DNA of 64,000 nt from Eubacterium sp. (lineage in GTDB: Bacteria; Bacillota; Clostridia; Oscillospirales; Acutalibacteraceae): assembly GCA_017463985.1 (NCBI GenBank), contig JAFUEH010000025.1:1-64000 (forward strand), given 5' to 3'. Of this stretch, positions 1 to 64,000 are shown one piece after another. The position numbers and the translations under genes were made by a program. The notes under the pieces are model-generated. The model ran no database searches, was not told the DNA's origin, and saw only the letters and a program-made list of their open reading frames with translations. The number at the start of each line of letters is the position of its first letter. The first letter of the stretch is position 1.

Positions 1-64
1 AAACAAACAAACAAACAACTCTTCTTCATTGGACGGTTACAACAAAGAGGAGGTGTATCTAAAA

Positions 65-619
65 TTGGATAAAAACGGTAACATTGATAACAGCAGCGGC
101 AACTATTATAGAACCGAAGTAATTGCCCAGCTTTTCGGAGTGTCGGTCAGAAGGATCCAACAGCTGACTCAGGACGGCGTCCTTCAGACCGTCAAGACCT
201 CGAGCGGTCGGAAGTACGACCTCATCCCTACGATTCAAAAGTATGTCAAGTATCTGAGCGATAAAGCATACGGTCGGACAAAGACATCCGGCAGAGAAAA
301 CGAATTGAAGGAACAGAAGATGGAGGCAGAAATCGCCTTGAAGCAAAGCCAGGGCGAGCTGCACCGAATAAAGACGGAGATAGTGGAAGGCAAGTACATT
401 GACAAGAGCGAAGTACAACTTGACTATCGCCGCTTTTTTATGAATTTTAAGAAATTCACTCTCAGTATACCTTCAAGAATCACAGGCTATATCAACGGCC
501 TGGTAGATCCAACGCAGGCCAGAACCATAGAGAGTGAACTGAATACCGAGGTAAACAATCTCTTGAATTCGTTCGTTGTAGCAGGTATAACGCCGGAGGA
601 TGTGATGAACGAGAAATGA
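65..619 (+). CDS. Terminase small subunit (Nu1-like)
   Basis: A 184-residue protein that fits the DNA-recognition subunit of the packaging motor. The N-terminal third holds a helix-turn-helix of the excisionase/Nu1 type (around RTEVIAQLFGVSVRRIQQL), followed by a charged coiled-coil stretch (roughly residues 85-120) that could mediate oligomerisation. The start chosen is TTG 65, nine bases after GAGGAGGTG; an in-frame TTG at 29 has no ribosome site. It overlaps the large terminase in an ATGA junction, so the two are probably translationally coupled. The assignment rests on the helix-turn-helix plus position; sequence conservation in this family is low. Confidence 0.8.
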   Translation: MDKNGNIDNSSGNYYRTEVIAQLFGVSVRRIQQLTQDGVLQTVKTSSGRKYDLIPTIQKYVKYLSDKAYGRTKTSGRENELKEQKMEAEIALKQSQGELHRIKTEIVEGKYIDKSEVQLDYRRFFMNFKKFTLSIPSRITGYINGLVDPTQARTIESELNTEVNNLLNSFVVAGITPEDVMNEK

Positions 620-2463
620 GAAAACCAAGAAAAAAGGTATTCCGCAAATACGAGGTACCGAAATATATAAAAGATTGCATGGACACGCTGCTCCCCCCGG
701 AGCAGATGTCCGTGTCAGAGTGGGCTGAAAAGTACAGAGTACTTGATGCCAAGACAGCAGCCATGCCGGGACCGTGGCGCAACAGCATGACTCCATACCT
801 CGTAGGAATCATGGATGAATTCAACAATCCCGAAACCGAAGAAATAGCATTCATAAAGCCGACACAGGTCGGCGGTACAGAATGTTTACATAACATGATT
901 GGATACATCATCGCGCAGGATCCGTCTCCTGCGATGGTGGTATACCCGACGGAGCAGCTGGCGAAGTCGGTATCCGAAAACAGAATGCAACCGATGTTTA
1001 AAGCATCGCGGCAGTTAGCGGAGAAGTATCACGAATACAGCTCCACCGACCTTGAATTGCAGTTTGACGATATGTATTTGAGCCTCGCCGGTTCAAACTC
1101 ACCGACCAGCCTTGCTTCAAAACCTATAAAGTATCTGTTTTTAGATGAGGTTGATAAGTTCCCCGGGGCTTCCAAGAAGGAAGCGGATCCGATAAGCCTT
1201 GCTAAAGAGAGAACGAAGACCTTCCATAACAGCAAGGTATTTATTACATCAACGCCAACGCTGAAGACCGGACACATCTGGAAGGCGCTGGAGAACGCAG
1301 ATATGGTCAAGCACTTCTTTGTGCCATGCCCTCACTGCGGTAAATACATTGAACTGTTTTTTAAACAGATAAAATTCCCGAATGAAGAAGGCATGAGCTA
1401 CGCGGACAGAGCGGAGCTCGCCTTTTATGTTTGCCAGGAGTGCGGCGGCGTTATAACCGATGCACACAAAGGTCAGATGCTGCGGTACGGTAAATGGCAA
1501 ACAGTGGAAACGCATACAAACTACGTCCGGAAGGTCGCCTTCTGGATGAACACACTGTACTCGCCGTTCGTGCGCTTCTCGGAAATCGCAAAAGAATTCC
1601 TGATGAGCAAGGACGACAGCGAAGCGTTCCAGAATTTCACAAACTCATGGCTTGCGGAGCCCTGGGAGGACACGAACCTCAAGACGAACGCTGACTTGGT
1701 GCTTGAGAGGCAAACGGACCTTTCGGAATTCACGGTACCTGATTGGGCGAAACTGCTGACCGGCGGCGTGGATGTACAGGAGAACTGCCTGTACTGGTCC
1801 ATCAGAGCATGGGGCGACTACATAACCAGCCAGAACATCGCACACGGACAGGCTTTTGATTTCGGTGAAATTGAAAACATAATGAATCTGCAGTTCAAGA
1901 AGGAAGACGGAACGCCGATGGTGGTAGACCTCGCGCTCATAGACTCCGGTAACGATGCAGACGCGGTGTATGATTTCTGTGCTTCAAATTCAGACTGGGC
2001 GCTACCGTGCAAAGGTACCTCGCATCCTACATTGAGCCATTACAAATTGAGCAAGGTAAACAAGGCAGATAGCCGCGCCTACGGTATGAATCTTGTAATG
2101 GTGGACGGCGGCAAGTACAAAGACATGATTGCCGGAAGGATGAGAAAGCCGAACGGCCGCGGCTCGTGGATGGTATACAACGACTGTGACCGCGAATACG
2201 CGGAACAGGTAACCGCGGAGCACAAAGTCAATGTGAAAAGTGCAAACGGTACCGTAACGCAAAAATGGGAACTCAAAAGAAGCCACGCAGACAACCACTA
2301 CTTGGACTGCGAGGTTTATGGTATGGCCGCCGCAGACATTCTCGGCGTAAGAACATTACACCTGGAACAGCTGGAGCGGCAACCGCAAACAACTAAGCCA
2401 GAGAAGCAGGAGCAATACACTCCTGAAGAAAACTGGATAGACACAAATGAGAGGTGGATATAA
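616..2463 (+). CDS. Phage terminase large subunit, GpA family
   Basis: The 615-residue packaging motor: an N-terminal ATPase that pumps DNA into the prohead and a C-terminal nuclease that cuts the concatemer. A Walker A-like loop lies at about residues 82-89 (PTQVGGTE) and Walker B at about 174-179 (LFLDEVD). Two cysteine pairs, C238/C241 (CPHC) and C273/C276 (CQEC), form the zinc-binding insertion typical of GpA-type terminases. Length matches the family. Its ATG overlaps the stop of the small subunit. The C-terminal nuclease acidic residues are likely (VDLALIDSGNDAD) but not proven by eye. Confidence 0.95.
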   Translation: MRKPRKKVFRKYEVPKYIKDCMDTLLPPEQMSVSEWAEKYRVLDAKTAAMPGPWRNSMTPYLVGIMDEFNNPETEEIAFIKPTQVGGTECLHNMIGYIIAQDPSPAMVVYPTEQLAKSVSENRMQPMFKASRQLAEKYHEYSSTDLELQFDDMYLSLAGSNSPTSLASKPIKYLFLDEVDKFPGASKKEADPISLAKERTKTFHNSKVFITSTPTLKTGHIWKALENADMVKHFFVPCPHCGKYIELFFKQIKFPNEEGMSYADRAELAFYVCQECGGVITDAHKGQMLRYGKWQTVETHTNYVRKVAFWMNTLYSPFVRFSEIAKEFLMSKDDSEAFQNFTNSWLAEPWEDTNLKTNADLVLERQTDLSEFTVPDWAKLLTGGVDVQENCLYWSIRAWGDYITSQNIAHGQAFDFGEIENIMNLQFKKEDGTPMVVDLALIDSGNDADAVYDFCASNSDWALPCKGTSHPTLSHYKLSKVNKADSRAYGMNLVMVDGGKYKDMIAGRMRKPNGRGSWMVYNDCDREYAEQVTAEHKVNVKSANGTVTQKWELKRSHADNHYLDCEVYGMAAADILGVRTLHLEQLERQPQTTKPEKQEQYTPEENWIDTNERWI

Positions 2464-2687
2464 TGCAGACAATTCAGGAGCTTCAGGAACAACTGAAAGC
2501 GGTCAATGATGCAATATATGCCATTATGGTCGGCGGCCAGAGTTATAAAATCGGCAGCCGTTCGCTTACGAGAGCGAACATCACAGAATTGAGAAAAATC
2601 CGTGATGACCTGGAGGCGCGCATCGCGGCAAACAATACATCCCCCCTCCTTGATGATTGCTATGTTGCGATATTTGATGGGAGGTAA
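2463..2687 (+). CDS. Small head-tail joining protein (gpW/DUF6148-like)
   Basis: A 74-residue protein between terminase and portal. In lambda-like head modules this slot is filled by gpW, a small protein that plugs the portal and joins head to tail. It has a helical N terminus (IQELQEQLKAVNDAIYAIM) and a second helix rich in charged residues (RANITELRKIRDDLEARI) separated by a short Gly/Ser segment, compatible with that fold. The start is ATG 2463, which overlaps the terminase stop; GAGAGGTGG lies just upstream. Family assignment is by size, position and pattern. Confidence 0.7.
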   Translation: MQTIQELQEQLKAVNDAIYAIMVGGQSYKIGSRSLTRANITELRKIRDDLEARIAANNTSPLLDDCYVAIFDGR

Positions 2688-2690
2688 GCG

Positions 2691-4271
2691 ATGGAAAAAC
2701 ACACCAATTGGCTTGACAACTTAATCGGCTTCTTTAACCCGGAGGCCGCATTCAAAAGAGAAGCCTACCGATTTGCCCTTGAGGAGCAGCGCAGCAACTA
2801 CGATGCCGGCAGTTACGGCAGAGTAAGCAACAACTGGCGTGTCTATAATCAGTCAGGAGAATTGACCGACAGATATGACAGAGATATAGTCAGAGCCAGA
2901 GCACGCGATCTCGAGCGCAACTCGGATATGATGAACTCCGTTGTCTCTGCCTACAAACGAAATGTTGTAGGTGCAGGCTTCAAATTGCAGGCACAGACGA
3001 GCAACGAAGACTTGAACAAAGAAATAGAAAAGCAGTGGCTGATATGGTGTAAGAAACAAAACTGCGATATCACCGGTCGTCAGAGTTTCAATCAGATGAT
3101 AAGAATGGCCGTCAAGCGAAAGAAGGTTGATGGTGGTATTCTGTTTTTGAAGACTTATACCAAAGGCGGTCTTGTTCCGTTTAAGTTACAGGCGATTGAG
3201 GTCGACCAGTTGGACGAAGGCAGGACCAATCCGCACAATAAAGGTGCGAGAGTTATCGGCGGTATTGAGTTTGACGATTACAGCCGTCCGCTCGGCTACT
3301 GGTTTAAAACAAATAGCATTGATGGCACCTTTGTGCAGGATTCAGAATTCTATCCTGCTAAAGATGTCATTTATTATTATACGCTCAACAGACCTACCCA
3401 GGTGCGAGAGATGTCCGATATGGCACCGACGATTACAAGAATTCGCGATGCAAACGAGTTCATGACGGCGGTATCGGTCAAGGAACGCATCGCGGCTTGC
3501 TTGTCTGTTTTCATTAAGAAGCAGATTCCTACTCAAGGCCTCGGCAGAAACAATGTGGCCGAAGCGCAGCGCTTTGAGTATGACGGCAAAACCATCTCTC
3601 CTGGAATGATTAAAGAGATGAACGCCGGCGACGAAATCCAGGTAGTCAACCCGACAGGACAGTCAACCGATGCGGCGCAGATGATAAAACTCCTGCAGCG
3701 GCTCATCGGTGCCGGCCAGGGCTTAAGTTACGAAGCGACCAGCCGAGATATGAGCGAAACGAACTACGCTTCCGCGCGTCAGGGAATGATTGAGGATGCC
3801 GAAACATACACGGAGGACATTGAACTTCTCACCGAGGTAATGGATGAGATATATGAGACCTTCGTTATTTCCGGCTTTTTATGTGGGCTGTTTAAGAGCA
3901 CCAAGGACTTCTGGTTAAACAAAGAAGAATTCCTCGCTCACTCTTGGATTAAGGCACCGAAGCCGTGGATAGATCCGAGTAAGGAAGCAACAGCGAATAA
4001 AATCGCATTACAAACTGGTCAAAAGACCTTCAAGGAAATCTGCGCTGAAAACGGCAAGGATTGGCGTGTTCAGATTCAGGATACCGTTGAGGTCTTGACA
4101 TATGCTCAAAAATTAGGGTTAGAGATGGGAGGTGTTATATTTGACAAAGCACAAACAGAACTCTATGTCGAAGACGATGACGGAGCGAGCAGCGGAACAG
4201 GCGAAGGCAGCGAGCCTCAGCAGGACGATGGCGAAGGAGGAACAGAGCCGGCAGATCCCGACGAGGAATAA
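2691..4271 (+). CDS. Phage portal protein, lambda family
   Basis: A 526-residue protein with the features of the lambda gpB portal family: an N-terminal segment with RARDLERNSDMMNSVVSAYKRNVVG, then the conserved central part containing DEGR-NPHN-, and LGYWF. Portals form the dodecameric ring through which DNA enters and leaves the capsid. The last 40 residues are acidic and Gly-rich (EDDDGASSGTGEGSEPQQDD), and that stretch is double-coded with the start of the protease gene in another frame. It starts two bases after the preceding gene. Confidence 0.93.
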   Translation: MEKHTNWLDNLIGFFNPEAAFKREAYRFALEEQRSNYDAGSYGRVSNNWRVYNQSGELTDRYDRDIVRARARDLERNSDMMNSVVSAYKRNVVGAGFKLQAQTSNEDLNKEIEKQWLIWCKKQNCDITGRQSFNQMIRMAVKRKKVDGGILFLKTYTKGGLVPFKLQAIEVDQLDEGRTNPHNKGARVIGGIEFDDYSRPLGYWFKTNSIDGTFVQDSEFYPAKDVIYYYTLNRPTQVREMSDMAPTITRIRDANEFMTAVSVKERIAACLSVFIKKQIPTQGLGRNNVAEAQRFEYDGKTISPGMIKEMNAGDEIQVVNPTGQSTDAAQMIKLLQRLIGAGQGLSYEATSRDMSETNYASARQGMIEDAETYTEDIELLTEVMDEIYETFVISGFLCGLFKSTKDFWLNKEEFLAHSWIKAPKPWIDPSKEATANKIALQTGQKTFKEICAENGKDWRVQIQDTVEVLTYAQKLGLEMGGVIFDKAQTELYVEDDDGASSGTGEGSEPQQDDGEGGTEPADPDEE

Positions 4272-4866
4272 CTGCAGGGAGTTCTATGGAAACTTTCGTG
4301 CATCGGAAGACGAGGACGGCCGAAAATTTGTGTTGAGTTTTTCAAGCGAGGAACCATACGAGAGATGGTACGGCGTGGAAATACTTGACCATTCTGAAGG
4401 CGCGGTTGATTTAACGCGTTTGAAGGAAATCGGTGTTGTACTCTTCAACCATGACAGAGATGTAGTGCTCGGAAAAATTCTTCGTGTGTGGCTTGAGGAT
4501 GGCAGAGCCTGTGCCGAGATTGAATTCGATACAGACGACGATTCCGAAAAGGTCTACCAAAAGGTAAAGAGCGGTACCCTGAAGGGCGTAAGCGTAGGGT
4601 ATCAAATCAATTGCCTGGAAGAAGTGCGAGCGAATACAACATCTGCCGATGGAAGATTCAAGGGACCGTGCTTCGTAGCGACCAAGTGGATGCCGTATGA
4701 AATCTCAATCGTCAGCGTTCCGGCGGATGCAACCGTCGGCGTAGGTAGAGACTTTGAAGGCGAAGAAATCCCTACGGTCATCAGAGCAAAAGTGTCCGAA
4801 CCGGCACCGGCGACTATGAGTGTCGCAGATGCCACAATTCAGATCAACAAAAATTTAAGTCAGTAA
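4141..4866 (+). CDS. Prohead maturation protease, HK97 (U35) family
   Basis: A serine protease that trims the scaffold domain of the capsid protein during head maturation. The conserved core includes VLFNHDRDVVLGK (catalytic His region) and KVKSGTLKGVSVGYQI (catalytic Ser region), with the typical YEISIVSVPAD motif near the end. The start is uncertain. TTG 4141 is preceded at seven bases by a strong GGGAGGTG (4126-4133), giving 241 residues and a 131-base overlap with the portal gene; ATG 4228 would give a length more usual for the core family but has only a weak ribosome site. Confidence 0.88.
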   Translation: MTKHKQNSMSKTMTERAAEQAKAASLSRTMAKEEQSRQIPTRNNCREFYGNFRASEDEDGRKFVLSFSSEEPYERWYGVEILDHSEGAVDLTRLKEIGVVLFNHDRDVVLGKILRVWLEDGRACAEIEFDTDDDSEKVYQKVKSGTLKGVSVGYQINCLEEVRANTTSADGRFKGPCFVATKWMPYEISIVSVPADATVGVGRDFEGEEIPTVIRAKVSEPAPATMSVADATIQINKNLSQ

Positions 4867-4882
4867 TAGGAGGAAAATAGCT

Positions 4883-6382
4883 ATGACTTTAAAAGAACAG
4901 AGAGATGCTGCTATCAAAAAGCAGCAGGCACTCCGTGATGCAGCAGTTGCAGACGGTAATCGTGCATTCACTGCCGATGAGCAGAAGCAGTTTGATACTC
5001 TCCAGAAGGAGATTGACGACCTCACTGCTAAAATCGAGGCAGAGGAAGCGGCAAAGAGCGCTTCCGAAAACGACCAGCAGGCTCGCACAGAGGAGAGAAA
5101 CAGAATCAACGCTATCAATGCACTCGGCCGTGACTTTGATGTGGATGTATCCGCGTATATCAACGACGGCTCATCTGTTGATGCAGTAAGAGAAGCTGTG
5201 CTCAAGGACCTCAAGAGCAGAGGCGGTGCTCTCCGCACGGCCGGACATCTTTCCGTAACAGAAGATGAAGGCTCCAAGTTCAGAGCAGCTGCAGCTGATG
5301 CAATCGTGATGCGCGCAGGTATCGCAGTTGAAAATCCTTCAGCGGGCGCAGGCGATCTCAGAGCAATGAGTCTCCGTGACCTTGCTATTGAATCACTTGC
5401 GAACGAAGGTGAGGATGTTCGTGCTCTTATGCATAAGTCAACAGGCGAAATCTACGATGAGGTTTCACACCGTTCGTTCTACAATCCGACAGCTGCATTC
5501 CCGGCTATCATGGATGCAACGATTGAAAAATCAATCGTTGAAATGTACAACCATGCACAGACAACCTTCGAACTTTTCACCACAGAAGGTTCCCTTCCTG
5601 ATTTCAAGGAGAGCAAAGACCACGAGTATGTACTCAGCAGCGCTGGTGATTTCTTAAAGGTTCCCGAGAACGGCGAGCTCAAGGCTGATACCGTATCTAC
5701 GGAAATCCTTCCGACCAGAAAACTTGACACCTACGGCCGTCAGTTCTCAATGACACGCCAGGCGTTCATTAACGACGATATCGGCATCATCACCAGAATG
5801 CCCGGTAACTATGCAGCAGCAGCAAAGAGAACCATTGACAGAGGTGTATACAGCATTCTCTTCAACAACCCGACAATCTTTGACGGAAAGACTCTCTTCC
5901 ATAATTCCCATAAGAATACGGCTGGTACTGCAAGCAAGCCTACGCAGGCATCCATCCAGGAAGCAATTCTTGGCCTTCAGCTTCAGCAGGACCAGTTCGG
6001 CGAAGCAATCTATGTAACGCCGAAAAACATCATTGTTCCGGTAGGATACGGCTTCGACCTTCAGGTAATCTTCCATTCCGCACAGGTTGTCGGCTCCAAC
6101 AACAATGATATCAATCCGCTTCAGAATTATCCGCTTAACATCGTTGAAAGCCCCGTTCTTAACGCTATGGCTGGCAGCAATGCTTGTCCCTGGTTTATGG
6201 GAGCTGATCCTGCATCTGCAAAGGGTATCCAGGTTGATTATCTCAACGGAAATAAGATGCCTACTATCCGCAGAGCAGAGGTTCCCGGAACTCTCGGCTT
6301 CTTATGGGATATTTACATGGATTGGGGTATCTCGGTTCGTGATTGGCGCGGTCTTTACAAGAACGCTGGCGTAGCGCTTTAA
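4883..6382 (+). CDS. Major capsid protein (Mu gpT-like / HK97-fold) with N-terminal scaffold
   Basis: A 499-residue capsid protein. Residues 1 to about 75 are almost wholly charged or alanine-rich helix (KEQRDAAIKKQQALRDAAV and onward), as in the delta scaffold domain that the neighbouring protease removes. The remainder resembles Mu gpT-type major head proteins (FYNPTAAFPAIMDATIEKS, TYGRQFSMTRQAFINDD, LFNNPTIFDGKTLFHNSHKN). AGGAGG precedes the ATG. It is expected to be one of the most abundant products of the late operon. Confidence 0.93.
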   Translation: MTLKEQRDAAIKKQQALRDAAVADGNRAFTADEQKQFDTLQKEIDDLTAKIEAEEAAKSASENDQQARTEERNRINAINALGRDFDVDVSAYINDGSSVDAVREAVLKDLKSRGGALRTAGHLSVTEDEGSKFRAAAADAIVMRAGIAVENPSAGAGDLRAMSLRDLAIESLANEGEDVRALMHKSTGEIYDEVSHRSFYNPTAAFPAIMDATIEKSIVEMYNHAQTTFELFTTEGSLPDFKESKDHEYVLSSAGDFLKVPENGELKADTVSTEILPTRKLDTYGRQFSMTRQAFINDDIGIITRMPGNYAAAAKRTIDRGVYSILFNNPTIFDGKTLFHNSHKNTAGTASKPTQASIQEAILGLQLQQDQFGEAIYVTPKNIIVPVGYGFDLQVIFHSAQVVGSNNNDINPLQNYPLNIVESPVLNAMAGSNACPWFMGADPASAKGIQVDYLNGNKMPTIRRAEVPGTLGFLWDIYMDWGISVRDWRGLYKNAGVAL

Positions 6383-6411
6383 TTGATTAATAAATAAGGA
6401 GGAATAAAGCT

Positions 6412-6741
6412 ATGAAAGCTACATATTGGCAGAAGGGCCAGTCCCTTGATTACACCAATGGTACCAACGCTACCATCGAGGCGAATACCGTTCTCGTAAT
6501 CGGTAGCCTCATCGGTATTGCAGGAACCGATATCGAACCCGGCGAAACCGGCTCGGTTCATGTTGAAGGCGTCTTCCAGATGACGAAGAAGGACCCAACC
6601 GCAATCAACATGGGAACAGCTGTTTACTGGAATGCTACTGACGGCATCACAGCAACCAGCACCAACAACACCTTTGCAGGTTATGCGGCTGAAACATCCG
6701 CAGCAGGCGCAGAAACTATCCTTGTTAAACTGAACAAATAA
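6412..6741 (+). CDS. DUF2190 capsid decoration/fibre-like protein
   Basis: A 109-residue protein of the DUF2190 type, normally coded directly after the major capsid gene. The N terminus KATYWQKGQSLDYTN and the central GVFQMTKKDPTAINMGTAVYW are characteristic. Family members are regarded as capsid-surface or structural proteins, probably beta-rich. AGGAGG precedes the ATG. No catalytic motif is seen. Confidence 0.85.
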   Translation: MKATYWQKGQSLDYTNGTNATIEANTVLVIGSLIGIAGTDIEPGETGSVHVEGVFQMTKKDPTAINMGTAVYWNATDGITATSTNNTFAGYAAETSAAGAETILVKLNK

Positions 6742-6783
6742 TAACCACAATCGCTGAATTATGGTTATAAAGGAGGAACAGAG

Positions 6784-7101
6784 ATGGCTGATAAAACCAA
6801 ACTTGTTGCATTAAAGAGAATTTCATACGGAAACGGTCTCTATTACCCGGGCAACGAGTTGCCGATTGTTGCCACTGAACTATCCGACGAATGGGTAAAG
6901 AGCGGCGCTGCCGCTTGGGTAGAGGAGCAGCCGGAACGCGCACTCAAAGCAAGGCCCATGACTGCACAGATGGGTGATGAAGGAGTGAATGTTGTTAACG
7001 CCGAAACGGAATTAACACTGACCGGCAGGGTTCCTGCTACAGAGGCAAGAAAGAAGCCTCCTGCAAAGAGACAAACAAGGAAGAAGAAAATCGTTGAGTA
7101 A
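6784..7101 (+). CDS. Hypothetical head-connector region protein
   Basis: A 105-residue protein I do not recognise with certainty. The first 50 residues look like a small beta fold (LVALKRISYGNGLYYPGNELPIV), a pattern common in short proteins found between capsid and connector genes of Firmicute phages. The last 20 residues are very basic (RKKPPAKRQTRKKK), which could contact DNA or the inner capsid. It overlaps the next gene by 8 bases and has AAGGAGG upstream. Confidence 0.7.
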   Translation: MADKTKLVALKRISYGNGLYYPGNELPIVATELSDEWVKSGAAAWVEEQPERALKARPMTAQMGDEGVNVVNAETELTLTGRVPATEARKKPPAKRQTRKKKIVE

Positions 7102-7438
7102 GTTCAAGGAAGCTGTGCAGAAAGATGTATTCAATGTCTTCCTGAACATTGACGAATTCGCCGATAACCACACCATTGACGGAAAATCTATGCCGGCACT
7201 CATTGATGAGAACGAAGCCGGCGAGAGAGAAATCAAATATGTGGGCTATGGCAGCGGAACATACAAGCGGCATTTGCTTGTTTATGTATCGGAGGCAAAC
7301 TTCGGTCCGCTGCCTACAATCGGCAGAACGATAACACTTGATGGAAAGACCTACCGCGTTCACGATGCAGTGAGCGAGGACGGTATCCACGCAATCACTT
7401 TGGAGGCGATAACCAGTGGTGGTAGTAACCGTAGATGA
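7094..7438 (+). CDS. Head-tail connector protein (putative stopper/adaptor)
   Basis: A 114-residue protein that starts with TTG 7094 inside the end of the previous gene. A beta-rich central part (KRHLLVYVSEANFGPLPTIGRTITLDGKTYRV) resembles small head-closure or adaptor proteins that occupy this slot. The function is inferred from size and position between capsid and tail genes. It overlaps the following gene by 23 bases. Confidence 0.65.
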   Translation: MSKFKEAVQKDVFNVFLNIDEFADNHTIDGKSMPALIDENEAGEREIKYVGYGSGTYKRHLLVYVSEANFGPLPTIGRTITLDGKTYRVHDAVSEDGIHAITLEAITSGGSNRR

Positions 7439-7994
7439 TAAATACGATTATATCGAACGCAGGCTCGGTCAATTCAAAGCGAAAGCACCGAAGGTCATGT
7501 GTAAGTCAATCAACGATACTGCAAAATGGGCGCGGCGTGAATTAGCCAAGACGGCGAGAAAGACCTATACAGTCAAGCAAGGGCGCTTCTATAAGAATAT
7601 GACAATTCAAAATGCTCGGTATTCAAGTTTGGAAGCGACCATACAGTCAGCAGGGGCTCCCATGAAGCTCGTTGAGTTCAAGTACTCCGCAGGCAAAAAG
7701 ACCACCAAAGCCCAGGTTAAACTGAACGGTGGCCTGAAGCCCTTGGAAAAGGGTGGCATTAAAGCCTTTGTAAATAAAATCTCGGGCAAGTCACAATCTG
7801 GTGGAGGACATACAGGTGTTGCTCAAAGGATTGGTCCGGAACGCCTGCCCATTAAAGAATTATTCTCAAACTCAATTCCCGTCATGATAGGAAACGAGAA
7901 AGAGGTATACGGAATAGTAGAACCCGAAATTGAGAAGAAACTAATGCAGTACATTGAATCACACATCAAGAAAGTATTAGAGGGATATGAATAA
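7416..7994 (+). CDS. Prophage minor tail protein Z-like (tail completion)
   Basis: A 192-residue basic protein with the pattern of the prophage minor tail protein Z (GPZ) family: an N-terminal SINDTAKWARRELAKTARKTYTV helix, a middle section rich in Lys and Gly, and a C-terminal helix EIEKKLMQYIESHIKKVL. Family members act at tail completion or head-tail joining. It starts with GTG 7416 behind TGGAGGCGA. Its stop overlaps the next ATG in a TAATG-type junction. Confidence 0.75.
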   Translation: MVVVTVDDKYDYIERRLGQFKAKAPKVMCKSINDTAKWARRELAKTARKTYTVKQGRFYKNMTIQNARYSSLEATIQSAGAPMKLVEFKYSAGKKTTKAQVKLNGGLKPLEKGGIKAFVNKISGKSQSGGGHTGVAQRIGPERLPIKELFSNSIPVMIGNEKEVYGIVEPEIEKKLMQYIESHIKKVLEGYE

Positions 7995-8458
7995 TGACAA
8001 ACAAACACTTACAGCAAACGCTTAAAGCGGAACTTGAAAGAATGTTCAAGGATTACAGGATGAAAGGGGAAGACGGAGAACCTACGCCTTTTCATTTTTT
8101 TGAAGATGCGGCTCCGATTCCAAAGACGGATGAGGATCCGACGTTTATTCCGTATATGGTGGCCAGAGTCTCAGCAGGCAAGGTACCGGACGACAACTAT
8201 CTGTTCACCACGGCCAGAGCGCTCATCATCATCGGAACATACGAAAATAACGAAGACTACCCGTCAAATACCGACATTCTGCAAATCATAGACAAAGTCA
8301 TCGAACGCTTCCAAAAGCAGCCGAATATGGGCGAGTACACGCGCACAGGCGACATTGAGTGGACGTTGTCAGACGAAGACGCCTATCCTTATCACTTTGG
8401 AGGTGTTGAATTATCCTTCATTCTTCCGACAATTTTCAGAGAGGATGAGTACGCATGA
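7994..8458 (+). CDS. Probable tail terminator/connector protein
   Basis: A 154-residue protein. Alternating strands and helices (ARALIIIGTYENNEDYPSNTDILQIIDKVIERFQKQ) are compatible with a tail terminator, which caps the tail tube before head joining; this gene normally sits between the Z-like gene and the sheath, as here. No sequence motif is diagnostic, so the role is inferred from order. It overlaps the next gene by four bases (ATGA). Confidence 0.6.
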   Translation: MTNKHLQQTLKAELERMFKDYRMKGEDGEPTPFHFFEDAAPIPKTDEDPTFIPYMVARVSAGKVPDDNYLFTTARALIIIGTYENNEDYPSNTDILQIIDKVIERFQKQPNMGEYTRTGDIEWTLSDEDAYPYHFGGVELSFILPTIFREDEYA

Positions 8459-8718
8459 GCAAGAAAACAAAAACAGTAGGAGCGCCCGAGCCGACGATGT
8501 ATATCGGTCCCACGATTGCCGGGTTACTTCCGACTTCAACAATATTCCAGGAAGGCGTACTTCCCGATTATGTAAAAAGCAAAATTGAGGAGTGCCCATC
8601 CATCCAGGAACTGATACTTCCCATATCGGAGGTTTCAAAAGCGAAAAACGAGCTCGCAGCCGGCAAGGGTGCGGTCTCTATTTTTTATCGCAAAGTTCAG
8701 CAATTCATTAAAAAATAA
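8455..8718 (+). CDS. Small conserved phage protein before the tail sheath
   Basis: An 87-residue protein of unknown function. It is proline-rich in the middle (MYIGPTIAGLLPTSTIFQEGVLP) and ends in a helix with basic residues. The same type of small protein is often seen just before the sheath gene in Firmicute contractile-tail prophages. It overlaps the preceding gene by four bases and lies 17 bases before the sheath start. Confidence 0.7.
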   Translation: MSKKTKTVGAPEPTMYIGPTIAGLLPTSTIFQEGVLPDYVKSKIEECPSIQELILPISEVSKAKNELAAGKGAVSIFYRKVQQFIKK

Positions 8719-8735
8719 ACAGGAGGAAAAAGCAA

Positions 8736-10202
8736 ATGGCATATAAGCATGGCGTGTATATCAAAGAAAACGAAACCAGCGTTGCGGCTCCGATCCTTGG
8801 CACCGCCGGTCTTCAGGTTATCTTTGGTACTGCACCGATTAACCTCGTTGAAAATCCTTCTGCTGCCGTTAACAAGCCCATTCTTGTTAATAACTACGCC
8901 GAGGCCGTAGCAGCAGTCGGTTACAGCGATGACTATGAAAAATACACTCTTATGCAGAGTATTGATGCCTCTTTCAAACTCTTCAATGTTGCGCCGATTG
9001 TTCTCGTCAATGTTTTGGATCCTTCAAAGCATAAGGCAACGGTCGCAGCCGCAGATTATACCGTTAACGACGGACAGGCAACTGTGAATGTTAAAGGCCT
9101 GCTTCTCGCCGCGCTGGTTGTCAAAGTAGACAACACTACGCTTGAAGAAGGCGAACACTATACTACTTCGTTTGACGATGACGGATACGCTGTAGTAACG
9201 CTCACGACAGCAGGTAAAACTGTTCTCGGAGATAACACATCTCTCAATGTTGCCGGCACGAAGATTGATCCGACAGCGGTAACCGCAAACGACATCATCG
9301 GCGGCATTAACGCCAGCACCGGTGCAGAGAGCGGTCTTGAGGTTATTAGACAGGTATTCCCGACACTCGGTTATACTCCTGGTCTTATCCTTGCCCCGGG
9401 CTGGTCTCATATCGCTACGGTCGGCGCTGCCATCCAGGCAAAGTGCGTTGAAATCAACGACAACTTCACTTGCGAATGCGTCCTTGATATTCCGACCACG
9501 ACAGGAACAGCGACCAAGTACACCGATGTCAAGAACATCAAGGACACCTACGGTTACAATAGCAAGCACGCGATTCTCGCGTGGCCGAAGGTTCTGTATG
9601 GAACGAAGCAGATGTACTTCTCTGCTGCGCTCGCAGCGTTAATCGCTTACACGGATGCCAGCAATGACGACATCCCGAGTCGCTCACCTTCCAACAAACT
9701 TCTCGGCGTTACAGGCTCTGTACTTGCAGACGGTACCGAGGTTGTGCTTGACCAGCCGCAGGCAAATGTCCTCAACGGTGCAGGCGTGGTAACCGCGCTC
9801 AATTTCAACGGTTGGAGGTCATGGGGCGATAACACCGCATGCTATCCGGAGAATACCGATCCGAAGGACAGATGGATTAACTGCCGCAGAATGTTCTCCT
9901 GGCAGGCAAACTCCTTCATCCTCACTTATTTCAACAGGGTTGATGATCCTGCGAATTACAGACTCATCGAATCCATTGTTGACGAGGAGAACATCAGAGG
10001 CAACAGCCTCGTAGCCCAGGGCGCGGTAGCAGGCATGCGTATGGAGTACAACACTGATGAGAATCCGATTGAGAAAATCATCGAAGGCACCATGGTATTC
10101 CATCAGTACTTTGCGCCGTACTCCCCGGCACAGGTTATTGAAAACACACTTGAATTCAGCCCGGCAATGCTTGAGGCTGCACTCAGTGGCGAAAGCGAAT
10201 AA
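8736..10202 (+). CDS. Contractile tail sheath protein
   Basis: A 488-residue sheath subunit. The N terminus YKHGVYIKENETS and the region following it (GTAGLQVIFGTAPINL, VNNYAEAVAAVGYSDDYEKYTLMQSI) match P2 gpFI/PBSX-type sheaths, and the C-terminal domain has the conserved WxSWGDNTACYP-type core. On contraction the sheath drives the tube through the host envelope. AGGAGG precedes the ATG. Its presence fixes the morphology of the phage as contractile-tailed. Confidence 0.95.
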   Translation: MAYKHGVYIKENETSVAAPILGTAGLQVIFGTAPINLVENPSAAVNKPILVNNYAEAVAAVGYSDDYEKYTLMQSIDASFKLFNVAPIVLVNVLDPSKHKATVAAADYTVNDGQATVNVKGLLLAALVVKVDNTTLEEGEHYTTSFDDDGYAVVTLTTAGKTVLGDNTSLNVAGTKIDPTAVTANDIIGGINASTGAESGLEVIRQVFPTLGYTPGLILAPGWSHIATVGAAIQAKCVEINDNFTCECVLDIPTTTGTATKYTDVKNIKDTYGYNSKHAILAWPKVLYGTKQMYFSAALAALIAYTDASNDDIPSRSPSNKLLGVTGSVLADGTEVVLDQPQANVLNGAGVVTALNFNGWRSWGDNTACYPENTDPKDRWINCRRMFSWQANSFILTYFNRVDDPANYRLIESIVDEENIRGNSLVAQGAVAGMRMEYNTDENPIEKIIEGTMVFHQYFAPYSPAQVIENTLEFSPAMLEAALSGESE

Positions 10203-10215
10203 GGAGGGATAGCAG

Positions 10216-10734
10216 ATGAAGATTCCTGAGATTATCAACAACTGTAACTGCTATGACGGCCAGTCCAACAAACTGATCGGCGTTACAGGCGAGGTAACGC
10301 TCCCCGAGATTGAATTTCTTACTGAGACCTTAAGTGGCCTTGGCACCCTCGGAGAGATTGATGCTGTCGCAATCGGTCACACCTCCGCTCTTGAACAGGA
10401 GGTACCGTTCACTAACCTTTATAACGATATCTTCAAACTGATGAAGGTGAAGGACGGCGTGCATATCGTGCTCCGTCAGTCCCTTCAGGTCAAAGACAGT
10501 TCGACCGGCGCAACGCAGTTTGTGCCTATCAGAATCGTGATGAAGGGCTCGTTCAAGAAGTTTACTGTCGGTAACGCAAAGAAGGGCGGCCTCGGTGAGC
10601 CGTCTGTAACATTCGGCATTACTTATATTCTTATTGAAATCAATAAGAAAAACAAGTTTGAGCTGGATAAATACAACAATGTATTTAAAATTGACGGTCA
10701 GGATATGCTTGCCGACATCAAGAGCCAGATTTAA
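10216..10734 (+). CDS. Major tail tube protein (P2 gpFII-like)
   Basis: A 172-residue tube subunit directly after the sheath. The pattern NCYDGQSNKLIGVTGEVTLPEIEFLTETLSG and the C-terminal TYILIEINKKNKFELDKYNN are typical of P2 FII-family tube proteins. The tube is the inner channel for DNA, its length set by the tape measure protein. AAGGAGG precedes the ATG. Confidence 0.95.
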   Translation: MKIPEIINNCNCYDGQSNKLIGVTGEVTLPEIEFLTETLSGLGTLGEIDAVAIGHTSALEQEVPFTNLYNDIFKLMKVKDGVHIVLRQSLQVKDSSTGATQFVPIRIVMKGSFKKFTVGNAKKGGLGEPSVTFGITYILIEINKKNKFELDKYNNVFKIDGQDMLADIKSQI

Positions 10735-10760
10735 CGAATAATTAAATGGAGGAAAGAACT

Positions 10761-11132
10761 ATGGCAAAAGATGAACTTTTAACCAACGAAGACGATAACC
10801 TCGAAATCGTTGAAAGCACATCAGAGAAGCAGGATGAACCGGTTGAGGTAATCCTCAAATTCAAGAAGCCCTTCGTTTTTGAAGGCGTAACTTACAATGA
10901 AATTGATCTGTCTGCGTTGGAGAACATCACCGGCGAAGATATGATTCAGGTTAACAGAAGACTGACGGCCGACGGATGCGCACCGCTCCTTCAGGAAATG
11001 TCCTTGGAGTACGCGCAGATGATGGCCGCGCAGGTTACCGGTATGCCCATTGAATTATTCAAGGCGCTGCCGGCGAAGGCTTCAATGAAACTGAAGAACA
11101 TTGTAACAAATTTTATCTACGGCGAGGAATAA
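10761..11132 (+). CDS. Tail assembly chaperone, short form (gpE/gp41 family)
   Basis: The 123-residue zero-frame product. It has an acidic N terminus (about residues 1-30) followed by the conserved ILKFKKPFVFEGVTYNEIDLSALENITGEDM module of gpE/gp41/gp14-type tail assembly chaperones. These proteins hold the tape measure during tube assembly. The start is ATG 10761 behind GGAGG; an earlier in-frame start at 10746 lies before that ribosome site. A slippery heptamer near the 3' end allows a longer product. Confidence 0.88.
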   Translation: MAKDELLTNEDDNLEIVESTSEKQDEPVEVILKFKKPFVFEGVTYNEIDLSALENITGEDMIQVNRRLTADGCAPLLQEMSLEYAQMMAAQVTGMPIELFKALPAKASMKLKNIVTNFIYGEE

Positions 11133-11287
11133 GCCCCTCGTGGAACGACAAAGACATCCGCTATCTGGCGGTGTCATTATCAATCGCAGTTAAGACAGGC
11201 CTTGAGTATTTACTTCGAGACCTGTCTATTTTTGAGTTAATTGATTTAACGGAGGAGGTAAAAGAGGTCTATGGCAGGCTCAAGTAA
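10761..11287 (+). CDS. Tail assembly chaperone, -1 frameshift extension product
   Basis: A predicted 175-residue fusion made by a -1 ribosomal shift at 11108-11114. After the shift the -1 frame stays open for about 58 codons to TAA 11285-11287, coding for a segment with SWNDKDIRYLAVSLSIAV and LLRDLSIFELIDLTEEV. This matches the layout of lambda G/GT and P2 E/E', where a short and a shifted form are both needed for tail assembly. The extension overlaps the first 17 bases of the tape measure gene. The frame and motif are seen; the shift itself is inferred. Confidence 0.8.
11108..11114 (+). promoter_or_regulatory. -1 frameshift slippery heptamer A AAT TTT
   Basis: The zero-frame codons ACA AAT TTT contain the canonical X XXY YYZ heptamer with X = A and Y = T. 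Both tRNAs can re-pair in the -1 frame (AAA TTT). The zero-frame stop TAA lies 16 bases downstream (11130-11132), so only shifted ribosomes enter the extension. Confidence 0.8.
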
Positions 11288-13841
11288 AGAAATGAAACTT
11301 GCGATCAAGATAGCCGGTAAAGTCGATAGTTCTCTTGGAAAGAGCTTCTCATCGGTTAATTCAAAGATTGCAAAGATAGGCAGCCTTGCGTTAAAGGCAA
11401 CCGGAATTGCCGCCGGAGCGGTGGCAGCCATCGGTGGAGCCGCGGTCAAGGTCGGCAAGGAATTTGAATCGTCAATGTCTCAAGTATATGCAACTATGGG
11501 CGTTGATAAGTCAAGCGCGGAAGGTCAGAAAACGATGGAAACGCTTGAAAAAGCGGCCAGAGATATGGGTAAGTCCACAGCCTTCTCTGCATCAGAAGCA
11601 GCCGAAGGTTTAAACTACCTTGCACTTGCTGGCTATTCTGCAGACGAAGCCGCAACCGCACTTCCTTACACCTTAAAACTTGCCGGAGCTGGCGCGATGG
11701 AACTCGGTGCTGCATCCGACATGGTAACCGATGCAATGGCTGCTCTGAATCTTGAAGCAAACGAGACCAACCTCTCAACATTCTCGGACCAGTTAGCGAA
11801 AACAGCAACGAAGACGAACACCAGCGTGTCGCAACTTGGTGAAGCCATCTTGACGGTGGGCGGTACCGCCGCAAACCTTGCAGGAGGCACATCAGAGCTG
11901 AACGCAGCGCTCGGTATTCTCGCGAATGTCGGTATCAAAGGCTCTGAAGGCGGTACCAAGCTGCGTAATATGATTACTTCATTGCAGTCGCCTACAGATA
12001 AAGCTGCAGGCGCTATGAAGGAACTCGGTCTTCAGGTTTATGATCAGCAAGGCAATATGCGCAGCCTTAACGACATATTCTCTGATATGAATACTGCGAT
12101 GGCCGGAATGACTAACGCCGAGAAGGACAACCTCCTCTCTTCAATGTTCAATAAGAGAGACCTGGCTGCCGCTCGTGCGATGATGTCGGGTGCAGGCGAA
12201 GAATTTGCGAACTTGCAGGCAACAATTCAAGACTCGGCTGGAGCAACGGACCAGATGTACGCCACTCAGTTGGACAATCTCGAGGGCGATATATCCATAT
12301 TCAAGTCTGCACTTTCTGACCTCGGAATCGGAATATATGAGAACATCGGCGGCGGAGTCCGGGATGCTGTACAACTCGGAACCGAATGCCTCGGCGATTT
12401 AAGTGCCGCATTTGAAGAAGGCGGCCTTGCCGGAATGGTCGGTGAGGTAGGCAATGTCCTATCCAAGATAATAGATTACATAATGGACCTCGCACCGGAA
12501 ATCCTCGGCGCAGCAATGGACCTTATAACTAATCTGATAACAGGACTGACAAACTCGGCAGACAAAATCGGTGATGTCGCAGTAATGCTGTTCTCGCAGT
12601 TCATCCAGGGCTGGGGTACCGCGCTTCCCATGCTGTTGCAGTTGGCCGGGAACCTTGTTCTTGCGCTCGCAGATGCGCTCGTAGCAGAACTGCCGACAAT
12701 CATTGATACCGTGATGAATACCATCAGTCAACTCGGAGATATAGCGCTTGAACTGCTTCCGCTTCTTTTGGATGCCGGAGTACAGCTGCTCATGGCGCTG
12801 GCTCAAGGTGTCGTTCAGGCGCTGCCTCAGTTGATACAGATTGCATCACAAATAATGGTTGGACTTTTCGCAGCAATCAACACATACCTTCCGCAACTGC
12901 TCCAGGCAGGCATACAGATTCTGATGGCATTGCTCCAGGGCTTGATTCAGGCGCTGCCGCAAATCATTCAGAGCGTTATGCAGGTAATCAATTACTTTGT
13001 AATGTGCGTGCTGCAGAACCTTCCGATTATTTTATCAGCAGGATTCCAGTTGCTCTGGGCGCTGGTCAACGGAATCATGAACAACCTGGACATGATTATC
13101 AACGCGGCAATCACTTTAATCGGCGAACTCATCGCCGGTCTTCTGCAGAATCTGCCGTTGCTGATCAGTTGCGCGATACAGCTCATCGTAGCCCTTGCTG
13201 CTGGATTAATTCAGGCGATACCGCAGTTAATCGCAGTGATACCGCAGATTATTATTGCTATCGTAAATGCATTTACGAGCACCGATTGGAGCGGAATTGG
13301 TAAGGACATAATCAACGGAATCAAAGACGGTCTGAACGCGATGAAGGACTCGCTCATAAATACCGCGAAGAACATCTGGAATTCCATCAAGAGCATCTTC
13401 TCCAAGAAGGTGGAAACCAATGTGTCGGTATCCGGAGGCGCGACACAGCACGCCGCCGGCGGTATTTTCAGTCAGGCAACCCTGTTGCCGTCTGTGAACG
13501 GTTCAAACCACATTGTTGGTGAGGCAGGACCGGAAGCCATCCTTCCGCTCCAGGCCTTATGGGATAACCTCTCGGCTACAATTACGCCGGGATTCACAAC
13601 CATAAACGACAAACTCAATGTACTGGCGAATAAACTTCTGACAAACGGTTCGGCGAACAGCAGCAGCGACAACAACGCTACCGTAGGTGGAGCCCAGCCG
13701 CAGATTGTATTCTCGCCTCAGATTACCATCCAGGGTAACGCAAACAAAGAGGATGTTGAAGATGCGCTGACAATGAGCATGCAGAAATTTGAGGAAATGT
13801 ATAACCGCATGATGAAGCAGAGACAGCGCGTAGCGTTTTAA
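11271..13841 (+). CDS. Tail tape measure protein, TP901 family
   Basis: An 856-residue protein that sets tail length. The N-terminal half carries the TP901 core (FESSMSQVYATMGVDKSSAEG, ALNLEANETNLSTFSDQLAKTATKTNTSVSQLGEAI, GIKGSEGGTKLRNMITSLQSP). Residues about 370-670 form a long hydrophobic, repeat-rich stretch with many LP/QLL/IQALPQLIQ units, typical of membrane-interacting tape measure segments. ACGGAGGAGG precedes the ATG, which lies inside the chaperone extension. Confidence 0.95.
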   Translation: MAGSSKEMKLAIKIAGKVDSSLGKSFSSVNSKIAKIGSLALKATGIAAGAVAAIGGAAVKVGKEFESSMSQVYATMGVDKSSAEGQKTMETLEKAARDMGKSTAFSASEAAEGLNYLALAGYSADEAATALPYTLKLAGAGAMELGAASDMVTDAMAALNLEANETNLSTFSDQLAKTATKTNTSVSQLGEAILTVGGTAANLAGGTSELNAALGILANVGIKGSEGGTKLRNMITSLQSPTDKAAGAMKELGLQVYDQQGNMRSLNDIFSDMNTAMAGMTNAEKDNLLSSMFNKRDLAAARAMMSGAGEEFANLQATIQDSAGATDQMYATQLDNLEGDISIFKSALSDLGIGIYENIGGGVRDAVQLGTECLGDLSAAFEEGGLAGMVGEVGNVLSKIIDYIMDLAPEILGAAMDLITNLITGLTNSADKIGDVAVMLFSQFIQGWGTALPMLLQLAGNLVLALADALVAELPTIIDTVMNTISQLGDIALELLPLLLDAGVQLLMALAQGVVQALPQLIQIASQIMVGLFAAINTYLPQLLQAGIQILMALLQGLIQALPQIIQSVMQVINYFVMCVLQNLPIILSAGFQLLWALVNGIMNNLDMIINAAITLIGELIAGLLQNLPLLISCAIQLIVALAAGLIQAIPQLIAVIPQIIIAIVNAFTSTDWSGIGKDIINGIKDGLNAMKDSLINTAKNIWNSIKSIFSKKVETNVSVSGGATQHAAGGIFSQATLLPSVNGSNHIVGEAGPEAILPLQALWDNLSATITPGFTTINDKLNVLANKLLTNGSANSSSDNNATVGGAQPQIVFSPQITIQGNANKEDVEDALTMSMQKFEEMYNRMMKQRQRVAF

Positions 13842-13858
13842 GAAATGAGGGAAAGGAT

Positions 13859-14074
13859 ATGGCAACAAAAACCTATAAGACCGTCCAGGGCGATACATGG
13901 GATTTAATATCCTTTGCCCTCTACGGAACTGAAAAATATGTCGGGGAGTTAATGGAGAGCAATCCTTCACTTTTGGATTATTCCATCTTCCCGGCAGGAA
14001 TCAGATTGACCGCGCCGGACATTGCGGTTGAAAGCGACGATGAAGACTTCCCGGAATGGAGGCAGGTTGAGTGA
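13859..14074 (+). CDS. Tail protein X (LysM-like)
   Basis: A 71-residue protein of the P2 gpX family, a small LysM-like tail protein located after the tape measure gene. The pattern YKTVQGDTWDLISFALYGTEKYVGELMESNP is diagnostic. It is thought to act in baseplate hub assembly. Its TGA overlaps the GTG start of the next gene. Confidence 0.92.
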   Translation: MATKTYKTVQGDTWDLISFALYGTEKYVGELMESNPSLLDYSIFPAGIRLTAPDIAVESDDEDFPEWRQVE

Positions 14075-15081
14075 GTACTGCAAGAAAAGCCAGGGTAACG
14101 CTGACCAAGGTGAGCGGCAAAAGCACCAAAGATTACAGCGGCTATGTTAAGAGTTTTACATACACAGATGTATACGGAGATGCGAGCGACTCCTTCAGCG
14201 CGGAGTTTGACGACAAAGCGTTGAAGTACATGGGCGGTTGGATGCCTAAGAAGGGCAACAAGTTCACGGCATCGGTTCTTCTAAGCGATTGGCTGAAAGA
14301 TGGAGAAAACAAGAAGATTAAATTCGGGAAATTTATTCTTGATGATTTTTCACTTTCAGGAAGACCGCTCTCCTGCACTATCTCTGCGGTGTCAATGCCG
14401 TCATCGAGTGCATTCAGCACGAAGCAGCGCACGAAGACATGGAAGAAGATAACCATCCAGCAGATAGCGAAGAAGATAGCCAAGAGATACAAGCTCGCCC
14501 TGGTCTACGATGCCGAAAAGGTAACCATAAAGAGCATTGAGCAAAAAGACGAGACGGACAGCTCGTTCCTTAATTCGCTCTGCAAGGATTATGGCATAGC
14601 CATGAAAATATTTAACAGCAAACTCGTCATTTACAGTGAGGCGAAGTACGAGAAAAAGAAGGCTGCCTTCAGCGTAAGTGAAAAAGAAATGCTCTCCTGG
14701 ACTTACAACGATACCGTCGCCGGTACATACACCGGAGCGAAATACTCGTACCAGGATCCAAAGAGCAATAAAACAATAAAGGTGCAGGTCGGCAAGGGAA
14801 GCCGCTGGCTGACTGCTCAAGGCGAAGCAGGCAGCAAAGCAGATGCGCAGAAGAAGGCATACGCAGCGGTGAACAATTCAAACAAGGATATGACCACAAT
14901 CAAGTTTGAGATTATGGCGAATCCAAAGATGATAGCGACCGCCTGCATCAAAATCACAGGACTGCAGAACATAAACGGTAAATATTTCGTAACGAAGGTT
15001 ACTCACAATATCGGGACGAAATATACAATGTCCGTTGAAGCAAGGAAGGTGCAGCAGCGCCTCCCGAAGAAGAAGGGATAA
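14071..15081 (+). CDS. Late control gene D protein / baseplate hub
   Basis: A 336-residue protein of the P2 gpD family (gp27-like hub). The N terminus ARKARVTLTKVSGKSTKDYSGYVKSF and the central EQKDETDSSFLNSLCKDYGIAMKIF are characteristic. The hub joins the tube to the spike at the baseplate centre. It starts with GTG 14071 within the stop codon of gene X, suggesting coupled translation. Confidence 0.92.
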   Translation: MSTARKARVTLTKVSGKSTKDYSGYVKSFTYTDVYGDASDSFSAEFDDKALKYMGGWMPKKGNKFTASVLLSDWLKDGENKKIKFGKFILDDFSLSGRPLSCTISAVSMPSSSAFSTKQRTKTWKKITIQQIAKKIAKRYKLALVYDAEKVTIKSIEQKDETDSSFLNSLCKDYGIAMKIFNSKLVIYSEAKYEKKKAAFSVSEKEMLSWTYNDTVAGTYTGAKYSYQDPKSNKTIKVQVGKGSRWLTAQGEAGSKADAQKKAYAAVNNSNKDMTTIKFEIMANPKMIATACIKITGLQNINGKYFVTKVTHNIGTKYTMSVEARKVQQRLPKKKG

Positions 15082-15082
15082 T

Positions 15083-15454
15083 ATGGCAAAAGGCCCAGAC
15101 ATCAGAATAGGAACGGTATCAACCGTTGACTATGAGCACGGCATGGTATCCGTTAAATACGAAGAACTGAGCGGAGCAGTAACCGCGGAGATGCCGGTTC
15201 TCTCTTTTAACGACGAATACAAAATGCCGAACATTGACGACACTGTCCTCGTTCTTTACCTCTCAAATGGTTCCTCAATCGGAATTGTACTCGGGAAGAT
15301 ATGGAACGAAGGCAATCCACCGGTTAGCGCCGGGAAGGGCGTATACCGGAAACAAATAGCAGACGACGCGTTCATGGAGTACAAAGACGGAACGCTGAAA
15401 ATAAAAGCACCTAAGGTGCTGATTGAAACAGATGAAGGTAACAATGAGTATTAG
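15083..15454 (+). CDS. Baseplate assembly protein V-like (spike)
   Basis: A 123-residue protein with the oligonucleotide-binding-type fold pattern of gpV/gp5 spikes (RIGTVSTVDYEHGMVSVKYEE, PNIDDTVLVLYLSNGSSIGIVLGKIW) and a short beta-strand C terminus (DGTLKIKAPKVLIET) like the start of a spike helix. It is shorter than P2 gpV. The ATG at 15083 abuts the previous stop; the longer in-frame start at 15035 lies within the hub gene and lacks a ribosome site. Confidence 0.85.
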   Translation: MAKGPDIRIGTVSTVDYEHGMVSVKYEELSGAVTAEMPVLSFNDEYKMPNIDDTVLVLYLSNGSSIGIVLGKIWNEGNPPVSAGKGVYRKQIADDAFMEYKDGTLKIKAPKVLIETDEGNNEY

Positions 15455-15465
15455 GAGGTGATAGC

Positions 15466-15861
15466 GTGGCAATCGGCAGCTGGGGAAAGAGTGTGGTATT
15501 CGAGATAAGCGACAAGAAGATAATGACTCCTTCAAGTTTTGAATACAGCAGCACGGCCAGATGGAATTCACACGAGATAATCGGACAGTCTCCGAAGGGT
15601 GAATTCGTCGGACCGGGCTCCGGCAAGGTGGTCATTGATATCATCCTTGATGCAACGCTCGGAGTGAAGCCTGCATCCGTTATCAAAACCTTAAGAAAGG
15701 CGAGAGACAACGGCACCGTAGAATACCTTAAAATCGGAAAAGCCAAGATTGGCAATTACAAATGGGCTATCACAGATATGAGCGAAAAGTGGGATGTCGT
15801 GTATGACGGCGGCGAGCTCGCCAGAGCGACTCTCAATATTACTTTCAGCGAATACAGATAG
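15466..15861 (+). CDS. Tail protein U-like
   Basis: A 131-residue protein of the P2 gpU family: the pattern VVFEISDKKIMTPSSFEYSSTARWNSHEIIGQSPKGEFVGPGSGKVVIDI is typical. It starts with GTG 15466 behind AGGAGGTGA. Family members take part in tail or baseplate completion. In P2-like genomes gpU lies next to tape measure, X and D genes, as it does here. Confidence 0.9.
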   Translation: MAIGSWGKSVVFEISDKKIMTPSSFEYSSTARWNSHEIIGQSPKGEFVGPGSGKVVIDIILDATLGVKPASVIKTLRKARDNGTVEYLKIGKAKIGNYKWAITDMSEKWDVVYDGGELARATLNITFSEYR

Positions 15862-15872
15862 GAGGAATCACA

Positions 15873-16295
15873 ATGGCTATAGCAATAAACGATGTGGTGG
15901 TTACCTCCGATACGGAAGAAACCCAGAGATTCATCGCAGAGGTAACAGCGACCATTCAGATGATAATAACAACCCCAGTCGGCAGTATTCCGTTGTTCCG
16001 CAACTTCGGAATTGATATGTCTATGCTCGGATACCCTCCGGCAGTTGCGAAGGAAATGCTCTCGCAGGAGTTGATTGAAAAAATAGAACTATTCGAGCCG
16101 AGAATCATCGTTGAAACCGTTGATATCATAACCAAGACAGACGGCGGCATTGATGTCAGAATATCAGTCATGAGGAAATACGATGTTGAGGTCGATGAAG
16201 ACGAAGAAGACCTCACCACCGATGAGGACGACTTCTACTACGATGACGACGACTACGATGCAGACGAGGAGGAAGATACGGATGAGCAATCTTGA
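15873..16295 (+). CDS. Baseplate wedge protein, GPW/gp25 family, with acidic tail
   Basis: A 140-residue protein. Residues 1 to about 105 form the gp25/gpW lysozyme-like wedge domain (SDTEETQRFIAEVTATIQMIITTPVGSIPLFRNFGIDMSMLGYP). The last 35 residues are an unusual low-complexity acidic tail (EDEEDLTTDEDDFYYDDDDY and onward) not normal for the family. The tail overlaps the start of the next gene by 14 bases. Confidence 0.9.
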   Translation: MAIAINDVVVTSDTEETQRFIAEVTATIQMIITTPVGSIPLFRNFGIDMSMLGYPPAVAKEMLSQELIEKIELFEPRIIVETVDIITKTDGGIDVRISVMRKYDVEVDEDEEDLTTDEDDFYYDDDDYDADEEEDTDEQS

Positions 16296-17424
16296 TAATC
16301 TCCCGGATATTAATTTTATTGAGAATTTGACCGTAGAGGACCTGCGCAGTTCGTTAATTGCAGATTACGAGCAGCGCTTAAGCGAACTGAAGGGAAAAGA
16401 AACAAAACTTGCCCAGGCAAGCGAGCAGCGTCTCGTCTTATATGGCGTGGCGGCAATCCTCTATCAGATGTATCAATATATTAACCGCGGTGGCAGAAAC
16501 AACCTTTTGAAATACGCATACGGCGACTATCTTGACAATCTCGCAGCCCTGAAAGGAATCACGAGGACCAGCGCAAAGCCGGCAAGCGTTATCGTGCGAT
16601 TCGCGATGTCTGAAACGCGCAGCACGGCCGTTGGCATTCCTGCCGGAACGAGAGTCTCTCCGGACGGAGATGTGTTCTTCGAGGTACCGGAATACAGCGA
16701 AATACTCGCCGGCAGTTTATACGCCGATATCGAGTGCGTGTGCACTGATCCTGGAATAGAAGGAAACGGCTTTGAGGTCGGCGAGATTAACACGCTTGTG
16801 GATCCGGTTAACTACATTGCGACGGTATCAAATACCACCGTCAGCGAAGGCGGCGCAAACATTGAAGATGACGAAGCGTTCAGAGAGAGAATATTCCTCG
16901 CTCCTGCAGCATATAGCGTAGCCGGACCGGAAGCAGCGTATGTCTATTGGGCAAAAACCTATTCGCCGGCGATAACCGATGTAAATGCGGTTACCGAGGA
17001 AGGCTCTGCGGTAGTGCAAATTCGCTTTTTAATGGATGGGGCAATACCGAGCGCGGCTATGGTTCAAAACCTCGAGGAATACCTCGCAGACGAGAATATC
17101 AGACCGCTCACAGATATGGTTGAAGTGTCAGCGCCGACAGCCTCATCGTTTAACATTAATGTGTCTTATTGCATTAACAAGAGCGACAGAAACCGTGCAG
17201 CCACAATCCAGGCAGCCGTCGCAGATGCGGTTAACAACTATACGAAATGGCAAACCGAAAAAATCGGAAGGGACATCAATCCTTCCAAACTGACTGAACT
17301 GATGATGGCAGCAGGAGCCAAGAGAGTAGTGGTAACATCCCCGACATACACCGTCATTGACAATGAGCATGTCGCAGCCATCGGAACCACAAATACGGTT
17401 TATAACGGATTGGAAGATGATTAA
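16282..17424 (+). CDS. Baseplate J-like protein
   Basis: A 380-residue baseplate wedge protein of the Mu gp47/P2 gpJ family. Recognisable parts are the N terminus DNLPDINFIENLTVEDLRSSLIADYEQRL, the GDYLDNLAALKGITR motif and GIPAGTRVSPDG. It starts at ATG 16282 after GAGGAGG; a longer in-frame reading from 16183 lies inside the previous gene and translates to non-natural Thr-rich sequence. Confidence 0.93.
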   Translation: MSNLDNLPDINFIENLTVEDLRSSLIADYEQRLSELKGKETKLAQASEQRLVLYGVAAILYQMYQYINRGGRNNLLKYAYGDYLDNLAALKGITRTSAKPASVIVRFAMSETRSTAVGIPAGTRVSPDGDVFFEVPEYSEILAGSLYADIECVCTDPGIEGNGFEVGEINTLVDPVNYIATVSNTTVSEGGANIEDDEAFRERIFLAPAAYSVAGPEAAYVYWAKTYSPAITDVNAVTEEGSAVVQIRFLMDGAIPSAAMVQNLEEYLADENIRPLTDMVEVSAPTASSFNINVSYCINKSDRNRAATIQAAVADAVNNYTKWQTEKIGRDINPSKLTELMMAAGAKRVVVTSPTYTVIDNEHVAAIGTTNTVYNGLEDD

Positions 17425-17426
17425 CG

Positions 17427-18101
17427 ATGACAAAAATACAGGACATACAATTAAAAGAATTGCTGCCGAGCAATCTGACATCGGATGAGGTGGATGCGTT
17501 ATCTTACGCAATAAAAAATGCCACCGCAAAGGTGTGCGCGGCAGCGGACAGAATAAGAGTAATCGCCCTTATTGATGAAGCACCGGAGGAAATCGTTGAC
17601 TACCTGGCGGTAGAATTCAACTCCCCTTATTATGACCAGTCGCTTGATTTGAGTGTGAAGCGGAATGTTGTCAAAAACACACTTGCGCGGTACGCAAAAG
17701 TCGGAACGCCCGGAATAATAAAAGATTACCTTGCTTCAATGGGCGAAGAAGTTGAAATACTGGAGTGGCAGGATTACGGCGGCGAGCCGTACCACTTTTC
17801 TATTTATGTTACTATGCCGCATGATTCAGAGGTAACACCTGAACTCATAGCCGAGACGAAGGACAAGATAAGCAAACTCAAAAACCTTCGTTCAATAATG
17901 GATGAGCTGCAGCTGATAAAACAGATAGTAGACTCGCTGACGGTCGCCGAAGCCACCGCAAGCGCGTTGGTAGTAGAGCGACACATTGGAGAAACCGAGA
18001 ACATTATGTTCCTGTTGGACAACTTCACATTCTTGGTTGACCGGAACGAGGCGTTCCTGGCATACGGTAACTCGCTCATAACATTTGATAAGGAGGAATA
18101 A
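17427..18101 (+). CDS. Tail protein I-like (baseplate, P2 gpI family)
   Basis: A 224-residue protein with the gpI family signature LLPSNLTSDEVDALSYAIKNATAKVCAAADRIRVIALIDEAPEEIVDYLAVEF. This baseplate component normally sits between J and the tail fibre genes, as it does here. It begins two bases after the J stop codon. Confidence 0.92.
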   Translation: MTKIQDIQLKELLPSNLTSDEVDALSYAIKNATAKVCAAADRIRVIALIDEAPEEIVDYLAVEFNSPYYDQSLDLSVKRNVVKNTLARYAKVGTPGIIKDYLASMGEEVEILEWQDYGGEPYHFSIYVTMPHDSEVTPELIAETKDKISKLKNLRSIMDELQLIKQIVDSLTVAEATASALVVERHIGETENIMFLLDNFTFLVDRNEAFLAYGNSLITFDKEE

Positions 18102-18103
18102 AA

Positions 18104-19294
18104 ATGCAATTTTGTACGCCTATCATAACCACCGCCGGAAAGGATGCCGGAATCAATGTAATCTTCGGACAGGGTACGCTTGAATTCAACCGTGTTGTAA
18201 TCGGAAACGGCAGAATCGCACCGGCAGACATAGCGGCGGCTTCGGATGTTGCATCTGAGGTTATAGATGCCGAGTTGGTTGGATACGAATCGCAGGGCGA
18301 CTCAATGCTCCTGCGTTTTACTTTTAATAACAAAGAATTGGAGGAAGGCTTCGATTGGACCGAGTACGGTGTGTTCGCCAAGTACACGCCGAACGATGGA
18401 ACGGCCGCAAAAACGATACTGTATTGCTATGCATACGATACCACCGAATCGCCGGAGAGCGTTCCTGCTTTTACCGGCTCTACCTCGTATTATAAAGCGA
18501 AGTTTGACCTGGGCGTATCGGTGGGTAACGCGGAACTCGTAACGGTTGATCTCGGCGACTACACCGACTTCGTAGCAAAAGAAGAACTACAGGCACACGA
18601 AGCCAATACGAACAATCCACACGAAGTAACTAAGGCACAGGTTGGACTCAGCAATGTCGAGAATGTATCGGTGAACGATGCGCGTCCGACTTTCACAGAA
18701 GCCACCTCTCTTGTGAATATAGTGTCCGGCGAAACAGCAACGGGGTTATGGGGAAAGGTCAAGAAGGCCATATCAACTTTAATATCCCACCTGAGCGCTT
18801 CGAATCCTCATGGCATCACTCCCTCTAAGATTGGAGCAGCTGCATCTACTCACAATCATTCAGCGAGCGAAATTACGAGTGGAATATTGAGCGCAGCAAG
18901 AGGTGGAACCGGAGGAAATACCGGCGTTATTAATCAGAACTATGCCGGCATAGGGACTCTGGTTAATGCGGGAAAATACAGAAGCGTTAGAACAATTAAC
19001 TTGCCTGCAGGCACTTGGGTTGTCAATCTGATACTTAATGTAGAAAACTATACGGATTATGGATGCGATGCTGAAATATATTTAACGGATACAGCCTATA
19101 CAGGAACGAATATAGACGGTATTGCATTTAACCAAGGTTTGGTATCAAGAGTTCATACTGACAGTGACAACACAGGCGAAACGGCTTCCGTAACGATGAT
19201 TGTTGTATCCACTGGGAACAACTTGTATTGTACGGTGCATCCGACTCGAAAAACGACCTGGAGTTGCTATTGGCGTGCGGTAAGAATAATATAA
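18104..19294 (+). CDS. Tail fibre / tail-collar protein
   Basis: A 396-residue fibre. The N terminus (residues 1-150) resembles the phage tail-collar fibre domain (TAGKDAGINVIFGQGTLEFNRVVIGNG) that plugs into the baseplate. The middle carries shaft-like repeats NNPHEVTKAQVGLSNVENVSVNDARP and NPHGITPSKIGAAASTHNHSASEITSG ending with ARGGTGG, typical of trimeric fibres. The C-terminal ~100 residues form a beta-rich tip. AAGGAGG precedes the ATG. Confidence 0.9.
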   Translation: MQFCTPIITTAGKDAGINVIFGQGTLEFNRVVIGNGRIAPADIAAASDVASEVIDAELVGYESQGDSMLLRFTFNNKELEEGFDWTEYGVFAKYTPNDGTAAKTILYCYAYDTTESPESVPAFTGSTSYYKAKFDLGVSVGNAELVTVDLGDYTDFVAKEELQAHEANTNNPHEVTKAQVGLSNVENVSVNDARPTFTEATSLVNIVSGETATGLWGKVKKAISTLISHLSASNPHGITPSKIGAAASTHNHSASEITSGILSAARGGTGGNTGVINQNYAGIGTLVNAGKYRSVRTINLPAGTWVVNLILNVENYTDYGCDAEIYLTDTAYTGTNIDGIAFNQGLVSRVHTDSDNTGETASVTMIVVSTGNNLYCTVHPTRKTTWSCYWRAVRII

Positions 19295-19307
19295 GGAGGG
19301 CATCAGA

Positions 19308-20036
19308 ATGAAAACTATAAACCCACTCCTTACAAGAGAGCTGGTAACACTCGGGTACCAGGGTGAGAACGAATACAAACGCGTTGTCTTTGACATATCG
19401 GACTGGATCCGGACAGAAGGAGCCGGAGGCGATGTCCTTCTTTTCTTTAAACGCCCGGAAGAAACCGTTCCGTACCCTTGTGATGTTGAGGTTGACGGCG
19501 ACAAAGTATACTGGGTTATCACCGCGGCAGAACTCAACATTGCCGGCATCGGCGAAGCCGAACTGCAGTACCGCAAAGACGGCACCATTGTCAAGTCAAA
19601 GGCAATCGCCTTCAGGATAAAAAAATCACTGACGGATGTAGAGGATGTTCAGGGTACATGGGTTGAAAAGGTCCTCAAGGTCTATGATGATATTTTTAAC
19701 ACCGGCGAAGAAGGCCAGCAACTCAGTAAAGGCGCAGAAGGCGTTGAGTGGACGGATCCGCAGGGTTTGAGAAAACGCAGCATAGATGACGGTGCAACCT
19801 TAATTCTCGAAAATAACGCAGAATATCGCGGCGCTGACATCGCTTCGTTAGAGGTGCAGTACCCCGACGGCGATTTTGAGTGCTGGATGCGGTTTAATAC
19901 TGCCTCGGAAGGCGACATCAACATAGCATTCCCCGAAGGCACCGCGTACATCGGAGAGCAGCCGGAATACGGTAACAACGAGACCTGGGAAATCTCCATC
20001 AAGGACGGCGTGGCCGTCGCTTTGGAGGTGGGGTGA
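19308..20036 (+). CDS. BppU-like baseplate/fibre-associated protein
   Basis: A 242-residue protein. The first ~110 residues resemble the N-terminal domain of BppU-type proteins (DUF2479), an immunoglobulin-like fold (KRVVFDISDWIRTEGAGGDVLLFFKRPEETVPYPCDVE). Residues 110-150 are a linker with KGAEGVEWTDPQGLR, followed by a second beta domain. It probably connects the receptor-binding apparatus to the baseplate. GGAGG lies upstream. Confidence 0.75.
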   Translation: MKTINPLLTRELVTLGYQGENEYKRVVFDISDWIRTEGAGGDVLLFFKRPEETVPYPCDVEVDGDKVYWVITAAELNIAGIGEAELQYRKDGTIVKSKAIAFRIKKSLTDVEDVQGTWVEKVLKVYDDIFNTGEEGQQLSKGAEGVEWTDPQGLRKRSIDDGATLILENNAEYRGADIASLEVQYPDGDFECWMRFNTASEGDINIAFPEGTAYIGEQPEYGNNETWEISIKDGVAVALEVG

Positions 20037-20040
20037 TCGT

Positions 20041-20184
20041 ATGAACCGCCGAAGACTGCTGCTGATGATAGCAGCCGCCCTGCAGGGCGTAAAAGTTATG
20101 GTTGATAAGGACAAGCGATTCCTTGCATATAACAACAAAATTTTATCTTATAAAAATAAGAAGGAGGACAATAATGGAACTTAA
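20041..20184 (+). CDS. Small phage protein between fibre genes
   Basis: A 47-residue reading frame: MNRRRLLLMIAAALQGVKVM followed by a basic Lys/Asn-rich tail. GGAGGTGGGGTGA ends seven bases before the ATG, and the frame closes only four codons after the ATG of the following gene, which it overlaps by 11 bases. The short hydrophobic N terminus could be a weak membrane segment. No homology recognised. Confidence 0.6.
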   Translation: MNRRRLLLMIAAALQGVKVMVDKDKRFLAYNNKILSYKNKKEDNNGT

Positions 20185-21856
20185 ACACTTGGACCAGTTA
20201 ACACCGGTTGAGACCATTGCCGACGACGATGTTGTAGTCGGCATTTTTAATTCAGACATTAATGTTGCCAAGGTTGAAGACATCGCCGAAGCGTCAGGCA
20301 ACATTCTAATTGCCGGCAACAAGGTCGCAACACCGGAAAGCGTGGCACAGGCAATCGTCAATGCGGAGGATGCTCGGCAATACGGCGTATGTATCAATCA
20401 CGCAACCGGAAGCCCGACATTAGAAAGAATCGGCGCTGCCGTCGGTCTGAAAGCGGAGGTGGCAACCGGAGACAGTACTCCTGTTAACGATTTTGATTAC
20501 ATTTACCCGTACAGCGAAATGCGTAAATGCACTCTCGCGGACGACGGAACGGTAACAGCATACGAAGGAGAGCCGACATACAAAGAAGACGGCTCCATCG
20601 GCCAGGTAATGGTTGAAATCCCGAAGTTTTATATTCGCCGTTTCGTAGATGTCGCCACGAACAAAGAATACATCTACATCTGCAAGAAAAAACTCGAAGG
20701 CTATGTGCTTCCCGAGTGCTTCAAGGACAGAGACGGCAACGAGAACGACTATGTCTACATCGCTGCATATATGGCCTACGATGACAACGACGAGGAAAAC
20801 CCGAGAGCGTGGAGCATCGCTGACAAGAAGCTCGCTGATTTACCGTCATATAAACACGCCGATTATTATGAAACCATCGGCAATCGCGCAGGTCATAATG
20901 AAGACGAGGAAAGCGAAGACTTATATCTCCATCCGTGGCACAACCTCGATGTGCATGAAATGTGTATGCTTCAGATGCTCTTCATGGTTGAATTCGCAAC
21001 CACAGATTCGGAGAGTATCTTCGGTGGCATGTATGACGATTACGGCGCAGATGCCAGGTCAATTGATGCAACTTCAGTATCACAAAGTACAAACACCTTG
21101 ACAAGCGTTGAAAGCCTCAGCGAGGAAGACGATATCAAACAAGGTGACTTGGTGGAAATTGCCTTGGCGTTGGATTATGATATCACCCCCGAGGAAGGAG
21201 CCGTTCGCGAAGAATACGAAGAAGAAGGCGTAACACATTTCTGGTGGACCATAAGAAGAAAGGTTGTGTCTGTCGTTGATACCGAGGACACCAGAACTAT
21301 CACATTTGACGGTGTACCGGTTGCTCTTGATGCAGATAGCACGGTAGCCCTTCTTGGATACTTCACCGGATGCACAAACGAGATAAAAGCCTCCTCCGGC
21401 AACCTCTGGGCAGATGAAGACGAGCTGCATAATGTACCTTTTGTATGGCGCGGTCTTGAAAATTTCTTCTCCTGCGTTTATACTTGGGTTAGTGGTATTC
21501 TTATATCCAAATACGCAGATGGAGGTACATATCGTGTAACATCAGATTTGAATTTATATGGTAATGCGAGTGCAATACTTGATTATGCAGATTCAGGGCA
21601 GAAGCCGCACGCAACGGATTATACAGCGGAGATGACCTTTGATAAGGACAATCCGTTACTGATGGTTCCGGTAAAGGGTGGCGCAACAGAAGCAGATGGC
21701 TATTGTGATAAATTCACTTTGGCCACATCAACAACCGCTGTAAAGGCTTACCGCTTCGGAGGTACGGCTGTTAGTCAGGGCGGCTTGTTTGCCGCTTATG
21801 CTATTACTTCTAATGCTTATAACGCTCGGTGTCGGCTCGCTTACCACCATTACTAA
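20174..21856 (+). CDS. DGR-diversified tail protein (receptor-binding candidate)
   Basis: A 560-residue tail protein whose last 28 residues contain the retroelement variable repeat (codons 533-555). The body has features of phage adhesins with a C-type-lectin or formylglycine-enzyme-like fold near the C terminus (NVPFVWRGLENFFSCVYTWVSGI, then KAYRFGGTAVSQGGLFAAYA). The variable positions are I544-Y549 or thereabouts, where the template has Asn and Thr codons. The start is ATG 20174 behind AAGGAGG; an earlier TTG at 20102 has no ribosome site. It is the likely host-recognition module of the phage. Confidence 0.9.
   Translation: MELKHLDQLTPVETIADDDVVVGIFNSDINVAKVEDIAEASGNILIAGNKVATPESVAQAIVNAEDARQYGVCINHATGSPTLERIGAAVGLKAEVATGDSTPVNDFDYIYPYSEMRKCTLADDGTVTAYEGEPTYKEDGSIGQVMVEIPKFYIRRFVDVATNKEYIYICKKKLEGYVLPECFKDRDGNENDYVYIAAYMAYDDNDEENPRAWSIADKKLADLPSYKHADYYETIGNRAGHNEDEESEDLYLHPWHNLDVHEMCMLQMLFMVEFATTDSESIFGGMYDDYGADARSIDATSVSQSTNTLTSVESLSEEDDIKQGDLVEIALALDYDITPEEGAVREEYEEEGVTHFWWTIRRKVVSVVDTEDTRTITFDGVPVALDADSTVALLGYFTGCTNEIKASSGNLWADEDELHNVPFVWRGLENFFSCVYTWVSGILISKYADGGTYRVTSDLNLYGNASAILDYADSGQKPHATDYTAEMTFDKDNPLLMVPVKGGATEADGYCDKFTLATSTTAVKAYRFGGTAVSQGGLFAAYAITSNAYNARCRLAYHHY
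21770..21837 (+). repeat. DGR variable repeat (VR)
   Basis: A 68-base segment at the 3' end of the tail protein gene that repeats the template at 21936-22009. It begins with an identical 33-base block (GTTAGTC through GCTTATGCT), has a variable core, and ends with an identical 21-base block ending GCTCGGTGTCGGCT. In the best alignment the core differs by four substitutions, each at a template A (A to T, C, T, T), plus a 6-base gap. Confidence 0.92.
21824..21837 (+). promoter_or_regulatory. IMH-like sequence at VR 3' end
   Basis: GCTCGGTGTCGGCT, with no adenine, marks the 3' limit of identity between VR and TR (copy in TR at 21996-22009). In the Bordetella phage element, an A-free GC-rich block at this place is the initiation site of mutagenic homing. 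Downstream the two copies diverge. Confidence 0.65.
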
Positions 21857-21862
21857 GGGGGA

Positions 21863-21883
21863 CTGGGGGACGAAGTCCCCCAG
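21863..21883 (+). repeat. DGR downstream hairpin/cruciform
   Basis: A perfect 9-base inverted repeat CTGGGGGAC-GAA-GTCCCCCAG seven bases after the stop codon of the variable gene and 25 bases after the homing block. A hairpin or cruciform with a short GA-type loop at this position raises homing efficiency in characterised retroelements. There is no T tract, so it is not a simple terminator. Confidence 0.75.
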
Positions 21884-21935
21884 CGGTTTATATTTTTGAA
21901 AATCGGTATATAGGGAGTAATCGTGCGACACTGGC

Positions 21936-22009
21936 GTTAGTCAGGGCGGCTTGTTTGCCGCTTATGCTAATAATACTACTAATAATGCTAATAACGCTCG
22001 GTGTCGGCT
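21936..22009 (+). repeat. DGR template repeat (TR)
   Basis: A 74-base non-coding copy of the variable repeat. Its core is a run of A-rich codon-like triplets (AAT AAT ACT ACT AAT AAT GCT AAT AAC), so adenine mutagenesis would diversify Asn and Thr codons, the usual design. It sits between the target gene and the reverse transcriptase, so it is probably transcribed with the latter. Confidence 0.92.
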
Positions 22010-22133
22010 ATCTTGTTCGATTTAATCTGTTTTCATAATGCACGGTTGCTTCCATACCACTCGGTACAAAATTGATCCGAATAATGGCAAAGGTCAGTAG
22101 CGGCGTCGAAAGCCTTTGAGGAGAACAAGCGAA

Positions 22134-23249
22134 TTGAAAACAGTAAAGAACATCTACCATTATGTGTATGACTTAGGCAATCTTAAAATGGCAATTGAGA
22201 ACGCTGCCAACGATAAGAAGGACCGCGCCGATGTGCAGCGCGTGCTTTCCGATGTTGACGGCTATGCTAAAGTATTGCAAAATTTACTGATGAACCGAAA
22301 ATATAAACCCGGACCGTACAACGAATTCATCATCAACAAGAACAAGCCGCAGAAGGACAGAGTGGTAAGCAAGCCGTCCTTCATTGACTTGGTCATTCAG
22401 CATGCGGTCGTCCAGGTGCTGATGCCTATTTTTACAAAGGGCATGTACCGTTACTCCTGCGGATCCATCCCGGGACGAGGCAACCTCTATGCCAAGAAGA
22501 CCGTTGAAAAGTGGCTGCGGAAAGACAAGAAGAACACAAAGTACTGTCTTAAGATGGATATTGAAAAATTCTATCCTTCCGTAAACCTGGGGATGATGAA
22601 GAATGTCCTGAGAAAGCACATAGCAGATTATAACATGCTGTGGCTCTTGGATACTTTGATTGACATCAAGGACAGAGGGCTGGCTCTCGGACATTACACA
22701 TCGCCTTGGTTCGCAAATCTGTTATTACAGGATTTAGACCACGCCATCAAGGAGAAGTTCGGCGCGAAGTATTATATCCGCTACATGGATGATATGATTA
22801 TCTTCGGACCGAACAAAAAGAAACTGCACAAAATACGCCAGGCAATCAGCGAGTTCTTAAAGCCGTATGGTTTACGCCTTAAGAACAACTGGCAGGTATT
22901 CAAGTACGGTGTGAAGGTAAAAACACGCAAAGGCGGCGAACGCATCTCAAGGGTTCTTGACTTTTGCGGCTATCGTTTTTATCGCACTCACACTCTGCTT
23001 CGCAAAACGATTGCCAAACGCTTCAGAAGGCAACTGAACCGCATAGCAAAACGCCTGCCGAAAAAGCCTACCTTGTACCAGAGCCGACGCGTTATGTCGT
23101 ATCTGAGCTGGACCAAGCACGGCAACTGCTATAATTATTATCAAGTGAACCTGCAGAGCAGGATAAATATTAACATCTTGAAAGGAGTGATACGAGATGA
23201 AAGTAAGAGGCGGCACAAGGCCCGAGCCGTACCGTTGTGTGCGCAGTGA
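22134..23249 (+). CDS. DGR reverse transcriptase
   Basis: A 371-residue retroelement reverse transcriptase. Motifs in order: KPQKDRVVSKPSFIDLVIQHAV, YSCGSIPGRG, LKMDIEKFYPSV (first catalytic Asp), LGHYTSPWFANLLLQDLD, and the YMDD box (residues about 217-220). The family's usual SQ after the Gly is SP here. It makes A-mutagenised cDNA from the template repeat, which replaces the variable repeat. The start is TTG 22134 behind GAGGAG (22118-22123); TTG 22116 overlaps that ribosome site. No accessory variability determinant (avd) gene is visible nearby. Confidence 0.93.
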   Translation: MKTVKNIYHYVYDLGNLKMAIENAANDKKDRADVQRVLSDVDGYAKVLQNLLMNRKYKPGPYNEFIINKNKPQKDRVVSKPSFIDLVIQHAVVQVLMPIFTKGMYRYSCGSIPGRGNLYAKKTVEKWLRKDKKNTKYCLKMDIEKFYPSVNLGMMKNVLRKHIADYNMLWLLDTLIDIKDRGLALGHYTSPWFANLLLQDLDHAIKEKFGAKYYIRYMDDMIIFGPNKKKLHKIRQAISEFLKPYGLRLKNNWQVFKYGVKVKTRKGGERISRVLDFCGYRFYRTHTLLRKTIAKRFRRQLNRIAKRLPKKPTLYQSRRVMSYLSWTKHGNCYNYYQVNLQSRININILKGVIRDESKRRHKARAVPLCAQ

Positions 23250-23685
23250 GGACCGGATGGTGGTAACCTTCACAGAGAATGTAAAGGAAATCACAAATGA
23301 GATTCTCGATGCAATCAGCGAGGAGGATGCAGAACTCGGAAAGGAATACGAGTACGACAGGTATCAGATGACTGTTCCGTACCGTGAAAACCTTGAATCA
23401 GATGTTGCGGCAAACTTCCCGAAATGGATTGCACTCGCAAAGCAACAGGAATACGACGAGAAGGCAGCGGATGTCAGAGCAAAGCGTAACGCTCTCCTTG
23501 CAGAGACCGACAGCGCCTTCTGCATTGACCGAATTCTTCCGGAAAACATTTCTACTACTGCTTTTACAAATAAGCTGAAAGAGCTCGCCCAGAGCGATAT
23601 AGCAAAGTACAGGCAGGCGTTAAGGGATATTCCTGAACAGGAAGGATTCCCTTATAAAGTAAAGTGGCCTACAAAACCACAATAA
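23197..23685 (+). CDS. Tail fibre assembly chaperone (Phage_tail_APC-like)
   Basis: A 162-residue protein. The C terminus AKRNALLAETDS, YRQALRDIPEQEGFPYKVKWPTKP is characteristic of phage tail assembly chaperone-like proteins encoded beside fibre genes. It likely helps fold the fibre or adhesin, including the diversified protein. The gene overlaps the reverse transcriptase by 53 bases and has its own GGAGTGA ribosome site. Confidence 0.82.
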   Translation: MKVRGGTRPEPYRCVRSEDRMVVTFTENVKEITNEILDAISEEDAELGKEYEYDRYQMTVPYRENLESDVAANFPKWIALAKQQEYDEKAADVRAKRNALLAETDSAFCIDRILPENISTTAFTNKLKELAQSDIAKYRQALRDIPEQEGFPYKVKWPTKPQ

Positions 23686-23688
23686 GAT

Positions 23689-23720
23689 TAACCGTGTTCA
23701 CAAGGATGCGGTTATTTTTT
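23689..23720 (+). terminator. Weak terminator after fibre chaperone
   Basis: TAACCG and CGGTTA pair around a 14-base loop and are followed by six T. The stem is short, so termination may be partial before the lysis genes. Confidence 0.5.
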
Positions 23721-23740
23721 ATGTCCGGAGGTACCGAAAA

Positions 23741-24061
23741 ATGACTAATGAAGAAATTGCTCTCAAACTCACAGACCATGAGCATGAGATAAAAAGCCTC
23801 AAACACCGAATCGACGAGCAGGAAGAAAAAGGCAACGCCTTAAATGAACTCGCCATATCGGTCAAGGTGCTCGCTGTAAACATGGAAAACATGAGCAAGG
23901 AGCAAATCAAACAGGGCGAACGCCTTGAACGCTTGGAACGCGAGCCTGCAGACGACCAGAGGTATTATAAGAGAACCGTCGTCAGCTGCATCATTACCGG
24001 TGTGATCAGTGCCGTGGTCGGTGGCGTTATGGCCTTCATCCTTCAGGGAGGATTATCTTAA
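23741..24061 (+). CDS. XhlA-like hemolysin/lysis accessory protein
   Basis: A 106-residue protein: about 70 residues of heptad-type coiled coil (HEHEIKSLKHRIDEQEEKGNALNELAISVKVLAVNMENMSKEQ) followed by one C-terminal membrane segment (CIITGVISAVVGGVMAFIL). This is the layout of XhlA in the PBSX lysis cassette, which works with a holin. It directly abuts the holin candidate. Confidence 0.8.
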   Translation: MTNEEIALKLTDHEHEIKSLKHRIDEQEEKGNALNELAISVKVLAVNMENMSKEQIKQGERLERLEREPADDQRYYKRTVVSCIITGVISAVVGGVMAFILQGGLS

Positions 24062-24418
24062 ATGGAAAGATATATTTTTATTACAGTGCTGCTCCTGGCG
24101 GCGCTTATTTTATGCGTACAAATCATAACCGAAATCATCAAGGCTCTCGTCCAGGATAAGACGAAATACAATATCATCGTTTTTATTGTTTCGCTCGTCC
24201 TGACAGTTGCGACCGTTATCGCGGCCAGCGAGATTGTACCCTTCGGACTAACCTGGTACATCGTCGCTGCGGCGATTGCCGGCTCGTTCTTCGTGGCCTA
24301 CGGAGCGATGTTCGGTTACGATAAATTATTCAAAAGAGTGTTCGCTGCACTCAAAGAAGCAATCGACAGTTACAAGAAAATGAAGGAGGATTCCGAAGAT
24401 GAGAAAATTGTCAAGTAA
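24062..24418 (+). CDS. Holin-like membrane protein
   Basis: A 118-residue protein with three predicted membrane segments (about residues 5-25, 37-57 and 64-86) and a charged, lysine/glutamate-rich C-terminal tail, as in holins. It starts one base after the XhlA-like stop codon and overlaps the next gene by 20 bases. The function is inferred from topology and its place in a lysis cassette. Confidence 0.72.
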   Translation: MERYIFITVLLLAALILCVQIITEIIKALVQDKTKYNIIVFIVSLVLTVATVIAASEIVPFGLTWYIVAAAIAGSFFVAYGAMFGYDKLFKRVFAALKEAIDSYKKMKEDSEDEKIVK

Positions 24419-25832
24419 GATTTTATGCATCCTTTTATGCGTGGCGTTCTTATTTGCCGGTTGCGCATCAGCGCCGCATGCAGAACCAACCACCAGTAAC
24501 GAACCTACAACCGAAACTACCACCGAAGCGCCAACGCAGACCTATGCAGAGAGCGTTGAAGCCGGAGAGGAAATTGAGGTAACCGTATCGGATGAAGTCA
24601 TCAACTTTGTTGAAGACACCGACGAGAAGGTGGAACAGGGCGAGGACATCGCCACCGATGAAACGATTCCTGCAGATGAAGCAGACGAGGAGAGCGTTGC
24701 CGATGAAGGCGCGCTGGAACCTGATGCCTCGGTAGACCAGGAGAACATCTCATACGACGGCACGAATACCGGCAAGGGCTCCGCGCTTCTTTCCGGCGCT
24801 CCGGGTTTAACTTATTACTCACAGGCTGACAGCCGCTGGGGCAGCGTTTTATACACCTCGCATAATGACAGGTCGCAAACAATAAAATCAAGCGGCTGTG
24901 GTCCCACATCAGCCGCTATGGTCATTTCAGCATCAAAAGGTATTATCACACCGCCGACCGTAGCGCGACTATTCGTTGACAATGGATACCGTACCAGGAA
25001 CAACGGCACCGCCTGGGCGGCGTGGTCCTTCGTTGCCGACTACTTTGACTTTGATTTTTACAAAAGCACATCGTCTTACAGCACTATGATATCCTACCTC
25101 AAGACGGATAAGAACAAAGACGGCGTGTCAGATTACTTCGTAGTCGCTTCCTGCGGCTATGGTTTATTCACCACCGGAGGCCACTACATCGCTCTCATGG
25201 GCGACGAAGGCGGCACTATCAAGGTATACGATCCGTACCTTTACTATGGCAAGTTTACAACATCAAGCAGAAAAGCAGCCGGAGTAAAGGTCAGCGGAAC
25301 CACAGCCTATGTATCAGAATCGAGCTTTCAGAAGTATGCGAATACGAAGAACTTCTGGATATACAGCAACGACAGTGGTACCGCCGCAAAGAAAGAGGAG
25401 ACCACCACTAAGAAAGATGACTCCAAGGCTGAAAGCACCACCAAGAGTATGTATGTCACCGCTTCAGCTCTGAATGTGCGGAAAGGCCCCGGAACGAATT
25501 ATTCAATCCTTGACTGTCTGAAGAACGGCACAAAGGTAACCGTTTATGAAACAAAAAGCGGATGGAGCCGTATCGGAACAGGAAAATGGGTAAGCTCAAA
25601 ATACCTTTCAACGAAGAAACCAACAACGAGCTCTTCGTCTTCAGTAACGGTCGCATACATCTATGTGCCTGCAACCGGGCGATATGCATACTGCAAGTAT
25701 TCGGCAATTGAGAAGTACAACGGTTATTACAGATTGAAGAACTACACCACGCTGTACTCAAAATCAAACCTCACAGGCACAAAATATAACTACCTTGCCA
25801 AGACAAAGGTAGTTATAAAGAAAATCTTATAG
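24399..25832 (+). CDS. Secreted lipoprotein with C39-like peptidase and SH3b domains (phage lysin candidate)
   Basis: A 477-residue protein. Residues 1-22 are a lipoprotein signal with lipobox LFAGC. A Thr/Glu-rich, strongly acidic linker follows (about 25-125), then a C39-like cysteine peptidase domain with SSGCGPTSAAMVISA (catalytic Cys) and GGHYIALMG (catalytic His), then a Ser/Lys/Thr linker and an SH3b domain (ALNVRKGPGTNYSILDCL) plus a second SH3-like stretch. Position after XhlA and holin implies cell-wall lysis, but a lipidated, Sec-exported lysin with a peptidase-C39-like domain is unusual; it could instead be a lysogeny-expressed surface protein. Confidence 0.82.
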   Translation: MRKLSSKILCILLCVAFLFAGCASAPHAEPTTSNEPTTETTTEAPTQTYAESVEAGEEIEVTVSDEVINFVEDTDEKVEQGEDIATDETIPADEADEESVADEGALEPDASVDQENISYDGTNTGKGSALLSGAPGLTYYSQADSRWGSVLYTSHNDRSQTIKSSGCGPTSAAMVISASKGIITPPTVARLFVDNGYRTRNNGTAWAAWSFVADYFDFDFYKSTSSYSTMISYLKTDKNKDGVSDYFVVASCGYGLFTTGGHYIALMGDEGGTIKVYDPYLYYGKFTTSSRKAAGVKVSGTTAYVSESSFQKYANTKNFWIYSNDSGTAAKKEETTTKKDDSKAESTTKSMYVTASALNVRKGPGTNYSILDCLKNGTKVTVYETKSGWSRIGTGKWVSSKYLSTKKPTTSSSSSVTVAYIYVPATGRYAYCKYSAIEKYNGYYRLKNYTTLYSKSNLTGTKYNYLAKTKVVIKKIL

Positions 25833-25866
25833 CCGGTTCACCCTGTATCGCAGGGTTCCTCCATGG

Positions 25867-25907
25867 CACGCACGCTCTCCTAACTCGGGGCGTGCGTGTT
25901 TTTTTTT
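25867..25907 (+). terminator. Strong terminator at the end of the late operon
   Basis: CACGCACGC and GCGTGCGTG form a 9-base GC-rich stem around a 14-base loop, followed by nine T. It ends the prophage late transcript 35 bases after the lysin stop. A smaller CCCTG-CAGGG hairpin precedes it. The remaining 125 bases up to the tRNA terminator contain no gene; they may hold the attachment site, but no duplicate is visible in the window. Confidence 0.9.
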
Positions 25908-26032
25908 ATTGGGGAGCAGGCAAGGGAGCAATCAGACGGTTAAAAAGAAAACCGCAAAACATACCGAAAAGACAAGTCAAAAGCTGTAAATATGCCGCTT
26001 TCAAGCCGTTTGCGGTGCGTTTACAAACAAAA

Positions 26033-26056
26033 GGACACGGTTTGAAAACCGTGTCC
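26033..26056 (-). terminator. tRNA-Pro terminator
   Basis: GGACACGGTTT-GA-AAACCGTGTCC is a perfect 11-base stem. Read on the - strand it is followed by TTTTGTTTG, so it terminates the tRNA transcript five bases after the mature 3' end. Confidence 0.85.
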
Positions 26057-26061
26057 TATGG

Positions 26062-26136
26062 TCGAGGTGACAGGACTTGAACCTGCGGCATCCTGCTCCC
26101 AAAGCAGGCACTCTAGCCAAACTGAGTTACACCTCG
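26062..26136 (-). tRNA. tRNA-Pro (anticodon TGG)
   Basis: On the - strand a complete cloverleaf is visible: acceptor CGAGGTG/CACCTCG with discriminator A, D arm CTC/GAG, anticodon arm CCTGC-TTTGGGA-GCAGG with anticodon TGG, and T arm with loop TTCAAGT closed by GCAGG/CCTGT. CCA is not encoded. The 3' end faces prophage A, the usual arrangement when a tRNA gene is the integration target. Confidence 0.95.
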
Positions 26137-26253
26137 GTATATTTGATTATATTATTATATGTATGCTGAAAAAACGGCTGAATGTTCCGTCAGCGACACT
26201 GTTTAACGCGTAAATATTTTACAATAATATATATGTTTTGTCAAGAAAAATAT

Positions 26254-26281
26254 TTGCTTTTACAGTGCGATGTGCTATAAT
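26254..26281 (+). promoter_or_regulatory. Promoter of the alcohol dehydrogenase gene
   Basis: TTGCTT, 16 bases, TATAAT. It lies 30 bases upstream of the ATG at 26311 with GGAG in between. Confidence 0.75.
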
Positions 26282-26310
26282 ATCGTTATCACCAAAAAAG
26301 GAGCAGTATT

Positions 26311-27444
26311 ATGAATTGGACTTTTAATCTGCCGGTACGGTTGGAATTCGGTAACGGCAAGCGGAAAGCGTTAAAGAGCTATATTGACGCGATCGGCGGC
26401 ACCAAGGGCGTATTGGTGTGCGACGGTATTTTTAAGGATAACGGCGTAGCAGACGAGTTTATTGCTATGAGCGAGGGAACGCTGGCTGCTGTGTTCAGTG
26501 ATATTCGTCCGAATCCGACAACGGATAACGTCAACGCGTGCGTGGCTGTTATGCGTGAGATCGGAGCGGATTTTGCGGTAGCGCTCGGCGGCGGTTCCTC
26601 CATGGATTGCTGTAAGGCAGCCTCCGCTATTGCAAAGGGCGAAGGAACGATCGAGCCGTATCACCTTGGCGAAAAGGCAATTAATGCAGCGGAAGCGATT
26701 CCGATGATCGCCTTATCTACCACCTCCGGTACGGCGTCAGAAATTACGAATATCGCCGTGTTAACAAATGTTCACATCGGTTTGAAGCAGCCGATGAACG
26801 ATTTTTCCATGTATGCTAAAATAGCGATCATTGATCCGGAGCTGACGCTGTCGGTTCCGCCGAGAGTCACGGCTTCTACCGGTCTGGATGTACTGTCTCA
26901 CGCCGTGGAGGGCTACTGGGCGCTTGGCAATCAGCCGGTTTGCTCTGCCTGTGCGCTACACGCTGCCAAGCTGGTTTTTGAATGGCTGGAAAAGGCGTAT
27001 CAGGAGCCGTCGAATCTGGAAGCAAGAGAAAAAATGAGCGAAGCCAGCATCGTTGCCGGCGTTGCCTTCAGTCATCCGCGTACTACCGGTTCACACGCGT
27101 GCTCTTTCCCATTGACGAATATCTATCACGTGCCTCACGGCGAAGCGTGTGCGTTTACGCTGGACTATTTTATGCGCTTTAATGCTGACAGAGAAGGCAA
27201 AAACGGCAGAATTGACGCGCTGGCACAGTACTGCGGCTTTGCCGACGCTTATGCTATGGCGGATGAAATTCTGGCTTTGAAAAAGCGGATGGGTATGCGG
27301 ACAACGTTAGCGGAGATCGGCTGTACCACGGACGAGCAGATTCAGGAGCTGACCGACATCAGCATGGCGGCGGCGCTGATCAAAAACAATCCTTATCCGT
27401 TAACAGCACAGGATATTCATGATATGTTTGTTGCGTTGAAATAA
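26311..27444 (+). CDS. Iron-containing alcohol dehydrogenase
   Basis: A 377-residue member of the group III (Fe-dependent) alcohol dehydrogenases, which interconvert aldehydes and alcohols with NAD(P)H. The nucleotide-binding ALGGGSSMDCCKA motif lies near residue 90, and the metal-binding region includes DVLSHAVEGYW and the HP-, SHACSFPLTNIYHVPHGEACAF histidines. It has its own promoter and terminator, so it is a single-gene unit. A role in reducing acetaldehyde released by the radical enzyme further along is possible but is only inference. Confidence 0.92.
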   Translation: MNWTFNLPVRLEFGNGKRKALKSYIDAIGGTKGVLVCDGIFKDNGVADEFIAMSEGTLAAVFSDIRPNPTTDNVNACVAVMREIGADFAVALGGGSSMDCCKAASAIAKGEGTIEPYHLGEKAINAAEAIPMIALSTTSGTASEITNIAVLTNVHIGLKQPMNDFSMYAKIAIIDPELTLSVPPRVTASTGLDVLSHAVEGYWALGNQPVCSACALHAAKLVFEWLEKAYQEPSNLEAREKMSEASIVAGVAFSHPRTTGSHACSFPLTNIYHVPHGEACAFTLDYFMRFNADREGKNGRIDALAQYCGFADAYAMADEILALKKRMGMRTTLAEIGCTTDEQIQELTDISMAAALIKNNPYPLTAQDIHDMFVALK

Positions 27445-27459
27445 GTGAGACGAGCTGGA

Positions 27460-27488
27460 GCAGGGTATTATTGGTACCCTGCTTTTTT
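27460..27488 (+). terminator. Terminator after alcohol dehydrogenase
   Basis: GCAGGGTA-TTATTGG-TACCCTGC with a following run of T (six, then CTG). Confidence 0.9.
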
Positions 27489-27537
27489 CTGTTGTGCGGC
27501 TGACTTCGTGCAGTATGCCGTTACCGCACATAAGCTC

Positions 27538-27565
27538 TTGACATTTGCAGTAGAAATGGTATAAT
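27538..27565 (+). promoter_or_regulatory. Consensus promoter for the 27.6-35 kb operon
   Basis: TTGACA, 16 bases, TATAAT: both hexamers are perfect. It precedes the TPR gene and probably drives the genes that follow with short spacings up to the terminator at 34999. Confidence 0.88.
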
Positions 27566-27621
27566 ACTACACAAGAAAGCCTACTAAACATATAGGAATT
27601 ATGTACAACGGAGAGACGGCA

Positions 27622-28377
27622 GTGAATGACAGGATTGATATACAAAGATTTTTAGACAGGCTGGACAGCTGCTTTGACAGAAATGATATGCGTGCTGCCC
27701 GTGAATGCCTGACATTTTGGGAAGGTGAAGCACGGCGGCTGGGCGATGACCGCGGTTTGCTGACGGTGCTGAACGAAGCCGTTGGCTTTTATCGGCGTAC
27801 CCAAAAGAAGGGAAAAGCGCTGCGCGCCATGGAGGAGAGCCTGGCGCTGACGGAAGCGTTAGGCGTCGGTGATACCCCGTCCGGTGCGACGGTGTATATC
27901 AACGCCGCCACGACCCTTGCGTTTTTCGGGAGGGAAGAAGAGGGGCTTTCCCTTTATGATAAAGCCGCGGCTTGCTATCGCTCGGCCGGCAGAACCGATA
28001 CTTATGAATACGCCGCTCTGCTGAATAATAAGGCCGGTACGCTGAATGCTTTGAAGCGTTATGATGAGGCAGAAGCGTGTTGGCAGGAGGCGGTTGCCAT
28101 ATTGAAAGCGGAGGGACGCCACGACGGAGAAATCGCCATTTCGCTGGTAATGCTGGCGCACCTGACCTTTGACCGCGACGATACTGCCTACGATGCCGTG
28201 GAAGCGCTGCTGGATGAGGCGTGGGAATACATTAACTCAGACCGGCAGGTGAGGGACGGCAATTATGCTTATGTGCTGCGCAAATGTGCGCCTTCGTTTG
28301 ATTATTTTCAGCGGCCGATAGAGGCGCAGGCATTGCGTGAAGTGGCACAGGAAATCTATGAAAGTAACAGGCGGTAA
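27622..28377 (+). CDS. Tetratricopeptide-repeat protein
   Basis: A 251-residue protein made almost entirely of helix pairs with TPR character (for example ATVYINAATTLAFFGREEEGLSLYDKAAACYRSAG and AALLNNKAGTLNALKRYDEAEACWQEAVAILKAEG). Such repeats mediate protein contacts; no catalytic domain is present. The start is GTG 27622 behind CGGAGAG; ATG 27601 has no ribosome site. It is the first gene of a presumed sulfur/tetrapyrrole operon, but what it binds is unknown. Confidence 0.85.
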   Translation: MNDRIDIQRFLDRLDSCFDRNDMRAARECLTFWEGEARRLGDDRGLLTVLNEAVGFYRRTQKKGKALRAMEESLALTEALGVGDTPSGATVYINAATTLAFFGREEEGLSLYDKAAACYRSAGRTDTYEYAALLNNKAGTLNALKRYDEAEACWQEAVAILKAEGRHDGEIAISLVMLAHLTFDRDDTAYDAVEALLDEAWEYINSDRQVRDGNYAYVLRKCAPSFDYFQRPIEAQALREVAQEIYESNRR

Positions 28378-28382
28378 CAGCT

Positions 28383-29540
28383 ATGAATTATGATTTTGAC
28401 ACCGTTTATGACAGAAGGAATACAAACTCGGTGAAATATAAAAAGCACCCACGGTATCCGAGTCGTTCGGATTTGATACCTCTTTGGGTGGCGGATATGG
28501 ATTTTAAGACAGCTCCTGAAATCCTTCAAGCAATAGAAAGCGTTGTGGCGCACGGTATTTTTGGATATACAGAGCCGGATGACGCCTATTTTCGCTCGAT
28601 CATGCTATGGTATAAAAAGCGTTTTGGCGTCAACCTTGAGCAGGAATGGCTGGTACCGTGTGACAGCGTAATGTCCGGCATCGCAACAGCCATCAGGGCT
28701 TTTACAAAGAAAAAGGATGCGGTTTTGATTTTTCAGCCCGTTTATTATCCGTTCTCCAACGTGATCGTGCAGAATGAGCGGCGCGTGATCGTTAGTGAGC
28801 TGGCGTCGGACGGAATAAAATATACCATCGATTTTAACGATTTTGAAAGCAAAATTATCCGGCACCGTGTGAAAGCGCTGCTCTTCTGTTCGCCGCATAA
28901 TCCTGTTGGCAGAGTTTGGGATGAGGAGGAATTAATTCACGTTGCTGATATATGTGCCAAGCACGGCGTGATGATTATTTCGGATGAAATTCATGCTGAT
29001 TTAGTGTTTAAAAGACATGTTCCTTTCACCGCTGTTGCAGGAAACGCTTCTGTCAACATTGTGATACTGACCTCCTTTACGAAAACCTTTAATCTTGCGG
29101 GGATTCAGGGTGCGCATTTCATTATTCCTGATCCGGAGCTACGCGCTGAACTTAAAAAAGTGCTTTGCGCACAATTTTCAGGCGGATTGAATACGGTCTC
29201 TGTTGCTGCCGCTACCGCTGCGTATCAGCATGGCGAGGAATGGCTGACGGCGCTTTTAGCTTATCTTAAGGAGAATATTTATTACGTTGTCAACAGCTTT
29301 CAGAACACAAAGATAAAAGCGTTCCTTCCGGAGGGCACGTATCTGATGTGGCTGGATTGCCGTGCGTTGGGGCTAAGCGATGATGAGCTGGAAGCATTTT
29401 TTGTGGAGGACTGCGGCGTGTGGCTCAATAGCGGTTGCATCTTCGGCAATGGCGGCAGCGGTTTTATGAGAATGAATATTGCCTGTCCGAGAGCGACGCT
29501 CGAAAAAGCGGTTGATCGCATATTGAGGAAAATAGAATGA
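28383..29540 (+). CDS. MalY/PatB-type PLP-dependent C-S lyase (cystathionine beta-lyase)
   Basis: A 385-residue fold-type I PLP enzyme of the MalY/PatB family, which cleave cystathionine or cysteine conjugates to release a thiol, pyruvate and ammonia. Signatures: DLIPLWVADMDFKTAPEI near the N terminus, CSPHNPVGRVW, DEIHADLVF, and the PLP-lysine in TSFTKTFNLAG (K234). It starts five bases after the TPR gene and overlaps the next gene (ATGA). Context with a cystathionine synthase/lyase and MetY supports a methionine role; aminotransferase activity is the alternative. Confidence 0.88.
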   Translation: MNYDFDTVYDRRNTNSVKYKKHPRYPSRSDLIPLWVADMDFKTAPEILQAIESVVAHGIFGYTEPDDAYFRSIMLWYKKRFGVNLEQEWLVPCDSVMSGIATAIRAFTKKKDAVLIFQPVYYPFSNVIVQNERRVIVSELASDGIKYTIDFNDFESKIIRHRVKALLFCSPHNPVGRVWDEEELIHVADICAKHGVMIISDEIHADLVFKRHVPFTAVAGNASVNIVILTSFTKTFNLAGIQGAHFIIPDPELRAELKKVLCAQFSGGLNTVSVAAATAAYQHGEEWLTALLAYLKENIYYVVNSFQNTKIKAFLPEGTYLMWLDCRALGLSDDELEAFFVEDCGVWLNSGCIFGNGGSGFMRMNIACPRATLEKAVDRILRKIE

Positions 29541-30274
29541 AGCTTGCTATGGCACAGATGCGCATAAGTCGCGATTATGATGAAAACTTCCGTCAATCCT
29601 TGCGCTTCATAAAAAACGCAAGGGGGTGTGATCTCTTGTTTTTTCCAGAGGTTCAGCTCAGTCCGTTTTTTGCACAATACAAAAAACGCGATTTACCGTA
29701 TGACATTCATGCGTATATTACGGATATCAATGATGACCTGATTGGTGATTTCAGGCGTGCGGCACAGGAAAATCAACTTTTTATCTCACCGAATTTTTAC
29801 GTGAACGACGGTGGTAAACAATATGATATGTCGTTGATGATAGACAGCGTCGGTGAAATAATCGGGAAATCCGCCATGGTGAACATTGCTGATCATCCCT
29901 GCTTTTACGAGAAGGAGTATTATGAGCCGTCAAAGGAAGGATATCAGGTTTACGAGACGCCATTCGGTAAGGTGGGAATTGTGATATGTTATGACCGTCA
30001 TTTTCCGGAAAGCGTAAGGAGCTGCGCTGCGCAAAAGGCTGAGCTTGTGATTATCCCGACAGCGAATACGCTGGAGGAGGATATGTTGTATTTTGAAAAG
30101 GAAATACAATCGTTGGCACGGGACAGCGGTGTCGCGATAGCTATGTGTAACCGGACGGGTACGGAGGACAAAATGCACTTTGCAGGTCAGTCGGTGATCG
30201 TTTCCGCCGGCGGAGAAACACTATTTAAGGCTGATGAAAAAGAACAGTTGATTATTTTTGATTTAGAATTATAG
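29537..30274 (+). CDS. Carbon-nitrogen hydrolase (nitrilase family)
   Basis: A 245-residue nitrilase-superfamily amidase. The catalytic triad is visible as E38 (FFPEVQ), K111 (IIGKSAMVN) and C151 (VICYDRHFPE). Members hydrolyse amides such as omega-amides of keto acids or carbamoyl compounds. Overlap with the PatB-like gene suggests the two act together, perhaps in keto-acid amide or methionine salvage chemistry, but the substrate is unknown. Confidence 0.9.
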   Translation: MKLAMAQMRISRDYDENFRQSLRFIKNARGCDLLFFPEVQLSPFFAQYKKRDLPYDIHAYITDINDDLIGDFRRAAQENQLFISPNFYVNDGGKQYDMSLMIDSVGEIIGKSAMVNIADHPCFYEKEYYEPSKEGYQVYETPFGKVGIVICYDRHFPESVRSCAAQKAELVIIPTANTLEEDMLYFEKEIQSLARDSGVAIAMCNRTGTEDKMHFAGQSVIVSAGGETLFKADEKEQLIIFDLEL

Positions 30275-30284
30275 GAGTAAAGGT

Positions 30285-31478
30285 ATGGCAAAACGGGAAT
30301 ACGGTGATGAATTTGGATTTCAGACAAGGGCGGTACACACCGGCAATGATGTGGACGGTGAAACCGGCGCCATTAAGCGGCCGATTACGATGGCAAACAG
30401 CTATGAGTTGCCTTATGATCCCACAGATCTGAATTGGTCAAGCGCTGCTAAAAACCTGTATACGCGTAACGGCGGATCTAATCAGAAGTACCTGCAGGAA
30501 AAGCTGGCTTCTTTGGAAGGCGGCGAGGACTGTGTGGTGCTGGCGAGCGGTGTTGCCGCACTGTCCGGCTTGTTTTTCGCCCTGCTGAAAAGCGGCGATC
30601 ACGTGGTTTTTTCTTCCGTGACCTATATCGCAGTTTACCGTCTGTTGAACGAGCTGTTCAATCATAAATTTAATGTGGAGACGACGATCGTGGACACGAC
30701 GGATTTAGAGGCAGTGAAAAAAGCTATACGCCCCGATACCAAGCTGGTGCATATTGAAACACCGGGCAATCCGACGATCGGTATTACAGATATCAAAGCC
30801 CTGGCAAAGCTGGCGCACGAAAACGGCGCGCTGCTATCGGTCGATAATACGTTCGCTTCGCCGTATAATCAACGGCCGATCGAGCTTGGTGCTGACTTTA
30901 CCGTTGAAAGCCTGACAAAGTATATCAACGGCCACGGTGACGCGATGGGCGGCGCTATCATCGGAAGAAAAGAGGTTCTTGATATTGTCCGTGCGCAGTC
31001 GCAGGTCAACCTTGGCGCTACGATTAGTCCGTTTAATGCTTGGCTGATCATGCGCGGCTGTGTAACGCTGCCGCTACGGATGAAGGCGCATAATGAAAAT
31101 GCCTTGGCGGTGGCAAAGTGGCTGGAGGCACAGCCCTGTGTCAGCTTTGTGGCATATCCGGGATTGGAGAGTAACAAGGGCCACGCCATAGCAAAACAGC
31201 AAATGACCGGCGGCTTTGGCGGTGTGCTGTCCTTTGGACTGAAAGCAGACCACGATAAGCATAACGAGTTTGTCAGCTACCTGCGTGTGATCACCTCCGC
31301 GGTTTCGCTTGGACATGATGAAAGCCTGATCGTGTTCTTGGGCGAAAACGACGAACGGCAATACCTGTATCCCGAAGCGTTTCATAACGGTTTTTTCCGC
31401 TTCAGTGTCGGCATCGAGGACAAAGAGGATATTATTGCCGATCTTGACCAGGCTTTCCGCAAGGCCGGATTGCTGTGA
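30285..31478 (+). CDS. Cys/Met metabolism PLP enzyme (cystathionine gamma-synthase/lyase type)
   Basis: A 397-residue enzyme of the trans-sulfuration family. Signatures: TRNGGSNQKYLQEKLASLEGGEDCVVLASGVAAL, HIETPGNPTIGITDI, SVDNTF, and the PLP-lysine K212 in ESLTKYINGHGD. It may form or split cystathionine, or act as a methionine gamma-lyase; the branch cannot be chosen by eye. It is distinct from the MetY-type enzyme at 38965. GGAG precedes the ATG. Confidence 0.88.
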   Translation: MAKREYGDEFGFQTRAVHTGNDVDGETGAIKRPITMANSYELPYDPTDLNWSSAAKNLYTRNGGSNQKYLQEKLASLEGGEDCVVLASGVAALSGLFFALLKSGDHVVFSSVTYIAVYRLLNELFNHKFNVETTIVDTTDLEAVKKAIRPDTKLVHIETPGNPTIGITDIKALAKLAHENGALLSVDNTFASPYNQRPIELGADFTVESLTKYINGHGDAMGGAIIGRKEVLDIVRAQSQVNLGATISPFNAWLIMRGCVTLPLRMKAHNENALAVAKWLEAQPCVSFVAYPGLESNKGHAIAKQQMTGGFGGVLSFGLKADHDKHNEFVSYLRVITSAVSLGHDESLIVFLGENDERQYLYPEAFHNGFFRFSVGIEDKEDIIADLDQAFRKAGLL

Positions 31479-31512
31479 GTCGATGACGCGGCTGTAAAGA
31501 TGGAGTAGCTAC

Positions 31513-32079
31513 ATGAACAGTAAAGCAAGGTCGGTATCACTGAGCGGCTTGTTTGCGGCGCTCATTGCTGTCGGTGCTTTTATACAGATCAAAATACCGC
31601 TGCCGCTGTACGAAATGCATTTTACGCTGCAATGGTTTTTTGTGGTGTGTGCCGCGCTGCTGCTTGGCACAAGGGGCGCCGTGCTCAGTGTGGGCGTTTA
31701 TCTTTTGATCGGGCTGGCAGGTGTGCCGGTTTTTGCCGCCGGCGGCGGTCCGGCTTATGTATTGCGGCCGGGGTTTGGCTTTTTGTTGGGCTTTTTGTTT
31801 GCGGCGCCCGTCATAAGCGGCATCGCAAAAGCAGTCGATTCGTTCGTCCGTAAGCTGTTGGCCGCAGTGATTGGTATGGTAGTTTATTATACCGTCGGTG
31901 CTGCTTATTTTTATCTGATGAAAAACCTGTATGCCGGTGAAGCGGTAGCGTGGAAGGTCGTGATCGTGGAGTATTGCCTGATCACGGTTTTGCCGGACCT
32001 GCTGCTCTGTCTGCTCGCTGCCTTGCTCAGCAATCGGCTGCAGCCGAGGCTTAACCGTATTCTGAACGGAGGAAAATGA
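31513..32079 (+). CDS. bioY: Biotin transporter substrate-binding protein BioY
   Basis: A 188-residue integral membrane protein with about six membrane segments. The BioY signature is clear: LSGLFAALIAVGAFIQIKIPLP at the N terminus, then GTRGAVLSVGVYLLIGLAGVPVFAAGGGPAYVLRPGFGFLLGF. It is the S component of an ECF transporter and would need the shared energising module encoded elsewhere. Its stop overlaps the start of the siroheme gene that follows. No reason for its presence in a siroheme operon is apparent. Confidence 0.93.
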   Translation: MNSKARSVSLSGLFAALIAVGAFIQIKIPLPLYEMHFTLQWFFVVCAALLLGTRGAVLSVGVYLLIGLAGVPVFAAGGGPAYVLRPGFGFLLGFLFAAPVISGIAKAVDSFVRKLLAAVIGMVVYYTVGAAYFYLMKNLYAGEAVAWKVVIVEYCLITVLPDLLLCLLAALLSNRLQPRLNRILNGGK

Positions 32080-32687
32080 TGGCCTATTTCCCGATGTACA
32101 TCGATATTGCCGATCAAGATTGCCTGATCGTCGGCGGCGGCACGATAGCATACAGAAAAGCATTGGTGCTGCTGGATTTCGGTGCGAAGGTCAGTGTCGT
32201 GGCAACAGTTGTTAGTGACGAACTGAAGCGGTTGCCTGTTGCTGTTTTTGAGCAGGCTTTTGAGCTGGAGCAGCTCAACGGCAAAGAGCTGGTAGTCTGT
32301 GCAACGGATAATTCTGCACTGAACCTTGCAATCAGTGCCCATTGTAAAGAAAACAGAATTCCCGTGAATGTGGTGGATCAGGCGGCAGCGAGCAGCTTTA
32401 TTTTCCCGTCTTACGTTAAGGAAAACGACCTCGTAGCCGCGATTTCGAGTGGGGGAAAGAGTCCGCTGTTAACACAGATATTAAAGAAAAGCGTGAGCGA
32501 ACAGTTAACACCGTTTTTAGGTGAGCTGAATGAGTATCTGGGTTCTTGCCGTGCCACCGTGCAAAGCAATACGGATAGCGAGGCGCAGCGGAAGCATATC
32601 TATCAAAGCCTGTATGAGCTGGCAATCAGCCAAAACAGACTGCCGTCGCAGGACGAGCTGGCGGAGATAATCAGTCATGAACTATAA
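32076..32687 (+). CDS. Precorrin-2 dehydrogenase (siroheme synthase N-terminal type)
   Basis: A 203-residue protein of the CysG N-terminal/Met8 family, which oxidises precorrin-2 with NAD to sirohydrochlorin and may insert iron. The N terminus has FPMYIDIADQDCLIVGGGTIAYRKALVLLDFGAKVSVVA, a Rossmann fold, and the DDxSLN-like ATDNSALN and VNVVDQAAASSFIFPS motifs follow. It is the first of three tetrapyrrole genes, and overlaps hemC by 11 bases. ATG 32079 is an equally good start. Confidence 0.92.
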   Translation: MMAYFPMYIDIADQDCLIVGGGTIAYRKALVLLDFGAKVSVVATVVSDELKRLPVAVFEQAFELEQLNGKELVVCATDNSALNLAISAHCKENRIPVNVVDQAAASSFIFPSYVKENDLVAAISSGGKSPLLTQILKKSVSEQLTPFLGELNEYLGSCRATVQSNTDSEAQRKHIYQSLYELAISQNRLPSQDELAEIISHEL

Positions 32688-33576
32688 AGTGGGAACAAGG
32701 GGTTCTGCATTAGCGCTTGTGCAGACAAAATTGGTGACAGACAGACTGCAGTCAGCCTATCCCGAGGATACGTTTGAAACCGTTATTCTTCAAACGACAG
32801 GCGATAGGAACCAACAGCAGTCGATTGAACTTTTGGGCGGCAAGGGCGTGTTTACCGATACGCTGGAGGCGGCAATTTTAAGCGGCGCTATCGATTTTGC
32901 CGTCCATTCTATGAAGGATATGCCGGCCGCGCTGCCGAAGGGCTTGACCTTTGCAAAAGCGTGGGAGCGCGAGGACGCAAGAGACGTGCTGATCTTACGG
33001 GACCACCGCAGCCTTGTTGCGCTGCCTGAGGGCGCTGTGATCGCCAGCTGCAGCCAACGCCGCACTTTACAGCTGAACGCCTTGCGGCCGGATCTCCGGA
33101 TTACAGCGATCAGAGGTAATATCGATACACGGCTCCGCAGGTTAGCGGAGGGCAGCTGCAACGGCGTACCGATCGACGGTATTATCCTCGCTGCTGCCGG
33201 TATCAAACGGCTCGGCAGAGACGGGGAGATCACGCAATATTTTAGCGTTGATGAGATGATACCGTCGCCGGGACAGGGCACGTTGGCGATTGAACTGAGA
33301 AGCGATAACAAGGCGCTTTTACGCAAGCTGAATGTGTTTTGCGATCCGACAAACGTGCTTTGCACGGCGCTGGAAAGAGACTTTTTGGCGCAAATTGGCG
33401 CCAGCTGTCATGAGCCTGTCGGCGCGTATGCCGTGCAGGAGAACGGTGCAGTCACCTTTCGGGCAATCTACGGGACAGAGGACGGAAGGCTGGCGAGAAT
33501 ACGCTTCACGGAAAGCAAGCCGGAGAATATAGTCCCGAAAGCAGTAAAGGAAATCAAGAGGCAGTTAGATGGGTAA
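32677..33576 (+). CDS. hemC: Hydroxymethylbilane synthase
   Basis: A 299-residue porphobilinogen deaminase, which joins four porphobilinogen units. Signatures: KVGTRGSALALVQTKLV, DFAVHSMKDMP, IRGNIDTRLRRL and the dipyrromethane-cofactor cysteine C244 in GASCHEPVGAY. Length is normal. It overlaps both neighbours, showing tight operon organisation for siroheme supply. Confidence 0.96.
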   Translation: MNYKVGTRGSALALVQTKLVTDRLQSAYPEDTFETVILQTTGDRNQQQSIELLGGKGVFTDTLEAAILSGAIDFAVHSMKDMPAALPKGLTFAKAWEREDARDVLILRDHRSLVALPEGAVIASCSQRRTLQLNALRPDLRITAIRGNIDTRLRRLAEGSCNGVPIDGIILAAAGIKRLGRDGEITQYFSVDEMIPSPGQGTLAIELRSDNKALLRKLNVFCDPTNVLCTALERDFLAQIGASCHEPVGAYAVQENGAVTFRAIYGTEDGRLARIRFTESKPENIVPKAVKEIKRQLDG

Positions 33577-34996
33577 GGTATACTTAGTCGGCGCCGGAAC
33601 AGGCGACGTCGGTCTGATCACGGCGCACGGGAAGGCGCTGGTGGAAAAGGCGGACTGTATCTTATATGACCGGCTGATCGGCAGTGAGCTGCTGCAGCTG
33701 GCCGACGCGCGCTGCGAAAAGATATATGTTGGCAAAGCGCAGCATCATCACACGGTGCCGCAGGCAGAGATACAACGCTTGCTGCTCGAAAAAGCACAGC
33801 AGTATGAAACGGTGGTGCGGCTCAAGGGCGGCGATCCTTATGTGTTTGGCAGAGGGGCGGAGGAAGCGCTGTTTTTGCAGGAGCACGGCGTGGATACGGA
33901 GGTAGTGTCAGGCGTCAGCTCCGTGACGGCGGCGCTGGCTTACGCCGGCATTCCTGCTACAAAACGCGGTGTGGCGACAGGCTTTCGTGCAGTGACAGCG
34001 CACACTAAGGAGGACCTCCTGAACAATATTGACTTTTCTACGATGCTGAACGAAAAGGAAACGCTGGTGTTTTTGATGGGCTTGCGGCACTTAGACGAAA
34101 TTGCCCAGGCCTTAATGAAGGCAGGCAGACGCGAGGAAACGCCGGTCGCTGTCATTGCCAACGCCACCACGCCGCGGCAGAAAAAATGCGTCGGCACACT
34201 GGAAAGCATTGCCGCGCTGGTCAAAGCGCAAGGACTGACTTCACCGGCGATCATTGTTGTCGGGGATGTCGTTCGCTACCACAGCTGTCTTTCGTTCTAT
34301 GAAAAGAAAAGACTGTTCGGCAAAAAATATTTGCTGCCCTATATCGAAGGTATTACCTATTCCTTCCGTCACGGCCTGCAGCCGGTAAAGCAAAGTGAGC
34401 TGCAAACCGGCTTAACCGCGCTGGGTGCAGCGGCGGTGCCGTATCAGGTAGGAAAAATCAACCGAATTTCCTTTGATACCGGCATCATCGAGGCGGGGCA
34501 ATGGCTTGTGTTCACGAGCAAAAACGCCGTATATTCCGTGATGAGTCAGCTGGGAGACCTTCGGAAAATAGCCGGCTGTAGGATCGCTGCCGTCGGCAGG
34601 AAAACCGCCGCGGTGTTAGCCGACTTCGGCATTGCTGCCGACAGGATCGCTGAAAAGGGGACGGTCTCTGATTTGGCAAAGCAGCTGACGGGAGAACAAA
34701 ACCTTATCTGCTTTACGGAAAAAAACAGCCCGGGCATACCGGACGGTCGGCAGGTCGTATGCTATGAAAATGCAGCAGTGGCAACGCCTTTTCCGGAGGA
34801 GGCAAAGGATTGTGACGGCGTTCTTTTTACCTGTGCGTCGAGTGTCAGAAGAACGTGGGTGGCAGCAGACGGCATATTGCCTGAAAAAATATATTCAATC
34901 GGGCCCTCCTGCAGTAAGGAGCTGCAGCAGCACGGCATAACAGCTTTTGCCGAAGCAAAGGAACCGAGCTATGAACAGCTGATTGCGCTATTATAA
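33569..34996 (+). CDS. cobA-hemD: Uroporphyrinogen-III methyltransferase / uroporphyrinogen-III synthase fusion (CobA-HemD)
   Basis: A 475-residue bifunctional protein. Residues 1 to about 240 are the SAM-dependent methyltransferase with GKVYLVGAGTGDVGLITAHGKALVEKADCILYDRL and VRLKGGDPYVFGRGAEEA; residues about 255-475 are a HemD domain (WLVFTSKNAVYSVM, FTCASSVRRTW). It turns hydroxymethylbilane into precorrin-2. This fusion is common in Clostridia. Together with the two upstream genes, all the steps from porphobilinogen to sirohydrochlorin are present, matching the siroheme sulfite reductase at 40188. Confidence 0.94.
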   Translation: MGKVYLVGAGTGDVGLITAHGKALVEKADCILYDRLIGSELLQLADARCEKIYVGKAQHHHTVPQAEIQRLLLEKAQQYETVVRLKGGDPYVFGRGAEEALFLQEHGVDTEVVSGVSSVTAALAYAGIPATKRGVATGFRAVTAHTKEDLLNNIDFSTMLNEKETLVFLMGLRHLDEIAQALMKAGRREETPVAVIANATTPRQKKCVGTLESIAALVKAQGLTSPAIIVVGDVVRYHSCLSFYEKKRLFGKKYLLPYIEGITYSFRHGLQPVKQSELQTGLTALGAAAVPYQVGKINRISFDTGIIEAGQWLVFTSKNAVYSVMSQLGDLRKIAGCRIAAVGRKTAAVLADFGIAADRIAEKGTVSDLAKQLTGEQNLICFTEKNSPGIPDGRQVVCYENAAVATPFPEEAKDCDGVLFTCASSVRRTWVAADGILPEKIYSIGPSCSKELQQHGITAFAEAKEPSYEQLIALL

Positions 34997-34998
34997 GC

Positions 34999-35035
34999 AA
35001 GAGGATGTCTCACATCAGTGAGGCATCCTCTTTTC
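34999..35035 (+). terminator. Bidirectional terminator between the siroheme operon and islB
   Basis: AAGAGGATG-T-CTCAC, loop ATCA, GTGAG-G-CATCCTCTT, followed by TT. It is flanked by A and T tracts suited to both directions and separates two convergent transcripts. Confidence 0.88.
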
Positions 35036-35123
35036 AATGAAGCAGATAATTGGCGCAGATCGCCAAAGCACCGATTAAAATAACGGCAGAAAAGATGGCG
35101 GCAATGATCGTTTCCTTTTTCAT
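35034..35123 (-). CDS. 29-residue single-pass membrane microprotein
   Basis: A tiny frame on the - strand: a basic/charged start MKKETI, then about 20 hydrophobic residues (IAAIFSAVILIGALAICANY) and LLH. Its ATG overlaps the stop codon of the activase gene (ATGA), and it ends at the terminator, so it is the last cistron of the glycyl-radical operon. No homology recognised. It might tether or regulate a transporter or the enzyme; that is speculation. Confidence 0.55.
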   Translation of the reverse strand: MKKETIIAAIFSAVILIGALAICANYLLH

Positions 35124-35998
35124 AGATTCGCCACCTCGATCAGCCCTAAAAACAGCTCGTCGTCCAGCTGAACTTCGCCCATCGGATATTTTCGGTGCAG
35201 TGAGCGGTATTTCGGCTCTCCGAGCCGGTGGTACTTCAAAAGCTCATATTCCGTATTGGCGCCGAGCGACTTGACGAAATCGCGGATCGCAGCGATCGCA
35301 GCAGCATTGTCGTTGAAATCGGGAATGACCGGCGTGCGGACGCGTAAGGTCAAATCGGGGTAGGCCGTGCGAACTGCCTGAATATTTTTTAAAATCAAAG
35401 CATTGGAAACACCGGTGTTTTCGGTGTGCAGTGCGTCGTCCATGCTCTTGATGTCGGTCAAGAAATAATCCAGCTGTCCCGCGATCGCCAAAAGATATTC
35501 GGTATTGCCGAAGGAGGAGGTCTCTATCGCTGTGTGGATACCGCGCTTTTTGGCCTCGGTCAGCAATGCCAGCGTAAATTCCGGCTGCATTAACGGTTCG
35601 CCGCCGCTGACGGTTATGCCGCCACCAGAGCTGGTGTAAAAAGGAATGTCCTTTTCCACCTCGGCCAACACCTTGTCGACCGTCATCTCTTTCCCGATGA
35701 CGTGCAACGCGGCAGAAGGGCAAGCGCGTTTGACCCTTGCAGCCTCCGGAACGGCGGTAACATGCCAAAATATGCTGTCACCGTCCGTTTTGATACCGTA
35801 ATCCTTCAGCATATAGAGGCAACCGCCGCACGCGATGCAATCGCCGGCAGTCCAGCCAAGCTCCGGCTCTGCCTTTTGGCTTTCCGGATTAGCGCACCAG
35901 CGGCAGCGTAACGGACAACCCTTTAAAAACACAGTGGTGCGTATGCCCGGTCCGTCGTGAACAGAGCAGTGCTGAATGTTGAATACAGTGCCCTGCAA
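35120..35998 (-). CDS. islB: Glycyl radical enzyme activase (radical SAM), IslB-like
   Basis: A 292-residue radical SAM protein that installs the glycyl radical on its partner. The N terminus shows GTVFNIQHCSVHDGPGIRTTVFLKGCPLRCRWCANPES, including the CxxxCxxC cluster motif (CPLRCRWC). A small Cys insertion follows (CIACGGC) with another Cys at KRACPSAA, probably one auxiliary cluster. GGEP (SGGEPLMQPEF) binds SAM. The start is TTG 35998 behind AAAGGAGG. It follows the radical enzyme by 33 bases. The name IslB depends on the identity of the partner. Confidence 0.9.
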   Translation of the reverse strand: MQGTVFNIQHCSVHDGPGIRTTVFLKGCPLRCRWCANPESQKAEPELGWTAGDCIACGGCLYMLKDYGIKTDGDSIFWHVTAVPEAARVKRACPSAALHVIGKEMTVDKVLAEVEKDIPFYTSSGGGITVSGGEPLMQPEFTLALLTEAKKRGIHTAIETSSFGNTEYLLAIAGQLDYFLTDIKSMDDALHTENTGVSNALILKNIQAVRTAYPDLTLRVRTPVIPDFNDNAAAIAAIRDFVKSLGANTEYELLKYHRLGEPKYRSLHRKYPMGEVQLDDELFLGLIEVANL

Positions 35999-36031
35999 AG
36001 CTGTCCGCCTCCTTTCTCTTACTGTTGTATG

Positions 36032-38503
36032 TCAGGCAATGTCGTGCTCCGTACGCATAATAATATCGTCCTGACAGTCTGGTGATAATTCTACAAAATA
36101 AGCGCTGTAGCCTGCCACTCTGACGAGCAGACTCTTATAATTTTCCGGATGCTTTCTTGCTTTGAGCAGCGTCTCGCGGTTGATAATATTAAACTGCAGG
36201 TGCCAGAGCATTAAGTCGCGCCAGGTCTTGATGAACTGGATAATGCGTTCTGTTCCGGCCTCGCCCGTCACGCACGACGGCGACAGCTTAATATTCAGCA
36301 GGCGGGAAGCTCTGTTGTCGAAGTCCGTATATTTGGTGTTGAAGTTAGAAATTAAAACAGAGGTCGGCCCGTTAATATCCCTGCCCTGCGAAGCGGAGGA
36401 GCCGTCGGACAGCGGCGTGCCGGCAGTTCTGCCGTTTGGCAGCGCGGCAACGACCTTACCAAAAGGAACGTTGGAGCTTTGCGAAACATAGCGCAGATCC
36501 ATATTGATACCGAGATGCTTAGCGTAACGGTGGGTAAATTCAATACCGATGCGGTCGATCAGCTTGGCAAAATGATCGGCATATTCGTCAGCATTGCCGT
36601 AAGCCGGCGCGTGCATCAGCCGCTGTCTTACCGCCTCAAAACCGTCAAAATTGCTGTCCAGCGCTGCGGTCAGCTCTTCTTTGGTAACGGTTTTATCTTC
36701 AAATACGGTCTTTTGAATGGCTGCCAAGCAGTCAGCAGCCGTGCCGAGCCCGATGAAATCAAAATAGCCGATGTCGATACCGCCGTCAATGTGCTCACTG
36801 TGCAAGTCCTGACAGTTTTTCATGCACAGCTCATGCAGCGCAGAACCCATTGGCGCTGCAAAATGCCGCGCGTGAAGCCGGTTGGCGATATATTGCTGCC
36901 GGAAAGCTGTCTTGAGAATATAATCCAGCTGCTGACGAAAAGCCTGCAGGAATTCGTCGAACGTGTCAAAATCCTCAAAATTACCGGTTTCCAGCGTCAG
37001 CAGCTCGCTGCCGTACTTTTTCATTCTGCCGTTATACAGCGTCAGCTCAACCACGGCGCCGAGATTCAGGTAGGGACATGGCGTCGTAAAGGTGTCTAAA
37101 TTCGGCATACGTACCTCGGTGCAGCCGGAAACCGCATATTCTCTGGCGCTTGCGATGTCGGCGCCTCTTGACAGGAGGATCGGCAGCACCTCCTCGTCGT
37201 TAATGAGCTTCGGGAAGCCGGAGCCGTCCTTTACGGTGATAGCAATCTCTTTCAGGAACGCTTCGGGTGAATTGTGATGAATCCTGGCGGCAAGGTCAGG
37301 ATAATTCAGCGGAAATTCTCGCTTGTTTTCGAGCAGAATATAGCTGATGTCGTTGGTGATGTCGTTGCCTTCCTTATCAACGCCGCCGATCGTGACCGCC
37401 TCCCAGTGTGCATAGCCTTCGCTGAATTTAGCGCCGGCAGGGGAGATATACAGGTCTTGATATTGCGCCATGCCAAGCCACATACATTCAAACAGCTGCT
37501 TGGCGTCCTCTTTTGTAATCTGGCCGTTTTCAAGGTCTCTTTTATAGTAAGGATATAGATATTCATCCATTCTTCCGTTAGAAATAGTGGTGCCGGTTTT
37601 CTGCTCTAAACGGCTGAACATCTGAATAAACCACTGCGCCTGCATCGCTTGCCAGAAGGTTTTGGCAGGGTAACGGGGAACTGTGCGGCAGTTCTCAGCG
37701 ATCTGTAATAATTCTGCTTTCCGCTGCGGATTTTCTTCTTTTTCAGCCAACTGCTCTGCCAACTCTGCGTAACGCTCCGCCCATAGCATGATCGCGTCGC
37801 ATACAATGATGATGCTGTTCAGAAAATCAGCCTTGTCAACGGTGTCCGCCGGATTGTATTCATCGAGCGTCGCCAGTTTTTCCTGCGCTTCCTTCTTAAT
37901 CGCTTCAAAGCCGTCATTAATACCTCTGGCATAATCGTGTACCCATTGCAGCGCACTCCTCATCGAGGAGGTTTCGTTGACAATAAAGCGTGAGGTGAAC
38001 AGATCCTCCGGCTCGTACGTCAGCTTCAGAATGTCGTCGGGCAGTGAACGCGCCAAGTCCTCATAGTAGGTCTTGCCGTGCCAGTACGGCTCGATTTCGT
38101 TTTCAATGACGGCGATATCCTCGTCAGCAATCTCAAACGGACTTTGTTCACGGCTTTTGCTCTGCAGCGCAAATTCTTTTAAAAAGCAGCCGTCCAGCTC
38201 GGGATAAACGAGTCCGTATTTGCCGGCCTTGCCGACTCTGCCAACCAGCAGCTCGTCGTCGTTAATGATAACGTCGATGCTTTCGGCAATGTGGTAAAGC
38301 GCTTTTGCCCAGCGCAAAGAGAGCGCCTGACCCTCGGTTTGACGGAAGCTTTCGGTAAAGTATTTTGCGCGCTGAATATCAACGGCGGATTTCGTTCCCT
38401 GAAAGCTGTCGTAAATGCGCTGTGTGCGCTGTGTTCTGAAAACGACCTTTCCCTTGGTCGCTTCCAGTCGTTTCTCCTGCGGAGATAATGTTAAGGTTGC
38501 CAT
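36032..38503 (-). CDS. islA: Glycyl radical enzyme, probable isethionate sulfite-lyase
   Basis: An 823-residue PFL-like radical enzyme. The catalytic Cys/Glu pair is C461/E463 (SGCTEVR) and the glycyl radical is G798 in RVAGYSAYF. R182 and Q186 (MRSALQ) and R671 (LRYVS) have the same spacing to these as the sulfonate-binding Arg189, Gln193 and Arg678 that I recall for Bilophila IslA (C468, E470, G805): one constant offset of 7. IslA splits isethionate into sulfite and acetaldehyde. Divergent sulfite reductase and siroheme genes support a sulfonate substrate. The start is ATG 38503 behind GGAGG; TTG 38518 overlaps that site. A dihydroxypropanesulfonate lyase or another GRE dehydratase remains possible. 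Confidence 0.78.
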   Translation of the reverse strand: MATLTLSPQEKRLEATKGKVVFRTQRTQRIYDSFQGTKSAVDIQRAKYFTESFRQTEGQALSLRWAKALYHIAESIDVIINDDELLVGRVGKAGKYGLVYPELDGCFLKEFALQSKSREQSPFEIADEDIAVIENEIEPYWHGKTYYEDLARSLPDDILKLTYEPEDLFTSRFIVNETSSMRSALQWVHDYARGINDGFEAIKKEAQEKLATLDEYNPADTVDKADFLNSIIIVCDAIMLWAERYAELAEQLAEKEENPQRKAELLQIAENCRTVPRYPAKTFWQAMQAQWFIQMFSRLEQKTGTTISNGRMDEYLYPYYKRDLENGQITKEDAKQLFECMWLGMAQYQDLYISPAGAKFSEGYAHWEAVTIGGVDKEGNDITNDISYILLENKREFPLNYPDLAARIHHNSPEAFLKEIAITVKDGSGFPKLINDEEVLPILLSRGADIASAREYAVSGCTEVRMPNLDTFTTPCPYLNLGAVVELTLYNGRMKKYGSELLTLETGNFEDFDTFDEFLQAFRQQLDYILKTAFRQQYIANRLHARHFAAPMGSALHELCMKNCQDLHSEHIDGGIDIGYFDFIGLGTAADCLAAIQKTVFEDKTVTKEELTAALDSNFDGFEAVRQRLMHAPAYGNADEYADHFAKLIDRIGIEFTHRYAKHLGINMDLRYVSQSSNVPFGKVVAALPNGRTAGTPLSDGSSASQGRDINGPTSVLISNFNTKYTDFDNRASRLLNIKLSPSCVTGEAGTERIIQFIKTWRDLMLWHLQFNIINRETLLKARKHPENYKSLLVRVAGYSAYFVELSPDCQDDIIMRTEHDIA

Positions 38504-38524
38504 AGCTTTGTCCTCCAAAAGAAA

Positions 38525-38576
38525 TCACCTCCTGAAGATACTGGCGTATCCCTCTTCTTTTGAAGTCAGGAGGTGA
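38525..38576 (-). promoter_or_regulatory. Structured three-way-junction leader of the radical-enzyme mRNA
   Basis: Within the 5' leader, an 11-base perfect outer stem (TCACCTCCTGA / TCAGGAGGTGA) encloses two small perfect hairpins, CTTC-AAAA-GAAG and GATAC-GCCA-GTATC (as read on the - strand). The 3' arm of the outer stem contains an AGGAGGTGA Shine-Dalgarno-like sequence, 22 bases before the enzyme's ATG. The geometry fits a regulatory RNA (riboswitch, protein-binding or RNA-stability element); it matches no class I recognise. Confidence 0.65.
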
Positions 38577-38595
38577 AAAAATTTACTAGATGATA

Positions 38596-38624
38596 TTGAC
38601 ATTTTGCTCGTGTTGTGATATATT
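38596..38624 (+). promoter_or_regulatory. Promoter of the yezD-metY operon
   Basis: TTGACA, 17 bases, TATATT on the + strand. The predicted start site falls at the edge of a perfect dyad (38630-38656). Confidence 0.82.
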
Positions 38625-38629
38625 ACACA

Positions 38630-38656
38630 CAAAACATATAGAAATGGTATGTTTTG
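38630..38656. promoter_or_regulatory. Operator candidate between divergent promoters
   Basis: CAAAACATA-N9-TATGTTTTG is a perfect 9-base dyad located between the two -10 boxes, over the likely start of both transcripts, suited to joint control of the radical-enzyme and sulfite/methionine operons. No regulator gene is adjacent. Confidence 0.65.
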
Positions 38657-38657
38657 A

Positions 38658-38684
38658 TTTGAATGCATGATAGCACGATTCAAA
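38658..38684. promoter_or_regulatory. Second dyad over the - strand promoter
   Basis: TTTGAAT-N13-ATTCAAA is a perfect 7-base dyad that covers the -10 box and spacer of the leftward promoter. It differs from the first dyad in sequence, so it may bind a second regulator. Confidence 0.5.
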
Positions 38685-38695
38685 ACAAATGTCAA
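38667..38695 (-). promoter_or_regulatory. Promoter of the glycyl radical enzyme operon
   Basis: On the - strand: TTGACA (38695-38690), 17 bases, TATCAT (38672-38667). The transcript would start near 38660, giving a leader of about 155 bases that includes the three-way junction. Confidence 0.78.
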
Positions 38696-38722
38696 TAGGA
38701 AATCATAATTTTGGTGAATTTT

Positions 38723-38884
38723 ATGGCGGCTACGAGTGAAAAAAGGGCATTGGCGATCAAGCAGTGCTTAAAGGAAATTGAAGAAATCCTGAATTCTGAA
38801 TTAAAATACGGTTCGATCAATATTATTATTCAGGACGGTATCCCGATTCAGATCGATACAACAGAAAAAAGAAGATTTAACTAA
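38723..38884 (+). CDS. YezD family small protein (DUF2292)
   Basis: A 53-residue protein with the DUF2292 pattern: a helical N terminus (KQCLKEIEEILNSELKYGS) followed by two short strands INIIIQDGIPIQIDTTEKRRF. Members occur beside sulfate and sulfonate assimilation genes in Firmicutes, but their molecular role is not known. It is the first gene of the rightward sulfur operon and is followed by a terminator-like hairpin. Confidence 0.85.
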   Translation: MAATSEKRALAIKQCLKEIEEILNSELKYGSINIIIQDGIPIQIDTTEKRRFN

Positions 38885-38910
38885 GTATACAGTAACTGAC
38901 TGAAAAACAG

Positions 38911-38955
38911 AGGTTACGCTTTTCCGCCCCAGTGCGGATTGGCGTAGCCTTTTTT
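38911..38955 (+). terminator. Terminator/attenuator between yezD and metY
   Basis: AGGTTACGC pairs with GCGTAGCCT (one G-U pair), enclosing a CCGC-GCGG hairpin, and is followed by six T. It ends ten bases before the metY ATG, so it either ends a short yezD transcript or acts as an attenuator for the genes downstream. No T-box or SAM-riboswitch signature was seen. Confidence 0.7.
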
Positions 38956-38964
38956 GGTGAAGGC

Positions 38965-40176
38965 ATGGAACGGGAAACAAAATTATTACATCTGGCGGAG
39001 CAATATCCGGAATTTAAGGGTGCAACGCAGGTGCCGATCTTCCAGACAAGCGCCTTTGCGCACGAAAGCGCCGAGGCCTTGGAGGCGGTATTTGCCGGAA
39101 CAAAGGCAGGCTTTGCCTATACGCGTATCGGCAATCCTACGGTTAACCATTTTGAGCTGTGTATGGCGCAGCTGGAGGGCGGCTTTGCGGCAACCGCCTG
39201 CTCCTCCGGCTCTGCGGCGATTGCCTGTACGCTGCTCAATATACTGAAAACCGGCGATGAGATCATTGTACCGACCGGTCTGTACGGCGGTACGCTCGAT
39301 TTTTTTAAGGACATCGGTCCGCTTGGCATCCGCGCCGTTTTTGCAGAGGATTTTTCCGCGGAGAACGTCCGTAGATATATTACCGACAATACCCGGGCAA
39401 TTTTTGCCGAGGCAATCGGTAATCCAAAGCTCAATGTCGTGGATATTACGGCACTGGCAGCGCTGGCGCATTCCTACGATATTCCGTTGATTATCGACAG
39501 CACGACGGCAACGCCGGTGCTCGTCAATCCGCTGCAGCTAGGCGCTGACTTGGTGATCCATTCATCCTCAAAATATATCAACGGTAACGGCTCCGCCATC
39601 AGCGGCGTGATCGTTGACGGCGCTTCGTATAACTGGAACAACGGAAAATACGAGCACTTTGGCGATTATCTGCGTTTTGGCAAAATGGCGTTCACGGCGC
39701 GGCTGAAGAATTCTGTTTGGCGCGATATCGGCGCCTGTCTTGCACCGATGAACGCGTTCCTGAACAGCAACGGACTGGAAACGCTGTCGCTGCGTATGGA
39801 GCGGATTTGCGCTAATGCCAAAGCGCTTGCGGACTTCCTGACCGTTTACGGAGAGGTGAATTATCCGTATTTCCGTTATCGATCGCTGTGTGAGCAGCAG
39901 TTTTATCAGGGCATGGCCGGCGGTATCCTGACGCTCCGCCTCGGCACAAAGGAACGTGCGTTTCGGGTGATTAATCGGCTGCAATTTGCGCTGAATGCCT
40001 CTAATATCGGTGACAGCAAAACGCTGGTGGTGCATCCGGCTTCTACGATATTTGCCCATTCAACAAAAGAACAGCAGGCGCAGGCCGGTGTGTTTGATGA
40101 TATGATCAGGATTAGTGTCGGCATAGAAAATATTGCCGATCTGCTGGCGGATTTTGAAAATGCATTAAAGGAATAG
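38965..40176 (+). CDS. metY: O-acetylhomoserine sulfhydrylase (MetY type)
   Basis: A 403-residue PLP enzyme that makes homocysteine from O-acetylhomoserine and a sulfide source. Signatures: QYPEFKGATQVPIFQTSAFAHESAEALE, GFAYTRIGNPT, IDSTTATPVLVNP and PLP-lysine K203 in HSSSKYINGNGS. In the Wolinella thiocarboxylate route a MetY homologue takes sulfur from a carrier protein, and the carrier, its protease and E1 lie downstream here. The start is ATG 38965; the longer in-frame GTG-type start at 38932 lies inside the hairpin. Confidence 0.92.
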   Translation: MERETKLLHLAEQYPEFKGATQVPIFQTSAFAHESAEALEAVFAGTKAGFAYTRIGNPTVNHFELCMAQLEGGFAATACSSGSAAIACTLLNILKTGDEIIVPTGLYGGTLDFFKDIGPLGIRAVFAEDFSAENVRRYITDNTRAIFAEAIGNPKLNVVDITALAALAHSYDIPLIIDSTTATPVLVNPLQLGADLVIHSSSKYINGNGSAISGVIVDGASYNWNNGKYEHFGDYLRFGKMAFTARLKNSVWRDIGACLAPMNAFLNSNGLETLSLRMERICANAKALADFLTVYGEVNYPYFRYRSLCEQQFYQGMAGGILTLRLGTKERAFRVINRLQFALNASNIGDSKTLVVHPASTIFAHSTKEQQAQAGVFDDMIRISVGIENIADLLADFENALKE

Positions 40177-40187
40177 GAGATAAAGCG

Positions 40188-41048
40188 ATGGCAGTAGATT
40201 ATGCGGCGTTGAAGGCAGGCGGCTTCATGCGCCAAAAGCAAAAGAATACCTTTTCGCTCCGGCTGCGTGTGGTAGGCGGAACCGTGACGAGCGAGCAGCT
40301 GCGAACGATTCAGGCAGTTGCCGACCGGTACGGAGCAGGGTATGTTCACCTCACCTCCCGCCAGGGCGTGGAGATTCCTTTCATTAAGCTGGAGGATATT
40401 GAAGCGGTAAAGGCCGAGCTGGAGCAGGGCGGCGTGGTGCCCGGTGTGTGCGGACCGCGCGTGCGGACGGTTACCGCCTGTCAGGCCGGAAAATGCTGTC
40501 CCAGCGGCTGTATTGACGCGTACGAGATCGCGTGTGATCTGGACGCCCGGTACTTTGGCCGACAGCTGCCGCATAAGTTCAAGTTCGGTGTTACCGGCTG
40601 TCAGAATAACTGCCTGAAAGCAGAGGAAAACGACTTTGGCGTCAAGGGCGGCTACATCATTAACTGGGACAGCGATAACTGTATTTTTTGCGGCGTGTGC
40701 GAAAAGGCGTGCAGAACAAACGCTATCACTATTGCAGACGGAAAAATAACAGTGGAAGCTTCGCTTTGCAACAACTGCGGAAGGTGCGTAAAAGCCTGTC
40801 CGACAGAAGCATGGCAAGGGAAAAGCGGTTATATCGTTTCCTTTGGCGGCACGTTCGGTAACGCGATCCAAAAGGGAACAGAGCTGTTGCCTATTATAGA
40901 GGATAAGGTAACACTGTTCCGTGTGGCGGACGCAGCGATCGATTTTTTCGATCATAACGCAAAACCCTCCGAGCGCTTTGCCAAAACGCTGGAGCGCGTC
41001 GGCTGGGATGAACTGAAAAAAGAAGTGGAGGCGGCATATTATGGCTGA
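40188..41048 (+). CDS. Siroheme [4Fe-4S] sulfite reductase with ferredoxin domain (AsrC-like)
   Basis: A 286-residue reductase of the small AsrC/DsrAB-related type. Residues 1-60 are a ferrodoxin-like nitrite/sulfite reductase domain (GGTVTSEQLRTIQAVADRYG, HLTSRQGVEIP). Cluster-siroheme ligands are C98, C103/C104, C138 and C142 (TACQAGKCC, GCQNNC). Two CxxCxxCxxxC motifs follow (C165-C175 and C194-C204). It would reduce sulfite to sulfide by six electrons. No AsrA or AsrB subunit is present, so the electron donor is unknown; ferredoxin is likely. A nitrite reductase role is the alternative but does not fit the neighbours. Confidence 0.87.
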   Translation: MAVDYAALKAGGFMRQKQKNTFSLRLRVVGGTVTSEQLRTIQAVADRYGAGYVHLTSRQGVEIPFIKLEDIEAVKAELEQGGVVPGVCGPRVRTVTACQAGKCCPSGCIDAYEIACDLDARYFGRQLPHKFKFGVTGCQNNCLKAEENDFGVKGGYIINWDSDNCIFCGVCEKACRTNAITIADGKITVEASLCNNCGRCVKACPTEAWQGKSGYIVSFGGTFGNAIQKGTELLPIIEDKVTLFRVADAAIDFFDHNAKPSERFAKTLERVGWDELKKEVEAAYYG

Positions 41049-41286
41049 TTATAACATTGATGCAACCGTGGATATTACCGATGTGGTATGTCCTGTTACC
41101 TTCGTGAAGGCGAAGGTAGCGCTGGAGGAGCTGGAGGACGGTGAGATTTTGGCCATTCATCTGAATGACGGCGAACCGGTACAAAATGTCCCGCGTTCCA
41201 TCAAAGAAGAAGGGCATCGAATTTTAAAACTTATCTCTAATGACGACGGAACATACGATTTAATTGTTAAGAAAGTGGGGGAATAA
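41041..41286 (+). CDS. TusA-like sulfurtransferase
   Basis: An 81-residue protein of the TusA/SirA family. The active-site motif CPVTFVKAKVAL has C17, and the C-terminal beta strand pattern (ILAIHLNDGEPVQNVPRSIKEEGHRIL) fits. Members carry persulfide sulfur. Here it overlaps the sulfite reductase gene by eight bases, so it may receive or pass on sulfide sulfur to the carrier system. Confidence 0.87.
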   Translation: MADYNIDATVDITDVVCPVTFVKAKVALEELEDGEILAIHLNDGEPVQNVPRSIKEEGHRILKLISNDDGTYDLIVKKVGE

Positions 41287-41289
41287 AAA

Positions 41290-41496
41290 ATGACGATTAC
41301 CGTAGCAGGAAAGAAGAAGGATTATGAGGAAGGCTTGACCGTAAAGCAGCTGATTGCCGCCGAGGAGGTGGAGAATCCGCTATACGTCACCGTAACGGTG
41401 AATGATGAATTTGTACAGTCGGCCAATTTGGAGACGACGGTGTTAAAGGACGGCGATGAAATTGAGTTTCTGTACTTTATGGGAGGCGGTTGCTGA
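41290..41496 (+). CDS. ThiS/MoaD-like sulfur carrier protein (HcyS-like)
   Basis: A 68-residue ubiquitin-fold protein: TITVAGKKKDYEEGLTVKQLIAAEEV, then VTVNDEFVQSANLETTVLKDGDEIEFLYFMGGGC. In ThiS the chain ends in GG, activated by an E1. Here there is an extra Gly-Cys or Cys after the diglycine, so proteolysis should be required first; a JAMM protease gene lies two genes down. It is encoded between TusA and the E1 enzyme with which its stop overlaps (TGATG). Thiamin synthesis is unlikely because no thiG or thiazole genes are near. Confidence 0.85.
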   Translation: MTITVAGKKKDYEEGLTVKQLIAAEEVENPLYVTVTVNDEFVQSANLETTVLKDGDEIEFLYFMGGGC

Positions 41497-42305
41497 TGGC
41501 TTTTTCCAATGAACAGCTGGAACGCTATTCCCGTCATATTATTTTGAAAGAGGTTGGCGTAAAGGGTCAAAAGAAATTATTGAACGCCAAGGTGCTGATC
41601 ATCGGTGCCGGCGGTCTCGGTGCACCGGCCGCTCTTTATCTTGCGGCGGCAGGCGTAGGCACGATCGGTATTGCTGACGCTGACGAGGTGGATTTATCAA
41701 ATTTGCAGCGGCAGGTGATCCATGCAACTGCTGACATCGGCAAGCCGAAGGTGGAAAGCGCCAAGGAGAGTATGCAGGCAATCAATCCCGACGTGAACGT
41801 GATCACGTATCGCGAGTATATCTATTCAAAAAACATCCTGGATATTATCAAGGACTATGATTTTGTGCTGGACGGGACGGATAATTTTCCGGCAAAATTC
41901 CTGATCAACGACGCTTGCGTCAAGGCCGGTATCCCGTTTTGTCACGCGGGCATTATTCGCTTTAGAGGACAGCTGATGACCTGGGTACCCGGTGCCGCGG
42001 CGCCTTGCTATCGCTGTGTCTTTAAAGAACCGCCCCCGAAGGATGCAGTACCGACCTGTAAGCAGGCTGGCGTGATCGGTGCGATGGCCGGTGTGATCGG
42101 CTGCTTACAGGCGATGGAAGCCGTGAAATATATCACCGGCGCCGGCGAGCTGTTGACGGGCTATCTGCTGACTTACGATGCGCTGACAAACGATTTCAGA
42201 AAAATAAAAATACCCAAGGACAACCATTGCGGAATATGCTCCGACCATCCGACGATCACGGAGCTGAAGGACTACGAGCAGGTAGCCTGTGATTTGAGGA
42301 AATAA
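41496..42305 (+). CDS. E1-like adenylyltransferase (MoeB/ThiF family, HcyF-like)
   Basis: A 269-residue enzyme that adenylates the C terminus of a ubiquitin-like carrier. It has the ATP loop VLIIGAGGLGAPAALYLAAAGVGTIGIADAD, the DLSNLQRQVIH signature, and two zinc-binding Cys pairs (CYRC near residue 170 and CGICS near the C terminus). In this operon the natural substrate is the carrier directly upstream. The start is ATG 41496, overlapping the carrier stop; the earlier TTG at 41490 is not needed. Confidence 0.9.
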   Translation: MAFSNEQLERYSRHIILKEVGVKGQKKLLNAKVLIIGAGGLGAPAALYLAAAGVGTIGIADADEVDLSNLQRQVIHATADIGKPKVESAKESMQAINPDVNVITYREYIYSKNILDIIKDYDFVLDGTDNFPAKFLINDACVKAGIPFCHAGIIRFRGQLMTWVPGAAAPCYRCVFKEPPPKDAVPTCKQAGVIGAMAGVIGCLQAMEAVKYITGAGELLTGYLLTYDALTNDFRKIKIPKDNHCGICSDHPTITELKDYEQVACDLRK

Positions 42306-42306
42306 G

Positions 42307-42717
42307 ATGATTACGTTAAAATTAACCGATTATAAAAAAATGATAGAGCACGCTGAAAAATGGCTGCCGGCGGAGGCTTGCGGCTTGCTGGCCGGCAGGG
42401 TGGACGGCGAAAACAAGACGGTGGAAAAGGTGTATCTTTTGACGAATGTAGACAATTCCCGTGAGCATTTTTCGATGGATCCTCGGGAGCAGCTGCAGGC
42501 GGTGAAGGATATGCGCGCAGAGGGGCTTGTGCCGCTCGGTAATTGGCATTCACATCCCGAAACGCCGTCGCGCCCGAGTGACGAGGACAAGCGTCTTGCT
42601 TACGACAGCAGCGCCAGTTATATGATTTTATCCCTGATGTATCGGGACAGACCGGTACTCAATTCCTTTCACATTGAAGGAACACAAAGCACAAAGGAAG
42701 AGTTAATTATCGTATGA
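42307..42717 (+). CDS. JAMM/Mov34 metalloprotease (Mec+/HcyD-like)
   Basis: A 136-residue JAB1/MPN metalloprotease. The zinc and catalytic residues are visible: E23, H81-x-H83, S91 and D94 (NWHSHPETPSRPSDED). In bacteria these enzymes trim carrier proteins such as CysO-cysteine or HcyS precursors. Here it would remove the residue(s) after the diglycine of the carrier at 41290. It overlaps the next gene (ATGA). Confidence 0.88.
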   Translation: MITLKLTDYKKMIEHAEKWLPAEACGLLAGRVDGENKTVEKVYLLTNVDNSREHFSMDPREQLQAVKDMRAEGLVPLGNWHSHPETPSRPSDEDKRLAYDSSASYMILSLMYRDRPVLNSFHIEGTQSTKEELIIV

Positions 42718-43469
42718 ATCAGTTTTCAAGAACCGAGCTGTTATTTGGCAAAGAGGCCATGGCGCGTCTTGCTGCCAGTCACGTTGCCGTTTTCGGTATT
42801 GGCGGTGTCGGCGGCTATACGGCCGAGGCCCTGGCGCGGTCCGGCGTCGGTACGCTGACCTTAGTGGACGACGACCGTATTTGCCTGACGAATATTAATC
42901 GCCAGATATTTGCTACCCGTAAAACTGTCGGTCAATTCAAAACCGACGCCGCTGAGGAACGCCTGAAGGATATTTCTCCGAACCTTCAGATCATCAAGCG
43001 TAAATGCTTTTATACGCCGGAAAATGCAGACGAATTTGATTTTTCGCAGTATGACTATATCGTGGATGCAGTCGATACTGTCAGCGCCAAGCTTGCCCTT
43101 GCAGAAAACGCACAGGCGGCAGGCGTGCCGATCATTGCCTGTATGGGCGCCGGCAATAAGCTGGATCCAACGCGCTTTGAAGTGGCGGATATCTATGAAA
43201 CCTCTGTCTGTCCGCTGGCGAAGGTCATGCGCTATGAGTGCCGAAAGAGAGGTATCCGGCAGCTGAAATGCGTTTATTCAAAAGAACCGGCGATGAAGCC
43301 GATCGAAAATGACGAAAATTCCTGCAAGCACCACTGTATCTGTCCACCGGATACAAAGCGAACCTGTGAAATCCGTCGCCAAGTGCCGGGCAGTAACGCC
43401 TTTGTGCCGAGCGTGGCAGGGCTGATCATCGCCGGCGAGGTACTGAAGGATCTGGCGTTCGGCGGCTAG
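42714..43469 (+). CDS. tRNA threonylcarbamoyladenosine dehydratase (TcdA) or related ThiF-fold enzyme
   Basis: A 251-residue ThiF-superfamily protein. VAVFGIGGVGGYTAEALARSGVGTLTLVDDDRICLTNINRQIFA is the ATP-binding E1 core, and VPGSNAFVPSVAGLIIAGEV near the C terminus matches TcdA/CsdL, which cyclises t6A in tRNA. A Cys-rich stretch (SCKHHCICPPDTKRTC) is present at about residue 205-220. It overlaps the protease gene, so a role in the sulfur system instead of tRNA modification cannot be excluded. Confidence 0.82.
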   Translation: MNQFSRTELLFGKEAMARLAASHVAVFGIGGVGGYTAEALARSGVGTLTLVDDDRICLTNINRQIFATRKTVGQFKTDAAEERLKDISPNLQIIKRKCFYTPENADEFDFSQYDYIVDAVDTVSAKLALAENAQAAGVPIIACMGAGNKLDPTRFEVADIYETSVCPLAKVMRYECRKRGIRQLKCVYSKEPAMKPIENDENSCKHHCICPPDTKRTCEIRRQVPGSNAFVPSVAGLIIAGEVLKDLAFGG

Positions 43470-43483
43470 TATGATAATGAAAC

Positions 43484-43519
43484 AAAAAGCGCTGTGACTG
43501 TAAAGCCACAGCGCTTTTT
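43484..43519. terminator. Bidirectional terminator
   Basis: AAAAAGCGCTGTG and CACAGCGCTTTTT form a 13-base stem around a 10-base loop, serving the rightward sulfur operon and the leftward lipoprotein gene. Confidence 0.92.
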
Positions 43520-43524
43520 ACGCA

Positions 43525-44370
43525 CTAGTTTTTGTTTTCAAAATCCTTCCAATATCCGTCGTTCGCCAACCGGCCGTCATCCTCAAACACCGCCTTCGCC
43601 TCGTCGTCCTCCTTGAGATAAGCGTCGAACCAACACAGCGTATAGTCAGCGATCTTTTTAGGATTGGTCATGCAGGCCGTGTGAACGGCGTCCTCGAGTG
43701 AAGCATAGGCCGCGCGACCTGCCACAGCGTCATAAGACGGTTTACACCACTGCGAGGATACCACTACCATATCGTTGGTACCGGTGAGAAAAAGGCAAGG
43801 CGTCGTCAGTCCGTCAGCCTCTTCAGCGCTGGAAGCACCGGCGATGGATACGACGCAGCGAATCCTGTCATCGGCCTGCGCCGCATTGATACAGCTGCGT
43901 CCGCCCTGGGAATGGCCGCATACCCCGATGGCATTGGTGTCGACCTTGTTGTAAAAGCTGCCGGAGGCGTTACTGTTTTGGTCGATGATATAGTCGATCG
44001 AATCGATCTGCTCCTTTCCGTCGGCTGTCATCATACTGGCGTCTGCTACAACGATATAGCCTCCCTTAGCCAGCTCCGTCAGTAAGGCAGTGTACGATTC
44101 CGTGGCACAGCTCGTTCCGTTTGCCCATGCAATGACAGGGTAGCTGCTCTGCGTGCTTTCCAGCTCAGCAGAATAAAAAATTGTTTTGTTGCCGTCTGTT
44201 ATCGTTAGCGTCTCATCAGCCGCAGCCGGTTGTGTGGCGTCTTGTGCAGTCGTTAGTGCCGCCGTAGTGTCTGTGTCCCCGTGCTGTGCTGTGCACGCAC
44301 AAAGCCCCAGCGAGATTACCAATACCAGCAGTAAGGCCGTGATGTACTTGCCTATTGTTGATTTTTTCAT
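43525..44370 (-). CDS. Lipoprotein alpha/beta hydrolase
   Basis: A 281-residue secreted lipoprotein. The signal peptide ends in lipobox-like LGLCAC (lipidated Cys 24 or 26), a short Thr/Ala/Asp-rich linker follows, and from about residue 55 an alpha/beta hydrolase fold of the dienelactone hydrolase/chlorophyllase type begins, with nucleophile S154 in GVCGHSQGG and a likely Asp and His near GTNDMVV and DAVHTA. It is probably an esterase; the substrate is unknown. It has GGAGGGTG upstream on the - strand. Confidence 0.87.
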   Translation of the reverse strand: MKKSTIGKYITALLLVLVISLGLCACTAQHGDTDTTAALTTAQDATQPAAADETLTITDGNKTIFYSAELESTQSSYPVIAWANGTSCATESYTALLTELAKGGYIVVADASMMTADGKEQIDSIDYIIDQNSNASGSFYNKVDTNAIGVCGHSQGGRSCINAAQADDRIRCVVSIAGASSAEEADGLTTPCLFLTGTNDMVVVSSQWCKPSYDAVAGRAAYASLEDAVHTACMTNPKKIADYTLCWFDAYLKEDDEAKAVFEDDGRLANDGYWKDFENKN

Positions 44371-44452
44371 ATAGCACCCTCCATATTGTCTAATAGTTTT
44401 ATCATATCACATTTCAAACCCTTCGGCAATATCGAAAATGACGTTAGTAAAG

Positions 44453-44481
44453 TTGACACTGAGCAGAAAAAGTATTACGAT
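44453..44481 (+). promoter_or_regulatory. Promoter of the zinc-ribbon microprotein
   Basis: TTGACA, 17 bases, TACGAT, about 50 bases upstream of the ATG at 44533. Confidence 0.6.
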
Positions 44482-44532
44482 AAATTGAGATCGTTTTCAA
44501 TCTAAAATATTGATATAAGCGGGAGATAAAGG

Positions 44533-44697
44533 ATGGCATTATTGATATGTGAACATTGCGGCGGTCATTTAATTGTCAACGAGGATGAAAATACGGCGGT
44601 TTGTGCATCCTGCGGCGCGCAGCAGGAGCTTGTCTCTTCAGTCGGTAAGAAAGCAGAAGACAGCTGGCCATTGCTGAACAGAAAAGAAAAGATTTGA
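44533..44697 (+). CDS. 54-residue zinc-ribbon protein
   Basis: A small protein with two CxxC knuckles (CEHCGG and CASCGA, 18 residues apart) typical of a zinc ribbon, then a charged C terminus. GGGAGATAAAGG precedes the ATG and a TTGACA promoter lies upstream, so it looks expressed. Function not known. Confidence 0.65.
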   Translation: MALLICEHCGGHLIVNEDENTAVCASCGAQQELVSSVGKKAEDSWPLLNRKEKI

Positions 44698-44781
44698 TAG
44701 AACAGCAAAAACAAACATAATCCGATAGCAAAATGCTGTCCTTACATCACCAAACTCACAATATTTTATCATCTGGCTTCT

Positions 44782-45054
44782 CGTTTGTATGTTGACGATA
44801 AAATCGCTTTTTACAAAATGTTAGCACCGTATCTTCCGGAAAAAACGGTGATCGTTACCAATTCTTCCACCCTTCTTCCTTCCAAATTTGCCAAGTATAC
44901 CTGCAGGCCTGAAAAATATTTGTCGCTCCATTTTGCCAATTCTATTTGAAAAATAATGCAGCAGAGCTCATGGCAGGGTTGGAAAATGCTGAAGCAATAT
45001 ATTGACGAGGGCAAGCTCGGTATGTCCAGCGGCGAGGGTTTCTATAAATATTAA
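44782..45054 (+). pseudogene. Remnant of 3-hydroxyacyl-CoA (3-hydroxybutyryl-CoA) dehydrogenase
   Basis: Translation on the + strand gives pieces of a hydroxyacyl-CoA dehydrogenase: LAPYLPEKTVIVTNSSTLLPSKF, then RPEKYLSLHFANSI followed by a stop where one base loss converts the family's IWKNN into a frame break, and, in another frame after a large deletion, the C-terminal signature LKQYIDEGKLGMSSGEGFYKY. The N-terminal Rossmann domain and most of the C-terminal domain are missing. The stretch from 44698 to 44781 and from 45055 to the terminator at 45111 hold nothing recognisable. Confidence 0.85.
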
Positions 45055-45110
45055 TTACCCATTGAATAGCAACCGTGCGTTGCTTTCATAAAATTAAGAC
45101 AGTATAAAAA

Positions 45111-45147
45111 GGGACTGCTTCATGCTGATTGTGTGAAGCAGTCCTTT
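45111..45147. terminator. Terminator upstream of the patatin 3' end
   Basis: GGACTGCTTCA and TGAAGCAGTCC form an 11-base stem with T or A tracts on both sides, so it can act in either direction; it serves the leftward patatin gene. Confidence 0.82.
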
Positions 45148-45187
45148 GTTTGACGAAATACCGTTATTTCTTAGCGCTAACTTTTTG

Positions 45188-46027
45188 CTATTTTAGAAAC
45201 TCTTTAATGCGCGCCGCGTCGCTGTAGCCCTTCTCATACATGGCGTTCATTTTCTTAACGTCTTTTGTCAGTGTTTTCATGCCGAGAATATCATCCGGTG
45301 CAATGACCAGCGCCTTACCTGCCTCCTGCAGCTCCAACGCTTCGGTGAGCGAGGCAATGTATTTATCGGCCATCGTTTCTATAGCAGCGGCAATGAAAGG
45401 ATAAGACGACCTCAGCAGCTTAGAGGCCACCTCGTTGCGCAATTGCCGAACCTCCGCATCGATCGGCTTTGTGAGAATTAAAATGATTTTATCACAGCCG
45501 TCTGCTAATGCTTTCTTAATCGGGATCGGGTCAGATATGCCGCCGTCAAAATATTTTTGTCCGTATACCTCCACCGGCTTGCAGACGAGCGGCAGGCAGG
45601 ATGACGCCATTATGATCTTATAGTCGTTCTTGCGGATATCATCCTGCTTGTTAAAATAGGTTGTCTGTCCGGTCATGGCGTCGGTCGCTACGACCGTCAA
45701 GGCAGTATCGCTGTCACGCAGCGCTTCATAATCGAGCGGACTTTCTCCGTCGTCCGCAGACAGTGCGCCGTAAATATATTCCAAATCAAGATAAGACCCT
45801 GATTTAATAAAATTATAGGGGCTCATGGCTTCCTTGCGGAGCGAATAATCAAGATAAAACGGCTTGTTGCGTCCTCTTTGGTGCGCCACATAGCTGGCGC
45901 AGTTGGCGCTGCCTGCCGAGACGCCGATACAGTAATCCACTTGGATTTCTTCATCCAGCAGATAATCAAATACGCCGCTGCCGTAAATATCGCGCAGTCC
46001 GCCACCGACATCAATAATTCCGATCAT
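45188..46027 (-). CDS. Patatin-like phospholipase
   Basis: A 279-residue patatin-family acyl hydrolase. The oxyanion loop is DVGGGLRDIYGSGV near the N terminus, the nucleophile elbow is GVSAGS (S37), and the catalytic Asp lies in YFDGGISDP (about residue 166). Length is normal for bacterial cytosolic members, which cleave acyl chains from lipids. It stands alone between terminators. Confidence 0.92.
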   Translation of the reverse strand: MIGIIDVGGGLRDIYGSGVFDYLLDEEIQVDYCIGVSAGSANCASYVAHQRGRNKPFYLDYSLRKEAMSPYNFIKSGSYLDLEYIYGALSADDGESPLDYEALRDSDTALTVVATDAMTGQTTYFNKQDDIRKNDYKIIMASSCLPLVCKPVEVYGQKYFDGGISDPIPIKKALADGCDKIILILTKPIDAEVRQLRNEVASKLLRSSYPFIAAAIETMADKYIASLTEALELQEAGKALVIAPDDILGMKTLTKDVKKMNAMYEKGYSDAARIKEFLK

Positions 46028-46049
46028 AGTACCTCCGTTTCTTTCCGGT

Positions 46050-46082
46050 AAAAAGGGGCAGCCGGAATGAACGAACTGCCCC
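46050..46082 (-). terminator. Terminator of the membrane protein gene
   Basis: Read on the - strand: GGGGCAG, 14-base loop, CTGCCCC, then five T. Confidence 0.85.
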
Positions 46083-46183
46083 TTGCATGGATCACAAGGA
46101 GTGCGGGAGGGGAGAATCCCGCTTAGGCAGATGAAAACACTCCTTGTTTAGCTATTGAAATTGCCAATTTACCGTGGCTGCCG

Positions 46184-46828
46184 TTATTGGTCAGCGCTCT
46201 TGGAATTGGCGTATATTTTGTGCATGGTTTCGTCGTCGTAATGGACGTCTAAGAACTCTTCATAATGATTGCGCGGTTCGATACCCTGTGCGCGCTGGTT
46301 CATCCTGACGGCGGCGGTTGCAGAGAGCGCTGCGTCAAAAATGAAAAATACAATAAAGCCAATGATAATTACGCCTTCAAAGGAAATATGGACCTTATCA
46401 AAAAGACGGGTACATAGCGGAATCACCAGCTTGACCCAGCCGACGCCGAGAACGCCCCAAAACAGGGAATATAAAAGACAGACTCTGCCGTTGATATTGA
46501 GCGGCAGGTGGCTGTAATCCCATGCGACGGTATGAAAGAAGGTTTCCTGTCCCCAGGAGCAAATGTATTCTACGACGGTTCCGCTGACGAAGGCGATCAA
46601 AAACACCTGCCACAGCGGTGAATGCTCGAAGTTGACCAGCAGCATCGTTAACAGCACAGCGCCCATGCCGTAAGCAACGCTTAAGTGACCGAGCACCAGT
46701 GCTTTCCGGCTCTCGATATAGCCGTTTTTGATAAGACACCACAGGGTTTCGATTCCGTAGCCGAGATAACAGCCGGCAATGAAAATCCATATATACTGAT
46801 AAAATGAGTATTTTAAATGAATGGACAC
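46184..46828 (-). CDS. Putative ABC-transporter type IV membrane protein (CmpB family)
   Basis: A 214-residue integral membrane protein with five or six segments. The pattern FYQYIWIFIAGCYLGYGIETLWCLIKNGYIESRK and YEYICSWGQETFF, WDYSHLPLNINGRVCLLYSLFWGVLG is that of the putative ABC transporter permease family PF06541. No ATPase partner is adjacent. It is divergently transcribed from a TetR gene with interlocked promoters, so it is probably the regulated target. Confidence 0.85.
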   Translation of the reverse strand: MSIHLKYSFYQYIWIFIAGCYLGYGIETLWCLIKNGYIESRKALVLGHLSVAYGMGAVLLTMLLVNFEHSPLWQVFLIAFVSGTVVEYICSWGQETFFHTVAWDYSHLPLNINGRVCLLYSLFWGVLGVGWVKLVIPLCTRLFDKVHISFEGVIIIGFIVFFIFDAALSATAAVRMNQRAQGIEPRNHYEEFLDVHYDDETMHKIYANSKSADQ

Positions 46829-46867
46829 AGTGCTCTCCTCCGATCATCAATCGCCAATAACTATTAC

Positions 46868-46896
46868 TTGACTATTACCCATCTGTGTATTATAAT
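46868..46896 (+). promoter_or_regulatory. Promoter of the TetR gene
   Basis: TTGACT, 17 bases, TATAAT on the + strand. Its -10 box overlaps that of the opposing promoter. Confidence 0.82.
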
Positions 46897-46899
46897 ACA
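46886..46899. promoter_or_regulatory. Palindromic operator over both -10 boxes
   Basis: TGTATTATAATACA is a perfect 14-base palindrome that contains both opposing -10 hexamers. Binding of the TetR product there would block both promoters at once. Confidence 0.65.
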
Positions 46900-46920
46900 G
46901 TTGTAACGCGCGGATGTCAA
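46892..46920 (-). promoter_or_regulatory. Promoter of the membrane protein gene
   Basis: On the - strand: TTGACA (46920-46915), 17 bases, TATTAT (46897-46892). Confidence 0.8.
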
Positions 46921-46976
46921 TGACCATTATGGTGACGTTTATATAGTATTACTCAAAAAACAAGGATGTGTGTAGG

Positions 46977-47546
46977 ATGTGTGAAGACAGACGAATCAGA
47001 AAAACAAAAAGCTCTATCAAGAGCACCTTGATAGAGCTGCTGCAGGCAAAGCCGATCAATCATATTTCCGTAACGGAGCTGACCTCGAAAGCGGATATCA
47101 GCAGAAAAACCTTTTATCTCCACTACAATTCCATTTTTGAAGCAAAGGAGGATATTGATAACGATCTGATCCGAAAGTTAAAGGACATTATCGCTTCCAT
47201 TCCCTCCGAGCCGCATACTGTAAAAGAGAATAATCTCCTTCTGTTCTTTAAGCAGGTGGATGCGGTGATCAAGAAGCACAAAGCGCTCGTACAGTATTTT
47301 ATGCTGAATACCAAGCAGTCCTCCCTGTACCTGAAGGTCAAGCAGTTATTAAAGGAAGCCGTGCTGGAGCGCATTGATTATGAAGGCAAGCCCTCTGTCT
47401 ATAATAATTATCTGGCGGAATTCGTCGTCAGCGGCATTTTATCTACCTATATTGAGTGGAATAACCGCGGACGCGACCTCTCGGATGAAGCGCTCAATGC
47501 CATGCTGACAAAGCTCTGCTCCTCCGCTGCGGAGCTGGTGCAATAG
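46977..47546 (+). CDS. TetR/AcrR family transcriptional regulator
   Basis: A 189-residue regulator. Residues about 10-55 hold the TetR helix-turn-helix (SSIKSTLIELLQAKPINHISVTELTSKADISRKTFYLHYNSIFEAKEDI), followed by an all-helical C-terminal ligand domain (EFVVSGILSTYIEWNNRGRDLSDEALNAMLTKLC). The start is ATG 46977 behind AAGG; the in-frame start at 46968 is upstream of the better spacing. It probably controls itself and the divergent membrane protein. Confidence 0.92.
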   Translation: MCEDRRIRKTKSSIKSTLIELLQAKPINHISVTELTSKADISRKTFYLHYNSIFEAKEDIDNDLIRKLKDIIASIPSEPHTVKENNLLLFFKQVDAVIKKHKALVQYFMLNTKQSSLYLKVKQLLKEAVLERIDYEGKPSVYNNYLAEFVVSGILSTYIEWNNRGRDLSDEALNAMLTKLCSSAAELVQ

Positions 47547-47956
47547 GTGATGAGTAGCTGTTTCGCTAGTGTGACAGCCTCGTTTATTCGTGCAGGAGAT
47601 GGGACTTTCTTCTCAGCTATCGATGGTTTTGCAACGAGTATCTTTAAAGAACGTTTATCCGCATTGCGGTGCCCAAAATTTTGCTGAATGCCCGATACGG
47701 CATGCCAAAATTTTGACCGCGGCTGAGTTCTTATTGCTTCCTTCATCTGCCACCGGCAGCGGTCGCAAACGAACCGTTTCAAGTCCCGTTATAAATAGGC
47801 AGGAGATGGGACTTTCTTCTCAACTATCGAAAGGTCCACTGGACCTTTCTCCCAATCAGCTTCGCCCTTTGGGCTTGCTTCTTGGAGTTCGTTTCAAGTC
47901 CCATCTCCCATCTAAGAATAATACGGTATACTCAGATGAGTATACCGTATTATTGG
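47547..47956. repeat. Inverted-repeat element cluster with tRNA-Leu-like ends
   Basis: A gene-free stretch made of two related elements and a palindrome. Element A (47595-47787) and element B (47802-47908) both begin with GGAGATGGGACTTTCTTCTCA and an ACTATCGA-like block; B ends with the exact inverse AAGTCCCATCTCC, A with AAGTCCC. GTTTCAAGTCCCATCTCC at the B end resembles the T arm and 3' acceptor of tRNA-Leu. Long reading frames across it are artefacts. The role is unknown. Confidence 0.7.
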
Positions 47957-49474
47957 TGCAGGAGATGGCGCAAGGCTTGAACACGTCGAACCCTCGCCGC
48001 TGACCGCTTCCTCAAGCAGCGGAAGCGTAACCTTGCAGTCGTCTCCGCTATAATTCAGCACGAGGACGAACTTGTCGTCATACAAGTAAACCGAGTTCAG
48101 GAACGTGTCAACAAGCAACGCGCGGTACTCCGGATCGTCGAACTCTCCACCTCTGAACTTTTCAAGGAAGAACACAATCTGATCGCGCTCGAGCTCCGGC
48201 TCCTTCAGCGACTCCTTAGCTATGCCGCGTTCAATATCGGCGCGCTCAGACTCCAGAGCGACGAGTCTTGACTTTGTGCTCGGCGTAATGACGCCAGCCT
48301 CGATGGCTGCGAGCATGTTGTCGATCGCCTTCTGGTTCTCCTTCAGACGAACCTCCAGCGCCGACATGGCCGTGTTGTCCTTCTCCCGCTTCTGGTATTC
48401 CATGACACGGTCGGCAATAGTCTCGATGAAGTCGTCAGAGTGTACGAGCTCGACCAGAGCCTTCACAACGACGTCCTCGATCCACTCCTTTTTTGCTCGT
48501 TCCTTCTTGCAGGTTCGGGCGTATTTTCTGTTGTTACAAGTGTAATAGTCGTAGACCTGACCGGAGCGGCCTGTTCCTCCGTCACCGGTCATAGGAGCGC
48601 CACACTCGCCGCAAAACAGCTTCGTCGTCAGCAGGAAGCCGCCGATCTCTTTGCGCCTGCCCGGCGCCTTGTGATTTATTTCAAGCATTTTCTGAACCTT
48701 GTCGAACAATGGGCGGTCAACTATGGCCGGGATCCCGTGCTCGTCGTAAATATCTTGATACTCATATATGCCGACGTACTTCTTGTTTTGCAGGATCCGG
48801 CGGCAGCTGTTCTTATTGAAAAGACCGCCGCGTCGTGTTCTGTAACCTTCATCGTTTAATTGTTTGTAAATATCGTGCATGCGACGCCCTTCAGCGTATT
48901 CCGTGAAGATCCTGCGAACAATGACGGCCTCCTCCGGTACTATCACATACCGACCGTCCGGGCCACTTCCGAGACCATAGCATACACCGCCGAGCGACTT
49001 CCTCTCAAGAGCTGAGTCGTAGTTTCCGCGCTTTATGTTCTGGCTGAGGTTTTCACTGTAATACTCGGCGTAGCTCTCCATGATACCCTCGAGGATGATG
49101 CCCTCCGGGCCGTCAGGGATCGTCTCGGCCGCGTAAAAAATGCGGACGCCGTTCTTCTTCAGCTTGTACTTATACATGGCCGAGTCGTAACGGTTCCGAG
49201 CGAAGCGGTCGATCTTCCACGTGATCAGAGCGTCGAATATGCCACGCTCGCTATCTCTAAGCAACCGCTGGAAGTCCGGACGCTTGTCAGTCTTGCCAGT
49301 GAGAGCCTTGTCAACATACTCGCCAACAATCGTGATCCCATTATCCCGGGCGTACTTTTTACACTCGCGCAGCTGTCCTTCGATTGACTCCTCACGCTGT
49401 CCACTGCTTGAATAACGTGCGTATATAACCCCGCGAATAAGCGGGCACGCCTCTTTGTTTTTTGCGTTAATCAT
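47912..49474 (-). CDS. Large serine recombinase (phage integrase)
   Basis: A 520-residue site-specific recombinase. The resolvase domain has GVIYARYSSSGQREESIEGQL (catalytic Ser about residue 22) and LITWKIDRFARNRYDSA; the recombinase domain has YEYQDIYDEHGIPAIVDRPLF; the zinc ribbon has CGECGAPMTGDGG, then CNNRKYARTCKK; a coiled coil follows (about 350-400). The last ~15 residues run over the inferred attL into host sequence, so the native tail differs. The start is ATG 49474, which overlaps the stop of the preceding gene, with AAGGAG upstream. Confidence 0.95.
   Translation of the reverse strand: MINAKNKEACPLIRGVIYARYSSSGQREESIEGQLRECKKYARDNGITIVGEYVDKALTGKTDKRPDFQRLLRDSERGIFDALITWKIDRFARNRYDSAMYKYKLKKNGVRIFYAAETIPDGPEGIILEGIMESYAEYYSENLSQNIKRGNYDSALERKSLGGVCYGLGSGPDGRYVIVPEEAVIVRRIFTEYAEGRRMHDIYKQLNDEGYRTRRGGLFNKNSCRRILQNKKYVGIYEYQDIYDEHGIPAIVDRPLFDKVQKMLEINHKAPGRRKEIGGFLLTTKLFCGECGAPMTGDGGTGRSGQVYDYYTCNNRKYARTCKKERAKKEWIEDVVVKALVELVHSDDFIETIADRVMEYQKREKDNTAMSALEVRLKENQKAIDNMLAAIEAGVITPSTKSRLVALESERADIERGIAKESLKEPELERDQIVFFLEKFRGGEFDDPEYRALLVDTFLNSVYLYDDKFVLVLNYSGDDCKVTLPLLEEAVSGEGSTCSSLAPSPAPIIRYTHLSIPYYS
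47917..47954. repeat. Perfect 17-base palindrome
   Basis: AATAATACGGTATACTC and its exact complement are separated by AGAT. It lies between element B and the inferred prophage junction, inside the last codons of the serine recombinase frame. Without a T tract beyond the stem it is a weak terminator at best. Confidence 0.8.
47957..47968. other. Probable attL core of prophage B
   Basis: TGCAGGAGATGG is identical to the start of the tRNA-Leu-like element at 47591-47602. To its right the sequence leaves the element pattern (CGCAAGG instead of GACTTTC) and becomes the coding end of the recombinase. Serine recombinases act on short cores with a central dinucleotide; the other copy should lie right of 64000. 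Confidence 0.5.
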
Positions 49475-49896
49475 GCACCCCACTCCTTGCATCTGTTCGC
49501 ACCATATTCGTCAAGCAAAGCAGTGATGTCGTCGTCAGGAAAACGAACAGACAAACAAGACGATCCGAGTGCGTCAGTAGCGCCGAAAAATTCGGCGCCA
49601 TGCGGGTATTTGTGAAAAACCCCATCCTCGTCCATGTACTCGTCGTCGGTGAACTTCCTGAGCAGATAAGTGTACAGTTTACGCTTGCATTTTTCAGCAC
49701 AAGAACCAAGCGAAAAGGACTGACAACCATCAAAAGACGCCACCAGTCCGAGGTCATACAGTTCCTCCAGATCGTCGTCTGAGCACTTGATCCTTCTCTT
49801 ATACAAAACACAAGAGAGGACACTCATGAGCGTGCGCTGAGCTTCTTGACTTGCCTGTTCTGATAAGGAGACAGAATACTTCAAATTATTATCCAT
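49471..49896 (-). CDS. Hypothetical protein coupled to the serine recombinase
   Basis: A 141-residue protein of unknown function. It has several cysteines (CSDDDL, CQSFSLGSCAEKCKRK) and an acidic segment (DDEYMDEDG). Its TGA overlaps the recombinase ATG, so it is translationally coupled and might act as an accessory or directionality factor, though no helix-turn-helix is evident. The 138 bases between it and the repressor contain a short GGCAACCTCC/gene-free leader and nothing else recognised. Confidence 0.65.
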   Translation of the reverse strand: MDNNLKYSVSLSEQASQEAQRTLMSVLSCVLYKRRIKCSDDDLEELYDLGLVASFDGCQSFSLGSCAEKCKRKLYTYLLRKFTDDEYMDEDGVFHKYPHGAEFFGATDALGSSCLSVRFPDDDITALLDEYGANRCKEWGA

Positions 49897-50034
49897 AAAA
49901 CCACTCCTGCCCCGCCATTTATGGCGGCTTTTTTATTTATTAAATACAGAGTATTGCCCCTGAAAACAGGGGCAACCTCCGCACACCTATTCACTGGATG
50001 AAAACCCAGATCTGTTTGCCGTGTCTTTTTTGCT

Positions 50035-50376
50035 TTATTGCTTCTTATTGCATCGCAGAACCATGAGAGCGGACTCTCGTCCTGCATCGCTCGACTCTCT
50101 CCAGAGATCGAGAAGCTCAAGCTCGTCAACCGACAACTCGGGCGTAGGTGGCTGCTCGCCGAAAAACACGCTCACACTCTCAACGTGATAAACGTCGCAG
50201 AGCTTCAGAAACATGTCAGCATCCGGCTGCCCTCTGCCGTTCTCCCACGCGCTCACTGTCTGATTGCTTTTACCTATTAATGCTCCTGCCTCTCGTATAG
50301 TGAGGCCTGCGCGTTCTCGGTAAAACTTCAAAAGACCGGCTATTTTGAGGCGTGTGTCGTTCTGGCTGTTTGCCAT
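50035..50376 (-). CDS. XRE-family repressor (CI-like)
   Basis: A 113-residue repressor. Residues 5-60 are a helix-turn-helix of the XRE type (IAGLLKFYRERAGLTIREAGALIGKSNQTVSAWENGRGQPDADMFLKLCDVYHV). The C terminus is short, without a LexA-like protease domain, so induction probably does not follow RecA-mediated self-cleavage. The start is ATG 50376 behind GAGGAGGTGA. It is divergent from the early operon and flanked by CCACATTTT repeats. Confidence 0.9.
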   Translation of the reverse strand: MANSQNDTRLKIAGLLKFYRERAGLTIREAGALIGKSNQTVSAWENGRGQPDADMFLKLCDVYHVESVSVFFGEQPPTPELSVDELELLDLWRESSDAGRESALMVLRCNKKQ

Positions 50377-50433
50377 GCCATCACCTCCTCGCCTATCAAT
50401 ATAACATAGGAAAACGCTAAAATCAAGCGGTTT

Positions 50434-50522
50434 GCCCACATTTTTTATATTTTTTTTGCGAAAACGGCTTGACATTCCACATTTTGTAGGCTATACTTTA
50501 AGAGCGCCCAGAAAATGTGGGC
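50434..50522. promoter_or_regulatory. Early operator region of prophage B
   Basis: Three copies of a (C)CCACATTTT half-site: GCCCACATTTT at 50434-50444, CCACATTTT at 50477-50485 within the early promoter spacer, and the inverse AAAATGTGGGC at 50512-50522 just after the predicted start site. The arrangement suits repression of the rightward early promoter by the adjacent XRE protein. Confidence 0.7.
50469..50497 (+). promoter_or_regulatory. Early rightward promoter of prophage B
   Basis: TTGACA, 17 bases, TATACT. The spacer holds one operator copy. Confidence 0.82.
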
Positions 50523-50540
50523 AAGAAAGGAGTCAGAACG

Positions 50541-51125
50541 ATGACAAGAGAAGAATTTACAACAAGGACAGGTTTTTATCCCAGCTCTACACTGTACGCA
50601 ATAATCGAGGAGTCATACACTGAGTTCGATGGAAGCAAAGACGACTTCTGCACGGCATACAAAAAGAACGCCGACGGACTCGCTGAGAAAATTCAGCACG
50701 ACGCCGACATCGCAAACTTTAACAGGCAGCGCATAATCGACTCTGAAGCTGCAAAGCAGGACGCCGAGATCGAGAAGCTGAAGGAACAACTTGAACGTGA
50801 ACAAGAGTGGAAACTTCGCGAGGATACCAACAACGTGCAGCAGTCCAGCTATGAAGATTTAAGAGACGACGGCAGCACTCACGAAATGAGCGACGAAGAA
50901 GCCAAGAGCCTGCTCTACAACTGGTTCGGCTTCTCTCCTGATAAGGTGAAAATCATCCGCACGATCCCGATCTTCGAGGTAAACAGGCACAGACAACTCA
51001 GAAAAGTGGGAGAAACTGATCGCCGCCCGCTCTATAACGCAACCGACTGGAACTACATCCGCTTCGACTGCGGCCGCATGAGTTACGAGCTTTACAACGA
51101 CGACCTTCGCCCCTATTTATTATAA
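50541..51125 (+). CDS. Hypothetical early phage protein
   Basis: A 194-residue protein, first gene of the early operon. The N-terminal MTREEFTTRTGFYPSSTLYAIIEESY resembles small phage proteins of unknown role; the middle (about residues 60-100) is a charged coiled coil (SEAAKQDAEIEKLKEQLEREQEWKLRE); the C terminus is a compact WNYIRFDCGRMSYELYNDDLRPYLL. AAGGAGTC precedes the ATG. Function not known. Confidence 0.75.
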   Translation: MTREEFTTRTGFYPSSTLYAIIEESYTEFDGSKDDFCTAYKKNADGLAEKIQHDADIANFNRQRIIDSEAAKQDAEIEKLKEQLEREQEWKLREDTNNVQQSSYEDLRDDGSTHEMSDEEAKSLLYNWFGFSPDKVKIIRTIPIFEVNRHRQLRKVGETDRRPLYNATDWNYIRFDCGRMSYELYNDDLRPYLL

Positions 51126-51213
51126 GCCGAAACGCTCCGCTCTGGAGCGTCTGCCGGACATGGCCTACCGGCACCGACGAGGCGGGCCAAATAAAACGAA
51201 AGGAGGCATAAAC

Positions 51214-51423
51214 ATGAGCGACGTTATTGCTGTAATCAATAACAGAATTAAAGAGCGAGGCGCCACAATAGTGTTTGTTGCAAAGCGCGCAAATATGAAA
51301 ACGGACATCTTGAGCAAGACACTCAACGGCAACAGAAACCTGAAGGCGGACGAGCTCGTCAACCTTTGTCAAGTCCTCGATCTCACCCTTGACGACTTTG
51401 ACAGACAAACAGTAAATCAGTAA
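51214..51423 (+). CDS. Cro-like XRE transcriptional regulator
   Basis: A 69-residue single-domain helix-turn-helix protein (IAVINNRIKERGATIVFVAKRANMKTDILSKTLNGNRNLKADELVNLCQVLDL). Its size and position just inside the early operon fit a Cro-type repressor acting against the leftward XRE gene. AAAGGAGG precedes the ATG. Confidence 0.85.
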   Translation: MSDVIAVINNRIKERGATIVFVAKRANMKTDILSKTLNGNRNLKADELVNLCQVLDLTLDDFDRQTVNQ

Positions 51424-51436
51424 AGGAGACGAAACG

Positions 51437-51814
51437 ATGAAACAAACAACCGTGGACAAGCAGGAAGTCACAAAACTGGTTCCCGGTATTGATGACGTCA
51501 CTGCCGACTCGGTGGTCGACAGATGCGAAGCGCTCGGAGTATCTTCAGAACAACTCGCCAAAGCAGTCAAAGCCATCGCACGTGCTGCACATCAGGCCGC
51601 CGTGATTGTTGCTGAGTTCATGATCGACTTCAAGGAGGCACTGGCCAAGAGCTGCGACATGGATCTGCTTCAAGCAATGGCTGAAAACCCGAAACTGACA
51701 CACCTGTCACGCTATGCTAAGAAGAAACGAACCCGCAAAAAGAACCAGCACATCCTCGAGCGCAAAGCCGCGAGGATCCACAAGAAAAGAGAAAAGAAAG
51801 GAGCCAACTCATGA
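51437..51814 (+). CDS. Hypothetical basic phage protein
   Basis: A 125-residue protein with an N-terminal helical domain (TADSVVDRCEALGVSSEQLAKAVKAIARAAHQAAVIVAEFMIDF) and a very basic C-terminal 35 residues (AKKKRTRKKNQHILERKAARIHKKREKKG), which suggests nucleic acid binding. Not recognised. Confidence 0.7.
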   Translation: MKQTTVDKQEVTKLVPGIDDVTADSVVDRCEALGVSSEQLAKAVKAIARAAHQAAVIVAEFMIDFKEALAKSCDMDLLQAMAENPKLTHLSRYAKKKRTRKKNQHILERKAARIHKKREKKGANS

Positions 51815-51903
51815 ATACAACAGCGATAACTATCACGGCGATCATTTGCTTCACCATCCTCGGGCTCGCGGTTATATCGAGAGACTGGAAGCCGAAGAAA
51901 TGA
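51811..51903 (+). CDS. 30-residue membrane microprotein
   Basis: A short frame overlapping the previous stop (ATGA). It has one hydrophobic segment (ITITAIICFTILGLAVI) and a basic tail SRDWKPKK. AAAGGAG precedes the ATG. Function not known. Confidence 0.5.
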   Translation: MNTTAITITAIICFTILGLAVISRDWKPKK

Positions 51904-51933
51904 AATGGAGACAAAAGACAGGAGGTGAAAAAA

Positions 51934-52068
51934 GTGGCGACACCTTACAGAGTTTGCCCTAATTGTGGCAGCAACCTCGATCCGTGTGAGCGCTGCGACT
52001 GTCAGGACAACAAGACGGAACAGGAGGACAAGCAGCATGACAACCACACAGAACCGGCCCAGAATTGA
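51934..52068 (+). CDS. 44-residue zinc-ribbon protein
   Basis: A small protein with CPNCG and CERCDC (four to five Cys) and an acidic C-terminal tail. It starts with GTG 51934 behind GGAGG. It overlaps the next gene by 32 bases in another frame. Confidence 0.55.
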   Translation: MATPYRVCPNCGSNLDPCERCDCQDNKTEQEDKQHDNHTEPAQN

Positions 52069-52213
52069 CACGGCAGCGATGCCGGCACAAGAGGCTGACA
52101 CTCTCGCCCGCGTCATTCTGAGCGCCGCCGCCAGAGCCTTCGAGGATCCTGAAGTGGCGGCAGATTATAAACACTGGAAACAGCAACGAAAACCGAAAGG
52201 AGAAAAAGCATGA
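52037..52213 (+). CDS. Small hypothetical phage protein
   Basis: A 58-residue protein: a helical MPAQEADTLARVILSAAARAFEDPEVAADYKHW segment with a basic end (KQQRKPKGEKA). Its ATG at 52037 follows AGGAGG. It overlaps the next gene in an ATGA junction. Confidence 0.65.
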   Translation: MTTTQNRPRIDTAAMPAQEADTLARVILSAAARAFEDPEVAADYKHWKQQRKPKGEKA

Positions 52214-52932
52214 ATTTACAGACCATCTTCCAGAAGTACGCGGCCGTCGTAGTGTTTGACACCGAGACGAGCGGCCTCGACTTCGAGAAGGATCAGATCA
52301 TCGAACTTGCCGCCATGCGCATCATACCCGGAGATCGTGGCATAAAAATTACACACCAGATGGACACATTCATCAGACTGCCGAAAGGTGAAAAACTCCA
52401 GCAAAAGATCACAGACCTTACCGGCATAACTGACGAGATACTCGAGAGCCAAGGAGTAAACAGCCGGAGAGCTGCGTCACAGTTCGCGGATATGCTTAAA
52501 GAAGGCCCGACGCTAATGGTGGCTCACAATGCGCAGTTTGACCTATTATTCACCAACAGACTGCTCAGAGGTCAGAAGCTCGGCCCGGTAGACTTCCTTG
52601 ACACGCTGACCGTCTACAAAGACCGTGCGGCATATCCACATAAACTCGCAAACGCAATCATCAAGTACGGACTCGAGGGCAAGGTTCAAAACAGCCACAG
52701 AGCGATCGACGACGTTGCTGCTCTTTTTGAGGTTCTCAAGGCGATGGACGAGGAACGCGACGATCTTCTCTGGTACGTCAACCTGTTCGGCTATAATGCA
52801 AAGTACGGTATCAGCGGCCAGAAACTTCGCCGTGTTACATATAGATCACAAGGCTGGAGGAACTTCATGGCGCCGCCGAGTGCTACGCTTCCGAGGTTAG
52901 AAAACTACACACCGGAAATTCTCAAAAACTAA
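52210..52932 (+). CDS. DnaQ-like 3'-5' exonuclease (DEDD family)
   Basis: A 240-residue exonuclease. The DEDD acidic residues are visible: VVFDTETSGLDF (Asp/Glu), VAHNAQFDLLFTN (Asp), and the third motif around NSHRAIDDVAALFEV (His and Asp; DEDDh type). Similar to the epsilon subunit of DNA polymerase III and to phage exonucleases. Residues beyond about 190 are extra and of unknown role. It may proofread or process ends in phage replication. Confidence 0.9.
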   Translation: MNLQTIFQKYAAVVVFDTETSGLDFEKDQIIELAAMRIIPGDRGIKITHQMDTFIRLPKGEKLQQKITDLTGITDEILESQGVNSRRAASQFADMLKEGPTLMVAHNAQFDLLFTNRLLRGQKLGPVDFLDTLTVYKDRAAYPHKLANAIIKYGLEGKVQNSHRAIDDVAALFEVLKAMDEERDDLLWYVNLFGYNAKYGISGQKLRRVTYRSQGWRNFMAPPSATLPRLENYTPEILKN

Positions 52933-52943
52933 GGAGGAGCAAC

Positions 52944-53672
52944 ATGGAATACATCGAGCAATTACTCAGACGTAAAAAAAGCACCGCCCCGCATAACAGG
53001 ACGGCACAGCGTCGGGCCTCTACCGCTACCAACGAAACGAAGCCCGAAAGAATGATAACACAAAGGAACAGAAAAAGCAACAAGAAACGCGCAATCATTG
53101 AAATTATCGGACTTGTTATTCTCATGATTGTGCTGATCGTATTGCTCGTCTGCTCTATCAATAGCAACAAGCAAAAGAGCACAACAGCATCCTCAGAAAA
53201 TTCGGAAACAGTGACAGCTGAGACGATCTACTTCGTGACAAGCGAAGGCACCCCGATCGACATGCAGAACATGACAGCAGCGTGGGCCGCAGAGGCGGGC
53301 TTTGAAAAACGCTACGAACTGACTGACGCCGAGCGCTATGAGATTGCGCAGGTAGTAACAGCCGAAGCCGGCGGAGAACCTTATGCAGGCAAGGTAGCGG
53401 TCGCACAGTGCATCCTGCAATCAGCTGAGGATGACAACATCAGGCCGATCACAGTGCTCACACGGTACAGCTACACACGCACGAGACCAGAACCAACAGC
53501 CGAAGCACTCGACGCAGTCGCTGATGTTTTCGACTTCGGACACGTAGCAACTCGCCAGCCGATCAAATATTTCTACAACCCGGAAATGGTGAGCAGCTCT
53601 TTCCACGAGTCTCAAGTCTACGTCATGACGATCAACCACCACAAGTTTTTCAAGGAGGCACCTGCTCAATGA
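52944..53672 (+). CDS. Membrane-anchored SleB/CwlJ-type cell wall hydrolase
   Basis: A 242-residue protein with a basic cytoplasmic start, one membrane segment (about residues 50-70, IIGLVILMIVLIVLLVCSI) and an external hydrolase_2 domain (about 125-240): YEIAQVVTAEAGGEPYAGKVAVAQCILQSAED has the catalytic Glu of SleB/CwlJ. Such enzymes cleave peptidoglycan glycan strands. A wall hydrolase in an early phage operon is unusual; a role in entry exclusion or conjugation-like transfer is conceivable. Confidence 0.85.
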   Translation: MEYIEQLLRRKKSTAPHNRTAQRRASTATNETKPERMITQRNRKSNKKRAIIEIIGLVILMIVLIVLLVCSINSNKQKSTTASSENSETVTAETIYFVTSEGTPIDMQNMTAAWAAEAGFEKRYELTDAERYEIAQVVTAEAGGEPYAGKVAVAQCILQSAEDDNIRPITVLTRYSYTRTRPEPTAEALDAVADVFDFGHVATRQPIKYFYNPEMVSSSFHESQVYVMTINHHKFFKEAPAQ

Positions 53673-53929
53673 TGAATACACTCAGCGATCTCAACAACTA
53701 CCTGTTTGAGCAAATCGAGCGAATGAACGACGACGAACTCACAGAGGAGCAGCTCCAAAAGGAGATACTCCGATCGCAGGCAGTGACAAAGGTGGCCGAA
53801 GTTATAGTCAGAAACGGAGAGCTCGCACTCAAGACAATGCAACATTTGAACGAATACGGCTACGGCACCGGCAGACCTGCTGCGGAACTCGCGCCGGTTC
53901 CGGCTATGCTGGAGGCGAAGAACAAATGA
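53669..53929 (+). CDS. Small conserved phage protein
   Basis: An 86-residue, mainly helical protein (LNNYLFEQIERMNDDELTEEQLQKEILRSQAVTKVAEVIVRNGELALKTMQ). Related short proteins occur just before HNH endonuclease genes in Firmicute prophages. It overlaps both neighbours by four bases. Function not known. Confidence 0.72.
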   Translation: MMNTLSDLNNYLFEQIERMNDDELTEEQLQKEILRSQAVTKVAEVIVRNGELALKTMQHLNEYGYGTGRPAAELAPVPAMLEAKNK

Positions 53930-54711
53930 GCAGAAGATATCCGCCGGAGTTCCACGAGTTCATGAGAAACTACATACCCGGGCACACAGCCGCAGAGATC
54001 TCCGAGGAAGTTCACCGGCGCTTCGGCTATACGCTCTCGAAGTCAGCCGTCAAGAGCTATAAACAGAACCACAAGATCCGCAGCGGCACGCCTCCGGGGC
54101 TACCGAAGGGACACCCGAGCAAAGAGTTCCCTCAAGAGATCAAGGACTATATCGCTGGAAACTTCAGAGGCGTCGGCCCAACAGAAATGGCCAAGCGCCT
54201 GAACGAGATCTTCGGCACGAAGTACAGCACGAAGCAGATCAACGCCTACTACAAAAACCACGGCCACAACTCCGGGCTGACTGGGCGCTTCGAGCCCGGC
54301 CACGTTCCTGCAAACAAAGGAACGCACCCACCAACCAGAGGCAGGATGGCAGAGACACAGTTCAAAGCAGGACACACTCCGCACAACAAGCTCCCGATCG
54401 GCAGCATCATCCAAAAGAGCGACGGCTACATGTGGCAGAAGCTCGGAGAAGGCGCCCGGGACTGGAAACAGAAGCACCTGCTCGTCTGGGAAGAAGCAAA
54501 CGGCCCGATCCCTGAAGGCTACATGATCACCTTCAAGGACGGAGACCACACCAACTACAACCTCGACAATCTCGCACTCATAACACTGGCCGAGAATATC
54601 GAGCTCACGCGCAAAGGACTTCGCACCAAGGACAAAGAACTCACCGAGACCGGGATCCTTATAGCGCGACTGAATTGTAAAACCAGAAAAAGGAGACAAA
54701 AACATGAGTAA
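53926..54711 (+). CDS. HNH endonuclease with N-terminal DNA-binding repeats
   Basis: A 261-residue protein. Residues 1-110 carry two similar helix-turn-helix-like repeats (HTAAEISEEVHRRFGYTLSKSAVKSYKQNH and VGPTEMAKRLNEIFGTKYSTKQINAYYKNHGH). The C-terminal domain is an HNH nuclease of the homing/phage type (KQKHLLVWEEANGPIPEGYMITFKDGDHTNYNLDNLALIT). It may be a selfish homing enzyme or a phage nuclease. It overlaps its neighbours, so it is fully built into the operon. Confidence 0.88.
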   Translation: MSRRYPPEFHEFMRNYIPGHTAAEISEEVHRRFGYTLSKSAVKSYKQNHKIRSGTPPGLPKGHPSKEFPQEIKDYIAGNFRGVGPTEMAKRLNEIFGTKYSTKQINAYYKNHGHNSGLTGRFEPGHVPANKGTHPPTRGRMAETQFKAGHTPHNKLPIGSIIQKSDGYMWQKLGEGARDWKQKHLLVWEEANGPIPEGYMITFKDGDHTNYNLDNLALITLAENIELTRKGLRTKDKELTETGILIARLNCKTRKRRQKHE

Positions 54712-55342
54712 AAAGACACTGGACGCGATTGCGTCAGAACTTGAACCACAGACAGAGGAAGCCGAGCAGGAGCTCGCGCCTGTTATAACCCGCGACGAGC
54801 TGGAGGCCATGCAGATGCCGGCAGACCTTCCTGAAGAAGCTCAGAGCGAGCGCAAACCGTTTCGCATAGCTGACGACGACTGCGCAGACTGGGCTGTCAA
54901 AAAAATCGCCGAAGAAAAAGCAGAGTTTGAGAGGATCAAGAACCTCGGAGAGCAGGAAATCTCGCGCATCAAGGAGCGCATCGCTCAAGCTGAACGCAGA
55001 TACAACCAGAACACTGAGTTCCTGAGACAACGCCTCGGCGAATTTTTCGACAGTGTGCCGCATAAATGCACCAAGACGACCGAAAAGTACAGACTCCTCT
55101 CTGGTACCCTGACGCTCAAGTATGGTGGCATAGACGCAAAGCGTGACGACACTGCTCTCGTTCCGTTCCTTCGTGAGACCGGACACGAGGAACTTGTCAA
55201 GGTCAAAGAGGAGGTTGCATGGGGCGAGCTCAAGAAGCTGCTCACCTTTGCGGGCGACACCGCCATCATGACAGACACAGGCGAGGTCGTTCCGGGCTTA
55301 ACCATAACTACCAAGCCCGACACCTTCAACGTTGACGTGTAA
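54704..55342 (+). CDS. Gam-like host-nuclease inhibitor
   Basis: A 212-residue protein: acidic N terminus, then a long coiled coil (ADWAVKKIAEEKAEFERIKNLGEQEISRIKERIAQAERRYNQNTEFLRQRLGEFFD), then a beta-rich domain (KYRLLSGTLTLKYGGI). This matches the Mu Gam/host-nuclease inhibitor family, which binds DNA ends and blocks RecBCD/AddAB. Its place before erf and ssb supports a phage recombination module. Confidence 0.85.
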   Translation: MSKKTLDAIASELEPQTEEAEQELAPVITRDELEAMQMPADLPEEAQSERKPFRIADDDCADWAVKKIAEEKAEFERIKNLGEQEISRIKERIAQAERRYNQNTEFLRQRLGEFFDSVPHKCTKTTEKYRLLSGTLTLKYGGIDAKRDDTALVPFLRETGHEELVKVKEEVAWGELKKLLTFAGDTAIMTDTGEVVPGLTITTKPDTFNVDV

Positions 55343-55354
55343 AGGAGGACAAAC

Positions 55355-56173
55355 ATGGCAGAAAGCAAGAAGCAGGCACTTGATCCGAAAGGTCTGAGCC
55401 TCTCGCAGAAGTTCGTAGAACTCCGAAAGGCCTGCCCGGAAATCATAAGAAAAAAGCACAGCGACGGCGTCAAGTATAAGTTTGCAAAGATCTTCGACGT
55501 GTATGAGCTGCTCGCACCGGCGATGAACGAGTTCGGAGTCGACTGGGACATTGTGAAAGAAGAAGCAACGAGACACTACGACAACGGAGACGCCAAGTTC
55601 TACGACTCATACACTCAGCACACAAGGAACGGCGACCGCCTCGTCTGGGTATATGAGGCAGATCTGACACTTCGCTGGATCAACGTCGATAACCCAGAAG
55701 AAACGCGAGAAGTCACGCTTCACGCACTCGGAACAAACGACGGAGGCCCGGACAAAGCAAAGGGATCCGCGTGGACTTATTGCCTCAAGTACTACCTATT
55801 CGAGAAATTCAACATCGATCAGGGCGAGGACGATCCTGACAACTTTGACCACAGCACAGACGAGGCACAGCCTAACGGGCACACAGGCGCTCGCGGAGGC
55901 TCTGGTGGTCAAACTTATCGCCAGACACAACAAAACGCCTCACAAGGCGCTCAGAAGGGCGAAAAACCGCTCTCCAACGCACAGCTGACGAGAATGTACC
56001 GTAAAGGCGAGGACGCCGGTGTAACAAAGGAAGGTGTCGACGCTTATATTCTGAAACACTTCAACCTTCAAGAACCCGCAAAAATGACTCGCCAGCAATA
56101 TGACGAGGTATGCAGCAAGCTGGACGTGCAGAAAGCAGCAACAGCACAGAAAGGAGCACAACCAAATGAATGA
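55355..56173 (+). CDS. erf: Erf-family single-strand annealing protein
   Basis: A 272-residue Erf-type recombinase. The conserved N-terminal domain is at residues 10-160 (LSQKFVELRKACPEIIRKKHSDGVKYKFAKIFDVYELLAPAMNEFGVDW, GGPDKAKGSAWTYCLKYYLFEKFNI, then the DPDNFD end). The C terminus is a Gly/Gln-rich linker with a small helical domain. It anneals complementary single strands with SSB. Confidence 0.9.
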   Translation: MAESKKQALDPKGLSLSQKFVELRKACPEIIRKKHSDGVKYKFAKIFDVYELLAPAMNEFGVDWDIVKEEATRHYDNGDAKFYDSYTQHTRNGDRLVWVYEADLTLRWINVDNPEETREVTLHALGTNDGGPDKAKGSAWTYCLKYYLFEKFNIDQGEDDPDNFDHSTDEAQPNGHTGARGGSGGQTYRQTQQNASQGAQKGEKPLSNAQLTRMYRKGEDAGVTKEGVDAYILKHFNLQEPAKMTRQQYDEVCSKLDVQKAATAQKGAQPNE

Positions 56174-56561
56174 TGTCAAATTACTCGGCAGGATCACCGC
56201 CGACCTCGAACTCAGGAGCACCAACACCGGACGCTCGGTGACGACGTTTACCCTCGCAGTCGACAGAGCGAGTAAAAGCAGCGAGAAGGAGGCCGACTTC
56301 TTCACGATCGTCTGCTGGAATAAGCTCGCAGAGTTCGCCACGAGATACCTCGGAAAAGGTCGTCAGATCGTAGTCAGCGGCCGCCTTCAGAACAGAAAGT
56401 GGCAGGACAAGCAGGGTCAGAACAGGATCAGCACAGAAGTCATAGCCGACAACCTGTACTTTGCAGACAGCAAGCACGCCGGAGCAACTCATGACACCGG
56501 CATCAACTACAACGAGTTTGAGGTGATTGATGACGATGACGACGATCTTCCATTCAACTGA
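56166..56561 (+). CDS. ssb: Single-stranded DNA-binding protein
   Basis: A 131-residue SSB: OB-fold MNDVKLLGRITADLELRSTNTGRSVTTFTLAVDRASK, WNKLAEFATRYLGKGRQIVVSGRLQNRKWQDKQGQNR, and the acidic tip DDDDDLPFN that recruits partner proteins. It overlaps the Erf gene by eight bases. The longer in-frame start at 56100 lies inside erf and should be ignored. Confidence 0.95.
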   Translation: MNDVKLLGRITADLELRSTNTGRSVTTFTLAVDRASKSSEKEADFFTIVCWNKLAEFATRYLGKGRQIVVSGRLQNRKWQDKQGQNRISTEVIADNLYFADSKHAGATHDTGINYNEFEVIDDDDDDLPFN

Positions 56562-56590
56562 TAAATCAAGTAATAAAGGAGGAGCAGGAC

Positions 56591-57406
56591 ATGGCATGGA
56601 TCGAAAGCCATCAGGAAGTCGGACGACATCCTAAGACGAAAAAACTCGCGAGGCTCCTCGGTGTATCACTGCCGGCAGCAGTCGGCCACCTTCACTATTT
56701 CTGGTGGTGGGCGCTCGATTTTGCTCAAGACGGACGGCTGGAGAAGTTCGACAACTACGACCTCGCCGATGCAGTTCAGTGGGACGGCGATCCGGACGCC
56801 CTTGTGAGTTCTCTGATCGCCTCCGGCTACATAGACGAGACAGACGATGGCCTCATGATACACGACTGGGGCGAGTACGCCGGCAAACTACTGGAAAGGC
56901 GTGCAAAAGACAGAGAAAGAAAGAGAGCGGCAGCAGAAGCCGCAGGCGTTCCGCAGTCATTCCGTAGGAACTCCAAAGGAAAAAGCAAGGAAGCCGAAGA
57001 AATTCCGAGCGCTTCTTTCGTAACCAACCATAACCAACCAACCAACAGTAACAGTACCAACCATAACCAACCAACCACTGAGTCGTTGACGCTTCTCGAG
57101 ACGCGCTTCACAGAGTTCTGGCAAGCATATCCAAAAAAAGTCGGAAAAGCGGCGTGCTTGAAGCTCTGGAAAAAACTGAAGCCGACGAAGGAACTGCATG
57201 ATCAGATCATGAACTCGCTGGCGTGGCAGAAGGACTCAGAGCAGTGGAAACGTGAAGGCGGTCGCTTTATTCCGAACCCGCTCACATGGCTGAACCAAGG
57301 AAGATGGGACAACGAACCGACAGAGGTCTCCGATCCTATTCACTCAAGCGGAACGCTCGGAGTGCTCTCCGAAATAATCACAGAGGAAGAAGGTGGCACT
57401 ATATGA
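56591..57406 (+). CDS. Phage replication initiator / replisome organiser
   Basis: A 271-residue protein. The N-terminal ~100 residues form a winged-helix domain of the phage replisome organiser type (MAWIESHQEVGRHPKTKKLARLLGVSLPAAVGHLHYFWWWALDFAQDG), followed by a linker that encodes the duplicated Asn/Gln/Thr/Pro repeat NHNQPTN-NHNQPTT and a C-terminal domain (TRFTEFWQAYPKKVGKAACLKLWKKLKP) seen in initiators. The DNA of the linker holds a 22-base direct repeat, the probable origin. It overlaps the loader gene. Confidence 0.87.
   Translation: MAWIESHQEVGRHPKTKKLARLLGVSLPAAVGHLHYFWWWALDFAQDGRLEKFDNYDLADAVQWDGDPDALVSSLIASGYIDETDDGLMIHDWGEYAGKLLERRAKDRERKRAAAEAAGVPQSFRRNSKGKSKEAEEIPSASFVTNHNQPTNSNSTNHNQPTTESLTLLETRFTEFWQAYPKKVGKAACLKLWKKLKPTKELHDQIMNSLAWQKDSEQWKREGGRFIPNPLTWLNQGRWDNEPTEVSDPIHSSGTLGVLSEIITEEEGGTI
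57021..57078 (+). repeat. Direct repeat inside the initiator gene; candidate replication origin
   Basis: ACCAACCATAACCAACCAACCA occurs twice, at 57023-57044 and 57056-57077, 33 bases apart, with further AACCAACC units. As in lambda O, an initiator gene carries its own iterons. The sequence has strong strand asymmetry (A and C only), typical of such origins. Confidence 0.7.
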
Positions 57407-58068
57407 CGAGGGCGGACGCAGCCAAGCTGATCGCGATCATCGTCATGGCCTACCCTAACTTTGACAAATTCAAAGACGACGAGCACATCAAGGGAGTCGT
57501 GAACATGTGGGCGACAATGTTCGCGGATGACGACGCCGGTCTGGTAGGTCTGGCTGTTAAAAAACACATAAGCGTCAGTAAGTGGCCGCCATCGGTCGCA
57601 GAAATTCGCGAGATAATGGCCGAGATACAACACCCGGAGCTCATTCCTCCGGATCTGGCGTGGTCAGCTGTTCAGGATCTCATGAAGGCAAAAGGCGAGT
57701 ATGGACTCTATGGCAGTTTATACACCTACCTGCCGGAACTAATTGCCAGAGCGGTCGAAAGTCTCGGAGGATATAACGCCATGTTCAAGCTGCACGTCTC
57801 TCCATACAGAGACGGAGGCAAGCCCGGCATGGATCGCGTCGCCTTCATGGCTCAATACACGCCGCTATATGAACGCGAAAAGAGCCGAGCCATGTGCGGC
57901 ACAGCGTTGACCGCTGCAATAGATAACACAACAGCAAAGATAGACAACCCGGAAAGCGAGAAGCTCAAGAGGCTCCAACAAAAGAGACAGGAGGAAGAAG
58001 AACGCCACCGTCGCTTCATGGAAGGACACAACAGCAACATCTCGCTTCTCGCATCCGGGAACGAATAA
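57403..58068 (+). CDS. Replicative helicase loader/inhibitor (G40P-like)
   Basis: A 221-residue protein. TRADAAKLIAIIVMAYPNFDKFKDDEHIKGVVNMWATMFADDDAGLVGLAVKKHISVSKWPPSVAEIREIM matches the loader-and-inhibitor family of phage replication proteins (SPP1 G39P type), and the C terminus is a charged helix (SEKLKRLQQKRQEEEERHRRFMEG) that would contact the helicase. It starts at ATG 57403, overlapping the initiator stop. Confidence 0.87.
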   Translation: MTRADAAKLIAIIVMAYPNFDKFKDDEHIKGVVNMWATMFADDDAGLVGLAVKKHISVSKWPPSVAEIREIMAEIQHPELIPPDLAWSAVQDLMKAKGEYGLYGSLYTYLPELIARAVESLGGYNAMFKLHVSPYRDGGKPGMDRVAFMAQYTPLYEREKSRAMCGTALTAAIDNTTAKIDNPESEKLKRLQQKRQEEEERHRRFMEGHNSNISLLASGNE

Positions 58069-58080
58069 GGAGGTGACGGC

Positions 58081-58704
58081 ATGAACATCGAAAACGACAG
58101 AACCGTCAGAAGGCTCAGAGGACAGCAGTCCAGAGCTGCGGGAGAGTATTTTGAGAACTTGCTCTCCGGCTCGTGCAAATGGTATGCCATGAAGGGCCTC
58201 GCAAAAATTGAAAAGACACCGGAACCGATGAAACCGCTCAGAGCACCGAACCGACAAGGCCAGTTCCTCGCCTGCTTTACAAAGCAAGCACAGCCTGACT
58301 ACAAGGGAACACTCAAAGGCGGCCGCGCCATAGTGTTTGAGGCAAAGCACACAGAGGCCGACAGGATCGAACGCAAGCGTCTGACACAGGAGCAACTCGA
58401 CGACCTCGAAGCGCATCACAAGCTCGGAGCTCTATGCTTCGTCGTGGTTAGCTTCAACCTTCAGCGCTTCTACCGCGTACCGTGGATGGTCTGGAGAGAC
58501 ATGAAGCAAAGGTACGGCAGGCTGTACATCAAGGAGACGGAGCTTGCCGCGTTCAGGATCCCGGCAGTCGGAGGTACGATCAAGCTACTCGATGGACTTC
58601 TTAATGAGAAGCCAATCAGAGACGACCGATGTGTGTGCTGCGGTGCATACATTCCGGAAGGCACACAGGTGTGCTCCCACTGCAAAAAGGAGGTAGAAGG
58701 ATGA
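58081..58704 (+). CDS. RecU-like Holliday junction resolvase with C-terminal zinc ribbon
   Basis: A 207-residue nuclease. Residues 10-150 fit the RecU fold (QQSRAAGEYFENLL, QPDYKGTLKGGRAIVFEAKHTEADRI with the catalytic D-xn-E-x-K, and LGALCFVVVSFNLQRFYRVPW). A CxxC-type zinc ribbon (CVCCGAYIPEGTQVCSHCKK) is added at the C terminus, which is not part of standard RecU. It would resolve recombination junctions in phage DNA. It overlaps the methylase start. Confidence 0.88.
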   Translation: MNIENDRTVRRLRGQQSRAAGEYFENLLSGSCKWYAMKGLAKIEKTPEPMKPLRAPNRQGQFLACFTKQAQPDYKGTLKGGRAIVFEAKHTEADRIERKRLTQEQLDDLEAHHKLGALCFVVVSFNLQRFYRVPWMVWRDMKQRYGRLYIKETELAAFRIPAVGGTIKLLDGLLNEKPIRDDRCVCCGAYIPEGTQVCSHCKKEVEG

Positions 58705-59266
58705 TACCGTTCCCTGACAAAAAATACAGCATAATTTACGCAGATCCTCCGTGGGGCTATCAAAACAAAGCAACGAGAGCGGCCGCCACAAAGCATTATA
58801 ATACAATGACGACTGCGGAACTTAATGACATGAAAATCGGCCGCGGGGGGGGGGTATAGCCGCTGACGACTGTGTCCTCTTTATGTGGGCCACCTTCCCG
58901 ATGCTGAAAGAAGCCATTGAGCTGATAGAAGCGTGGGGCTTCACATATAAAACGATCGCCTTCAACTGGATCAAGCAAAACAAAAAGAGCCCGGGACTGT
59001 TCTGGGGGCTCGGAAACTGGACGAGAAGCAATTCAGAAGTTTGTCTGCTTGCAACAAAAGGAAAACCAAAAAGAGCAAGCGCGGCAGTCCACAGCGTAGT
59101 CGTGGCGCCGATCCAGAAACACAGTCAAAAACCAGAGGAAGTTCGAGACAGGATCGTCGAACTCATGGGAGACTTGCCAAGGATCGAGCTCTTTGCAAGA
59201 ACCACAGCTCCCGGATGGGATGCGTGGGGCAACGAAGTGCCGGAAACGGCAGAACAGGAGGAATAG
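58701..59266 (+). pseudogene. MT-A70 family adenine methyltransferase, frame split at a poly-G tract
   Basis: The N-terminal part (ATG 58701, stop TAG 58857) has YSIIYADPPWGYQNKA, the DPPW catalytic motif, and KHYNTMTTAELNDM. After G10 the gene continues in another frame: IAADDCVLFMWATFPMLKEAIELIEAWGF, then WTRSNSEVCLLATKGKPKRA and RIELFARTTAPGWDAWGNE, the family's C terminus. One G more (11) would restore a single 189-codon gene. So this is either a phase-variable gene in the OFF state or an assembly error in the homopolymer. Confidence 0.85.
58845..58854 (+). repeat. Poly-G tract (G10) in the methylase gene
   Basis: Ten consecutive G. With 10 the reading frame ends three bases later; with 8 or 11 the gene reads through. 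Such tracts slip during replication and underlie phase variation of DNA methylases. Confidence 0.8.
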
Positions 59267-59267
59267 C

Positions 59268-59456
59268 ATGACAAAATTGTTATGCGTGCCCTGCTCCATA
59301 AAGCTGGGCGAAACTAAAGATGTCAAACTGGCAAGACATCACAGGGACAAGATCACCTGCTCAGAGTGCGGCCGTCGTAGATACGGCAACGAGTACGAAA
59401 TCAGCAGGAAGAAATCAAACAAAAAAAGAACCACCAAAACAAAAACGGAGGAATAG
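59268..59456 (+). CDS. Small zinc-ribbon protein
   Basis: A 62-residue protein with CVPC and CSECG pairs and a lysine-rich C terminus (RKKSNKKRTTKTKTEE). It starts at ATG 59268, two bases after the methylase stop region. Possibly a nucleic acid-binding protein. Function not known. Confidence 0.65.
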   Translation: MTKLLCVPCSIKLGETKDVKLARHHRDKITCSECGRRRYGNEYEISRKKSNKKRTTKTKTEE

Positions 59457-59459
59457 ACA

Positions 59460-59759
59460 ATGGGTACCACTAATATCACCAAAGAAACCCGCCGCGAGAG
59501 CTATGACAACATACTCCCGAAAACAAAAGACCGCGCCCGCCTCGTTCTTGAGACTCTCGGCGCCAAAGAAATGACAGTCAGCGAGATCACCGAGGAGCTC
59601 GTTGCATCCGGCAGGATCCCGTACTTCAACCGCAACTTCGTCGCGCCTCGCCTCTCCGAACTGAAGGACATGGGCGTCGTCGAGACTTGTGGCAGAAGAA
59701 AAGCAACCAGATCGGACTCTACTGAGGCGGTCTGGCGCCGAACGGAGGTGAAAGCGTGA
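59460..59759 (+). CDS. Winged-helix protein
   Basis: A 99-residue protein with a clear winged-helix core (KTKDRARLVLETLGAKEMTVSEITEELVASGRIPYFNRNFVAPRLSELKDMGVVETCGRR). Likely a DNA-binding regulator of the phage. It overlaps the next gene by four bases. Confidence 0.75.
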   Translation: MGTTNITKETRRESYDNILPKTKDRARLVLETLGAKEMTVSEITEELVASGRIPYFNRNFVAPRLSELKDMGVVETCGRRKATRSDSTEAVWRRTEVKA

Positions 59760-60001
59760 GTAACTTCTCAACATGCCGCAGCTGCGGCGCGAGGATCATC
59801 TGGATCAAGACTGTCAACGGGAAGGCTATGCCGTGCAACGCCGAGCCGCTCACATTCAACAGAGGAGGCGGCCCGGAGACATTCGTGATGGAGTCCGGGA
59901 AAGTGGAACGCGGAAAAAGAGACCGTGACGGTGAGCTCACTGGCTACATCAGCCACTTTGCAACCTGTCCGAACGCAAGCAGGCACAGGAGAAGAAAATG
60001 A
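59756..60001 (+). CDS. Small Cys-rich protein (zinc-finger type)
   Basis: An 81-residue protein with CRSCGA and a later C-x-N-A, ATC-P pattern (CRSCGARIIWIKTVNGKAMPCNAEP, ATCPNAS), as in small phage proteins that bind zinc. It starts with GTG 59756. Basic C terminus. Function not known. Confidence 0.7.
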   Translation: MSNFSTCRSCGARIIWIKTVNGKAMPCNAEPLTFNRGGGPETFVMESGKVERGKRDRDGELTGYISHFATCPNASRHRRRK

Positions 60002-60285
60002 GCGATAGGTTGACACTTCTCAAGACGGCCGTCGAAAAATATGGCCAAGAGGCACAGATGAAGATGGCAGTCGAAGAAATGAGCGAACTGACAAAGGCGA
60101 TCTGCAAATTCTGGAGAACCGAAGAAGGCACCACGGAAAGAGATCAGGCGGTTGAGAACATAATCGAAGAAGCCGCTGACGTTCAGATCATGCTCGACCA
60201 ACTACGGATAATGTTCGGCAGTACGAAAGACGCCGAAATGGTAAAATTATCACGACTTAGAAAACGGCTAACAAGGAGGAAATAA
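59998..60285 (+). CDS. MazG-like nucleotide pyrophosphohydrolase
   Basis: A 95-residue protein with the EE-x-SEL and EEAADV-x-IMLDQL helix motifs of the MazG/all-alpha NTP pyrophosphatase superfamily (acidic Mg-binding residues about E26, E29, E55, D59). Such enzymes adjust nucleotide pools. The ATG overlaps the previous stop. Confidence 0.85.
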   Translation: MSDRLTLLKTAVEKYGQEAQMKMAVEEMSELTKAICKFWRTEEGTTERDQAVENIIEEAADVQIMLDQLRIMFGSTKDAEMVKLSRLRKRLTRRK

Positions 60286-60287
60286 CA

Positions 60288-60632
60288 ATGAGCCAGAACC
60301 AGAACAAAAACCAACAGCAGCAGCTCAGCAGAAGGACGTACAAATTCATCAAAGGGATGGATCGCGCCCAGCTCACTGCATACGTGCAAAAGGTCTACCT
60401 CACCGGCTTCGAGGCCGGCAGAAAAGCAGGCACGCCCGACGTCCTGTTCAGAGCGATCAAAGAGGCACTCCTCTCGACTGAAGGTATCGGAGAGATCAGA
60501 GCCGACGCCATCATGGAAAAGCTCGCCGGGCTTATAATTCCGAAGGAGTCCGTAGGAACTCCGACGGAAAATGACGGAAAAGACGAGGAGGTCGCGGAAG
60601 ATGGCAAGGAAATCGACGCCGGCCAAGAGTGA
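60288..60632 (+). CDS. Hypothetical phage protein
   Basis: A 114-residue protein with a Gln/Asn-rich start, a helical middle (RTYKFIKGMDRAQLTAYVQKVYLTGFEAGRKAG), and a very acidic C terminus (ENDGKDEEVAEDGKEIDAGQE). Not recognised. It overlaps the next gene by 32 bases. Confidence 0.7.
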   Translation: MSQNQNKNQQQQLSRRTYKFIKGMDRAQLTAYVQKVYLTGFEAGRKAGTPDVLFRAIKEALLSTEGIGEIRADAIMEKLAGLIIPKESVGTPTENDGKDEEVAEDGKEIDAGQE

Positions 60633-61134
60633 ATACGAAGCAGCGGTCGAAAAGCTGACAAAATTCTGCGAGGATCGCACAGATCTCGCGCCTATGATTG
60701 TTGACGACAACTACCCGATCATGGTGATATTTTACCCCAACTCGCAACTGTCGCTTTTTGCAGACGATAACGTCGACAACAACGGAGAAGTGAACAGCCT
60801 GACCGTAACCGTCGGTCTAAGCACTTCAGTTAAGTCGACGCTCAAGTTCAAAATGGACGCTAAGCTCCTGAAGAAGCTGATCAAACTCGCCGAAGCTGTC
60901 GGCAACCTTTACTATCACGCCTTCAGAGAAACAGAAGGCGAAAGAACAAAGGCAACGCGCCCGAACTATGTGGCGGATGGATACGCTGACGGGGTACCGT
61001 GTTATGACACAGCGTACTGCCCGACGTGCGAGCACGAGTTCGAGGAAGGCGTCAACGACTGGGAGAGTGCCTACTGTCCGGACTGCGGTCAGAAGCTTGA
61101 CTGGTCTCCATATCCAACAGAAGAAAAAGAGTAA
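60601..61134 (+). CDS. Hypothetical phage protein with C-terminal zinc ribbon
   Basis: A 177-residue protein. The first 130 residues have an unknown mixed fold (MIVDDNYPIMVIFYPNSQLSLFADDNVDNNGEV). The last 45 residues hold CPTCEHEF and CPDCGQ (a zinc ribbon like RNA polymerase-type fingers). It starts at ATG 60601. The gene has no obvious function; zinc ribbons recur in this operon. Confidence 0.72.
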   Translation: MARKSTPAKSEYEAAVEKLTKFCEDRTDLAPMIVDDNYPIMVIFYPNSQLSLFADDNVDNNGEVNSLTVTVGLSTSVKSTLKFKMDAKLLKKLIKLAEAVGNLYYHAFRETEGERTKATRPNYVADGYADGVPCYDTAYCPTCEHEFEEGVNDWESAYCPDCGQKLDWSPYPTEEKE

Positions 61135-61148
61135 CGGAGGAAAGAAAA

Positions 61149-61769
61149 ATGGCTACAATCACAACAAAAAAGACCACAACAAACACATGGAAAAAACTCA
61201 GAGACATGCCGCTCGCCGCTGGCACAGAAATTACCGACACACTGAAGGACGGCACGTCCATCACGTTCGAGGTCGCAGCTCTCGACGTCTACGGCGCCAA
61301 GAAGGTGCTCGTCTGCAAGGACTGTCTCGAAAAAGAGCACAGCATGAACAAGAGAGCGACCAACAAGGGTGGCTGGGCTGCTTCGGGTATGCGCGAATAC
61401 CTCAACAACACGGTGCTCGACGTGCTTCCCGACGATCTGAGGGCTGTCATCGTTCCGAGAACCATCAAGCAGAAGCTCGACGGCGAGACAGTCGAGTGTG
61501 AGGATCAGATCTGGCTCCCTTCTATGACTGAAATGTTCGGAGAAGGCGCATGGGGTACGGATGCAGACCTTGAGGACATCCACTTCCCGCTCTACTCGAC
61601 AGAAAAGAGTCGCGTCAAAGAATGTGCCGACCACGGAACGTGGTGGTACTGGCTCCGGTCTCCCGTTGCGACGAGCTCGACGGGCTTCGGTTATGTGAAC
61701 AGCAGCGGCAGCAGCGGCAACAACTACGCATCGTACGCGGATGGCGTGGCCTTCGGCTTCTGCATCTAA
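61149..61769 (+). CDS. DUF6273 protein with DGR-variable-repeat-like C terminus
   Basis: A 206-residue protein. Residues 1-160 contain a C-type-lectin/FGE-like start (LAAGTEITDTLKDGTSITFEVAALD, WAASGMREYLNN, QIWLPSMTEMFGEG). The last 42 residues, GTWWYWLRSPVATSS, then GYVNSSGSSGNNYASYADGVAFGFCI, fit the DUF6273 pattern, often found as variable proteins of diversity-generating retroelements, with AGC/AAC-rich codons. No reverse transcriptase or template is near. It could be a phage adhesin or a lysogen-expressed surface ligand-binder. Confidence 0.8.
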   Translation: MATITTKKTTTNTWKKLRDMPLAAGTEITDTLKDGTSITFEVAALDVYGAKKVLVCKDCLEKEHSMNKRATNKGGWAASGMREYLNNTVLDVLPDDLRAVIVPRTIKQKLDGETVECEDQIWLPSMTEMFGEGAWGTDADLEDIHFPLYSTEKSRVKECADHGTWWYWLRSPVATSSTGFGYVNSSGSSGNNYASYADGVAFGFCI

Positions 61770-61786
61770 TCATAAAATCTGAAAAT

Positions 61787-61810
61787 CTGCCCGCCGAATA
61801 GTGCGGGCAG
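61787..61810 (+). terminator. Hairpin after the DUF6273 gene
   Basis: CTGCCCGC-N8-GCGGGCAG, a perfect 8-base stem 18 bases after the stop codon. It has no T tract, so it is a weak terminator; its position matches the hairpins seen downstream of retroelement variable repeats. Confidence 0.55.
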
Positions 61811-61841
61811 GTATAATAAAAGAAACAAAGGAGGGCCAGAC

Positions 61842-63221
61842 ATGGCAAAGAATAAAGCACCAGAACCGCTTCCGGAATATCAGACAACAGCGACGCCGAA
61901 GGCATACGCCGGAGGGATCCCGGTATTCTGTGCGCACGATGCGATCGTCAAGACGTCAGAAATGAGACCGAACCCGAAGAACCCGAACGAGCACCCGGAC
62001 GATCAGATCCGACTGCTTGGAGAGGTGATCCGCTCAAGTGGATGGCGTGGGCCGATAACGGTTAGCACGCGCTCCGGGCTTATCGTCCGAGGGCACGGCC
62101 GACTTCTCGCCGCACAGCTTGAGGATCTCGAGGAGGTTCCAGTGGACTATCAGGACTACGCGAGCGAAGCCGAGGAGTACGCCGACCTCGTCGCAGACAA
62201 CAAGATCGCAGAATTGTCTGACATCAACAACAGGAAGCTCGCCGACATTTTCGCGGACATTGACACCGGAGAGATACCACTCCAGCTGACCGGCTATTCT
62301 GAGGACGAAGTCGAGAACCTCGTCACCGCACTGTCTGAAGCCGTCCACAACGAACTACAAGATCCCGACATTGAAATCGAGGTACCGAAGAACCCAGTCA
62401 CCAAGTACGGAGACCTGTGGCTGCTCGGCAAGCACCGCGTCCTGTGCGGAAATTGTGGAGAGCCTAAAGACAAGGAACTCCTGCTCGGAAGCGACACACC
62501 GGAGATACTTCTGACGGATCCGCCATACTGCTCAGGTGGTCAAAAAGAGGCCGGCAAAAGCAAGGGCTCAATCGGAACAGTCAGAAAGACCGGCGACAAA
62601 GTGCCGATGATTGCGAACGACATCCTCAGCACGAGAGGGTACCAGAACTTGATCCGGGCAGCGCTGAAGGATCTGCCGTGTTTGTATGCTTATATATTCA
62701 CGGACTGGCGCATGTGGATCTATCTGTTCGACTTGACAGAAGAAGCCGGCTTCGGAATAAAGTCGGAGATCGTCTGGGATAAAGGCACGCCGGGCATGGG
62801 TGTCGGATGGAGGTCACAGCACGAACTAATCATGTTCGCAGCACGAGCAGCGACACACTTCGACGGTCACAAAGGGTATGGCAACGTGCTCTCCGTCTCA
62901 AGATCAGGCAACGAACTGCACCCGACACAGAAGCCGGTCGAGCTACTCGAGAAGCTGCTCGACAACAACGACTTCGCTGAGGGCGTCTACGATCCCTTTG
63001 GTGGATCTGGCACGACACTCGCTGCGTGCGAAGCGGCAGGTCAGAAGGCTTACATCATGGAGGTCGATCCGAAATACGTGGACGTTATCGTTCGCCGATA
63101 CATACACATCAGCGGCAAGAAGAACGTCCGCTGCATCCGTCAGGGAGAGGAGCTCGCCCGCGAGGAGTTCGCGGCCATCTTCGACGACCTGAGCGCAGAG
63201 GAAGGAGGTGACGAGGAGTGA
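61842..63221 (+). CDS. ParB-domain DNA methyltransferase fusion
   Basis: A 459-residue protein. Residues about 30-160 are a ParB/sulfiredoxin-like domain (PNPKNPNEHPDDQIRLLGEVIRSSGWRGPITVSTRSGLIVRGHGRLLAAQ). Residues about 190-430 are a DNA N6/N4 methylase with DPPY (226-229) and the SAM-binding FGGSGTTLAACEAAG. ParB-methylase fusions are common in phages and plasmids. It could protect phage DNA from host restriction. GGAGGG lies before the ATG. Confidence 0.92.
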   Translation: MAKNKAPEPLPEYQTTATPKAYAGGIPVFCAHDAIVKTSEMRPNPKNPNEHPDDQIRLLGEVIRSSGWRGPITVSTRSGLIVRGHGRLLAAQLEDLEEVPVDYQDYASEAEEYADLVADNKIAELSDINNRKLADIFADIDTGEIPLQLTGYSEDEVENLVTALSEAVHNELQDPDIEIEVPKNPVTKYGDLWLLGKHRVLCGNCGEPKDKELLLGSDTPEILLTDPPYCSGGQKEAGKSKGSIGTVRKTGDKVPMIANDILSTRGYQNLIRAALKDLPCLYAYIFTDWRMWIYLFDLTEEAGFGIKSEIVWDKGTPGMGVGWRSQHELIMFAARAATHFDGHKGYGNVLSVSRSGNELHPTQKPVELLEKLLDNNDFAEGVYDPFGGSGTTLAACEAAGQKAYIMEVDPKYVDVIVRRYIHISGKKNVRCIRQGEELAREEFAAIFDDLSAEEGGDEE

Positions 63222-63233
63222 TGCACCTGAACC

Positions 63234-63719
63234 ATGGAAGAAAAAGACACAAGCACCAAAGCGATCAAGAATAGGTTCCGGGCATACGCCGACCTGCTCC
63301 GAGAAATCGACAACCAAAAGGAACGGCTCGACAGGCACGTGGCAAGCATGGGCCCCGCCTCTCCGAACGTCACCGGCATGCCGCACGCCAAAGGAGGACA
63401 CCACAGCAAGGTCGAGAGAGACGTCGAGAAAAAGATCGAGCTCGAGGAACAGATCGCCGAACTCGTCGCGGAGGAACGCGAGGAGCGCAAAACGCTCGAG
63501 CACACCATCAGAAGGATCAAGAACCCGGACGAACGTGCAGTTCTAAGGATGCGCTATTTTGACCGCGAAGAATGGCAAGACATCACTCACTCCCTGTTCC
63601 GAAAAGCGAAGGACTACAAGAGGAACTTCACTAACTACCAGCGCAAGACATACAAGATACACGGCGCTGCTCTTGTGAGCTTCTCAGAGGCGTTAAAAAC
63701 CGAGGGTATGAACTTATAA
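63234..63719 (+). CDS. DUF1492/ArpU-like late transcription regulator
   Basis: A 161-residue protein. The N-terminal part is a coiled coil (KAIKNRFRAYADLLREIDNQKERLDRHV); the C-terminal part has a sigma-70 region 4-like helix-turn-helix (IKNPDERAVLRMRYFDREEWQDITHSLFRKAKDYKRNFTNYQRKTYKIH). This is the layout of ArpU/DUF1492-type regulators that activate late genes in Firmicute phages. It is the last early gene. Confidence 0.85.
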   Translation: MEEKDTSTKAIKNRFRAYADLLREIDNQKERLDRHVASMGPASPNVTGMPHAKGGHHSKVERDVEKKIELEEQIAELVAEEREERKTLEHTIRRIKNPDERAVLRMRYFDREEWQDITHSLFRKAKDYKRNFTNYQRKTYKIHGAALVSFSEALKTEGMNL

Positions 63720-63852
63720 GGGCAACGGCACGAAACGCCACCACAGGCTAACAAAGAGGCACAAAACGGTACAAAACGGAATAGACGGGAAGAAAGAAGA
63801 ATAAAGAGGCAGCGCACGGTACAAATTATATCGCTATAATGTAGAATGAACC

Positions 63853-63895
63853 AAACCGTCGAGGAGACACAGAGCTCCCCGGCGGTTTTATTTTA
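63853..63895 (+). terminator. Terminator between early and late regions of prophage B
   Basis: AAACCGTCGAGGAG pairs with CTCCCCGGCGGTTT with one mismatch and one G-U, followed by TTATTTTAT. The leader from 63720 to 63852 contains no gene; CGGTACAAA is repeated there (63760s, 63810s) and could be regulatory. Confidence 0.8.
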
Positions 63896-63919
63896 TACCA
63901 CAAGAAAGGAGGCAGCACC

Positions 63920-64000
63920 GTGTCAACACCAAAAGGCGCACGCGGCACGCTCAATATCTTCATCAAGAACCTCGAGCAAGTACAGGCCGAGAGCAAAGAC
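63920..64000 (+). CDS. Start of a phage gene, cut by the window edge
   Basis: A GTG at 63920 behind AAAGGAGG opens a frame that continues to the end of the window (27 codons, beginning VSTPKGARGTLNIFIKNLEQ). Its place right after an ArpU-like gene and a terminator fits the first late gene, often terminase small subunit or an HNH nuclease, but too little is visible to name it. Confidence 0.6.
   Translation, partial: MSTPKGARGTLNIFIKNLEQVQAESKD

Follow-up and report, generated by a model that had tools for sequence, protein, structure and literature searches.

Which sulfur compound feeds the homocysteine genes of this Eubacterium sp. (Acutalibacteraceae), and why does a glycyl radical C-S lyase (GRE) stand next to them? 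In the stretch analysed here (the window, 64,000 nucleotides), a GRE of the sulfite-lyase group and its activase are found back to back with a run of genes for protein-thiocarboxylate homocysteine synthesis (Table 1). We believe that the whole is an anaerobic sulfur-scavenging unit, in which the sulfur of a sulfonate, most likely 2,3-dihydroxypropanesulfonate (DHPS), would end up in homocysteine. For this route as a whole we put the probability at ca. 0.72.

Table 1. Features of the locus, with their positions in the window.
Feature	Position	Strand	Remarks
PatB-type C-S lyase	28383..29540	+	over model cut-off
Cystathionine gamma-synthase/lyase family protein	30285..31478	+	
Siroheme synthesis genes	32076..34996	+	CysG-N-like, HemC, CobA-HemD fusion
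GRE activase	35120..35998	-	radical-SAM
GRE	36032..38518	-	glycyl radical C-S lyase, sulfite-lyase group, Gln682 clade
Promoter-like site	38596..38624	+	11/12, TG before second hexamer, towards YezD-MetY
Palindrome AAACATA-N9-TATGTTT	38632..38654		candidate operator for both transcripts
Promoter-like site	38667..38695	-	11/12, TG before second hexamer, towards GRE
YezD / DUF2292 small protein	38723..38884	+	53 aa
MetY	38965..40176	+	O-acetylhomoserine sulfhydrylase type (homocysteine synthase)
SiR	40188..41048	+	small siroheme/4Fe-4S sulfite reductase, two ferredoxin motifs, 286 aa
TusA-family sulfur carrier	41041..41286	+	
HcyS-like carrier	41290..41496	+	ThiS family, extra C-terminal residue (GGG-C)
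HcyF-like E1	41490..42305	+	MoeB/ThiF family
HcyD-like JAMM protease	42307..42717	+	HSHP...SDED
TcdA-like E1	42714..43469	+	

All the genes, from the GRE to the JAMM protease, that a preliminary description had placed back to back were found at the locus. MetY, SiR, the ThiS-like carrier, an E1 and the JAMM protease are in a single run, and from MetY to the TcdA-like E1 (which probably acts in tRNA modification, outside the pathway) the gaps or overlaps given by the coordinates do not exceed 11 bp. The MetY reading frame opens at GTG 38932 and its best NCBIfam model, TIGR01326, scores below the cut-off of that model; a MetA-type gene is also present. The siroheme genes, described before as 3 kb away, are 3.7 kb from YezD, but the activase gene ends only ca. 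120 bp away from them. They would supply the cofactor of the sulfite reductase, and are also found within the runs of four of the compared loci (L016, L017, L019, and L023). The cystathionine gamma-synthase/lyase and PatB-type genes further upstream are perhaps members of a wider sulfur island.

The right half of the locus had been likened to the carrier route of Wolinella succinogenes, and this comparison held: MetY, a sulfite reductase, a carrier with a residue behind its Gly-Gly, an E1 and a JAMM protease are reportedly the parts of that route too. In all 15 carrier rows found (L007 and L025 being identical DNA) the C-terminus is GGG with 1–7 further residues. Unlike Wolinella, the window has a GRE alongside as sulfite source. 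Protein-thiocarboxylate methionine synthesis in W. succinogenes is cited in the literature. By inspection, a thioredoxin-like gene is found in the runs of a genome of the same genus (G149) and of L017 and L019, and is absent from the run of the window.

The GRE (ATG 38503 is its likely start, TTG 38518 an alternative) has the PFL-like and Gly_radical domains of Pfam, both over cut-off, a glycyl radical motif RVAGYSAYF with Gly803 and a thiyl motif GCTE with Cys466 and Glu468. It had been said to carry the residues expected of isethionate sulfite-lyase (IslA), and six of them do align, R187, Q191, R676, C466, E468, and G803 with R189, Q193, R678, C468, E470, and G805 of IslA, but the position of IslA Phe682 is occupied by Gln680. 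For comparison we kept 80 of 315 related stretches, 15 in the clade of the window's GRE and 65 with other GREs. The clade is separate from characterised IslA (SH-aLRT 100, by a quick method with midpoint root). The sulfonate triad Arg189/Gln193/Arg678 (IslA numbering) and the radical residues are kept in all of its 15 rows, and among the rows aligned Gln682 is confined to it. The residue is Phe in 63/63 other GRE rows, a count that sets aside the clade, HpsG and two rows branching just outside the clade (L024 and L029), and is Val in these two and Ile in HpsG (6lon). In other words, the enzyme resembles IslA/IslB of Bilophila and Desulfovibrio in family, radical residues, triad and adjoining activase, and differs from them in a substitution shared by its whole clade and in its sulfur-assimilation neighbours. 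To HpsG/HpsH of Bilophila it is similar in the triad, in Ala191 and Leu192 (the latter also in 16/63 IslA-type rows), in a residue other than Phe at 682 and in its best NCBIfam model. However, its identity to HpsG is 56%, and HpsG is described from sulfite-respiring bacteria. The best model for the activase is of the HpsH type (369 bits, under its cut-off of 430), while the general GRE-activase model is passed.

What does this GRE cleave? The preliminary description proposed isethionate, a reading in which the enzyme would be an IslA that tolerates the exchange in its pocket and supplies the same route of assimilation. The identity of 54–57% to two solved IslA chains, the common triad and Thr312, which the window shares with IslA while 14/15 clade rows have Ala as in HpsG, speak in its favour, as does an iron-dependent alcohol dehydrogenase (Fe-ADH) at 26311 with relatives (42–51% identity) flanking 19 of the 65 other GRE loci. 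HpsG, moreover, is reported also to cleave isethionate (PMC13219744). Nevertheless, we consider it unlikely. The split between Phe682 outside the clade and Gln682 within it argues against isethionate. The catalytic efficiency of IslA, 1200 per s per M, drops to 23 in the variant F682A and to 2.9 in F682Y (PMC8473560), and the GRE is equally close to HpsG. Besides, an aminotransferase and an Fe-ADH, which flank many other GRE loci, gave no match at the 15 fetched clade loci; the Fe-ADH of the window itself is 7.7 kb from the activase. As a sulfoacetaldehyde reductase this protein reaches 193 bits against a cut-off of 700, and we have not used the score as evidence because two Fe-ADHs beside IslA-type loci score equally low.

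Together with Gln682, the Ala191 shared with HpsG and the missing aminotransferase and Fe-ADH matches, a gene cluster of Treponema zioleckii makes a C3 sulfonate such as DHPS the likelier substrate, as judged from sequence. In this cluster, which is of sulfoquinovose type and represents 1/15 clade loci, genes for an aldolase, a reductase, DUF4867, an SftI-like and a YihQ-type protein are followed by the GRE, activase and MetY. The reductase-like gene would make DHPS, though at 149.5 bits it is below the sulfolactaldehyde-reductase cut-off of 348. It counts against a third idea, that the clade cleaves a sulfonate other than those of IslA and HpsG, e.g., 3-sulfolactate, with Gln682 binding a polar third carbon; we find this doubtful but worth stating, since the residue at 682 differs between the clade, its two nearest neighbours, HpsG and IslA. 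That the GRE acts on no sulfonate at all, as a dehydratase or other eliminase, is hardly credible. Its best NCBIfam model (NF048011, for HpsG) does bear the name “sulfopropanediol dehydratase” and gives 1363 bits over a cut-off of 1000, but four IslA-type rows score 1479–1569 with the same model. For this reason we dropped NCBIfam as a test of substrate. The HpfG dehydratase model NF048009 gives the window's GRE 465 bits, below its 1000-bit cut-off, and the conserved triad also points to a sulfonate, as do sulfonate transporter genes alongside 7/15 clade loci. These are SsuA-family binding-protein genes, and the two examples tested exceed the cut-off of the model. In the window itself we recognised no sulfonate transporter. 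Its own genome has two NMT1 matches, one without a family match and the other nearest to amino-acid binding proteins, and both were discarded as importers.

The association of the GRE with the homocysteine genes is not a peculiarity of this contig. Among 150 genomes of the family, the GRE is found in 4 (E <= 1e-150) and SiR in 9 (E <= 1e-60), and all four GRE genomes are within those nine, with GRE-SiR distances of 1.7, 1.7, 10.2, and 9.5 kb. This pairing is far above chance (hypergeometric 6e-6, or 1e-4 when the window's own genome is left out, both uncorrected for kinship). At class level the GRE occurs in 2/393 genomes, too few for such a test. Leaving the window aside, at least two core homocysteine genes are found in the fetched flanks of 5/15 clade loci, against 3/65 other GRE loci. 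The flanks of 9/15 clade loci are without MetY or these core genes, several of the contigs being short and one (L021) having a partial MetY match. In L017, L019, and L023 the GRE, activase and MetY are on one strand with the reductase, carriers, E1, JAMM protease and siroheme genes. The neighbourhood search proposed earlier has thus found the same pairing within ca. 10 kb in 4/4 GRE genomes and recurring in several lineages.

A second line of evidence comes from the relatives that have no GRE. In G149, AprA, CysD, and CysN precede MetY and the same homocysteine genes. CysD-grade matches (>190 bits) occur in the family set only in four SiR-positive genomes, all of them without the GRE, and in the window's genome no CysD/CysH-type (PF01507) match was found. 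By gene content, therefore, the GRE module and the AprA-CysDN sulfate module alternate within the family next to the same homocysteine genes. Beyond the family this alternation is looser, as the sulfate module adjoins the GRE in two of the 15 clade loci (L015 and L016).

The region between the two transcripts is also suggestive. A palindrome is located between two facing promoter-like sites, and both operons may respond to it as a single operator. It recurs as 11 sites in 10 loci, no further than 200 bp upstream of the GRE, and also near the genome's own cysK and next to MetY. Across the own genome it is not enriched, with 15 sites at up to 2 mismatches vs. 27 for a control pattern. In L102 it is beside an Rrf2-family gene and the regulator would be an Rrf2/CymR-like protein; the nearest match to the L102 protein in the window's genome shares 28% identity with it and does not reach the cut-offs for IscR and CymR. 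We searched the window, L025, and L017 for riboswitches with Rfam at the gathering threshold and found only a tRNA, a hammerhead and an RT-18. All three are in the window, away from the operons. With permissive settings, the interval 25800-44500 yielded the same tRNA and an rnk_leader match below threshold. The leader of the GRE can form a hairpin (arms 38525-38535 and 38566-38576), which we set aside, as it was not seen by eye in 14 other clade leaders that were folded.

From these parts we infer the following route. A sulfonate, most likely DHPS, would enter the cell, and the GRE, with the glycyl radical made by its activase, would cleave the C-S bond to give sulfite and a carbonyl product (hydroxyacetone from DHPS, or acetaldehyde if isethionate were the substrate). 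The siroheme enzyme would reduce sulfite to sulfide. The JAMM protease is predicted to trim the HcyS carrier to its Gly-Gly end, upon which the E1 would adenylate it and sulfide would convert it to the thiocarboxylate, whose sulfur MetY would join with O-acetylhomoserine to form homocysteine. TusA may also have a role. The GRE module would in this way supply sulfite where relatives have AprA-CysDN by the same genes.

One could argue instead that the GRE belongs to energy metabolism, with sulfite as an electron sink and the homocysteine operon a mere neighbour, as the best-studied IslA and HpsG enzymes feed a dissimilatory sulfite reductase. This we regard as very improbable, as the reductase linked here consists of one siroheme protein of 286 aa encoded within a methionine-type operon, the linkage is found again in differing arrangements, the alternative module AprA-CysDN adjoins MetY, and the palindrome reappears near cysK and MetY. 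The assimilatory reading, with sulfonate sulfur going into homocysteine, is well supported, and the earlier view that the GRE belongs with the homocysteine unit is strengthened by the linkage in several lineages, the single-strand runs, the palindrome shared by the promoters and the alternation within the family. More tentatively, the Gln682 clade might be a third type of radical sulfite-lyase, with its own substrate and dedicated to assimilation. Its compact form (GRE, activase, MetY, SiR, carrier, E1, JAMM protease and siroheme genes in one run) might be a closed route that hands sulfonate sulfur over to homocysteine in carrier-bound form, setting little sulfide free, as a cassette exchangeable with the sulfate module under one shared operator.

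Sulfur assimilation from sulfonates by anaerobes is not new in itself. In Clostridium butyricum, a gut anaerobe that Xing is said to have treated in Biochem J in 2019, taurine sulfur is reportedly assimilated through isethionate and IslA. That cluster reportedly resembles the window in that a fermenting anaerobe draws its sulfur from sulfite released by a GRE, and differs from our DHPS reading in starting from taurine; it is not known to be coupled to the carrier route of homocysteine synthesis. Our literature search, mostly on either half of the topic and in part on their junction, in open-licence texts, found no publication in which a sulfonate lyase of the glycyl radical type is connected with homocysteine synthesis. 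Under anaerobic conditions a sulfonate also serves as sulfur source by way of the nitrogenase-like isethionate reductase IsrBHDK of Rhodobacter capsulatus (PMC11423573), an unrelated enzyme whose onward route is there taken as the ordinary sulfur assimilation pathway. What is new here is the clade to which the enzyme belongs, its coupling to homocysteine synthesis by thiocarboxylate and the sulfate/sulfonate alternation.

In the cited literature, the cleavage of sulfonates by radical enzymes mostly provides an electron acceptor and gives rise to hydrogen sulfide in the gut. The same chemistry appears here to be connected with methionine synthesis in gut and rumen bacteria that live by fermentation. 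Sulfonate sulfur would then be fixed in protein and not released as sulfide, and a compound studied mostly as a respiratory substrate would serve as nutritional sulfur. The finding makes a clear prediction about enzymes of a clade so far uncharacterised, with cultured relatives offering test material, and suggests a possible source of sulfur for strains in which no gene of sulfate assimilation is recognisable.

The sulfur genes of the window form an island with prophage-type genes to its left and right (Table), in a genome of 2.58 Mb that is 97% complete and on a 168 kb contig whose first 64 kb make up the window. The preliminary description had named a glycyl radical enzyme (GRE), its activase, YezD, MetY, a siroheme sulfite reductase, TusA, a carrier, an E1 and a JAMM protease, and all were located back to back; the plus-strand run begins about 200 bp from the GRE, and from MetY onward neighboring genes are separated or overlap by no more than 11 bp. 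A BioY-family membrane protein adjoins the siroheme genes and is likewise found in the homocysteine runs of three GRE loci from other genomes (L017, L019, and L023). Two RNA matches were also detected, a type II hammerhead ribozyme over the Rfam gathering score inside the right prophage-type region, and RT-18 (42.7 against a gathering score of 41.3) inside the left one.

Features of the window and of two GRE loci from other genomes
Feature	Coordinates	Strand	Content or position
Prophage-type, left	616-25832		terminase, portal, sheath, tape measure, baseplate, amidase
RT-18 RNA match	22055-22132
tRNA-Pro	26059-26136
Fe-ADH	26311-27444
BioY-family protein	31513-32079
Siroheme genes	end at 34996		preceded by PatB- and cystathionine-synthase-type genes
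Activase of GRE	35120-35998	-	radical-SAM
GRE	36032-38518	-	glycyl radical enzyme
Inverted repeat	38525-38576		GRE leader
Palindrome AAACATA-N9-TATGTTT	38632-38654		between -10 boxes of facing promoter-like sites
Plus-strand run		+	YezD, MetY, siroheme reductase, TusA, ThiS-like carrier, E1, JAMM protease, TcdA-like protein
Prophage-type, right	47912-63719		integrase, single-strand binding protein, DNA methyltransferase
Type II hammerhead ribozyme	51125-51191
T. zioleckii kT3 (L018) run, first part	514-14625 (whole run)		TctA-type transporter, transaldolase-family aldolase, HIBADH-family reductase, DUF4867
L018 run, second part			SftI-like isomerase, glycosidase, GRE, activase, MetY 0.6 kb beyond
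L104, one of two tandem GREs	12971-15361

Judged by its residues, the GRE is a sulfonate lyase, yet not an isethionate sulfite-lyase (IslA). Its sequence identity is 57.1 and 54.3% with the two solved chains of IslA and 56.0% with HpsG, the sulfite-lyase of 2,3-dihydroxypropanesulfonate (DHPS). The residues anticipated in the preliminary description are in place, i.e., Arg189, Gln193, and Arg678, which hold the sulfonate in IslA, together with Cys468, Glu470, and Gly805; IslA variants at each of these positions are reported as having no detectable activity (PMC8473560). In a tree made with a quick method from 81 rows (three PDB chains, the window and the 77 of the best 80 of 315 loci with an ORF of >700 residues), the GRE fell into a clade of 15 rows (SH-aLRT 100) with both IslA chains outside it. 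Within this set position 682 (IslA numbering; Gln680 of the window) splits the groups, being Gln throughout the clade (15 rows), Val in the pair that branches immediately outside it (L024 and L029), Ile in HpsG and Phe in 63 of 63 remaining rows, called here IslA-type by exclusion. Catalytic efficiency, 1200 per s per M in IslA, is reported to drop to 23 in the F682A variant and to 2.9 in the F682Y variant (PMC8473560). The GRE shares the sulfonate and chemistry residues with IslA but differs at 682, where it also differs from HpsG, with which it has Ala191 and Leu192 in common (the latter also in 16 of the 63 IslA-type rows from the best 80 loci). At position 312 the window has Thr, like IslA, and 14 of the 15 clade rows among the loci listed have Ala, like HpsG. 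NCBIfam is unable to tell HpsG from IslA, since its HpsG model gives 1363 bits for the window and accepts four IslA-type rows with higher scores (1479-1569). This model, NF048011, is named a dehydratase, and IslA-type and Gln682-type enzymes score well over its cut-off (8 of 8 tested), so that the names given to such proteins in public databases may frequently be incorrect.

The coupling of the GRE to homocysteine genes is conserved. Among 150 genomes of the family, the GRE (E <= 1e-150) was found in four and the reductase (E <= 1e-60) in nine; all four GRE genomes carry the reductase on the same contig, at 1.7, 1.7, 10.2, and 9.5 kb, a co-occurrence with a hypergeometric probability, uncorrected for kinship, of 6e-6, or 1e-4 once the genome of the window is set aside. 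Residue 682 of these enzymes is Gln in the window and G043, and Phe in G008 and G048. The complete homocysteine set (MetY, reductase, carrier, E1, and JAMM) is present in these genomes and in G149, G084, and G121, while only TusA was found beside the reductase of G047 and only the reductase was found in G003. A class-wide draw of 393 genomes gave the GRE (E <= 1e-200) in two, both among the 20 with the reductase, one being the window's own and the other G501, where they lie on separate contigs. Within the best 80 of 315 GRE loci, at least two genes of protein-thiocarboxylate homocysteine synthesis flank the GRE in 5 of the 15 clade loci and 3 of the 65 others; among the loci listed, where many contigs end early, both MetY and these genes are absent from the flanks of 9 of the 15. 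One clade locus, L042, is fragmented and was assigned by identity instead of motif, and L025, L084, and L014 are, from their lengths, apparently the same contigs as G043, G008, and G501. The neighborhood search suggested in the preliminary description found the pairing to recur, in the family and also as one-strand runs: in L017, L019, and L023 a single strand holds the GRE and its activase along with MetY, reductase, carriers, E1, JAMM, BioY, and siroheme genes, so that the window's divergent layout is only one of the arrangements.

A sulfate module can occupy the place of the GRE. Upstream of MetY the same-genus genome G149 has a YezD stretch, AprA, an ORF resembling ferredoxin (by position AprB), CysD, and CysN; its reductase is 87% identical to that of the window, and no GRE was found in the genome. 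PF01507 was scanned in 11 genomes, ten of them positive for reductase or GRE. CysD-grade matches (>190 bits) appeared in G149, G084, G121, and G047, all four without GRE. Among the five GRE genomes, those of the window, G048 and G501 gave no hit, and the hits in G043 and G008 were weaker, at <=83.7 bits. In G003 both the GRE and a strong match are lacking, and the eleventh genome (G021, same genus) lacks reductase and GRE and has only a weak match. Over the ten positive genomes the exclusion gives p = 0.02, and all 14 control genomes yielded a PF01507 match where the window's genome gave none. Outside the family the alternation is not strict, as 2 of the 15 clade loci among those listed (L015 and L016, P. 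ruminis) have the sulfate module beside the GRE.

The gap between GRE and YezD contains two facing promoter-like sites (11 of 12 matches each) with a palindrome between them, found once in the window at <=2 mismatches (0.18 expected). A relaxed form occurs 22 times in 1.65 Mb (the window and loci other than L001-L009 and L109-L114) whereas ten block shuffles gave 5.9 on average (range 2-15). The count of 22 is not fully independent, because the pattern was drawn after some sites had been seen, some of the loci overlap, and L043 is almost identical to L049. Eleven of the 22, from 10 loci, are followed within 200 bp by the start of a GRE gene; others precede MetY (L017, and L102, adjoining an Rrf2-family gene), an ABC transporter of sulfate-type appearance (L103) and the cysK of the window's genome (L094), and the remainder fall at unrelated genes or genes without identification. 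Genome-wide there is no enrichment in the window's own genome (15 sites at <=2 mismatches vs. 27 for a control pattern). An Rrf2-type regulator is our guess; the nearest match there to the L102 protein is 28% identical. The GRE leader also has an 11-base inverted repeat, one arm of which contains, in GRE orientation, a Shine-Dalgarno-like AGGAGGTGA; visual inspection did not show this repeat in the other clade leaders.

We infer all catalytic steps of the route from family knowledge. In the reductase (286 residues), the C-x5-C and C-x3-C typical of siroheme enzymes occur together with two ferredoxin motifs. The carrier ends in GGGC and 15 of 15 homologues in GGG plus 1-7 further residues, which would fit a trimming step by the JAMM protease. 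The genome also has a MetA-type gene and two CysK-type genes, so homocysteine need not be the sole exit for sulfide. Taurine sulfur assimilation in a gut anaerobe reportedly uses IslA. Such assimilation is the subject, by its title, of a published paper (Xing 2019, cited in PMC12997750), and published work refers to the carrier route of Wolinella; our literature search found no paper joining radical sulfonate cleavage to carrier-route homocysteine synthesis. What is new is the Gln682 clade, the GRE-homocysteine linkage, the sulfate/sulfonate alternation, and the shared palindrome.

Isethionate, the substrate originally proposed, is disfavored by Gln682 in place of Phe, by the separation of the clade from the IslA chains and by the clade loci themselves, where class-III aminotransferase and Fe-ADH had matches in 0 of 15 against 18 and 19 of the 65 others (best 80 of 315). 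Beside those other GREs the two are presumably taurine-to-isethionate genes, assigned by position because NCBIfam leaves the aminotransferase in an unnamed subfamily and the Fe-ADHs below the sulfoacetaldehyde-reductase cut-off. The window does have an Fe-ADH, 7.7 kb from the activase and also below that cut-off; 19 of the 65 other loci of the same best 80 have 42-51% identical relatives in their flanks. SsuA homologues flank 7 of the 15 clade GREs among the loci listed (both of two tested exceeded the SsuA-family cut-off), which suggests sulfonate import. In L104 (same contig as L014, Butyrivibrio SIG348) two tandem GREs with their own activase adjoin the clade GRE and a sulfonate-type ABC transporter; they are ca. 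32% identical to the clade GRE, have the Cys loop GCVS in place of GC-x-E, pass no NCBIfam equivalog and may act on yet another sulfonate.

We favor DHPS as substrate, at about even odds, followed by another C3 sulfonate or isethionate, because the layout of L018 matches, from its predicted genes, sulfoquinovose breakdown to DHPS and then C-S cleavage. Its glycosidase exceeds the cut-off of PRK10426, which we take to be the YihQ model, and its SftI, aldolase, and reductase each fall below their own equivalog cut-offs. DUF4867 is named SftX in PMC13219744. L018 would hold, within one run, a possible path from plant sulfolipid sugar to homocysteine.
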